A stretch of DNA of 32,712 nt, taken from assembly GCA_007695045.1 (NCBI GenBank), contig REEP01000054.1:1-32712 (forward strand), read 5' to 3'. Within the stretch, counting starts at the first letter, position 1. Each line of letters begins with the position of its first letter. This stretch comes from Rhodospirillales bacterium. Lineage in GTDB: Bacteria; Pseudomonadota; Alphaproteobacteria; Rhodospirillales; Defluviicoccaceae. The notes under the pieces are model-generated. The model ran no database searches. It saw nothing but the letters and a program-made list of their open reading frames with translations, and was not told where the DNA came from. Below are positions 1 through 32,712 of the stretch, one piece after another. The position numbers and the translations under genes are program-made.

Positions 1-2521
1 TGGTCGCGCCCTCGTCCGCCTCCACCAGCAGCCGCCCCTGGAAGTCACCGTCCAGTGCCACCCAGGCATCCACCGTGCCGTCGCCCGTCACGTCGATATC
101 CAGTGCCGCCACAAACGGGTGCCGGACGAGATCAAGCGGACCGGCCACCGAACCGGTCAACGGGATCACGCCGTCGGCGCCGACGGTGAGGAGTTCCGGA
201 ACGTACAGCCTTACGGTGGCGCTGTCCTCGGCGCCGAAGCTGTCTTCAATGGTGTATGTAAACGCATCCACGCCGAAGAAGCCGGTGGGAGGCGCATAGC
301 TGAAATTCCCGCTTGTATAAAGCGTGAGCTGGCCCGGTCCGCCATACTTGTAAGTTACAGGCTTGATGGGATCGCCATCCGGGTCCTCATCGTTGGCCAG
401 GACATTGGCTTCGCCGATAGCGATGCCGAAGCGCGCATTGAAAAAGTCATCCCGGGCGATTGGCGGCTGATTCGGCACCTCGAGGCTGACGGTGGCGGTG
501 GCTTCGGCACCGAAGCTGTCGGCGATGGTATAGGTGAACGTGTCGACGCCGACGAAGCCGGGCGCGGGCGTGTACTCGAAGTTGCCGTTGGTATAGACTG
601 TCAGCTCGCCGGGACCGCCGTACCCGTAGCTGATCACGGTGATCGGATCCCCCTCCGGATCCTCGTCGTTGGCCAATACGTTGGCGTCGCCGATGGTGAT
701 GCCGTAGCGGGCATTGAAAACGTCATCCCGGGCGATCGGAGCCTGGTTCTCGATTGGAGGACCGCCACCCTCTCCGAGGTCGATCTGGACGGCCATACTA
801 TCTAGGTAATTGATTAATAGAAAACCCCCATCAACGAACCATTTCGTACTGGCCACCCCAACGTTAATGATGTCGCCCGGCAAATCAAGCATCTCTAATG
901 GCACCGTCAACGTCACCGTTCCGGGCGTGTCCACGTAGGGTCCAAGAGGCGCGCTAACGTGCACCCAGGCATCATGATAAGTTGTAGACGGCACACCTTG
1001 GTTGTAATCTGTAAAAGTTAGTGTAGTACCTGTATTTACAAAGTTGTCCTGTCGGTGAATTTCAATAATATATTCTGCCCCAAGCGGGGGGAATTCCGGC
1101 TGAGGGTGCGCGCTTCCTTGCGCAGGTACTTTATGTCCCGTCGACGGATTTTGGTCAACATCGAGAAATATCTGGAAGGTGACCCAGGGATCGTTGGGGA
1201 TCCAGCTTCCCACGACCAATTGCATCACCAGGTTGTCGCCACTGAGCGCGTAGGAGAATTCCTGTATGTCCAGCGAGGTGTAGATGTTGGGATCGTAGAA
1301 CACCTGAGCAGCGGTCGGCTCAAAGCTAAGTGGTGCAACAAGCTCACCGGTCGCCGTATCCAGCACGAATCCGTCAAGCACCGTACCGCCCCCGGTAAGC
1401 GGCAGCCCGAGAGGCTTTATCGCAATCAGGGGGCCGGGACCGTCATAGGCAAGCCGCTCAACAGTCATCGGATCAAACAAGTTTTGCGGGCTCGGATCTT
1501 TCAGAATATACGGGTCAAGCAAGGAACTTGAGAACTCTATACTCAATACATTCTCTGAAATGTTCCACCGAACGTCATCCAGGCTCCGGCTTCCTTTAGC
1601 TAATTCAAATATCTGCGTGTTTCCATATTCTGTGTATTTGACAGCAGCATATCCTGCCCCAAATGGATTGAAATCAAACGCCAAATCTCCACCAAAACTT
1701 GGGACAGCCCCTCCCATCGAGATCTGCCCGGTGGTGAGGGACCGATCTGAGTCAAACACCAAGCTGAAACTTGGCCAATTGGAACTAATATCATGGACAA
1801 ACTCCATATTGATATTAACTTGGTCGTTTATTATAATAAATTCAAATCTTTCAAGTCCGATACCGAAATTAAGGGAGCCGTCCATATTGTCAAATGTTGT
1901 ATGAATTTGAGACGGCTGACTTCCAACCTCCCACGTTTTGCTCTGAGTATTAAACACGCCATAATTTGGGGCACGATCGCCATGCGAAGCGGATGCGCCC
2001 GCGCCACTTCCGGGATATCCAACTGCTACAATGTCAATATTTGAAAAATCAACAATCCCACCATCGTAGGTTTGAACAGATAATGGGAGAAATACTACTA
2101 ATATATCGCCTTCGGGGAATCCTGAATAAACATATGGAGACATTGGTAGTTGGTTGCTGATATTTAACTCAGGCCAACCAAATAAGTTGCCCGGCCCTTG
2201 GCTGTATTGCCGAAAATAATCGCCTTCGCCGACGCCGTCTGGAAGCTGTTGCAAGAACGCTACAGGTTCGCCAACAAGAAATTTTACATCCACTCTAAAT
2301 TCATATCCCCTCAGCGATCCGAAATAGGTATCGCCCGTCATTGGATCCCGATCAGAATCAATAAATATTTGAATATCAGCATAGCGGCCAAAATATTTGT
2401 TGAGACCAATGTGTAATTCTAGCCACTGCGGTGTGTAAACAGCGTCTAGAAATATGAGATCATAATGCGCCGGAACCGGCCATGGATCAGTATCCCAGTG
2501 TATGCCAGGCGTGGATGACAT
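1..2521 (-). CDS. Large modular surface/secreted protein with cadherin-like repeats (partial, 3' end outside window)
   Basis: An open frame runs from an ATG at 2521-2519 to the window edge, giving at least 840 codons. A GGGAGGG Shine-Dalgarno lies 8 nt upstream of the start. No signal peptide is visible, so if exported it probably uses a C-terminal type I secretion signal beyond the window (inference). Residues 1-590 hold three diverged modules, each carrying an F-x-D-x-D-x(4)-TG motif with its first Asp near residues 55, 257 and 454. They are followed by two 92-residue repeats starting N-Q-x-P-I-A-R-D-D at residues 592 and 684, with VLANDEDP, GDPI, GVDTFTY and DSFGAE motifs typical of cadherin-like/Big_9 domains of bacterial adhesins. 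The D-x-D modules recall calcium-binding DOMON/CBM9-like beta-sandwiches, but that is a guess. Base composition is very uneven: 1560-2460 is AT-rich, unlike all neighbours. Function is probably adhesion or extracellular structure. Confidence 0.8.
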   Translation of the reverse strand, partial: MSSTPGIHWDTDPWPVPAHYDLIFLDAVYTPQWLELHIGLNKYFGRYADIQIFIDSDRDPMTGDTYFGSLRGYEFRVDVKFLVGEPVAFLQQLPDGVGEGDYFRQYSQGPGNLFGWPELNISNQLPMSPYVYSGFPEGDILVVFLPLSVQTYDGGIVDFSNIDIVAVGYPGSGAGASASHGDRAPNYGVFNTQSKTWEVGSQPSQIHTTFDNMDGSLNFGIGLERFEFIIINDQVNINMEFVHDISSNWPSFSLVFDSDRSLTTGQISMGGAVPSFGGDLAFDFNPFGAGYAAVKYTEYGNTQIFELAKGSRSLDDVRWNISENVLSIEFSSSLLDPYILKDPSPQNLFDPMTVERLAYDGPGPLIAIKPLGLPLTGGGTVLDGFVLDTATGELVAPLSFEPTAAQVFYDPNIYTSLDIQEFSYALSGDNLVMQLVVGSWIPNDPWVTFQIFLDVDQNPSTGHKVPAQGSAHPQPEFPPLGAEYIIEIHRQDNFVNTGTTLTFTDYNQGVPSTTYHDAWVHVSAPLGPYVDTPGTVTLTVPLEMLDLPGDIINVGVASTKWFVDGGFLLINYLDSMAVQIDLGEGGGPPIENQAPIARDDVFNARYGITIGDANVLANDEDPEGDPITVISYGYGGPGELTVYTNGNFEYTPAPGFVGVDTFTYTIADSFGAEATATVSLEVPNQPPIARDDFFNARFGIAIGEANVLANDEDPDGDPIKPVTYKYGGPGQLTLYTSGNFSYAPPTGFFGVDAFTYTIEDSFGAEDSATVRLYVPELLTVGADGVIPLTGSVAGPLDLVRHPFVAALDIDVTGDGTVDAWVALDGDFQGRLLVEADEGAT
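197..748 (-). repeat. Two tandem 92-residue cadherin-like repeats inside the adhesin gene
   Basis: The coding repeat has a 276-base period: the copies cover about 473-748 and 197-472. Each reads as N-Q-(A/P)-P-I-A-R-D-D, then F-N-A-R-(Y/F)-G-I, V-L-A-N-D-E-D-P, a GGPG(E/Q)LT strand and a G-V-D-(T/A)-F-T-Y-T-I end. The copies have diverged at many third codon positions, so the duplication is not recent. After the second copy the sequence changes to a DIDVTGDGTVDAW-type segment that could be another Asp-rich, calcium-binding unit. Confidence 0.75.
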
Positions 2522-2734
2522 GATCTCGTCCCTCCCTCGATGCGGAACGCACACGGTTCTTTGGCCTTCGTCAGGTGCGCCATGGCACACCCGGCAGGAG
2601 CAATTCGACGAGAGGGTTGGAGTTGAGGCAAGCGTGCTCGCCAACGCTCCGGAACAGGCCCCCCTTCCGATTGCCGTTGCGACCTTTGCTTAGTGAAAAA
2701 TAGAGACATATTACAGGTTTCGTTACAAGTTGTA

Positions 2735-2763
2735 TTTAGACAATTGAAGGCTGCAGTTATAAT
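2735..2763 (+). promoter_or_regulatory. Candidate sigma-70 promoter in the 470-base gap before the MscS gene
   Basis: A perfect TATAAT lies at 2758-2763, with TTTAGA at 2735-2740, 17 bases upstream, as a poor -35 match. It sits in an AT-rich patch (about 2690-2790) between the divergent adhesin gene and the MscS gene, and would leave a leader of about 220 bases before 2992. I see no gene, strong hairpin or other clear element in the rest of 2522-2991. The -10 is convincing; the -35 and the direction are not certain. Confidence 0.35.
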
Positions 2764-2991
2764 GCAAGCTATTATCGACATTGCAGCAAACGGATTGGAC
2801 CGGCGCTGCAACACCGTTCCGGGGCCGACAGGGGACGTCGGTTTTCTCGTCACCCGGCGCTGACGCTGGGGTAAACTTGCAGGCGCAGCGGCCTGAAATC
2901 GTGACCCCGCGCTGTCGGCCGGTGTCCCGGGGCGTAACTGGGCCGGATCGCGGGCCCCGCCGCCACCTGTTCGTCCGCGGAGTCACTGCCC

Positions 2992-4404
2992 ATGTCGGAA
3001 TTGCTGCCCGAGCCGCTCGCCGATGTCCTCGACGCCGTCCCGCTCGATCCGATCGCGCTGGAAAGCCTGCAGATGCGCGTGGAGCACTGGTTCCTGACCG
3101 AGGTTCTGGTGTGGTCCACGCTGGGGCAGTTGGCGGTGCTGGCGGCGGCGCTGCTGTTGGGGCGATTGGCCGCGCGGCCGCTGCGGGAAGCCCTGGTGCG
3201 CGCCATCGCCCGCCGCCGGCAGCCGGAGCAATCGCTCCGGCGGCTCACGCTCCTGGTGGCCGCCACCGCCTTCCCCATCGTCGCGGTGCTGCTGTTGTGG
3301 TTCGCCATGGCGGTGGCGGCGGGGCCGGACTGGCCGCGCCTTTTGATCAGCACGGCGGCCCATCTGCTGACCGCCTGGATCGTCATCCACATCGCCGCCG
3401 CCCTGATCCACAACGAGACGCTGTCGCGGCTGGTGGCGCTGTTCGCGTTCAGTGTCGCGACGCTCGGCATCCTCAACCTGCTCGAGCCCGTCATGGCCGC
3501 CCTGGACCGGCTGGGGCTGGAGATCGCGGACGTCTATATCTCCGTGCTGTCGGTGCTCAAGGCCATGGTGCTGCTGGCGGTGCTGCTGTGGCTCGCCACC
3601 GTGATCTCCCGCATCTTGGAGACGCGCGTCCAGCACGCTGAGGGGCTCACGCCCTCGATCCAGGTGCTGATCGGCAAGCTCCTGAAATTCGCGCTGATCG
3701 CCATTGCCTTCGTGGTGACGCTCCGGAGCATCGGCATCGACCTCACCGCCTTCGCCATCTTCACCGGGGCGCTCGGCGTCGGTGTCGGGCTGGGCCTGCA
3801 GCGCACGGTGTCCAACTTGATCAGCGGCATCATTCTGCTGATGGACCGGTCGATCAAGCCGGGCGACGTGATCGAGATCGAGGAGACCTTTGGCTGGGTC
3901 TCCTCCCTTGGCGCCCGCTACGTTTCCGTGACCACGCGGGACGGCAAGGAATGGCTGATCCCCAACGAGGACCTGATCACGACCCGGGTGGTCAACTGGT
4001 CATTCACCTCCGACCGCCTGCGCCTGCCGCTGCCGTTCGGCGTGTCCTACGATTCCGACGTGCGCAAGGCCATGGACCTCGCCGTGGAAGCCGCCCGGGA
4101 GGAGCCCAGGGTCCTGGAGGAGCCCGCCCCGGTGTGCCGGGTGATGGCCTTCGGCGACAGCGCGGTGGAACTGGAACTCAGGCTCTGGATTCGCGATCCG
4201 GTGGCCGGCATCGTCAACGTGCGGAGCGCGGTGCTGCTCGCTATGTGGGACAAGTTCCACGCCCACGACATCCGCATTCCGTTCCCACAGCGCGATCTCC
4301 ATATCAAGGATGCCGACGACCTGGTGGCGGCCTTGCAGGGGCTGCGGCACGAACGGAATGAGCGCGGCCGCCGCAAAGCCACATCGAGTGCGCTGGAACC
4401 ATAA
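2992..4404 (+). CDS. MscS-family mechanosensitive ion channel (first copy)
   Basis: This 470-residue inner-membrane protein should open under membrane tension to release solutes during hypo-osmotic shock. Several hydrophobic segments precede residue 250. The MscS core follows at about 260-295, with a Gly/Ala-rich pore helix (GALGVGVGLGLQ) running into RTVSNLISGIILL and the beta-domain sequence DRSIKPGDVIEI. The beta domain continues through WLIPNEDLIT and VVNWSF, and the C-terminal alpha/beta cage extends to about residue 450. The protein is longer than E. coli MscS (286 residues), with extra N-terminal helices as in larger MscS relatives. The ATG at 2992 is preceded by GCGGAG about 10 nt upstream. 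It stands alone, followed after 96 bases by tamA. Confidence 0.9.
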   Translation: MSELLPEPLADVLDAVPLDPIALESLQMRVEHWFLTEVLVWSTLGQLAVLAAALLLGRLAARPLREALVRAIARRRQPEQSLRRLTLLVAATAFPIVAVLLLWFAMAVAAGPDWPRLLISTAAHLLTAWIVIHIAAALIHNETLSRLVALFAFSVATLGILNLLEPVMAALDRLGLEIADVYISVLSVLKAMVLLAVLLWLATVISRILETRVQHAEGLTPSIQVLIGKLLKFALIAIAFVVTLRSIGIDLTAFAIFTGALGVGVGLGLQRTVSNLISGIILLMDRSIKPGDVIEIEETFGWVSSLGARYVSVTTRDGKEWLIPNEDLITTRVVNWSFTSDRLRLPLPFGVSYDSDVRKAMDLAVEAAREEPRVLEEPAPVCRVMAFGDSAVELELRLWIRDPVAGIVNVRSAVLLAMWDKFHAHDIRIPFPQRDLHIKDADDLVAALQGLRHERNERGRRKATSSALEP

Positions 4405-4452
4405 GTATCCTGCCCGCCTTTTCATCGATAGCCGGAACGGTTAATCAAGGCC

Positions 4453-4482
4453 GTGACGTTGTTGTGACAATGACGCTATACG
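4453..4482 (+). promoter_or_regulatory. Candidate promoter for the tamA-tamB operon
   Basis: GTGACG at 4453-4458 and TATACG at 4477-4482 are separated by 18 bases in the short gap between the MscS gene and tamA. Both hexamers match the sigma-70 consensus in four of six positions. Transcription would begin near 4489, just before the GTG at 4501. This is a weak call based on spacing and position. Confidence 0.3.
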
Positions 4483-4500
4483 CCCTCCGCGCGGGCAACG

Positions 4501-6495
4501 GTGTGCGCGCTCCGCGCGGGCCCGCGCCGGCAGCGTTGGCTCATTCACTTTCAGGAGCAGGTACAAAACATCTTGGGCGATCGGTTGCGGCCACGTGGGT
4601 ATGTCGGGCATTGGCTGATCGTCGCGGCGACGGTCGCCCTGGCCGCCGTCTCGGCCATCGCCGTCGGCGCTCAACCGGCTGATATCCTGCCACCTGGCGT
4701 GACGCCGATGGATGTGGATCCATTGGCGGCAGAGCCCCTCGAGACAGACGCGACACCGGCCCATGCCCCGTTTGCCGAGGACATCCCCGGCCTCGACTAC
4801 ACGCTCACCATCACCGGCACGGAGGACCCGGATCTGTTGCGCATTTTCGATGGGGTCTCTCTGCTGCGGGAACTGCGCGACCGGCCGCCCCGGACATTCG
4901 CCGGCCTGCTGCGCCGGATCGAGGAAGACCTGGACCGGTTCCGCACCGTGCTGCGCTCCGAAGGGTTCTATGGCGGCACCGTCGACTTCGAGGTGGATGA
5001 CGAAGCCGATCCGATCGAGGTGCGCATCACCGTCAGTCCGGGGGAGCCGTTCGGCCTCACCCGCTACGACGTGACCTACGTCTCCGTGAACGACGTGCCG
5101 CCGCCGACCACGCCAAGCCTCGAAGACCTGGGTCTCAGCATCGGCATGCGGGCACGGGCTGCCCGGGTCGTGACGGCAGAACGGCGCCTGATCGACCACC
5201 TCATCAATGATGCCCGGCCATTCGCCCAGCGCACCGACCGGCGGGCGGTCGTGGATCACCGCGACCGCAGCATGACCGTCGACGTGTTCGTGGACCCGGG
5301 ACCGCCGGCGGGGTTCGGCCCGGCGACGTTCGATGGCCTGGATCGGACCAAGCTCGACTACGTGGAGCAGTGGATCGACTGGAACGTCGGCGAGCCGTTC
5401 CGTCAGGACTCGCTCGACGACGTACAGTCGGGCCTGGTGGGCACCGGGCTGTTCACGTCGGTGGTTGTCACCCATGCGGACGCCCTGGATGCCGACGGCA
5501 ACGTGCCGGTCACCGTCAGCGTGATCGAGGACAAGCCGCGCTCCATCGGTGGCAGCATCGGCTGGTCCACCGACCGCGGCTTCGGCGGCCGCGCCTTCTG
5601 GGAACACCGCAACTTCTTCGGCCGCGACGAAGATTTCAGGCTTTCCGCCGACGTCGATCAGCTCGAGCAGGGAGGCCGGATCGAGTTCGTCCGCCCGAAT
5701 TTCAAGCGCCTGGACCGCCGGCTGTTCGCCACCGCGCAGGCGTCCAGGGTGGACACCGATGCCTTCGAGGGTTTCACGGGATCGCTGGAAACCGGCCTGG
5801 AGTGGCCGCTCGGCGGGAACTGGTTTGCGTCCGCCGGCGGCCTGATCGAATACAGCAACCTCGACGATGGCGAGAGCCGACAGTCCTCGGTCCTGGGCGG
5901 CATTCCCTTGAGGGTGAGCTATCGTGGCGCCGATGACGATCTCGACCCGACCAAGGGTGTGCGCTTCGACCTTGGCCTCACCCCCTTCGCCGGGCAGTCC
6001 GGGACCGCCACCTTCTTCCATCTGACCGAGATCGCGACCGCGGCCTATTACCCGATCGACCAACGGCGGCGTTATGTCCTGGCCGGACGGACCCGCATCG
6101 CGTCCATCGTCGGCGAGGAGACCAGCGTCATCCCCGCCAACCGGCGGCTGTACACCGGTGGTGCCGGCTCGATCCGCGGCTTCGGCTTCCAGCTGGTGGG
6201 ACCGCTGGACGCCGCCAACGACCCCATCGGCGGGCGGTCCGCGCTGGAACTGACCGGCGAACTCCGGGCCCGGATCTGGGGCAATTTCGCGGTCGTTCCG
6301 TTCGTCGCGGCGGGTAACGCCTATGACAGGTCGTTGCCCGATTTCTCGGAGCCGCTGCGGTGGGCGGCTGGGCTCGGATTGCGCTACCATACCCCGATCG
6401 GCCCGGTGCGCCTGGACGTGGCCTTCCCGGTCAACCGCCGCCCGGATGTGGATGACCGGTTTCAGTTCTATATCAGTATCGGACAGGCGTTCTGA
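4501..6495 (+). CDS. tamA: TamA-type outer-membrane assembly factor (Omp85 superfamily)
   Basis: TamA is an Omp85 beta-barrel that works with inner-membrane TamB in outer-membrane protein insertion and envelope lipid traffic. From the GTG at 4501 the product is 664 residues. A hydrophobic signal core lies at about 38-57 (WLIVAATVALAAVSAIAVGA). POTRA-like regions follow to about residue 330, including a segment around GEPFRQDSLDDVQSGLVGTG. The 16-strand-type barrel begins near SIGGSIGWSTDRGFGGRAFW, and the Omp85 lid-loop motif GAGSIRGFGFQ is at about residues 553-563. The chain ends in the aromatic FYISIGQAF. The start is uncertain: a TTG at 4573, 15 nt after a GGAG, would trim a long N-terminal region. 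tamB begins two bases after the stop, the usual tamA-tamB order. Confidence 0.88.
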   Translation: MCALRAGPRRQRWLIHFQEQVQNILGDRLRPRGYVGHWLIVAATVALAAVSAIAVGAQPADILPPGVTPMDVDPLAAEPLETDATPAHAPFAEDIPGLDYTLTITGTEDPDLLRIFDGVSLLRELRDRPPRTFAGLLRRIEEDLDRFRTVLRSEGFYGGTVDFEVDDEADPIEVRITVSPGEPFGLTRYDVTYVSVNDVPPPTTPSLEDLGLSIGMRARAARVVTAERRLIDHLINDARPFAQRTDRRAVVDHRDRSMTVDVFVDPGPPAGFGPATFDGLDRTKLDYVEQWIDWNVGEPFRQDSLDDVQSGLVGTGLFTSVVVTHADALDADGNVPVTVSVIEDKPRSIGGSIGWSTDRGFGGRAFWEHRNFFGRDEDFRLSADVDQLEQGGRIEFVRPNFKRLDRRLFATAQASRVDTDAFEGFTGSLETGLEWPLGGNWFASAGGLIEYSNLDDGESRQSSVLGGIPLRVSYRGADDDLDPTKGVRFDLGLTPFAGQSGTATFFHLTEIATAAYYPIDQRRRYVLAGRTRIASIVGEETSVIPANRRLYTGGAGSIRGFGFQLVGPLDAANDPIGGRSALELTGELRARIWGNFAVVPFVAAGNAYDRSLPDFSEPLRWAAGLGLRYHTPIGPVRLDVAFPVNRRPDVDDRFQFYISIGQAF

Positions 6496-6497
6496 GC

Positions 6498-9400
6498 ATG
6501 GCTGAGCCCGAGACACCGCAACCGAACGATCAGGCCGAGCGTCCTCGGCGTCGGCGCTTCCGGCCGTTCCGCTGGCTGGGCTGGACCCTGGCGGTGGTTC
6601 TGGCGCTACTGATCGGCGCAGGCGTCGCGGGCTATGCCTATCTCCAGACCGAAAGCGGCCGTCAGACCCTGGCCGGCACCGTGGAGCGACTGGTTTCCGA
6701 CCCGGAGGGCGTCGTCCTCACCATCGGCGCCATCGGGCCCGGCCTGCCCACGCGGCTGCTGGTGGAAGATGTGACCCTGGCCGATCCGGACGGCCTCTGG
6801 CTGACGGTTCGACGGGCCGAGCTGGACTGGTCGCCCCGCGCTCTCTTCAGACGTCAGGTGCGCATCACGGAAGTGGCCGCCGACGACATCCATCTGATGC
6901 GGCTGCCGACGGTGCCGGCGCCGGCGGAACCGGAACCGACCCCGCCGGAACCCACAACCTTCGAGCTGCCGGCGCTGCCGGTGAGCGTCCGGGTGGACAG
7001 CATCGCCGTCAACGATTTCGCGCTCGGCGAAGCGGTGGCGGGCGAAGCCATGGTGCTCGATCTCACCGGCCGGCTAGCGGCTCCGGTGGACGAGAGCATG
7101 CAGTCGGAGCTTCGGCTGGTGCGGACGGATGCACCCGGAACCGTTGCCACCCTCGTCGCCGACTATGACCGGAGTACCGATCACCTCAGGCTCGATCTGG
7201 ACGTGGTCGAGCCCGCGGGCGGGCTGATCGTCCGTCTCGCCGGGCTGGAGCCCTATCCGGAGGCCCGCGTGAGCCTGAGCGGCGCCGGCCCGCTGTCCGA
7301 CTGGCAGGGCACCCTCGAAGCCGAGATCGGCGCCTTGGTGGACGCCGATGCCAACATCAACATCCGCCGGACCGATGGGCTGGTTGCGACCATCGACGGA
7401 CGGGCTCGGGTGTCCGGGTTGGTCGAGCCCCCGGTCCGCGCCCTGGTCGAGGACACGGTGGTGTTCTCCGCGGCGGTGGAACGCGCGCCGGACGGCGTGA
7501 TTGCGATCCGGAAGCTGGATGCGGAGAGCGCGGCCGTCGCTATTTCGGGCACGGGACGGCTGGACCCGGCGGCCGACGCCGTGGACGCCTCCCTGGCGGT
7601 CCGGGCGCTGGACCCGGCGCGCTGGCAGGGGCTGACCGCGCCGGCAACCTTCGATGCCCTGGACCTGCAGGCGCGGATCACCGGCACGCTCGCCATGCCC
7701 GAACTGGTCCTGACCGGGTCCCTGACCGAGCTCGTTGTGCCGGATGTGCTGACGGCGGCGGCGGTGGACCTGGAAGCCACAGTGCAACCGGCCAGCGACG
7801 ATACGGCCCTGGGCCAGGGGCCGCTTGCCATCGCCGCAACCGTCGACGGGCGCGATGTCGTCGTGGCGGAGCCGGCGCTGGCCGGGCTCACCGGCCCGCG
7901 GCTGCAACTCACCGCCGACGGCATGCTGGATCCCGCCAGCATGGACCTGGACCCTATCGCCATATCGGTCGAAAGCGGGCCGTCCCGCCTGGCCGCTTCC
8001 GGGCGGATCAACCTCGGCGACGGCAGCATCGATGCGGTGGTCGACGCCGACATCGGTGATCTGACCGCCCTCGGCGACGCCTTGGAGCAGCCGCTGGCCG
8101 GCGCCGTCACGCTCAGCATCGGGGCTCAAGGCAACGTCTTCGACGCCACCCTGGCCGGCCCGATCGACGGCGCGGTGTCCGACCTGTCGCTGGCGGACCC
8201 GGCGCAGGATGCCCTGCTTGGCGGCCGTCTCACCCTCGACGGCCGCTATGACCTGACCGCGGGAGAAACCTTGTCGCTGGAAGCCGCCCTGTCGGCGGCG
8301 ACTCCGCTGTCGCTCACGGCCACCGCCAGCTTGACCGACGGCTTGCAGATGGTGGATGCCCGCTATCGCCTGGACGTGGGCGACCTCGCCCTGGCGTCGG
8401 ACCTGGCCGGGACCGAGCTTGGCGGTTCCTTGCGGGTGGAGGGTACGGCGGAAGGCCCGATCGCCGATCCCGTCGTGGCCGCGACCGCCACCTTGGACCA
8501 GGCCCGTTTCGATACCGTGTCGGTGCCGCAGGCGACCCTGACCGCCTCGGCCAGCCGCGTGGCTACGGCTCCGACCGGGACCTTGGCGCTTCGCGCGACC
8601 ACCGACTTGGGGCCGGTAACAGCGGACGTGGCCTTCGCGATGCCCACCCCCGAACGCCTCACGCTGCGCGAGATTGCGCTGACCTTGCCGGCGGTGCGCG
8701 CCGACGGCGCCCTGGTTGCGTTGCTCGATCAGGGCCTGGTGGATGGCCAGATCACGGTTCGGGTCCGGGGCGAGCCGGCGGGAACCGACCTGGCCGGCAT
8801 CCGGATCGCGGGCTCGGCCGATGCCGATGTGCGACTGGTCCCCGAACGCGGGACGCAGACCGTCCGTCTCGATCTCTCGGCCGAGCGGTTTGCCGCGGTT
8901 ATCGATGCCACCCGGCTGTCGATCGGCAGACTTGCCGCCACTGCGCGGGTGGGCGATGCCTTCGGCACGCCGCAACTCCAGGTGCAGATGGAAGCGTCCG
9001 ACGTCGGGACGGCCGAGTTCATGGCCGCATCGGTCGCCGCCACGCTGGACGGGCCCCTGACCGATGCCGCGTTCACCCTCACGCTGGACGAGGCCGGCGC
9101 GCCGCCGCTATCGGCCGATGCCGCCGGGCGGCTGGCGCTCACCGATGCCGCCACGCAGGTGCGCCTGGACCGGCTCGACGGCACCATCGACGATATCCCG
9201 CTCAGGCTGGAAAGGCCGGCAATGGTGGCCGTGGCCGGCCCGGAAATCAGCGTGCGCGATCTCGTGCTGGCCATAGCCGATGGCCGGATCCGCGCCGACG
9301 GCCGGTTCGGCGGCGCCGCCACCGCCGCCACCATTCGGATCGAGAGCCTGCCCGTGTCGCTGGCGGAGCTGGTCATGCCCGGCGCGCGCCTCCGGGGTCG

Positions 9401-10970
9401 TATCGATGCCGTGGCCAACCTGCGCACGGATCGCGGCTTGCTTGCCGGCGACCTTGACCTGCGCGCGAGCGGCATCGCCCAGGAACGCCGCCGGATCCGG
9501 GATCCGGATCCGCTCTCCGCCGTCGTCACGGCGACATGGCGGGGCGGCCGGGTGGTCGCCGATGCCCGCGTCGAGGGCCTTGGCACCACCGCCCTGACGC
9601 TGGACGCCAGCATTCCCCTGGCCGTTGACGCCGGCACGCTGTCCCCGCTACCGCGCCCGAACCAGCCCATCGCGGCCCGCGCCCAGTGGCAGGGAGATGT
9701 GGCCCAGATCTGGGATTTCCTGCCGCTGGCGGAACACAGCCTCGCCGGCACCGGCCGGATCGACCTCACCGTTGCCGGCACCCTGGCCAATCCCGAGGTC
9801 ACGGGTGACGTGACGATCCGGGAGGGCACGTACGAACACCTGATTTTCGGCACCCTGATCCGAAACCTCGACGCGTCGGTCTCGGTACCGGACGGCCGGA
9901 CGGTGCAGATCAGCCTCACCGGGACGGACGGGGCCACCGGCCGCATTCGCGCCGACGGCTCGGCCCGGCTGGACGATCTCGCCACCAGTCCCATCGAGGT
10001 GAGCCTGCAGGTGCGCAACGCCATCCTGGTGCGCCGGGACGATGTCACCGCCTCCGCCTCCGCCGACATCACATTCCGCGGCACCCCGACCGAGGGGCAA
10101 CTGTCGGGCCGGTTGCAAACCGAACGGGTGGAAGCGCGTCTCATCGATCGGATGCCGCCGACGGTGGTCACCATCGACGTGATCGAAATCCACGATGACG
10201 GCGATGTGCCGGCGCCAACGGAACCGGAGGGCCCCGGCGTGCCCAGCGCCATCACCCTGGACCTGACCCTGGAGTTTCCGGGCCGGGTGTTCGTCCGCGG
10301 CCGCGGCCTGGATTCCGAATGGGCCGGCAGTTTTCGCGTGACCGGGACGGCCGATGCCCCGGTGGTGGTGGGCAGCCTCGATGTCGTCCGCGGGCAGTTC
10401 AATTTCGCGACACGCCGGTTCGACCTGACGCGGGGCAGCATTTCCCTTGCCGGCGAGCGGGAGATCGACCCGAGGCTCGATATCGTGGCGACCTTCGTCG
10501 GGCCGGACATCACCGCCTTCGTCAACATCGGCGGCACCGCCACCCAGCCGTCGGTGTCCTTCAGTTCGCAGCCGGCACTGCCGGAGTCCGAGATTCTGCC
10601 GAGAGTGCTGTTCGGCAAGGCGGCCCGGGAGCTGACCGCGGCCGAGGCGGTGGAACTGGCGCTGGCCCTGGATACGCTCGCCCGCGGTGACGGCGTCGTC
10701 GAAGGGATACTGGGGCGGGTCCGGGGAGCCTTCGGGATCGACGTTCTGGCGCTGGAGCCGGGCGAGGACGCCGCTGCCCCCGGCGTCCGGGTCGGCCGCT
10801 ACATCGGCGACAGGATTTTCGTCGAGACCGTGGTCCCGACCGGTGCCGGCGGCCCCACGTTCCGGGCCGAGGTGGAACTGACCGATGATCTGTCCGCGCT
10901 CGGCGAGTTTACCCAGGACCCTGACGACACCCGGGAGTTCTTCGGCCTGAAATGGGAACGCCGCTACTGA
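6498..10970 (+). CDS. tamB: TamB translocation/assembly module protein (DUF490, AsmA-like)
   Basis: This 1490-residue protein is anchored in the inner membrane by one helix at about 25-48, after an Arg-rich cytoplasmic stretch (RPRRRRFRPF). The rest spans the periplasm as a long beta-taco built of repetitive short strands of the type D-A-x-L-x-G-x-(V/I). The conserved DUF490/TamB C-terminal domain occupies roughly residues 1130-1490, with landmarks GSLDVVRGQFNF, FDLTRGSISL, ILPRVLFGK and the closing FFGLKWERRY. Family members are commonly 900-1500 residues, so it is full length. It starts two bases after tamA stops and is surely co-transcribed with it. TamB-like proteins are thought to form grooves that carry phospholipids and help TamA fold outer-membrane proteins. 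Confidence 0.93.
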   Translation: MAEPETPQPNDQAERPRRRRFRPFRWLGWTLAVVLALLIGAGVAGYAYLQTESGRQTLAGTVERLVSDPEGVVLTIGAIGPGLPTRLLVEDVTLADPDGLWLTVRRAELDWSPRALFRRQVRITEVAADDIHLMRLPTVPAPAEPEPTPPEPTTFELPALPVSVRVDSIAVNDFALGEAVAGEAMVLDLTGRLAAPVDESMQSELRLVRTDAPGTVATLVADYDRSTDHLRLDLDVVEPAGGLIVRLAGLEPYPEARVSLSGAGPLSDWQGTLEAEIGALVDADANINIRRTDGLVATIDGRARVSGLVEPPVRALVEDTVVFSAAVERAPDGVIAIRKLDAESAAVAISGTGRLDPAADAVDASLAVRALDPARWQGLTAPATFDALDLQARITGTLAMPELVLTGSLTELVVPDVLTAAAVDLEATVQPASDDTALGQGPLAIAATVDGRDVVVAEPALAGLTGPRLQLTADGMLDPASMDLDPIAISVESGPSRLAASGRINLGDGSIDAVVDADIGDLTALGDALEQPLAGAVTLSIGAQGNVFDATLAGPIDGAVSDLSLADPAQDALLGGRLTLDGRYDLTAGETLSLEAALSAATPLSLTATASLTDGLQMVDARYRLDVGDLALASDLAGTELGGSLRVEGTAEGPIADPVVAATATLDQARFDTVSVPQATLTASASRVATAPTGTLALRATTDLGPVTADVAFAMPTPERLTLREIALTLPAVRADGALVALLDQGLVDGQITVRVRGEPAGTDLAGIRIAGSADADVRLVPERGTQTVRLDLSAERFAAVIDATRLSIGRLAATARVGDAFGTPQLQVQMEASDVGTAEFMAASVAATLDGPLTDAAFTLTLDEAGAPPLSADAAGRLALTDAATQVRLDRLDGTIDDIPLRLERPAMVAVAGPEISVRDLVLAIADGRIRADGRFGGAATAATIRIESLPVSLAELVMPGARLRGRIDAVANLRTDRGLLAGDLDLRASGIAQERRRIRDPDPLSAVVTATWRGGRVVADARVEGLGTTALTLDASIPLAVDAGTLSPLPRPNQPIAARAQWQGDVAQIWDFLPLAEHSLAGTGRIDLTVAGTLANPEVTGDVTIREGTYEHLIFGTLIRNLDASVSVPDGRTVQISLTGTDGATGRIRADGSARLDDLATSPIEVSLQVRNAILVRRDDVTASASADITFRGTPTEGQLSGRLQTERVEARLIDRMPPTVVTIDVIEIHDDGDVPAPTEPEGPGVPSAITLDLTLEFPGRVFVRGRGLDSEWAGSFRVTGTADAPVVVGSLDVVRGQFNFATRRFDLTRGSISLAGEREIDPRLDIVATFVGPDITAFVNIGGTATQPSVSFSSQPALPESEILPRVLFGKAARELTAAEAVELALALDTLARGDGVVEGILGRVRGAFGIDVLALEPGEDAAAPGVRVGRYIGDRIFVETVVPTGAGGPTFRAEVELTDDLSALGEFTQDPDDTREFFGLKWERRY

Positions 10971-11007
10971 GGTGGGGCCCGGTCGGGCCCGCGCGGAGGA
11001 CGGGTTG

Positions 11008-11538
11008 GTGATCTGTATCCTTCGCAGCACGCCCTCGGCGGAGGCGCGGCCCTACCTCGGTGCGGTCCTGGTCCGGGGACCCGCCGGGTCGTGCCACACC
11101 GCGCTGAACGCCCTATCGGCCCAGGTGCCGTGCGTGATCGCTGTCCGGGCTTCCGATGCCGCGCCCTGCCATCTGCCGGGGATTGCCGTGGTGGATGCGG
11201 CCGCACGCAGCACCGAGACGGCCGCCCTGGTGCTGGCAGCGCTGAACTGGACACTGGTCCACGCCCGGATGACGCCGTGGGTGGCAACCGTACCCGGCGA
11301 TTTCAGCGCCGTCCCCTCGGACCTGGTCGCCCGTTTCGGGCTGGCGGTGAGCGGGGCGAAGGCGGAACTCGCGTTCGGTGTGGTGCATGGCGCCGTGCTG
11401 GACGGGCTCGGGCTATGGCCGACACACCTCGGCCGGCAGCTGGCTGCACTGGTCAGCCGCGACCCGGGTGCGAGCGCGCTCAAAGCGGCCACGGGTCGGC
11501 GGGTCGGCACCGTCGTCGTGGCGCCATCGACTCGCTGA
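11008..11538 (+). CDS. Degenerate MobA-like (molybdenum cofactor guanylyltransferase-related) protein
   Basis: The product is 176 residues from a GTG at 11008, chosen because GGAGGA at 10995-11000 sits 7 nt upstream; a GTG at 10972 would add 12 residues without such a site. The second half resembles MobA: TVPGD at residues 94-98 followed by P-x-D-L-V-A-R-F matches the MobA pattern TVP-C/G-D-x-P-x-x-P-x-D-L-V, and GLGLWPTHLGRQLAAL at about 133-148 matches its GLWP-x-x-L segment. The N-terminal nucleotide-binding signature of the family (LAGG-x-S-x-RMG-x-DK) is absent; the chain begins MICILRSTPSAEARP. It is therefore unlikely to be an ordinary MobA and may be a non-catalytic relative. It starts 37 bases after tamB and is probably in the tam operon. 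The assignment rests on motif memory only. Confidence 0.5.
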   Translation: MICILRSTPSAEARPYLGAVLVRGPAGSCHTALNALSAQVPCVIAVRASDAAPCHLPGIAVVDAAARSTETAALVLAALNWTLVHARMTPWVATVPGDFSAVPSDLVARFGLAVSGAKAELAFGVVHGAVLDGLGLWPTHLGRQLAALVSRDPGASALKAATGRRVGTVVVAPSTR

Positions 11539-11681
11539 TAGCGCATCTGGCGCATGGCAGGGGCGCGCAGCGCGCATGCCTCGGGCTCCGATCCAATCCC
11601 GAAAAATCGTTTTGTATCAACCTGTTAAACACGCGGATTCGGGTCTTAGAGGTGTCGGCCGGGGTACCCACAATCCCGCCC

Positions 11682-11710
11682 TTGCCAATAATAACACCGC
11701 GTATTAGTAT
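11682..11710 (+). promoter_or_regulatory. Candidate promoter for the first hsp20 gene
   Basis: TTGCCA (11682-11687) and TAGTAT (11705-11710) are spaced by 17 bases in an AT-rich pocket of the 287-base gap between the MobA-like gene and hsp20. Transcription would start near 11717, leaving a leader of about 109 bases. The second hsp20 gene has the same TTGCCA-17 arrangement. I do not see a CIRCE repeat or a convincing RNA thermometer here, and nothing else recognisable in 11539-11680. Confidence 0.4.
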
Positions 11711-11825
11711 ATTTGCATCGGTGCCTGGGAAGGGCCGATGCCGCCATCCTGCGCGGCAACGGTTGGTGCAACGAGCGGCGGGTTGGCTGATGACGCGACC
11801 CGCGAGCGTAGGAAAGGAGCGAACC

Positions 11826-12350
11826 ATGTTGAACGTGCGTGATCTGATCCCTTGGAGCCGCGGCCGGGAACTGGCACCGGGGCGCGAGGGCATCGAGCAC
11901 CCGCTGGTCGCCTTCCAGCGGGAAATGGACCGCCTGTTCGATGAGTTCTGGCGTGGCGACATGCCGGGCGTTGCGCGGGCCGGTGGTGGCGCGGTCGCGC
12001 CGCGACTCGACGTGAGCGAGGACGACAAGGCGATTATCGTCAAGGCCGAGTTGCCGGGCCTGGAGGAGAAGGACGTCGAGATCCTGCTGTCCGACAACAT
12101 GCTGACCATCCGTGGCGAGAAGCGGGCCGAAAAGGAGGAGAGTGAGCGCGGCTACACCTATCGCGAGCGGTCGTTCGGTGCGTTCCGGCGCGCCATTCCG
12201 CTGGATGCGGAGGTGATCGAGGACAAGGTGGAGGCCGAGTTCAAGCACGGTGTCCTGACGGTCACGCTGCCCAAGTCGCCGCAGGCTCAGGCCAAGACCA
12301 AAAAGATCGCCATCAAGGCCGGTGACGGCGAGACCAAGACCGTTGATTGA
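11826..12350 (+). CDS. Small heat-shock protein, Hsp20/alpha-crystallin family (first copy)
   Basis: This 174-residue cytosolic holdase binds unfolding proteins without ATP. A short N-terminal region (WSRGRELAPG..., HPLVAFQREMDRLFDEFW) precedes the alpha-crystallin domain from about residue 58 (PRLDVSEDDKAIIVKAELPG) to GVLTVTLPKS near 150. A C-terminal I-x-I-type motif (KKIAIKAG) mediates oligomer contacts in this family. The ATG at 11826 follows AAGGAG by about 7 nt; an upstream extension of the frame lacks a ribosome binding site and protein-like composition. It is monocistronic, ending before a strong terminator at 12486-12523, with flgH convergent beyond. Confidence 0.93.
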   Translation: MLNVRDLIPWSRGRELAPGREGIEHPLVAFQREMDRLFDEFWRGDMPGVARAGGGAVAPRLDVSEDDKAIIVKAELPGLEEKDVEILLSDNMLTIRGEKRAEKEESERGYTYRERSFGAFRRAIPLDAEVIEDKVEAEFKHGVLTVTLPKSPQAQAKTKKIAIKAGDGETKTVD

Positions 12351-12450
12351 GCACGCGTCCTGACGGCGCGGCCGTCATTGAGGCGTCGGGGGCTGTTCCT
12401 GGCTGGTCGTGACGAACGTCCGGCGGCGCAGTCCCGCCTTCCGCTGATCG

Positions 12451-12469
12451 GGCCGGGCTCATCCCGGCC
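12451..12469. other. Hairpin upstream of the main terminator
   Basis: GGCCGGG (12451-12457) and CCCGGCC (12463-12469) form a perfect 7-bp stem around a 5-base loop. The arms share sequence with the terminator stem at 12486-12508, so alternative pairing between the two hairpins is possible. A smaller perfect hairpin, TGACGGC-GCG-GCCGTCA at 12361-12377, lies just after the hsp20 stop. Neither has a T tract. Confidence 0.5.
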
Positions 12470-12485
12470 ATCTCCTTAGCCTTCC

Positions 12486-12523
12486 GTGGCCGGGGCCGTC
12501 CCGGCCACTTCGTTTTCCTTTGT
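12486..12523 (+). terminator. Rho-independent terminator after hsp20
   Basis: A 9-bp perfect stem, GTGGCCGGG (12486-12494) with CCCGGCCAC (12500-12508), has a 5-base loop and is followed by a T-rich run (TTCGTTTTCCTTTGTT). It is in the right place to end hsp20 transcripts in the convergent gap before flgH. No T tract is present on the other side, so it should work only in the + direction. Confidence 0.75.
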
Positions 12524-12596
12524 TGGGCTGGCCAAGCCGCCACCGCCGCGTTCTCGCCCTGCCGACCGAATTGTCGCCGTGCGGATACCGCCCGGC

Positions 12597-13361
12597 TCAG
12601 AACGGGAACAGGATGTCCCAGAGCTGGATGCCCCAGCGGGGCTGCTGCAGGTCGCTGAGGGTGCCGCGGCCGCCGTAGGCGACCCGCATTTCGGCGATCT
12701 TGGAATGCTCGATGGTGTTGTCCGCCTCGATATCCTGGGGTCGCACCACCCCTTGGATCAGCAGTTCGCGCAACTCGAAATTCACCCGCAGTTCCTGCCG
12801 GCCCATGATGGCGAGGGAGCCGTTGGGCAGCACCTGGGTGACCACGGCGGCCACCGTCAGTTCGATTTCCTCCCGGCGATCGATGCCGCCGTCGCCACTG
12901 GTGTTGTGGTCGGTCTTGAAGTTGAACAGCTCGCCGCCGGGGTTGACCGCGTCCGGCAGCCATCGGGGGAAGTTGGCCTCGAACCCGAGGAGGGTGTTCA
13001 CCGACTGGGCTTCGCCATCGGCCCGCCCGCGCTGGGTGCGGTTTTCCAGCTTGGCACTGTCGTCGAGGGCGAGCTTCACGGTCAGGATGTCGCCCACCTC
13101 CTTGGCGCGGATGTCCTTGAAGAACGCCCGGGCCCCGGGCCGCCACAGCGAGTTGGGGTTGTCCTCCAGGGCCTGCGGCGATGGCATCGGCAGGCTCACG
13201 GGCCGGTAGCCGGGCAGCGCCGTGGGGTTGGTGATCTCGCTCAGCTTCGGTTCCGAGCCCACTTCCGACAGGCGGGTGAACAGATTGCAGCCGGAAAGCA
13301 CGGCGGCCACGGCGACCACCATCAGGGACCGGCCCAGTGCATTGCGGACAACAGCGGCCAT
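12597..13361 (-). CDS. flgH: FlgH, flagellar L-ring lipoprotein
   Basis: FlgH forms the outer-membrane bushing around the flagellar rod. The product has 254 residues with a lipoprotein signal, LSGC at 22-25, so Cys25 is the predicted lipidated residue. Family landmarks follow: NSLWRPGARAFFKDIRAKEVGDILTV (about 70-95), the PNGSLAIMGRQELRVNFE segment near 180, GVVRPQDIEADNTI-x-S near 205-220, and a terminal GRGTLSDLQQPRWGIQLWDILFPF stretch that is strongly FlgH-like. Length is normal. It is the last gene of flgF-flgG-flgA-flgH, 27 bases after flgA. No T-tailed terminator is seen downstream on this strand. Confidence 0.95.
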   Translation of the reverse strand: MAAVVRNALGRSLMVVAVAAVLSGCNLFTRLSEVGSEPKLSEITNPTALPGYRPVSLPMPSPQALEDNPNSLWRPGARAFFKDIRAKEVGDILTVKLALDDSAKLENRTQRGRADGEAQSVNTLLGFEANFPRWLPDAVNPGGELFNFKTDHNTSGDGGIDRREEIELTVAAVVTQVLPNGSLAIMGRQELRVNFELRELLIQGVVRPQDIEADNTIEHSKIAEMRVAYGGRGTLSDLQQPRWGIQLWDILFPF

Positions 13362-13388
13362 TGCGGAACTCCTCGTAACGATCTCGAC

Positions 13389-14384
13389 CTAGCGAAGGCG
13401 GTACTCGGTGACGGGGCGGACGGCCACCTGCCCGGGGCCAACCACCACCGCCTCAACCACTTGGTTGCTCTGGGCGTTGCTGACGCGGATCGCGCTGCCG
13501 CGGGCGCCATCCTGGAGTGCCCGGCCGCGGGCGGTCAGCAGCATGTGGGACGTCTGGAGCACGATGGTGACCAGATCCCCCTTCCCCACCACCACCGGCT
13601 GGCGTACATCGGAAGCCATCACCGGCGCGCCGGCTCGGACGCCGCGCCGGGCCGTCATACCCACCAGGTCTTCGGCGGCGAGAACGGCATCGGCCTGAAG
13701 ACTCCGGCGCGGCTGCGTGATCCAACGCACGTCACGCGCACTGATCACCTCACCCGCCCGCAGGTTGCGCGCCAGTACCGGCACCTCGGACATGATCTCG
13801 ACCTGGCCATGGACGCGGATCCGTTGGGCAGCCTGACCGGCGGAGTCCACCGCTACCACGGCGTGGACACGGCCGCGGCGCGCATCATAGCTGAGATCCT
13901 CGACCATCAGTTCGGGATCGGCATCCGTCGGCAGGTGAAACCGCATCGTCCGGTTGCTGAACTGCACCGCCGCGGCGCGGCTGTCGACACCGTGCTCGGC
14001 CAGCGCCTCAAGGATCGCCGCCTCGACATCGTCCCGACCGATGACGATGCTGTCCCGGGCCACGGTGACATGGGCATGGATCGTGGCCGGGCGCCAGTCG
14101 AGGCCGTGCGCCGACGCCACCCGGTACAGCCAGCGGGCATCGAAGCGCGCGCTGTGGCCGGGGCTCGGGGCGTGCGCCACCGCCTTCCCGGCATTGGCCC
14201 CGGCATTGTGAAAAAGGTCGCCCAACCGGACCAGCGGGCCGTCCACCACCACCGTGTCCCGGGCCAGAACCGGTCCGCTGCCGGCAAGGGCGGCGAACTC
14301 GGCATTCGCGGTGGCACGACCGGGCCAGATCAGGACCGAAGCAAGCAGAATGGCGCCGAGCCAGTATCGAGCGGTACGCATCAT
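13389..14384 (-). CDS. flgA: FlgA, P-ring assembly chaperone
   Basis: FlgA is a periplasmic chaperone needed to assemble FlgI into the P ring. The 331-residue product has a signal peptide (WLGAILLASVLIWPGRATA, cleavage near residue 26). The C-terminal half carries the SAF-type domain, with VPVLARNLRAGEVISARDVRW and LVGMTARRGVRAGAPVMASDVRQP, followed by KGDLVTIVLQ and a final G-x-V-x-V-RPVTEYRLR. The N-terminal half is longer than in enteric FlgA (about 220 residues), as is common in alphaproteobacteria. Two adjacent ATG codons (14384 and 14381) could serve as start. The gene begins 7 bases after flgG stops. Confidence 0.93.
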   Translation of the reverse strand: MMRTARYWLGAILLASVLIWPGRATANAEFAALAGSGPVLARDTVVVDGPLVRLGDLFHNAGANAGKAVAHAPSPGHSARFDARWLYRVASAHGLDWRPATIHAHVTVARDSIVIGRDDVEAAILEALAEHGVDSRAAAVQFSNRTMRFHLPTDADPELMVEDLSYDARRGRVHAVVAVDSAGQAAQRIRVHGQVEIMSEVPVLARNLRAGEVISARDVRWITQPRRSLQADAVLAAEDLVGMTARRGVRAGAPVMASDVRQPVVVGKGDLVTIVLQTSHMLLTARGRALQDGARGSAIRVSNAQSNQVVEAVVVGPGQVAVRPVTEYRLR

Positions 14385-14391
14385 CAGGGCC

Positions 14392-15177
14392 CTAGCGGAG
14401 CTGGTTGAGCGCGCCCATCATGTCATCCGCGGTCTGGATGACCTTGGAGTTCATTTCATAGGCGCGCTGGGCGGAGATCAGGTTGGTGATCTCCTCCACG
14501 GGATTGACGTTGGAGGTTTCCAGGAATCCCTGGAGCAGGGTGCCGAAACCGGGGGTCTGCGGCGGCGCGACCACCGGCGCACCCGATGCCGGTGTCTCCA
14601 GCAGCAGGTTGCTGCCGATGGCCTGCAACCCCGGCTCATTGGCGAAGTTGGCCAGCTGCAGCTGGCCCACATTCTGAAGCTGCACCTGCCCTTGCAGCTT
14701 CACCAGAACCTCGCCGCTGGCGTTGACGGTCACGTCGATGGCATCCTCGGGAATGGCCACCCCCGGCACCACCACGTAACCATCGTGGGTGACGATCTCC
14801 CCCTCGGCATTGAGCTGAAAGGTGCCGTCGCGGGTGTAGGCGATCTCACCGTTGGGCATCTCGATCTGGAAGAAGCCCTGGCCCTGGATGGCGAGGTCGA
14901 ACGGACTGTCGGTGGCGGCGACGTTCCCCTGGGTATGGATGCGGTAGACCGCCGCCAGCTTGACGCCCAGGCCCAGTTGCACCCCGCTCGGCACGATCGA
15001 GCCGTCATCCCCCGAGGTGGCGCCGACCCGCCTGAGGTTCTGATACAAAAGGTCGTGGAACTCCGGCCGCCGTCGCATGTAGCCGGTGGTGTTCATGTTG
15101 GCGAGGTTGTTGGACACCACCTCGACGTTGCGCTGCTGCGCCAGCATGCCGGTGGCGGCGATGTTCAGGGCTCCCAT
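14392..15177 (-). CDS. flgG: FlgG, distal rod protein
   Basis: This 261-residue axial protein builds the distal rod of the flagellum and is exported by the type III apparatus without a cleaved signal. The N-terminal flagellar rod motif is clear (MLAQQRNVEVVSNNLANMN then TTGY), as is the central DSPFDLAIQGQGFFQIEMP segment. The C-terminal rod domain closes with NVNPVEEITNLISAQRAYE and SKVIQTADDMMGALNQLR. Length matches the family exactly. It lies 67 bases downstream of flgF and 7 bases before flgA. Confidence 0.97.
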   Translation of the reverse strand: MGALNIAATGMLAQQRNVEVVSNNLANMNTTGYMRRRPEFHDLLYQNLRRVGATSGDDGSIVPSGVQLGLGVKLAAVYRIHTQGNVAATDSPFDLAIQGQGFFQIEMPNGEIAYTRDGTFQLNAEGEIVTHDGYVVVPGVAIPEDAIDVTVNASGEVLVKLQGQVQLQNVGQLQLANFANEPGLQAIGSNLLLETPASGAPVVAPPQTPGFGTLLQGFLETSNVNPVEEITNLISAQRAYEMNSKVIQTADDMMGALNQLR

Positions 15178-15244
15178 GGTATGGCTCCTTTTCCAGGCGC
15201 GCCCTCGCCAGAGCGCAGACCGGTGGCAGGCCGTTGCAAGGCCG

Positions 15245-15973
15245 TCACCGCCCGTATTCCTCGATCATCTTGCGAATGCGCTCGTCCTCGCGGTCGATCA
15301 TCCGTGACGCGCTGTCGTAGGCGCGCTGCACCTCGATCAGCCGGGTGATCTCGCGGATCGGCTCGACGTTGGACCCCTCCAGCATGCCCTGTGCCACCTC
15401 CGGCGCCTGCAGGTCCTCGCCCGGCGCTTCCGCCATCAGCAGCCCGCCTTCCACCAGGCGCAGCGTCTGCTCGTTGTCGAAGCCGACGATGCGAAGCCGG
15501 CCGAGTTCGCCGTTCTCGGACGAGACCACCCCGCTGCCGCTGATGGCGATGTCCGCATCCTCGGGGCCAAAAAGTATCGGCTGATCCCCTTCCGCCATGA
15601 CCGGGTGACCATGTTCGGTGACGAGCTGGCCGATGTCGTCCAATCGGAACCGGCCCTGGCGGGTGACGTGCTCGCCCGTGGGCGTCATCACCACGAAATA
15701 GCCATCGCCGACGATGGCGACGTCCAGCGGGTTGCCGGTGGTGATCAGGGGCCCCGCGGTGGTGTCGCGCCGGGTCGCCTGATCGAGCACGAACGACAGG
15801 GTGTCCCCCCTCGAGGTCTCGCCACCGCGGCTCTTCACCAGGACTTCCGCGAACATCGGCTGTTCCGACTTGAACCCCGTCGTGTTCATGTTGGCGACGT
15901 TGTTGGCGATCACCTCCAGGCGGCGACGCAAGGCCGCCTGGTGGGACAGCGCGATCAGCAGCGTGTTTTCCAT
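15245..15973 (-). CDS. flgF: FlgF, proximal rod protein
   Basis: The 242-residue product is a proximal rod subunit. It starts MENTLLIALSHQAALRRRLE, continues with VIANNVANMNTTGFKSEQPM, has the central GNPLDVAIVGDGYFVV segment, and ends with NVEPIREITRLIEVQRAYDSA. The ATG at 15973-15971 is chosen over an in-frame ATG at 16201: rod proteins start right before this motif, an AGGGA lies about 9 nt upstream, and the extra 76 residues are an Arg/Gly/Ala-rich read-through of the intergenic region. It is the first gene of the flgFGAH operon and has a candidate sigma-54 promoter about 50 bases upstream. Confidence 0.95.
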   Translation of the reverse strand: MENTLLIALSHQAALRRRLEVIANNVANMNTTGFKSEQPMFAEVLVKSRGGETSRGDTLSFVLDQATRRDTTAGPLITTGNPLDVAIVGDGYFVVMTPTGEHVTRQGRFRLDDIGQLVTEHGHPVMAEGDQPILFGPEDADIAISGSGVVSSENGELGRLRIVGFDNEQTLRLVEGGLLMAEAPGEDLQAPEVAQGMLEGSNVEPIREITRLIEVQRAYDSASRMIDREDERIRKMIEEYGR

Positions 15974-16025
15974 CGGGCGATCCCTGACACCCGCGGCCCA
16001 TCGGCCGCATCCTGACGGCCGGCGT

Positions 16026-16042
16026 TGCAGGCGCCGTGCCAG
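16026..16042 (-). promoter_or_regulatory. Candidate sigma-54 promoter for flgFGAH
   Basis: Read on the minus strand, the site is CTGGCACGGCGCCTGCA. It has the -24 GG and -12 GC separated by exactly 10 bases and a full TGGCACG -24 box; the -12 box is CTGC instead of TTGC. Transcription would begin near 16015, about 42 bases before the flgF start. Sigma-54 control of rod and hook genes is well established in Caulobacter and relatives, which fits. Confidence 0.6.
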
Positions 16043-16216
16043 CCGGTGACCGGCAGCCATCGCCCCGGCATACCGCCGCTTTCCGGCGACACCCACGCCC
16101 CGCGGCAGCACCAGGCCCAAGGCCCCGGGTCGTTCGTGCCCGGCAAAAGCTGCCGGGGCGGCGCATTTCACCTCGACCGCGCGAGGGCAGAAGGCACCCA
16201 ACGCGGAAACCTCGCC

Positions 16217-16237
16217 TTAACCATGGCCGGCTAGAGT
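16217..16237 (+). promoter_or_regulatory. CtrA-like half-site and -10 element upstream of fliL
   Basis: TTAACCAT (16217-16224) is identical to the CtrA half-site described in Caulobacter. TAGAGT (16232-16237) could be the -10, giving a start near 16244 and a leader of about 53 bases to fliL at 16297. Class II flagellar genes of many alphaproteobacteria are controlled this way. The 323-base gap 15974-16296 also holds a 7-bp hairpin with arms CCCGGCA and TGCCGGG near 16140-16158, of unknown role. Confidence 0.45.
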
Positions 16238-16296
16238 GTCCGGGACGGCGGCGGAGAGGCCGGCCGCCGCAACCGCCGAAGGATGTGCCGCCAGCC

Positions 16297-16806
16297 ATGG
16301 CCGAAGCCGCGACCGTTGCCGCATCGCCTGCGACCGCCTCGAAACTCGGCGGTCTGAAACGGCTTGCCTCACGCAAGGTGTTGCTGGCCATTGCCGCCCT
16401 GCTGTTGCTGACGGCGGTGGGCGGCGCGACAGCCAGCTGGTTCGGGCTGCTCGACCTCGGCCGGGAAGCGGCGGCGCCGAAGGAAGACGCAGCGGTTGCG
16501 GCGCCGGTTTATTACGAATTGCCGGAATTCATCGTGAACATCGATACCGGGGCCCGTCGTTCCAGCTTCCTCAAGCTCAAGGTGCGACTGCAGCTGGAAG
16601 ATCCCGACGCCATTCCCCGGATCGAGGCCCGACTGCCCCGCATCGTCGACCACTTTCAGGTTTACCTGCGTGAACTGCGGCGGGAGGATCTGAACGGCTC
16701 GGCTGGCACCTATCGGATGCGCGAGGAGTTGTTGAAGCGGGTGCGGCTGGACGTGGCGCCCACGCCGGTGACCGATCTGCTGTTCGCCGAAATCCTGATG
16801 CAGTAG
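16297..16806 (+). CDS. fliL: FliL, flagellar basal body/stator-associated protein
   Basis: FliL is a single-pass inner-membrane protein that surrounds and stabilises stator units. The 169-residue product has a cytoplasmic head, one membrane helix at about 27-45 (KVLLAIAALLLLTAVGGAT) and a periplasmic domain with YYELPEFIVNI, SSFLKLKVRLQLED and the typical ending PTPVTDLLFAEILMQ. The start at 16297 is chosen over an upstream in-frame ATG at 16036 because it has a GAAGGA about 12 nt upstream and the longer version only adds Arg/Pro-rich read-through. It heads the + strand fli/mot operon, 85 bases before fliM. Confidence 0.92.
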   Translation: MAEAATVAASPATASKLGGLKRLASRKVLLAIAALLLLTAVGGATASWFGLLDLGREAAAPKEDAAVAAPVYYELPEFIVNIDTGARRSSFLKLKVRLQLEDPDAIPRIEARLPRIVDHFQVYLRELRREDLNGSAGTYRMREELLKRVRLDVAPTPVTDLLFAEILMQ

Positions 16807-16891
16807 CGGCAAGGACCGCATCAGCGGCGACCCGCGGCCACCCGCTTGCAACGCGAAACACCGGACCACCAAAGACGCGAGAGTCACTTTC

Positions 16892-18040
16892 ATGGCCCCT
16901 CCTTCCCAGGACGACATCGACGCCCTGCTGGCCGGTGAAGATCCGCCGGCCGACGCAGCCGCGACGACCAACGCCGACGAAGCCGGTGACGGCGACAATC
17001 TCGCCTCCGAATGGGAGGCCATGCTCGACGGCGGCGGCGGCGAGCCCGGCGAACAGGGCGAAGCCGGCGGCTCCACCCGGGTTCTCAATCAGGACGAGAT
17101 CGACAGCCTGCTCGGCGTCAGCGCCTCGGAACAGGATACCGGCCCGCGCTCCGGCCTTCAGGCGATCCTCAACAGCGCCCTGATCTCCTATGAACGCCTG
17201 CCGATGCTGGAGGTGGTGTTCGACCGGCAGGTGCGGCTGATGTCCACGAGCCTTCGCAACTTCACGTCCGATAACGTCGAAGTGTCGCTGGACAGCATCA
17301 ACTCCATCCGGTTCGCCGATTACCTCAACTCGATCCCGCTGCCCGCGATGCTGAGCGTGGTCAAGGCGGAGGAATGGGACAACTACGGCCTGATCACGGT
17401 GGATTCGGCGATGATCTATTCCATCGTCGACGTGCTGCTGGGCGGGCGCCGCGGCACCGCGGCGATGCGCGTGGAGGGCCGGCCCTACACCACCATTGAA
17501 CGCAGCCTGGTGGAACGGCTGGTGGAGGTGATGCTCAACGACTTGAGTGCCGCGTTCGAGCCGCTGAGCCCGGTCACCTTCCGGTTCGAACGGCTGGAGA
17601 CCAATCCGCGTTTCGCCACCATCTCGCGGCCCTCCAACGCCGCCATCGTCGCGCGGTTCCGGATCGACATGGAGGATCGCGGCGGCCGGGTGGAACTGCT
17701 GCTGCCCTACGCCACACTGGAGCCGGTGCGCGAGTTGCTTTTGCAGATGTTCATGGGCGAGAAGTTCGGGCGCGATTCCATCTGGGAAAGCCATCTCGCC
17801 GAGGAGCTGTGGCAGACCGAGATTCAGCTGGAGGCGGTGATGGATGAGATCAGCGGCAGCCTCGGCGACGTGTTCAATCTCAAGGTCGGCAGCCGGCTGT
17901 TGTTCGCGGCCGGCCCGGACTCCCTGGTGCAGATGCGCTGCGGCCAGGTGCCCATGTACACCGGCCGGATGGGCCGACGCGGCGAGCGGATCGCCATTCA
18001 GATCGCCGACCGCATTGAGCGCAAGGCGCAACGGGGGTGA
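16892..18040 (+). CDS. fliM: FliM, flagellar C-ring switch protein with two QDxID-LL motifs
   Basis: FliM connects the MS ring (FliG) to FliN and binds phosphorylated CheY to switch rotation. The 382-residue product has the middle CheC-like domain (about 100-280, e.g. ALISYERLPMLEVVFDR and FTSDNVEVSLDSI) and a C-terminal SpoA/FliN-like domain (LEAVMDEISGSLGDVFNLKVG onward). Unusually, the N-terminal CheY-binding signature occurs twice: SQDDIDALL at residues 5-13 and NQDEIDSLL at 66-74, separated by an acidic Gly-rich linker with LASEWEAML. Most FliM proteins carry one such motif at the extreme N-terminus. The stop codon overlaps the next gene. Confidence 0.96.
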   Translation: MAPPSQDDIDALLAGEDPPADAAATTNADEAGDGDNLASEWEAMLDGGGGEPGEQGEAGGSTRVLNQDEIDSLLGVSASEQDTGPRSGLQAILNSALISYERLPMLEVVFDRQVRLMSTSLRNFTSDNVEVSLDSINSIRFADYLNSIPLPAMLSVVKAEEWDNYGLITVDSAMIYSIVDVLLGGRRGTAAMRVEGRPYTTIERSLVERLVEVMLNDLSAAFEPLSPVTFRFERLETNPRFATISRPSNAAIVARFRIDMEDRGGRVELLLPYATLEPVRELLLQMFMGEKFGRDSIWESHLAEELWQTEIQLEAVMDEISGSLGDVFNLKVGSRLLFAAGPDSLVQMRCGQVPMYTGRMGRRGERIAIQIADRIERKAQRG

Positions 18041-18603
18041 TGGTGTTCTGGACTGTTCTGCTTGATGCTTTTCTCGCGATCCTGCTCGCCGTCACCATCG
18101 GCTATGCGGTGGTCCTGAACCGGCGGCTTGCCGCCATCCGCGGCGGATCCGAACTGGACCGCCACGCCACCGGTTTCCACGACGCCGTCACCCGCGCCGA
18201 GGACAGCGTCGCCCGGCTCAAGGCCAAGGCCGACGATCTGCAGCAGCGCCTGGACAAGGCCGATGCCCTCCGCGAGGACCTGGCCCTGCTGGTCGAGCGT
18301 GGCGAGCGGGTGGCTGACGGGCTGGAAGCCACCGTCCGCTTGGCCCGCAATCAGCAGGACGCGGCGCGCACGACGGCCTCGCCGTCGGAACGCAACAGCC
18401 GGCCCGTCGCCGACAAGCCGGCGCCGTCGGCGCGTGGACCGGTCAACGGCAAGAACGCCGGCCGGGCCGCATCGATAGACGGAAAGGGTCGGAACGGAAC
18501 CGCGGCGGCCGGCACGGCCACCCGCGGGACCGCACCGGAACGGCCCCTTCCGAGGTCCCAGGCCGAACGCGAGCTGCTGGCCGCGCTCGCCGCACGAAAG
18601 TAG
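18040..18603 (+). CDS. DUF6468 / PflI-like flagellar positioning protein
   Basis: The product is about 187 residues, with an N-terminal membrane helix (WTVLLDAFLAILLAVTIGYAVVL), a heptad-like coiled coil at about 45-110 (DAVTRAEDSVARLKAKADDLQQRLDKADAL...), a low-complexity Ala/Gly/Arg-rich linker, and a short terminal motif RSQAERELLAAL. This layout and the place right after fliM match the DUF6468 family; Caulobacter PflI, involved in flagellar positioning, lies in the same neighbourhood. The ATG at 18040 overlaps the fliM stop (TGATG); a GTG at 18037 is equally possible. Translation is probably coupled to fliM. The family call is from architecture and context. Confidence 0.7.
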   Translation: MVFWTVLLDAFLAILLAVTIGYAVVLNRRLAAIRGGSELDRHATGFHDAVTRAEDSVARLKAKADDLQQRLDKADALREDLALLVERGERVADGLEATVRLARNQQDAARTTASPSERNSRPVADKPAPSARGPVNGKNAGRAASIDGKGRNGTAAAGTATRGTAPERPLPRSQAERELLAALAARK

Positions 18604-18612
18604 GGATCCCCC

Positions 18613-19344
18613 ATGCGTATCCTTTCGGCCCTGGCACCCCAAGGCCTCCACAAGCGGCTTCGACTGCTGCCCCTGGTCGTGGTCGCCGCTTCACTTGCGC
18701 TGGCCGTCAAGCTCACCCACGTGGGCGACGGTCTTTACGACATCATCCAACCGGCCATGGCGGCCTCCGAGCCGACGCCCCCCAAGCCTCCCGCCGAGAC
18801 GCCGGCGCAGCCCACCGCCGAAGCCCCCGGGTCGACCGGCGGCGACGGTGCGGCGCCTGCTGCCGAAGGCGCCCGGCCGCCGGGCTTCCAGCCACCGCCC
18901 GAACGGTCCCGGCCGAGTGATGCCGAACTCGAGGTATTGCAGCAGCTGACCGAACGGCGCCGTGCCCTGGAAGCGCGCGAGCGGGCGCTTGAGGAACAGC
19001 AAGCCCTGATTCAGGCGGCGGAGATGCGTTTGGACCGCAAGGTGGAGGAACTGCGCGCGATGCAGGATATGCTGGAGGGGCTCATCCAGACGCGCGAGGA
19101 GCAGGAGGACAAGAAACTGGCGTCGCTGGTCAAAATCTACGAGAACATGCGGCCCAAGGACGCGGCGCGAATCTTCGAGCAGCTGGAGATGGATACGTTG
19201 CTGCTGGTCGCGGACCGCATGCGCGAACGCAGCCTCGCTCCGATCATGGCGCAGATGAACCCGCGCAAGGCCAAGGACGTGACGGTCGAGTTGGCGCAGT
19301 TGCGGGCTCTGCCACAACCATGGGCGAATGCCGAGGGATCGTGA
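18613..19344 (+). CDS. motE: MotE-like protein (MgtE_N-like C-terminal domain)
   Basis: The 243-residue product has an N-terminal signal or anchor (LRLLPLVVVAASLALAV, about 17-33), a Pro/Ala-rich linker to about 105, a charged coiled coil (about 107-165, ERRRALEARERALEEQQALI), and a C-terminal MgtE_N-like domain with LVKIYENMRPKDAARIFEQL and AQMNPRKAKDVTVELAQ. In Sinorhizobium, MotE is a periplasmic chaperone for the motor protein MotC. It follows the PflI-like gene by 9 bases and precedes two MotB-like genes. No motC in the rhizobial form is visible nearby; the large exported protein at 20965-24210 may be its client (inference). Confidence 0.75.
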   Translation: MRILSALAPQGLHKRLRLLPLVVVAASLALAVKLTHVGDGLYDIIQPAMAASEPTPPKPPAETPAQPTAEAPGSTGGDGAAPAAEGARPPGFQPPPERSRPSDAELEVLQQLTERRRALEARERALEEQQALIQAAEMRLDRKVEELRAMQDMLEGLIQTREEQEDKKLASLVKIYENMRPKDAARIFEQLEMDTLLLVADRMRERSLAPIMAQMNPRKAKDVTVELAQLRALPQPWANAEGS

Positions 19345-19349
19345 GCGGA

Positions 19350-19367
19350 CGGTTGCGCGCGCAACCG
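19350..19367. other. Perfect 18-base palindrome after motE
   Basis: CGGTTGCGCGCGCAACCG is a perfect inverted repeat six bases after the motE stop. It is the first of three hairpin-forming elements in the 122-base gap before the first MotB-like gene. It has no T tract, so it could be an mRNA-stabilising end or a protein-binding site as well as a terminator. Confidence 0.45.
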
Positions 19368-19380
19368 ACCGGCCATACAA

Positions 19381-19400
19381 CGATCAGGTTGGGCTGATCG
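19381..19400. other. Second hairpin in the motE-motB gap
   Basis: CGATCAG (19381-19387) pairs with CTGATCG (19394-19400) in a perfect 7-bp stem around GTTGGG. It is not followed by a T tract. Confidence 0.45.
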
Positions 19401-19434
19401 CCGAAGCGCGCCGGCTCTGACGGTCGCGATCACG

Positions 19435-19452
19435 GCTTCGCCCAGCCGAAGC
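19435..19452. other. Third hairpin, next to the ribosome binding region of the first MotB-like gene
   Basis: GCTTCG (19435-19440) pairs with CGAAGC (19447-19452) around a 6-base loop, ending 14 bases before the ATG at 19467 and just upstream of the AGG that probably serves as the Shine-Dalgarno. It could modulate initiation. Confidence 0.35.
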
Positions 19453-19466
19453 GGACAGGTATCCCC

Positions 19467-20237
19467 ATGGCAACAGCGTCGAACAGGCGTTGGACCGGTG
19501 GCTTGCTGATCCCGGAAACGCCTGACGATCTCCCCCCTGGCACGGCACCGCTCGCCGGTCCCGCGCCGGCCGCCGGCGCCGGCTGGGCAGCGCTGTTCCT
19601 GTCGTTGATGTTGTTGATCCTGGCATTTTTCGTGGTTCTGGTGAGCATTTCCCAAATCGACGCGGTTCGCTCCGTCGGCGTCATGGGAAGCGTCGCCGAA
19701 GCCTTTGCCGCGGCCAAGACCGATGGCGACACGAGCCCGCCGGCCGGTGCCGCCCGCGGCGACGTGGTGGACGGGGCTGATCTCGAGCAGAGCCTGCAGG
19801 CGCTGTTCGCCACCGAATTGGCCATCGCACCCACCGATGCGGACGTCGCAGGCCGGATGGCGACGTTGACCCTTGCCGCCGAGGCGCTGTTCAGACCGGG
19901 CCGGGCCGAGGTACGCGACCGGGCGGGGCCGTTGCTGGATCGCATCGCAGCGGCCATGGCCGACCGGCCCGCGGGGCTTGGGGTTCGGTTGGACATCGTC
20001 GTGGGCACCGCGGTGGCGTTGGCCGCGGCTACGCCCGATCCGGGCTCACTGGCGATCCGCCGGGCCACCGCCCTGGCCGAGGACCTGGTCCGCCGCGGCG
20101 TCCACCGGCACTGGGTGACGGTGGGCCTCCAGCCCGGCGCCGGAGATCGGGTGGTGCTGGGGTTCGCGCCCCGCATCCGGACCCCCTTGCACCAAACAGC
20201 GGGCGGCAACGATCCCGCTCCGGACACGTCGCCATGA
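19467..20237 (+). CDS. MotB-like/OmpA-family protein lacking the proton-channel Asp
   Basis: The 256-residue product has one membrane helix at about 40-61 (WAALFLSLMLLILAFFVVLVS), in the MotB position and with the LAFF-V-V pattern, followed by a periplasmic region. In MotB the helix begins with an essential Asp (as in A-D-F-M-T); here the aligned position is Ser46. The C-terminal half looks like a weak OmpA-type peptidoglycan-binding domain, with LFRPGRAEVRDRAGPLLDRIA, an IVVGT strand where OmpA domains have E-G-H-T/D, and AIRRATALAEDLVRRGV. It overlaps the next MotB-like gene by 4 nt (ATGA). A stand-alone proton channel is unlikely; a partner of the next protein is more plausible. No MotA is present in the window. 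Confidence 0.7.
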   Translation: MATASNRRWTGGLLIPETPDDLPPGTAPLAGPAPAAGAGWAALFLSLMLLILAFFVVLVSISQIDAVRSVGVMGSVAEAFAAAKTDGDTSPPAGAARGDVVDGADLEQSLQALFATELAIAPTDADVAGRMATLTLAAEALFRPGRAEVRDRAGPLLDRIAAAMADRPAGLGVRLDIVVGTAVALAAATPDPGSLAIRRATALAEDLVRRGVHRHWVTVGLQPGAGDRVVLGFAPRIRTPLHQTAGGNDPAPDTSP

Positions 20238-20968
20238 CCGCGCTGGACGTCCTGGGCGACCACGATGCACACCTTTCGGACCAGGTTCGGAACCTGGTTC
20301 CGGACCAGATTCCGGAGTTGGCACCGGCACCGCCGATCGTGCCACGGCGGACCTGGGTCCTGATCTTCACGGATCTGACGGCGTTGCTGTTGGCGTTCTT
20401 CGTGCTGGTGTTCGCCATGTCCGGCGTGGACCCGCCCCGGTGGCAGGCGACGGCGCAGTCGCTGTCCCGAACCCTCAACCCCGGTTGGGAACCCGCTCCG
20501 CCGCCGGTGGCTGCGTTCAACACCGATCGGGCCGGCGCCAGCATGGGCGTGGACCTCGACTACCTGAGCGCCGTACTGGCCGACATGATCGAGGATATGC
20601 CGCATCTTGGCGATATGACGATGCGCCGGGAGTATCGTGCGCTGGTCCTGAGCGTGCCGACGGATGCGGTTTTTGCCGACGATGGAATGACGCTGACCGG
20701 TCCCGGCGGGCGGCGGCTTGCGGCCGTCGGCGGCCTGATCCGAAATATCGGCAACCCCGTCCGCGTACGCGCCGTGGTGCCGCAGCCGGCTGACGGGCCC
20801 GGGCCGGACAGCGCGGCCTGGGGTGATGCCGTCATGCAGGCTGCGCGAGTCGGGGGTCTGCTGCAGGCGGCCGGGTACCGACGCACCGTGGACGTGCATG
20901 GCGGCCGGGCAGCGGCGGGCGCCGCCGGGACCATCGAGTTCTGGCTGCTGGGCGAGGACCTGCCATGA
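20234..20968 (+). CDS. Second MotB-like flagellar motor protein, channel Asp present
   Basis: The 244-residue product begins with a cytoplasmic segment of about 40 residues and a helix at 41-62 (WVLIFTDLTALLLAFFVLVF). Asp47 in FTDLTALLLAFF aligns with the proton-carrying Asp of MotB. A periplasmic part follows with a MotB/OmpA-like fold that has lost most consensus residues (ALVLSVPTDAVFADDGMTLTGPGGRRLAAVGGLI and AVMQAARVGGLLQAAGYRRTVDV). It overlaps the preceding and following genes by 4 nt each, so all three should be translated together. It may form or modify a stator with a MotA encoded elsewhere. Confidence 0.72.
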   Translation: MTALDVLGDHDAHLSDQVRNLVPDQIPELAPAPPIVPRRTWVLIFTDLTALLLAFFVLVFAMSGVDPPRWQATAQSLSRTLNPGWEPAPPPVAAFNTDRAGASMGVDLDYLSAVLADMIEDMPHLGDMTMRREYRALVLSVPTDAVFADDGMTLTGPGGRRLAAVGGLIRNIGNPVRVRAVVPQPADGPGPDSAAWGDAVMQAARVGGLLQAAGYRRTVDVHGGRAAAGAAGTIEFWLLGEDLP

Positions 20969-23900
20969 AGGGCTCGCCTGCCCGGGCTCGGAAATCGCTC
21001 CGGCGCGGCGTGGGGGCGGCCCGGTCGTTGCCGCCGCCGGCACTGACGGTTCGCGGAATGCTGGCCCTGATGTGGGTCATGGTATTCACGGTGAGCGCGG
21101 TCCTGGCGGACACCAACCCTGCGTGGTCGGCGGAGACGGCGGAGACGGCGCCGTCCATTCGGGTGCGAACCGGCGAACACCCCGGCTTCAGCCGGATCGT
21201 GTTCGACTGGCATGAGCGGGTGGACTACGCGCTCTGGCGCGAGGGCGCGCGGGCGCGCGTGATGTTCTCGAGCCCGGCGCGCTTCGACCTCGGCCGACTG
21301 GGCGCGGTGCCGGCCCGTCGGATTCGTGCCGTCAACCAGGAGCCCTGGCTGAACGGCTCGGCGGTCCTCCTGACCATCCCGGAAAACGCCACGCTCAGCC
21401 ACATGCGTGTGGGCCATCGGGTGGTGGTTGATGTGTGGTCACCGCGGTCACGGCCGCGGCAGGCCGAAGCGGACAGCGATCCCCCGCGCGATCACGAGGT
21501 CGAGGCCGATGCCGAGCCCGACGCCGGACCGGCTGAGCGCGCGGAGCCCGAACGGCCGTCCATCCCCGCCTCGGACGACGCCTCGGAAGCGTCGGCACCG
21601 GTCGTTCCCTTGGTGCCGGAAGAGGAAAGCATAGAGGAGGCTGAGCCTGACGCCACCCCGCCGGCGGACAGCGCAGCAGATAGCCAGACGGACCGCCCGG
21701 GAGAGCGCCCGGCGGATCGTACTGGCGCGGCGGCCCCGAAGCCGTACTCCGCGGCACCAGACTCCACGGCATTGGGCGCGGTGCCCGTCTCGCCCACGGC
21801 GGAGCGACAGCCGCCACCGGTCCCGGAAGTCCCGGAAGCCCAAGAAGTCCCCCAACCCGGGGGCGAGCTGCGGTTGGACTGGGCGGAACCGGTGGCCGGT
21901 GCCGCGTTTCGCCGTGGTCCCTGGGTCTGGCTGGTGTTCGACCGGGCGTCGGAACCGGACGTGACGCAACTGCGCCGCACGCTGGGCGAGTCGGTGGAGG
22001 AGTTGCACCAGATCGCCGGTGACACGGCCACGGTCCTCCGCCTCAAGGCAACCGTGCCCTCGGCCCCGCAGGTGCGGCGGGACGGCGCCGCCTGGTTGAT
22101 CCGTGTGGTTCCGGAAGCGGATGCGGCACCGCCCCGGCGCGCCCTCGAACCGGTGGTCGATACCGGTTCTCCGGCCGGTCCAAGATTGCTGCTGCCGGTG
22201 GACAATCCCGGCGAGCCGATCCCCCTGACCGATCCGGAGGTGGGCGACAACTTCCTGGTGGTGGCCTTAACGCCGCCCGGGATCGGCCTGGCCCGGACTT
22301 GGCAGTATCCCGAACTCGACCTCTCCGAAACCGCCCAGGGCATCGTCGTTCGCCCCAAGGTGGATGACCTTCGCGTGGCGACCACGCCGCGCGGTGTGGT
22401 GATCACCCGACCGGACGGGCTGAACCTGACGCCGGTGACGGAAGCCGAACGCCGGCGGGCCCAATTGATGCACGAGGACGACCTGTCGCGCGTGTTCGAT
22501 CCGGCCTCCTGGCCCGACGTGCTGAGCGGAGACCGCCTGGCCGACCGTCGGACACGTCTGAAGACGGCCACGATGATTGAGAATACCGATCAGCGTGTGG
22601 CAGCCTTGCTGAAACTCGCCCAGTTCGAGCTCGCCCACGGGCTGGCCGCCGAGAGCCTGGGCCCCCTAGAACTGGCGGCGAGCGGTCACCCGGACGCCGG
22701 CCGGGACGTGCGCCTGCCGATGCTGCGCGGCATGGCTCGGGCGGCGATGGGCCGTTACGACGAGGCCGAGAACGAACTGGCGCACCAGGGCCTCGCCGAC
22801 AGCGACGAAGCGGCCCTGTGGCAGGCGGCCGTGCGCGCTTGGCGCGGCGATCTCGTCGGTGCGGCCCCGGACCTGATCCGCACGCAGGGCATCGCCCAGA
22901 GCTATCCGCGGCCGCTCCGGATCCCCTTGGCCGCCGCGCTGGTGGAGGCGGCGATCGCCGACGACCGGCTGGCGGACGCGGAAAACGGGTTCGCCCTTCT
23001 GGCGGCGGACCTCGTCGATCAGGCCGATGCTGCGCCCATGCTGGCCTACCTGCAGGGCCGACTGCACGGCTTGCGCGGCGAGGTTGACGACGCGCTCGCC
23101 GCCCTCGACCGGGCCGCAGTCGGCCGTGACCGGCTGTATCGGGCCAAGGCGCTGTGGGCGGCCACCGACCTGCGTCTGGCGCGCGGCGACATCACGGCCG
23201 ATGCCGCGGTGGAGGCCCTGGAGGGCGTGCGCTACGCATGGCGCGATGATCCGCTGGAGCCACGGCTTCTGCGCCGGTTTGCCGAGCTTTACGGGGCGAC
23301 CGGCGACCACAGGGCCCGTCTGGTGGCACTCCGGCAGGCGGCGACCAGACTTGGCGGCAAACCCGCAGCCGCCGAGATTGCCGCCGAGATGCGCAATCTC
23401 TTCACCGGGCTGTTTCTCGACGGCGATGCCGACGCCATGTCACCGCTGGCGGCGATCGCCCTGTTCGATGAGTTTCGCGAACTGACCCCGCAGGATGAGC
23501 GCGGCAACGAGATGATCCGGCGGCTGGCGGACCGCCTGGTCTCGGTGGATCTCCTGGAGCGTGCCGCCGAACTGCTGGAAGATCAGGTTCGCAATCGCCT
23601 GTCGGGGGTGGAGCGGGCGCGGGTGGGAACGCGCCTGGGCTTGGTCTACGTGCTCGAGCGCCGTGCCGCGGATGCCCTGGCCGCCCTGGACGCCTCCGCG
23701 GCGCCCGGTTTGCCGGATGACTTGGCGCGACAGCGCCGCCACATCAGGGCCCGGGCCCTCGCCGACCTGGACCGTTTCGACGACGCCCTGGCCCTGCTCA
23801 CCGCCGATGACAGCGTTGACGCCGAACGCATTCGGATCGAGGTCGGCTGGCGGCGCCAGGACTGGTCGGCCACCGCCGGCGCACTGGGCCGCCTTGCCGA

Positions 23901-24210
23901 AGCCCTGGGCGTCAGCCCCCGTGACGCCTTGAGCGAGGCCGAGGCGCACTTGGTGCTCAATCGCGCGATCGCCCTGACCCTCGCTCACGAGGACGCCGGG
24001 CTCGCGGCGCTCCAGGATCGCCATGGCGACGCGATGATGGGATCACCCTACCGAGAGGCCTTTCAGCTGCTGGTGAGCGGGGTGGAGGGTCCGCCGGGCG
24101 ACGTTCGCGCCCATCTCGACACGACCGTGGGCAGCGCCACCGGCTTCCAGGCCTTTCTCTCCACTTGGCGTGACCGCGTGCGCGACGACGGGTTGAGCAC
24201 GATCAATTAG
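20965..24210 (+). CDS. Large exported protein: AMIN-like beta domain, acidic linker, TPR-like solenoid
   Basis: The product is 1081 residues. A membrane or signal segment lies at about 31-49 (GMLALMWVMVFTVSAVLAD). A beta-rich domain at about 64-140 (IRVRTGEHPGFSRIVFDWHE) resembles AMIN or related periplasmic beta-sandwiches. Residues 145-295 are a Pro/Ala/Glu/Asp-rich low-complexity linker. A second beta-rich region (about 300-480) includes LRLDWAEPVAGAAFRRGPWVWLVFD. From about 520 to the end it is an Ala/Leu-rich helical repeat of TPR type (e.g. GMARAAMGRYDEAENELAHQG, ADLDRFDDALALL). The ATG overlaps the MotB-like stop by 4 nt (ATGA). Fold and operon suggest a periplasmic scaffold for stator units, similar in layout to Campylobacter PflA; this is inference without a homology search. 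The gene ends at a hairpin at 24210-24233. Confidence 0.72.
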   Translation: MKGSPARARKSLRRGVGAARSLPPPALTVRGMLALMWVMVFTVSAVLADTNPAWSAETAETAPSIRVRTGEHPGFSRIVFDWHERVDYALWREGARARVMFSSPARFDLGRLGAVPARRIRAVNQEPWLNGSAVLLTIPENATLSHMRVGHRVVVDVWSPRSRPRQAEADSDPPRDHEVEADAEPDAGPAERAEPERPSIPASDDASEASAPVVPLVPEEESIEEAEPDATPPADSAADSQTDRPGERPADRTGAAAPKPYSAAPDSTALGAVPVSPTAERQPPPVPEVPEAQEVPQPGGELRLDWAEPVAGAAFRRGPWVWLVFDRASEPDVTQLRRTLGESVEELHQIAGDTATVLRLKATVPSAPQVRRDGAAWLIRVVPEADAAPPRRALEPVVDTGSPAGPRLLLPVDNPGEPIPLTDPEVGDNFLVVALTPPGIGLARTWQYPELDLSETAQGIVVRPKVDDLRVATTPRGVVITRPDGLNLTPVTEAERRRAQLMHEDDLSRVFDPASWPDVLSGDRLADRRTRLKTATMIENTDQRVAALLKLAQFELAHGLAAESLGPLELAASGHPDAGRDVRLPMLRGMARAAMGRYDEAENELAHQGLADSDEAALWQAAVRAWRGDLVGAAPDLIRTQGIAQSYPRPLRIPLAAALVEAAIADDRLADAENGFALLAADLVDQADAAPMLAYLQGRLHGLRGEVDDALAALDRAAVGRDRLYRAKALWAATDLRLARGDITADAAVEALEGVRYAWRDDPLEPRLLRRFAELYGATGDHRARLVALRQAATRLGGKPAAAEIAAEMRNLFTGLFLDGDADAMSPLAAIALFDEFRELTPQDERGNEMIRRLADRLVSVDLLERAAELLEDQVRNRLSGVERARVGTRLGLVYVLERRAADALAALDASAAPGLPDDLARQRRHIRARALADLDRFDDALALLTADDSVDAERIRIEVGWRRQDWSATAGALGRLAEALGVSPRDALSEAEAHLVLNRAIALTLAHEDAGLAALQDRHGDAMMGSPYREAFQLLVSGVEGPPGDVRAHLDTTVGSATGFQAFLSTWRDRVRDDGLSTIN

Positions 24211-24233
24211 CGCTCGGGCTTTTCCCTGAGCGC
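24210..24233 (+). terminator. Hairpin at the end of the fli/mot operon
   Basis: GCGCTC (24210-24215) pairs with GAGCGC (24228-24233), and the stem extends inward by a G-T wobble and two G-C pairs to a CTTTTC loop, giving 9 bp. It begins in the stop codon of the TPR-like gene. There is no T tract after it, so it is only a possible terminator or processing signal. Confidence 0.4.
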
Positions 24234-24268
24234 GATTCCGCCATGCGCGGTGGCGATGGCGATTACCC

Positions 24269-24298
24269 TTGCATTGCAGGGGATGATTCCGGTATTTC
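24269..24298 (+). promoter_or_regulatory. Weak candidate promoter for speDE
   Basis: TTGCAT (24269-24274) and TATTTC (24293-24298) are 18 bases apart, about 50 bases before the speD start. The -10 is a poor match. It is listed because a promoter is expected after the hairpin and no better match was found in 24234-24349. Confidence 0.25.
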
Positions 24299-24349
24299 CC
24301 CGTCCTTTGTTCGTTCCCAGAGAGCGCTGGCGCGAAGGAGGTATCCGAA

Positions 24350-24787
24350 TTGCCCAAGGACGTCTTCGATGAACACACCGCTGCCGTCACCACCCCGGCG
24401 GATGTGAGGGTCGGTCCCGACTACTTCATCGAGAAGGACGGTTTCCGATACGCTGGCGGTCATCTGTTATTGGATTTATGGGGTGCGCGAAACCTGACGG
24501 ACCCGGCGCAGGTGGAGACGGCGCTGTGCGACGCCGCTCGTGCCGCGGGCGCAACCATCCTGCATGCGCACATGCACCAGTTCGGCGAAGGCGGCGGCGT
24601 TTCCGGCGTGGTGGTGCTGGCGGAATCCCACATCAGCATTCACACATGGCCGGAACGGGATTTCGCTGCGGTGGATGTGTTCATGTGCGGCGCTTGTGAT
24701 CCGCATCGCGCGGTGCCGGTCCTGCGTGCGGCGTTCGCCCCTGCCACCATCGACCTGTCCGAGCATCGTCGGGGCACGGTGACGTGA
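24350..24787 (+). CDS. speD: S-adenosylmethionine decarboxylase proenzyme, prokaryotic SpeD class
   Basis: SpeD makes decarboxylated S-adenosylmethionine, the aminopropyl donor for spermidine. The 145-residue product carries the self-cleavage motif ESHISIHTWPE; cleavage is expected between Glu92 and Ser93, with Ser93 becoming the pyruvoyl group. The downstream FAAVDVFMCGACDP contains the conserved catalytic Cys region. Size fits the short bacterial/archaeal class of about 120-140 residues. The start is a TTG at 24350, chosen because AAGGAGGT lies 7 nt upstream and no ATG or GTG lies in a better position. The stop overlaps speE (GTGA). Confidence 0.93.
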   Translation: MPKDVFDEHTAAVTTPADVRVGPDYFIEKDGFRYAGGHLLLDLWGARNLTDPAQVETALCDAARAAGATILHAHMHQFGEGGGVSGVVVLAESHISIHTWPERDFAAVDVFMCGACDPHRAVPVLRAAFAPATIDLSEHRRGTVT

Positions 24788-25635
24788 CCTGGTTCGAGGA
24801 AAGCCTGCACGTCGCCCGTCACGGTTATGCCCAGCGGATCGAGGTGATCCGGGAGCTTCATCGGGAAACCACGCCGTTTCAGGAAATGGCGATCCTCGAG
24901 AGCAAAGGCCTCGGGCGCGTACTGGTTCTGGACGGCGTGGTGCAGACGACCGAGCGGGACGAGTTCGTCTACCACGAGATGATCAGCCATGTGCCGATGC
25001 TGGCCCACGGCAACGCCAAGCGGGTGCTGATCATCGGCGGCGGCGACGGCGGCGTGCTGCGCGAGGTACTGCACCATCCGGTGGAACAGGCCGTGATGGT
25101 GGAAATCGACCGTGCCGTGGTGGAGCGCTGTCGCGACCTGATGCCGGCGCTGAGCGACGGCGCCTTCGACGACCCCAGGGCGGAAGTGCTTTACGAAGAC
25201 GGCATCCGCTTTGTTGCCGATCGGACCGAACCGTTCGACGTGATCATCGTCGATTCCACCGATCCCATGGGGCCCGGTGAGGTCCTGTTCACCGAGCGGT
25301 TTTACGCCGATTGCGCCCGTCTGGTGGGCGAGCACGGGGTGGTGGTCACCCAGTGCGGGGTCCCGTTTTTCCAAGGGTCTGAACTTTCGGCCAGCCAGGA
25401 TCGCCTTCGGCCGCACTTCAGTGATGTCAGCGCGTTCGTGGTGTCGGTGCCCACCTACGTCGGCGGCGTGATGACCCTGGGCTGGGCGTCCAACGCGGCC
25501 GCCCTGCGCCACCTGAGCGAAGCCGACCTTACCGACCGCTATGCGGCCGTCGGCCTTGCCACCCGGTACTATTCGCCGACGGTGCACCGGGCCGCGTTTG
25601 CCCTGCCGCCGTTCGTGACCCGGCTGCTGGGTTGA
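24784..25635 (+). CDS. speE: Spermidine synthase (polyamine aminopropyltransferase)
   Basis: SpeE transfers the aminopropyl group from decarboxylated SAM to putrescine. The 283-residue product has an N-terminal beta hairpin domain (WFEESL, Q-R-I-E-V, LDGVVQTTERDEFVYHEM) and a Rossmann-like domain with GGGDGG at residues 85-90, EIDRAVVE near 110, and VDSTDPMGPGEVLF with the acidic pair Asp157/Asp160. Length is normal. It begins with a GTG overlapping the speD stop by 4 nt, so the two should be translated together in one operon. An Hsp20 gene ends convergently 34 bases downstream. Confidence 0.96.
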   Translation: MTWFEESLHVARHGYAQRIEVIRELHRETTPFQEMAILESKGLGRVLVLDGVVQTTERDEFVYHEMISHVPMLAHGNAKRVLIIGGGDGGVLREVLHHPVEQAVMVEIDRAVVERCRDLMPALSDGAFDDPRAEVLYEDGIRFVADRTEPFDVIIVDSTDPMGPGEVLFTERFYADCARLVGEHGVVVTQCGVPFFQGSELSASQDRLRPHFSDVSAFVVSVPTYVGGVMTLGWASNAAALRHLSEADLTDRYAAVGLATRYYSPTVHRAAFALPPFVTRLLG

Positions 25636-25669
25636 CGCGGCGGGCCCACCACCCCGCGTTATCGGCTGG

Positions 25670-26248
25670 CTACCGCGATGTGATGGCGACCCGCTTGCCG
25701 GCGGGTGGATCGGCGTAACGCTTCGGCAGGGTGATCCGCAGCACGCCGTTCTCGAAGGAGGCGCTGATGGCGTCCTCCTCCACCCGGACCGGCACCCGGA
25801 AGCTCCGGCAAATCCGACCGTAGCGGCGCTCTGTCAAATGCAGCTTGCCGTCGGTCACATCCTCGGATCGTGCCTTGACCCCCTGCACGTCCAACATGCC
25901 GTCGGCCAACGACACCTCGATATCGGTGGGCTTGACGCCCGGCAGTTCGATCGTGATCACGATCTCGGCGTCGGTCTCCAGGCTCTCGGCCCGGGGCAGG
26001 ACATCGCCGGGCGAACGGTATTCGGCCTCGACCTGACCGAAAGGCCCGAAGCCGAAGCCGCGCCAGCGAAACGGCGGACCGAAGTCCCGAACGAAGTCCT
26101 CGAAGACCCGATCGATCTCCTGACGCAGGGCCTGCATCGGGTGCCCCGGGTCGCCCCTGCCGCCGCCGTGGGGGTCGGCTTCGGCGCTGTCATCCTGGTC
26201 CTGCGCCGTCGCGTCAACGGCGCGGCCCGTATTGATCCTCACAGCCAT
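25670..26248 (-). CDS. Small heat-shock protein, Hsp20 family (second copy)
   Basis: The 192-residue product has an N-terminal arm with an acidic Gln/Asp/Gly-rich start and an aromatic patch (FVRDFGPPFRWRGFGFGPFG), then an alpha-crystallin domain from about residue 85 (PRAESLETDAEIVITIELPG) to GVLRITLPKR near 175, and a short tail with a VAI sequence that may serve as the I-x-I motif. It is clearly diverged from the Hsp20 at 11826 and not a recent duplicate. The ATG at 26248-26246 is preceded by GAGAGGGG. The gene stands alone, convergent with speE, behind a good sigma-70-like promoter. Confidence 0.92.
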   Translation of the reverse strand: MAVRINTGRAVDATAQDQDDSAEADPHGGGRGDPGHPMQALRQEIDRVFEDFVRDFGPPFRWRGFGFGPFGQVEAEYRSPGDVLPRAESLETDAEIVITIELPGVKPTDIEVSLADGMLDVQGVKARSEDVTDGKLHLTERRYGRICRSFRVPVRVEEDAISASFENGVLRITLPKRYADPPAGKRVAITSR

Positions 26249-26310
26249 GTGCCCCTCTCAAGCTGTCTATCACCAGATCTCGATCCCCAATGCGCGCAAT
26301 GGTGTCCAGC

Positions 26311-26339
26311 ACTATATGACCGGCATCCGACGCTGGCAA
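26311..26339 (-). promoter_or_regulatory. Candidate promoter for the second hsp20 gene
   Basis: On the minus strand, TTGCCA (26339-26334) and TATAGT (26316-26311) are spaced by exactly 17 bases. Transcription would start near 26304, giving a leader of about 56 bases. The divergent COG3650-like gene starts beyond; I see nothing else clear in the 224-base gap. Confidence 0.5.
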
Positions 26340-26472
26340 CGCGCCCACTGCGGTTGTCCGGCCCCGTGCGGCCCGGACATGTTGCGGGGCCGGATGCCCT
26401 TGGTCCTTGTTGCATGCCGAGGGCAGCAACGTCATTGTGTCCCCGGTCACGGTCGTCATGGAGGGTGCTGTG

Positions 26473-27357
26473 GTGAGTCATCGCCTTTGCCGGGCCTCGC
26501 GCCGGTTTGGTCGTCCGCATGTCGCTTTGCCCCATGCCGCGGCCATGACCTTAGGGCTCGCGCTGGCGATGGGTGGCGTGCCGGCAACCGCCGGAGACGA
26601 TCTCGTGCTGCACGGGTTGAGTTGCCGCGGCAACGAGCCGTTCTGGTCGTTGGACATCGACACCACGTCGGCGCAGGAGCGGAGTCTCTTCCCCGATGGG
26701 ATCTTCGAACGCGCGTACGCGGGACAGCTGTCGACGTTCGGGTTCCTGGATCCGCCCTGGGCGGTGTTCCGCGGCCAGACCGAGGACGCCGAGACGGTAG
26801 TGCTGGTCGCGCGGGAAGAGACATGCGTCGACACGATGAAGGGGGAGGCTTTCGACCAGCGTGCCGTGGTGAGCTTCCCGAACGGGCTCGCCGCCACCGG
26901 CTGCTGCCATGCCACCCTCGCCCTCGACTCGGCCGCCGCGCCGGTAGCAGACCACGCCGACAAGCCGCCGGAAGACTGGAGCCGGTTCTTGCCTGTGTTC
27001 ACGGCCGGGATCCAGCGCTGCATCGGCGACATGACGGAACCGGTGGCAGCCGTCACCAAGGCCTGGCCGATGAACCGCGGCCTGATCGGCGTACGACTGC
27101 AGGATGCCGACGGAGACCGCACCGACTGCATCGTCGAGCAGACCGGCGATCGGATCGAGCAACTGGAGACGGTGAGTGCCGGTGACGAACTGCCGGGGGA
27201 GAATTCCCCTGCCTTGTTGCCGGCCGGAGAGACGCCACCACGCGTCACCTGCGGCCGGCTGGAGAAGGTGGTGGCCGGGGAGGATCAGGTGTGGGCCTAC
27301 CTGCACTATGGCGGTCCCTGTGCCGAAGCCGGCCCGGATGACCGCGACGCAGGCTGA
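26473..27357 (+). CDS. Exported COG3650-like protein of unknown function
   Basis: The product is 294 residues from a GTG at 26473, chosen for the GGAGGG that precedes it by about 8 nt; an ATG at 26458 in the same frame is possible. An export signal ends near residue 40 (AAAMTLGLALAMGGVPATAG). The mature part begins with a Cys and the pattern C-R-G-N-E-P-F-W (51-58), followed by CVDTMKGEAF (Cys118) and GCC (143-145), which I recognise as the COG3650 type of small envelope proteins. The second half (165-290) has several more Cys, suggesting disulfides and a second domain. Function is not known. It is convergent with fliP, with only 20 bases between stops. Confidence 0.6.
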   Translation: MSHRLCRASRRFGRPHVALPHAAAMTLGLALAMGGVPATAGDDLVLHGLSCRGNEPFWSLDIDTTSAQERSLFPDGIFERAYAGQLSTFGFLDPPWAVFRGQTEDAETVVLVAREETCVDTMKGEAFDQRAVVSFPNGLAATGCCHATLALDSAAAPVADHADKPPEDWSRFLPVFTAGIQRCIGDMTEPVAAVTKAWPMNRGLIGVRLQDADGDRTDCIVEQTGDRIEQLETVSAGDELPGENSPALLPAGETPPRVTCGRLEKVVAGEDQVWAYLHYGGPCAEAGPDDRDAG

Positions 27358-27377
27358 GCCGGTCAGGCTGAGCCGGT
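27350..27377. repeat. Tandem 14-base repeat between two convergent stop codons
   Basis: CAGGCTGAGCCGGT occurs twice in a row (27350-27363 and 27364-27377). The stop of the COG3650-like gene lies in the first copy and the second copy ends next to the fliP stop. GGCTGA at 27366-27371 can also pair with TCAGCC at 27378-27383. It looks like a small slippage duplication. Confidence 0.8.
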
Positions 27378-28142
27378 TCAGCCGCCGAAGCTGCGCACCA
27401 GGCTTCCCACCACCAGGTACCAGCCGTCCACCAGGACGAAGAACACGATCTTGAACGGCAGCGCGATGATGATCGGCGGCAGCATCATCATGCCCATGGA
27501 CATCAGCACCGATGCCACCACCATGTCGATGATCAGGAACGGCACGAAGATCAGGAAACCGATCTCGAACGCGCGCCTGAGTTCGCTCACCATGAATGCC
27601 GGGATCAGGACGCGGAGCGGCACGGTATCCTGATCAAACTCGGCCTCGTCCAGGCCTGCCATGTCGATGAACAGGAGCAGATCCCGCTCGCGCACGTGCT
27701 CCAGCATGAACTGACGGACCGGGGCCACGCTGCGCTCGAACGCCTCCATCTCGTCGATCTCGCCGGCGATCAGAGGCCGGATGCCCTGGTCGTAGGACCG
27801 CTCCATGGTCGGCATCATGATGAACAGGGTGAGGAACAGCGCGAGGCTGATCAGCACCTGGTTGGGCGGGGTCTGCTGCGTGCCCAGCGCGGCACGGACA
27901 AACGAAAGCACCACGACGATGCGGGTGAACGACGTGACCATCACCAGGATTGAGGGCGCCAGGCTCAACACCGTGAGCAGGGCAACCAGTTGCACGACGC
28001 GCCCGGTGGCTTCCGTGCCCTGGTCGCCGAGATCGAGGGACAGCGTCTGCGCCAGCGCCGGCTGCAGTGATGCCGACACGACGGTCAGCGCGATCACCGC
28101 GACGATCGCGATGAGGGCCATGACGGCTGGCCGGGCGCTCAT
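27378..28142 (-). CDS. fliP: FliP, flagellar type III export gate protein
   Basis: FliP forms the core of the export gate with FliQ and FliR. The 254-residue product has a signal peptide (ALIAIVAVIALTVVSASLQPALA) and the membrane helices of the family. Landmarks are the segment LSLAPSILVMVTSFTRIVVV, LSFVRAALGTQQTPPNQVL, and near the C-terminus FLIFVPFLIIDMVVASVLMS followed by MGMMMLPP and LPFKIVFFVLVDGW. The ATG at 28142-28140 overlaps the fliO stop by 4 nt (ATGA); in-frame extension upstream only reads through fliO in another frame. It is the last gene of a three-gene minus-strand operon. fliQ and fliR are not in the window. Confidence 0.97.
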   Translation of the reverse strand: MSARPAVMALIAIVAVIALTVVSASLQPALAQTLSLDLGDQGTEATGRVVQLVALLTVLSLAPSILVMVTSFTRIVVVLSFVRAALGTQQTPPNQVLISLALFLTLFIMMPTMERSYDQGIRPLIAGEIDEMEAFERSVAPVRQFMLEHVRERDLLLFIDMAGLDEAEFDQDTVPLRVLIPAFMVSELRRAFEIGFLIFVPFLIIDMVVASVLMSMGMMMLPPIIIALPFKIVFFVLVDGWYLVVGSLVRSFGG

Positions 28143-28459
28143 CGCCGTTCCCCCGCCGCGTGGCCCGGTATCCGGGTGACATCCTCCGGCGCGGCCGGAA
28201 TACCCCGTTCCACCAGAAGTTCCGATGACGGCCCCAGGATCACCAGATGTTCCACGTCGTCCCGGCGGATCAGCACGAGTCGCCGGCGGGCATCCAGCGT
28301 CCGCACCTCCACCACCGCGAGACGTCGCCCTCGGCCTGCACTGCTCGCGGCGGCAAGGCCGCCTACGCCCAGGCGCCGTGCCAAGACCGCAAGCACACCG
28401 ATCAGCGCCAGGACGAAAACCAACGCCAGGACGAATTGAAGGTAATTGGCCATGTCCAT
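28139..28459 (-). CDS. fliO: FliO, flagellar export gate assembly factor
   Basis: FliO helps FliP assemble into the export gate ring. The 106-residue product has one N-terminal helix (YLQFVLALVFVLALIGVLAVLARRL, about 6-30) and a cytoplasmic beta-rich tail with RRLAVVEVRTLDARRRLVLI, RRDDVEHLVILGPSSELLVE and GIPAAPE, typical of FliO/FliZ. It is 51 bases after the FlhB-C-like gene and overlaps fliP by 4 nt. Confidence 0.9.
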   Translation of the reverse strand: MDMANYLQFVLALVFVLALIGVLAVLARRLGVGGLAAASSAGRGRRLAVVEVRTLDARRRLVLIRRDDVEHLVILGPSSELLVERGIPAAPEDVTRIPGHAAGERR

Positions 28460-28510
28460 GGGATCGCCGGTCAGCTGGCGGGGCCGAACGAAGTCGGCAT
28501 CGTAGCGGGC

Positions 28511-28864
28511 TCAGCCGGGCTGCGGGCCGTCGGCCGCGGTCGGGTCGGCGTCGTCCGCCTGTGCCGGCAGCATGCCGTTGGCGCGGTAGACATAGGCCAG
28601 GACCTCCGCCACGGCGACGAACGCCTGCACCGGGATCGTGCTGCCCACCTCCACGGCTTCCAGGACCTCCGCCAGGTCGGCATCCTCGCGTACCTTGATG
28701 CCATTGGCGAAGGCGATACTGAGGATCTGTTCGGCGATGGCGCCGCGGCCGCCGGCGACCACCCGCGGCGCCTCGTCGTTCTCCGAATCGTAGGCCAAAG
28801 CGACGGCAACCTTGCCGCGGTCGACAGGCGGGGCGGAGGTGCCGGTGGGGTCGCTGTCGGCCAT
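28511..28864 (-). CDS. Stand-alone FlhB C-terminal-domain-like protein (FhlB/FlhX type)
   Basis: The 117-residue product matches the cytoplasmic domain of FlhB/YscU export-switch proteins: GKVAVALAYDSENDEAPRVV, a GGRGAIAEQILSIAFANGI segment, LAEVLEAVEVGSTIPVQAF and a final VAEVLAYVY. It has no membrane helices and lacks the NPTH self-cleavage motif of FlhB, so it corresponds to the short FlhB homologues found in many flagellated bacteria that can replace the FlhB C-terminal part in substrate switching. The ATG at 28864-28862 is used; a longer in-frame start at 29212 would read through a non-coding gap. It leads the operon with fliO and fliP. Confidence 0.82.
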   Translation of the reverse strand: MADSDPTGTSAPPVDRGKVAVALAYDSENDEAPRVVAGGRGAIAEQILSIAFANGIKVREDADLAEVLEAVEVGSTIPVQAFVAVAEVLAYVYRANGMLPAQADDADPTAADGPQPG

Positions 28865-28923
28865 CGCGCGTTCTCGCGTGCACTGGATGGTTGAACACCG
28901 GGACCCACAGTGCCGCGTTAACG

Positions 28924-28938
28924 CTAACGAATGGTTAC
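28924..28938. promoter_or_regulatory. CtrA-like dyad in the gap before the fliOP operon
   Basis: CTAA-N7-TTAC on the plus strand, equal to GTAA-N7-TTAG on the minus strand, matches six of eight positions of the CtrA consensus TTAA-N7-TTAA, and contains GTAACCAT, one mismatch from the half-site. A GTTAAC palindrome (28917-28922) is adjacent. It lies 60 bases upstream of the FlhB-C-like start, as expected for an early flagellar promoter. Confidence 0.35.
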
Positions 28939-28953
28939 CACCACCGGAAAGGC

Positions 28954-28970
28954 CGCCCCGTTTGGGGGCG
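28954..28970. other. GC-rich hairpin in the speB leader region
   Basis: CGCCCC (28954-28959) pairs with GGGGCG (28965-28970) around GTTTG, followed on the plus strand by TATCTTCGATCTTTGG, which is only weakly T-rich. It lies in the 277-base divergent gap 28865-29141, about 170 bases before the agmatinase gene. No other clear element is seen in that gap apart from the CtrA-like dyad. Confidence 0.35.
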
Positions 28971-29141
28971 TATCTTCGATCTTTGGGCACCATCGGGCCG
29001 GTCACGCCTTGCGACCTCGCAAGAGGCCCCGACATTGAGCAGTGAGCGCAAGGAAGCTTCTCGTCCGGCACGACGCGACGCCCGACAGCCGACGGCAGGC
29101 TTCGCTCGACCAGGCACGAGAAGACGGAAACCGACGACATC

Positions 29142-30101
29142 ATGGTGAAGAAGACCGGAAGCGACCAAGCCTTTACCGCCACGACCCTCCATGGCATGGG
29201 CGGCGAGCCCACCTATGGCGGTGCCCTCAGCTTCCTGCGCCGGCGCTACACCCGGGACCTGAGCGGCGTCGACGTGGCCGTGACCGGCGTGCCTCTGGAC
29301 CTCGCCACCACCAACCGCCCCGGCGCCCGGTTCGGACCGCAGGCGATCCGCCGCGCCTCGGCGATGCTGAGCTGGGGCAAGCCCTGGCCCTGGGGTTTCG
29401 ATCCGTTCGAACGCTTGGCGGTCGTGGATGCCGGCGACTGCTGGTTCGATTTCGGCCGGCCGGAGACGATCGCCGCGGCGATCGAACGCCACGCGCGTGC
29501 GATCCTCGAGGCTGGTTCGGCGATGCTGACCCTGGGCGGCGACCATTTCATCAGCGAACCGCTGCTGCGCGCCCACCACGCCCGGTATGGCCCGCTGGCC
29601 CTGGTGCAGTTCGATGCCCATTCCGATACCTGGGCCGATGAGGGCCGGCGGTTGGACCACGGCACCCAGTTTCTCTATGCCATCGAGGACGGCCTGATCG
29701 ATCCGGCGGGGTCGGTGCAGGTGGGCATCCGCACCCACAACGATGCCGATCACGGGATCACCGTGCTGGACGCGGCTCAGGTGGAGGCGGCCGGCGCCGC
29801 CGGCACCGCGCGGGAAATCGCTCGGGTGGTGGGTGACCGGCCGGCCTACTTCAGCTTCGATGTGGACTGTCTGGACCCCGGCTTCGCCCCCGGCACCGGC
29901 ACACCGGTGGCGGGTGGATTGTCCACGGCCATGGCCCGCGCCATCCTGCGCGGCCTCGTCGATGTGCCGTTCGTCGGCATGGACGTGGTGGAGGTGTCAC
30001 CGCCCTATGACGTGGCCGACGTCACCGCGCTGGCCGCCGCCACCATTGCCCTCGACTGGCTCTGTATCGTCGCCCGGCAGCGGCGCGGTCGTTCTCCTTG
30101 A
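29142..30101 (+). CDS. speB: Agmatinase-family ureohydrolase
   Basis: Agmatinase splits agmatine into putrescine and urea with a binuclear manganese centre. The 319-residue product carries all metal-binding motifs: GGDH at 132-135, D-A-H-S-D at 158-162 and D-V-D-C-L-D-P at 240-246, followed by GFAPGTGTPVAGGL and the GMDVVEVSPPYD segment. The early PGARFGPQAIR is typical for agmatinases and related guanidino hydrolases; guanidinobutyrase or guanidinopropionase activity cannot be excluded. The presence of speD and speE 4 kb away supports the polyamine role. The ATG at 29142 lacks a strong Shine-Dalgarno. The stop lies 4 bases from that of the convergent MscS gene. Confidence 0.9.
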   Translation: MVKKTGSDQAFTATTLHGMGGEPTYGGALSFLRRRYTRDLSGVDVAVTGVPLDLATTNRPGARFGPQAIRRASAMLSWGKPWPWGFDPFERLAVVDAGDCWFDFGRPETIAAAIERHARAILEAGSAMLTLGGDHFISEPLLRAHHARYGPLALVQFDAHSDTWADEGRRLDHGTQFLYAIEDGLIDPAGSVQVGIRTHNDADHGITVLDAAQVEAAGAAGTAREIARVVGDRPAYFSFDVDCLDPGFAPGTGTPVAGGLSTAMARAILRGLVDVPFVGMDVVEVSPPYDVADVTALAAATIALDWLCIVARQRRGRSP

Positions 30102-30105
30102 CGGC

Positions 30106-31284
30106 TCAGTCCGCGGTTACCCGGGACGCTGCCAGGGGCATCGGCGCCGCCGGCGGGACGAACGCTTCCGGCCGTTCGGCCGGCAACGTTTCCACATAGA
30201 GCGAGCGGCTGGGGAAGGCGAACGCGGTGCCGGCGCCTTCCACGATCTCCTTGACCCGATAGGCGAGCGCTTCCTTGATGCGCAGCCACTCGCCCCAAAC
30301 GGTGGTGCGGGTGAAGCAGTACACCATGATGTCGATGGACGAGTCGTTGAATGAATCGATCCGGACAAACATCGCCACCTCCGGCGGCTTGGCGAAATCC
30401 GGGCTCTCCAACAGGTAGCTCTCGATCCCGTCGCGGATGCGGCGGAGCTGATCCACGCTGGTGCGGTATTCCACGCCGATGGTCCAGTAGATGCGGCGGT
30501 GGGTCATCCGGGTGAAGTTTGTGACCGCGCTGTCGGCCAGCTGCGCATTGGGCACATAGACCGGTGCGCGGTCGAACCGGCGCACCAGGGTGGAGCGGAA
30601 GCCGATGGTCTCCACCGTGCCCTCGACCACGTTCTCGACCCGGATCCACTCCCCGGGCTGGAACCGTTTCTCACCCAGCACCAGGAGCCCGGCAATCAGG
30701 TTCTTGAAGAGGTCCTGCGCGCCGAGCGCGACGGCCACGCCCAGCAAACCCAGACCGGCGATAATCGGGCCGATGCGGATGCCCCAGATTTCGAGGATGG
30801 TCGCCGCCGCGATCAGCAGCAACACGATCTTGATGGTCTTGACGAACCATTGAACGAGGGCGGGGGTGAACACCTGTTCCAGCCGGCGGAACCGCCCGGA
30901 GATCGGGTCGACCAGGTTGAAGAACGCCCAGAAGATGTTGAACACGATCAGCGAGCGCACGAGATGGTCCGCCATCACGCCGAAGGTGCCCGGAATGTTG
31001 AGATATTCGAAGGTGATGAAGGCGCCGAGCACCACCGGGATGAAACGGACCGGGTCGTGCAAAGCGCCGACCACACGGCTGTCGTCCTCGGGTCGGCGCC
31101 GGTGGATCCAGTGTTCCACCCGGTCCAGGATCAGGTGGCTCAACAGGCGGCGGAACGCGAGGAAGCCGACAAAGATCAGCGCGGCCACCAGCAGCCGGCC
31201 GATATCGATTCCCAGCACGCCCTGCTGCCAGACCTCCACCACCAGACGCCAGAACGCATCCAGCTTCTGCATCACCTCCGCCAC
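30106..31284 (-). CDS. MscS-family mechanosensitive ion channel (second copy)
   Basis: The 392-residue protein has several membrane helices in the first 165 residues. The MscS pore helix lies at about 177-200 (GLGLLGVAVALGAQDLFKNL), leading into a beta domain with LGEKRFQPGEWIRVENVVEG, TVETIGFRSTLVRRFDRAPVY and VPNAQLADSAVTNF. The C-terminal cage follows to about residue 365. Sequence and pore motif differ clearly from the MscS gene at 2992, so these are separate subfamilies. The GTG at 31284 is preceded by GGGAGGT; an ATG at 31272 is an alternative. No partner genes are coupled to it. Confidence 0.9.
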   Translation of the reverse strand: MAEVMQKLDAFWRLVVEVWQQGVLGIDIGRLLVAALIFVGFLAFRRLLSHLILDRVEHWIHRRRPEDDSRVVGALHDPVRFIPVVLGAFITFEYLNIPGTFGVMADHLVRSLIVFNIFWAFFNLVDPISGRFRRLEQVFTPALVQWFVKTIKIVLLLIAAATILEIWGIRIGPIIAGLGLLGVAVALGAQDLFKNLIAGLLVLGEKRFQPGEWIRVENVVEGTVETIGFRSTLVRRFDRAPVYVPNAQLADSAVTNFTRMTHRRIYWTIGVEYRTSVDQLRRIRDGIESYLLESPDFAKPPEVAMFVRIDSFNDSSIDIMVYCFTRTTVWGEWLRIKEALAYRVKEIVEGAGTAFAFPSRSLYVETLPAERPEAFVPPAAPMPLAASRVTAD

Positions 31285-31353
31285 GTGACCTCCCTGTTCT
31301 CCGTGTTGCCGGGATTGACACCGTGAGGTGGCGCCGGCTGGTCGGACAGCGTA

Positions 31354-31381
31354 GCGGCTTGGTCAAGATGCCCCAAGCCGC
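31354..31381 (-). terminator. Strong hairpin downstream of the Fic-like gene
   Basis: GCGGCTTGG (31354-31362) and CCAAGCCGC (31373-31381) form a perfect 9-bp stem around a 10-base loop. It lies 27 bases after the Fic-like stop in the direction of that gene and before the MscS gene. No T tract follows, so it may act with Rho or as an mRNA 3' end. Confidence 0.4.
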
Positions 31382-31407
31382 CTGATCACGCCGCCAGAGC
31401 CCCTTTA

Positions 31408-32130
31408 TCACGCCTTGCCGGCGCTGTTGAGCCTGAGGGGAGGTAGAGGGCGGTCGGCCGACGGCCCAGCCAGGAAGCGCGCACCCCGGGTGGGGTCCAG
31501 ACCGATCTCCAGCGCCCGTTGCGCGCGGCGCAATCGCCAGAAGGCGGTCCAGGTCCGCCGGTCGATGACCTTGCAGACGGCGAGCGCCCGGCTGAGCCGG
31601 GCGGCATTGGTGACGGTCATGACCAAGGGCGGCAGCCCGCCCCGGACCAGCGCCAGGCTGGCCGCCAACACCGCCGTGCGCTGGTTGCCTTCCAGGAAGA
31701 GCTGCGGCGTACTCACCATGCGGACCATCATCCCGGCGGCAAACCGGCGGGGCGGCTGGTCGCGGTTGCGATCCACCCAGTCGTAGAACGCGTCGGCCCC
31801 GCCGCCGTGGTTCGTGTAGAAATGATTTTCCGTCGTCTCCAGGTGATTCCGGTACTGTTGGCGCCGTTCCGGCGTCACACCGTTGAGCACGCGGTGGTTC
31901 AACTCGAGCAGATGGCCGGAACCGCCCAGCGCCAACGGATCGACGCCTTGCGCCAGCAGCGAATCCACATAGGCGTAGCCATCGACCAGGCGACGCAGTT
32001 CCGATTGCGAGAGGGGTGACCGGTCGCCCGGCAACGCCGACGGCTGCCGGGCCAACTCGTTAAGCGCCCCGGCGATCGCCTCCAGATCGAGAACCCGCCC
32101 CTCAGGCCGGCCCTCAGCGGACGGTGGCAA
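31408..32130 (-). CDS. Fic/DOC-like protein with degenerate active-site motif
   Basis: The product is about 240 residues from a TTG at 32130, preceded by GAGGG about 6 nt upstream; an ATG at 32196 is possible but would overlap the upstream gene by 83 bases. The central helical region resembles Fic domains: LLELNHRVLNGVTPERRQQYRN, DAFYDWVDRNRDQPPRRFAAG, then QLFLEGNQRTAVLAASLALV. The Fic motif H-P-F-x-(D/E)-G-N-(G/K)-R aligns with Q-L-F-L-E-G-N-Q-R at residues 143-151, so the catalytic His is Gln and the second Gly/Lys is Gln, while Glu, Gly, Asn and Arg remain. Normal AMP transfer is unlikely. It overlaps the 3' end of the PstS-like gene by 17 nt, so the two are probably co-expressed. Confidence 0.65.
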   Translation of the reverse strand: MPPSAEGRPEGRVLDLEAIAGALNELARQPSALPGDRSPLSQSELRRLVDGYAYVDSLLAQGVDPLALGGSGHLLELNHRVLNGVTPERRQQYRNHLETTENHFYTNHGGGADAFYDWVDRNRDQPPRRFAAGMMVRMVSTPQLFLEGNQRTAVLAASLALVRGGLPPLVMTVTNAARLSRALAVCKVIDRRTWTAFWRLRRAQRALEIGLDPTRGARFLAGPSADRPLPPLRLNSAGKA

Positions 32131-32712
32131 GCAGCGCCCTCGCCCGCTCCGCCACCGGGACGGGGAGCGGCACGTAGCCGATCTGCTCGGCCACACCCTG
32201 CCCCTCAGCGCTCAGGGCAAAGTCGAAAAAACCGACCATGGCTTCGGTGACGGCCGGTTCGGCCCGGTTGCGAGGCAACAGCACAAACGAATACGTCACG
32301 ATGGGGTAGGCATCCGGGCTTTCCGGGTCAAAGTTGACCTGTCGCCCGTCGACCGGCATCGCGGCGGCGGTAGCGGCCAGCGCGACCGAGCCGGTCCCGG
32401 CTCTCGGCGCGACGAACGCCCCGGTCCGGTTCTCGATCAGCGCCATGGGGAGGTTCAGACGGCGGGCGAAGCCGAACTCGATATAGCCGATGGCATAGTT
32501 GGTGATGGCAAGCCGGCTGCTCACGCCCTCGTTGCCGTTGGCTGTCATCGTGTATGGCGGCCATGCCGGGCGGGTGCTCACACCTGGGCCGGTGGCTTCC
32601 CAGTCGGGGTCCATCGCGGCCAAGGCGCCGGTGAAGGCGAACGTGGTACCGCCTGCATCGCGGCGGGCGATCAGGGCGATGTTGCGGCCGGGAAACGTCA
32701 CGCCGGGATTGT
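32114..32712 (-). CDS. PstS-like phosphate ABC transporter substrate-binding protein (partial, 5' end outside window)
   Basis: About 199 C-terminal codons are present; the frame is open to the window edge. Motifs match PstS: N-P-G-V-T before IALIARRDAGGTTFAF (the phosphate-binding R-x-D-x-S-G-T-T region, with Ala-Gly in place of Gly-Ser), NGNEGVSSRLAITNYAIGYIEFGFA (family G-N-E-G-V and G-A-I-G-Y-V-E), and DAYPIVTYSFVLL (family Y-P-I-x-x-x-T-Y). It would bind phosphate in the periplasm for the Pst transporter; the signal peptide lies outside the window. Substitution in the R-x-D-x-S-G-T-T motif makes the exact ligand less certain. The Fic-like gene overlaps its end. Confidence 0.85.
   Translation of the reverse strand, partial: NPGVTFPGRNIALIARRDAGGTTFAFTGALAAMDPDWEATGPGVSTRPAWPPYTMTANGNEGVSSRLAITNYAIGYIEFGFARRLNLPMALIENRTGAFVAPRAGTGSVALAATAAAMPVDGRQVNFDPESPDAYPIVTYSFVLLPRNRAEPAVTEAMVGFFDFALSAEGQGVAEQIGYVPLPVPVAERARALLATVR

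Follow-up and report, generated by a model that had tools for sequence, protein, structure and literature searches.

In the flagellar gene region of a Rhodospirillales bacterium (GCA_007695045.1), two genes for MotB-like proteins lie side by side between a motE-like gene and a gene for a TPR protein. This arrangement raises the question of whether the MotB-like pair belongs merely to the periphery of the motor or is part of a stator, and, if the latter, which A-subunit it would work with. The DNA analysed (the window) was a 32,712-nt stretch of contig REEP01000054.1, in which the gene set under study occupies positions 18613-24210.

Gene order and conservation of the block

Profile searches in the window placed the genes for a MotE-like protein, two MotB-like proteins (B1 and B2) and an AMIN/TPR protein downstream of fliL-fliM-DUF6468 (table 1), confirming all four ORFs that a sequence-only reading had described. 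Overlaps of 4 bases (ATGA) were found at the B1/B2 junction and again at the B2/TPR junction. From its gene position, compared with the fliL-pflI-motE order given in the accessible part of PMC10954123, the DUF6468 protein is possibly PflI.

Table 1. Genes of the conserved block in the window (positions count from the first nucleotide of the window).
Feature	Position	Strand	Evidence
FliL, stator-associated membrane protein, first gene of the conserved block	16036..16806	+	Pfam FliL, 60.4 bits; position kept in relatives
FliM, C-ring switch protein	16892..18040	+	TIGR01397, over cut-off
DUF6468 protein, single N-terminal membrane segment (by eye)	18037..18603	+	PF20072, 51.7 bits
MotE/FlgY/FlbB-type E-ring protein, 243 aa	18613..19344	+	MgtE_N and FlbB models, both below cut-off
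B1, MotB-like, one TM helix, Ser46 in place of the ion-binding Asp, 256 aa	19467..20237	+	MotB_plug; AlphaFold2 fold
B2, MotB-like, one TM helix, ion-binding Asp D47, 244 aa	20234..20968	+	MotB_plug
MotK/PflA-like scaffold (TPR protein), 1081 aa	20965..24210	+	AlphaFold2 model; PDB match; Pfam in relatives

Of 199 genomes from the order, 176 encode the TPR protein, and the order fliM-DUF6468-motE-...-TPR was kept at all 20 loci read there; this spread and the kept gene order show that the four-gene arrangement is not due to chance. At every locus carrying both B genes (127/127), B1 lay immediately upstream of B2 on the same strand, and the TPR gene was found downstream of B2 at 124 of 125 loci. 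The TPR gene is not a gene found mostly away from flagellar genes: where the flank was long enough, its surroundings were flagellar at almost all loci, one exception being locus L154, which also carries B2 without an adjacent B1. The earlier view that the block is a module of the motor periphery, with a scaffold resembling PflA, is supported. The restriction of this module to one lineage did not hold, since the block is present in many families of Alphaproteobacteria, and a lineage-specific origin was dropped on this ground. Cultured relatives with B1, B2 and the TPR protein on record include Thalassospira and Terasakiella pusilla DSM 6293. Members of seven families kept the TPR gene and had neither B1 nor MotA' (the A-type protein introduced below). 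In many relatives, genes that by eye resemble cheY-cheZ lie after motE and ahead of B1-B2.

The MotE-like and TPR proteins

The MotE-like protein of the window matched the Pfam family MgtE_N with 22.2 bits (cut-off 25.9) and the FlbB model with an E-value of 4.6e-5, also under the cut-off of that model, and MgtE_N was found in all 21 aligned MotE-like relatives at E up to 0.01.

For the TPR protein, the beta/TPR layout proposed from the sequence was recovered in the AlphaFold2 model (mean pLDDT 83), in which residues 64-158 form a beta domain and residues 301-481 a second, beta-rich region; the linker between them (about 163-294) is disordered, and from 493 to 1080 the chain is a helical solenoid. 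Pfam bore out less of it: in the window copy the AMIN-like match, at 15 bits, stayed below threshold, and no TPR family was matched. At E up to 0.01 the commonest TPR family (TPR_16) was detected in 9 of 18 aligned relatives and an AMIN-like domain in 7 of 18, and the window's own copy showed neither. The linker is acidic, and the N-terminus, judged by eye, resembles a signal peptide, so that the protein is probably exported. The top PDB match of the model was 9hmf_K, a Campylobacter motor scaffold, at a TM-score (0.19/0.25) so low that a common fold is suggested rather than measured. The VIA-align rows consisted of generic TPR proteins, and PflA was not among the 50 listed, which is uninformative either way. 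Taken together, these data suggest a MotK/PflA-like protein, likened to PflA by fold only and to MotK by domain layout and gene position.

This half of the block is already known, and the description of the module as novel fails for MotE and its AMIN/TPR partner because MotE-MotK and FlgY-PflA have been published (PMC10954123, PMC13023049, PMC11870540). According to the parts of these papers that were accessible, MotE and MotK of Cereibacter sphaeroides bind each other and MotB2 (PMC10954123), and Caulobacter CC_2058 is regarded as a relative (PMC10954123, PMC13023049, PMC11870540). The order fliL-...-motE-...-AMIN/TPR is shared by the present block, the Cereibacter Fla2 genes (PMC10954123) and Caulobacter CC_2059/CC_2058, and MotK, too, is a partner of MotE in the periplasm that carries TPR repeats and an AMIN-like domain (PMC10954123). 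In Cereibacter, however, motA2 lies between motE and motK, whereas here B1-B2 occupy that place and the A-subunit gene would lie elsewhere; the scaffold is also longer here (1081 aa) than MotK (652 aa; PMC10954123). FlgY-PflA of Campylobacter jejuni similarly combines an MgtE_N-type ring protein with a beta/TPR spoke, but the accessible text on that system describes no Asp-less MotB pair (PMC11870540, PMC13023049).

Asymmetry of B1 and B2

What is new here is the asymmetric B1/B2 pair. In an alignment whose rows are not independent (apparent duplicates occur among at least six contigs), the ion-binding Asp was present in all 146 rows of B2, while the same column of B1 held Ser, Gly or Ala in 141 of 143 rows, Asn in one and Asp in one (locus L142). 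Both proteins of the window exceeded the MotB_plug cut-off of 24 bits (B1 32.5, B2 39.6), and the family was found in 15/15 aligned B2 members and, at E up to 0.001, in 88 of 95 B1 members. Because the ion-binding Asp of its TM helix is replaced, B1 is classed as a MotB-like paralogue and not as a MotB. Counted from this position, its TM helix has the FF pair at +8/+9, a feature shared with B2 and canonical MotB, which fits the expectation if B1 packs in an A ring.

The periplasmic domain of B1 adopts an OmpA/MotB-type fold in the AlphaFold2 model (mean pLDDT 76.6), for which the best Foldseek match was PA0833 (OmpA-type, E 4.8e-8), followed by H. pylori MotB (2.3e-7), PomB (4.5e-7) and MotS (4.4e-6). 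Pfam OmpA gave no match at E up to 0.001 among 95 B1 members, and the window B1 matched the OmpA-type model TssL with E 2.2e-6, far under the cut-off. In B2 the OmpA family was found in 13/15 aligned members, and the OmpA-type Asp and Arg were present in 102 and 132 of 146 rows, respectively, the Asp being missing in 44. The peptidoglycan motif is lost in the B2 of the window and of locus L034, and degenerate in the window's genus. The best scores of the window B2 were to the MotS and MotD models, all under cut-off.

In a tree of 54 rows, B1 formed one clade (100/100) and B2 another (94/79, slightly under the mark for firm support), apart from other MotB-type proteins; eight rows with long branches, five of B1 and three of B2, had been left out, and the supports hold for those 54. 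Matches to B2 on Azospirillum plasmids (two opened, of four Azospirillum records) were set aside as an ordinary A-B pair adjoining ATP synthase genes.

A candidate A-subunit

No motA was found beside B1/B2 at the loci scanned with the canonical MotA of the window's genome as query. A position between motE and B1, as for motA2 in Cereibacter, was rejected, the extra ORFs found there in relatives looking like cheY/cheZ by eye. The candidate retained, MotA', is a PomA-type MotA without a MotB neighbour, encoded in the fliF-flhG cluster between fliN and a sigma-54 regulator gene. It was present in 18 of 20 regions fetched and lay directly downstream of FliN at all 38 loci read, likewise in the window's genome (contig C10). 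All 17 aligned sequences matched the PomA and MotP models over their full length, these being the best-scoring models, and residues of MotA' were strictly conserved. The copy in the window's genome scored 215 bits with the PomA model (cut-off 341), aligning to positions 2-248 of its 254, and was over the cut-off for PF01618. Two further candidates were dropped: one on contig C73 of the window's genome, which matched the MotA' family with E 8e-4 as against 7e-85 for the C10 copy, and region L316 of genome G027 (E 3.5e-4). The neighbours of the C73 candidate appear by eye to be ExbD-type and uptake genes. Canonical MotAB is also encoded elsewhere in the window's genome, where the MotB_plug proteins found were canonical MotB, B1 and B2 only.

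PomA-PomB and MotP-MotS resemble the present set by best model scores (MotA' with PomA/MotP, and B2 with MotS, the latter under cut-off). Those systems pair a single A with a single kind of B, and the two genes are usually adjacent; here there would be one A and two unlike Bs, at unlinked loci.

Co-occurrence of the pair with MotA'

For the order, about 146 good genomes were compared (146 hand-compiled; an automated count gave 148): 97 had B1 and MotA', six had B1 only, none had MotA' only and 43 had neither, at thresholds set after viewing the tables (B1 E < ~1e-16, MotA' E up to 1e-73). G152, one of the six with B1 only, showed a partial MotA' match. Across 385 genomes of the class, 79 had B2 and MotA', seven B2 only, 22 MotA' only and 277 neither, again at thresholds chosen with the tables in view (B2 E up to ~2e-20, MotA' E up to 1e-70); both sets of counts ignore relatedness among genomes. 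Twelve of the 22 with MotA' only were read, and ten of these carried divergent B1 and B2, the other two having neither B gene at the locus.

Canonical MotA_N was present in 32 of 33 good TPR-positive order genomes without the trio (MotA', B1, B2) and missing in 9 of 96 good order genomes with it. Trio genomes without MotA_N have other A-B pairs (e.g. three in G016), so that the trio is not established as the sole stator of any good genome. Given that only one of the two MotB-like proteins has the Asp, and that their occurrence follows a PomA-type MotA encoded at a separate locus, the pair is more likely to be a second stator than mere motor periphery.

Proposed stator and alternative explanations

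We somewhat favor the explanation that MotA', B1 and B2 make up a stator separate from canonical MotAB, probably built round a one-Asp B1-B2 axle that MotE and the TPR protein hold in place. The block would then be the stator-facing part of the alphaproteobacterial flagellar motor, in which MotE (E-ring) and the AMIN/TPR protein (a MotK/PflA-like spoke) would build a periplasmic scaffold, B1 and B2 would be the B-subunits and the unlinked MotA' the A-subunit. One B1 and one B2 would together form the axle inside a MotA' pentamer (5:1:1). Because only B2 has the Asp, the ring would make a single ion-driven advance per 72-degree sector rather than two, using five ions per turn instead of ten. 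Anchoring to the wall would be provided by B2, in most relatives, and by the AMIN-like domain of the TPR protein. The genes, how they are conserved, the uneven distribution of the Asp and the joint occurrence with MotA' are observed; that B1 pairs with B2, the 5:1:1 ratio, the use of ions and the binding to the scaffold are inferred. The fuller proposal, a natural one-Asp stator MotA'5-B1-B2 conserved across Alphaproteobacteria, stands at even chances; it would be a 5:2 motor lacking a pair of equivalent ion sites, would turn by 72 degrees with each ion and use five in a full turn, and would leave one B free to specialise in MotE/MotK docking. Several points count against the favored explanation: a B2 homodimer would be possible, B1 of L142 has the Asp, B2 occurs without adjacent B1 at L154, six good order genomes have B1 and no detected MotA', two of the 12 class genomes read have neither B gene at the locus, and the peptidoglycan-binding residues are lost in the window's own B2, as is the OmpA-type Asp in 44 of 146 B2 rows.

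In an ordinary 5:2 stator, B2 homodimers with two Asp would work with MotA', and B1 would be a separate accessory that lacks the Asp, such as an activator of the stator or a connection from it to the TPR/MotE scaffold. All MotB hallmarks are on B2 in most relatives (the TM Asp, and the OmpA domain in 13/15), in line with such an arrangement, as are the absence of a Pfam OmpA match in the 95 B1 members at E up to 0.001 and the lone B2 of L154. On the other hand, the TM helix of B1 is of the MotB type, has the FF pair and carries a small residue where the Asp would be (141/143), which exceeds the needs of a plain membrane anchor; the B1 gene is tightly coupled to that of B2, and in the window it still matches the TssL model, far under cut-off as that match is. 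We regard the homodimer as rather unlikely. It is improbable that B1 and B2 conduct no ions with MotA' and are structural scaffold parts with MotB-like anchors, MotA' using another B-subunit: their genes do adjoin motE and the scaffold gene with no motA found beside them, and canonical MotAB is available elsewhere in the window's genome, but the Asp is invariant in B2 and the presence of MotA' follows B1. Moreover, with canonical MotB, B1 and B2 as the only MotB_plug proteins found in that genome, this model leaves MotA' no alternative partner there except canonical MotB. Least credible, and very improbable, is that the pair and MotA' are relics in a motor driven by canonical MotAB or other pairs, the block being kept for motE and the TPR gene; the seven families whose members keep the TPR gene without B1 and MotA' agree with this, whereas the strict conservation of the B2 Asp and of MotA' residues does not, nor do the nine good order genomes that have the trio and no MotA_N, though other pairs are present in them.

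Implications

The 5:2 models of rotary motors take both MotB chains as equivalent. A review, in its accessible part, gives ten ions per turn and calls ten-fold symmetry 'almost certain to be a universal feature' (PMC9389320). The gliding motor AglRQS of Myxococcus likewise combines a single A-type protein with two of B type that are MotB/TolR-like, but in the account given there AglQ and AglS both carry the Asp and the motor is not flagellar (PMC9389320), while here the Asp is on B2 only. In the literature searched, which consisted mostly of papers outside subscription, no account was found of a flagellar MotB that lacks the Asp and pairs with one that has it, a weak absence. If the proposal is true, nature would offer an exception in this conserved one-Asp pair, with step size and ions per turn open to direct test. 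A recent survey assigned B-subunits by their proximity to MotA (PMC12505986), a criterion which, as stated in the accessible text, would not pair B1/B2 with MotA'. The present data may also reveal the B-subunits that serve the PomA-type MotA of the core flagellar cluster in many Alphaproteobacteria, and the E-ring/spoke scaffold would be linked to one specific type of stator.

Organization of the gene block

On the plus strand of the window lie the genes for FliL, FliM, a DUF6468 protein, a MotE-like protein, two MotB_plug proteins (B1 and B2) and a protein of 1081 residues (TPR protein). MotE, the MotB-like pair and the TPR gene were recovered as the same ORFs that the sequence-only reading had placed there, and ATGA overlaps lie at both the B1/B2 and the B2/TPR junction. 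Conservation of the gene order in Rhodospirillales had been named as a check, and fliM-DUF6468-motE-...-TPR was kept in 20/20 loci read from the order, with B1 and B2 both seen in 15 and speD and speE downstream in 12. The order is represented by 199 genomes, 176 of which encode the TPR protein.

In the class, 86 of 385 genomes matched a B2 profile (E up to about 2e-20); the 40 class loci read all had B2 and TPR, and 39 had B1. Among 80 named loci, which were picked by their match to B2 and several of which end at contig boundaries, B1 was found in 78, TPR in 75 and MotE in 72; carriers include Thalassospira, Terasakiella pusilla, Oleispirillum, Ferruginivarius and Pelagibius. B1 lies immediately 5' of B2 in 127/127 loci with both genes, and the TPR gene follows B2 in 124/125.

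In many relatives cheY/cheZ-like genes sit between motE and B1. Translation of this gap in 12 B1-bearing order loci gave cheY-like and cheZ-like ORFs, named by eye, in seven and one of the two in four, and profiles built from gap ORFs detected cheY in 64/80 and cheZ in 61/80 named loci. There is no room for these genes between motE and B1 in the window or in L034, a locus from a second genome of the same genus. One locus with MotE, cheY/cheZ-like genes, B1 and B2 (L222) has a public record titled Planctomycetota, and is probably from a mislabelled bin.

Coordinates of features in the window, its genome and two relatives
Feature	Location	Strand	Remark
MscS-type mechanosensitive channel gene	2992-4401
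364-aa ORF	14254-15348		upstream of fliL; no Pfam match; recognisable near the same place in 17/20 order loci
motE-like gene	18613-19344	+
motE-B1 gap	19345-19466
B1	19467-20237	+
B2	20234-20968	+	lacks OmpA-type peptidoglycan-binding residues kept by most relatives
TPR protein	20965-24210	+
506-aa ORF	27378-28898	-	FliP at residues 307-500; long N-terminal part perhaps from start-codon choice or a fused region
MscS-type mechanosensitive channel gene	30106-31284
MotA' (A-subunit)	C10:75945-76739		between fliN and sigma-54 regulator gene
B1 with Asp	L142 7777-8556		B2-like membrane helix; sole such row among 143
B2	L154 5010-5747		directly after isoleucyl-tRNA-synthetase-like gene (by eye); no adjacent B1 and no motE within the 15 kb read

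The asymmetric B1/B2 pair

Canonical MotB requires one Asp in its membrane helix. This ion-binding Asp was present in 146/146 B2 rows, and the matching column of B1 (143 rows) held Ser in 75, Gly in 36, Ala in 30 and Asn and Asp in one each. Two Phe in the B1 helix stand as far from the Asp site as they do in B2 and in the canonical MotB of the window's genome. The Asp-bearing B1 of L142 possibly arose by gene conversion from B2. In a rebuilt tree, from which rows including eight on long branches (five B1, three B2) had been dropped beforehand so that supports refer to the remaining 54, B1 (100/100) and B2 (94/79) each formed one clade, and canonical MotB and the other included MotB-type proteins fell outside.

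An OmpA domain was recognisable in 13 of 15 aligned B2 members, and the OmpA-type Asp was found in 102/146 B2 rows, excluding that of the window; we speculate that the TPR protein, through its AMIN-like domain, might have taken over wall anchoring from the window's B2. Among 95 B1 members, none gave a Pfam OmpA match (E up to 0.001). The window's B1 did match one OmpA-type model, TssL (E 2.2e-6, well short of the cut-off), and its predicted structure has a fold like OmpA/MotB periplasmic domains.

The A-subunit MotA'

Canonical MotA and MotB of the window's genome are encoded on a separate contig (C64), and several nearly complete genomes (G016, G025 and others) have B1/B2 and no MotA_N protein. 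A search of 25 genomes with PF13677 and PF01618 revealed an A-subunit without a MotB neighbour in most B1/B2 carriers, along with ordinary A-B pairs (three in G016); G183 (80% complete) was the only genome searched with MotA' and B1/B2 alone. Elsewhere, the F-type ATP synthase genes of two Azospirillum plasmid loci (L351 and L352) have a stator-like A-B pair immediately on their upstream side. All 17 MotA' family members compared matched PomA and MotP models, the window genome's own copy falling under their cut-offs.

In the window's genome, MotA' belongs to a fliF-fliG-(fliH)-fliN-motA'-(flbD)-flhA-flhF-flhG cluster, where the names fliH and flbD come from gene position, the ORF called fliH matching no family. 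MotA' immediately followed FliN, amid other cluster names, in 38/38 loci (18 order, 20 class); one lists FlbD before FliN, and some miss names (contig ends or divergence).

With genomes taken regardless of relatedness, as also in the Fisher values, B1 and MotA' occurred together in 97 of about 146 good order genomes (B1 only 6, MotA' only 0, neither 43) and in 116 of all 199 (B1 only 18, MotA' only 4, neither 61); in the class, B2 accompanied MotA' in 79 of 385 (B2 only 7, MotA' only 22, neither 277). The TPR gene was found in 16 of the 18 searched among these 22 MotA'-only class genomes, and 12 loci read from them showed divergent B1 and B2 in ten and motE-cheY-cheZ-TPR without B1/B2 in two. 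The 135 good order genomes with a TPR gene divided into 96 with the trio of B1, B2 and MotA', 33 with neither B1 nor MotA' and six with B1 only; canonical MotA_N was present in 32 of the 33 and absent from nine of the 96. Joint absence of B1 and MotA' with the TPR gene kept occurs in seven families (f1, f2, f4, f19, f20, f23 and f28), of which f1, f19, f20 and f28 also contain trio genomes. MotA' thus tracks B1/B2, and not the mere presence of the scaffold gene.

A known scaffold and a putative one-Asp stator

The block had been proposed as an undescribed module, which does not hold for its scaffold half: MotE with an AMIN/TPR protein is an already known kind of scaffold, matching published MotE/MotK and FlgY/FlbB-PflA systems (PMC10954123, PMC13023049, PMC11870540). 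MotE and MotK are reportedly periplasmic, bind each other and MotB2, and are required for rotation; MotK combines an AMIN-like domain with TPR-like helices, and CC_2058 is its proposed distant homologue (PMC10954123). Another report gives CC_2058 the name FssB and assigns this TPR protein, which carries a secretion signal, to a surface-signalling pathway that depends on the stator (PMC7885107). Two further papers group MotE with FlgY/FlbB as E-ring and MotK/CC_2058 with PflA as spoke (PMC13023049, PMC11870540). The suggested PflA-like structure was upheld in part: the best PDB match of the TPR protein model (mean pLDDT 83) was 9hmf_K, a Campylobacter motor scaffold chain (E 2.3e-9, next best 4.8e-7) that we infer from its length to be PflA, but TM-scores were just 0.19/0.25.

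What appears new is the asymmetric B1/B2 pair and its link to MotA', of which no description was found in the literature searched (coverage incomplete). A MotAB survey assigned B-subunits by proximity to MotA (PMC12505986), a method that would miss B1/B2 as partners of MotA'.

The main rival reading is that B1 may be an accessory protein and B2 a homodimer. Exceptions to the proposed scheme are L142, L154, the two loci without B1/B2, the six B1-only genomes and the other A-B pairs in trio genomes.

A stator consists of five A-subunits around two B-subunits, with the ion bound by the Asp of each B. The PomA/MotP-like A-subunit is a hint that the putative MotA' stator may be coupled to sodium. 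In Cereibacter, MotB2 is bound by MotK and MotE; the scaffold could likewise hold a MotA'-B1-B2 stator. A review (PMC9389320) starts from two equivalent B chains and arrives at ten ions per turn, taken in steps of 36 degrees. Pairing of B1 with B2 would leave a single ion site, and the predicted motor would then pass five ions per turn, in 72-degree steps.
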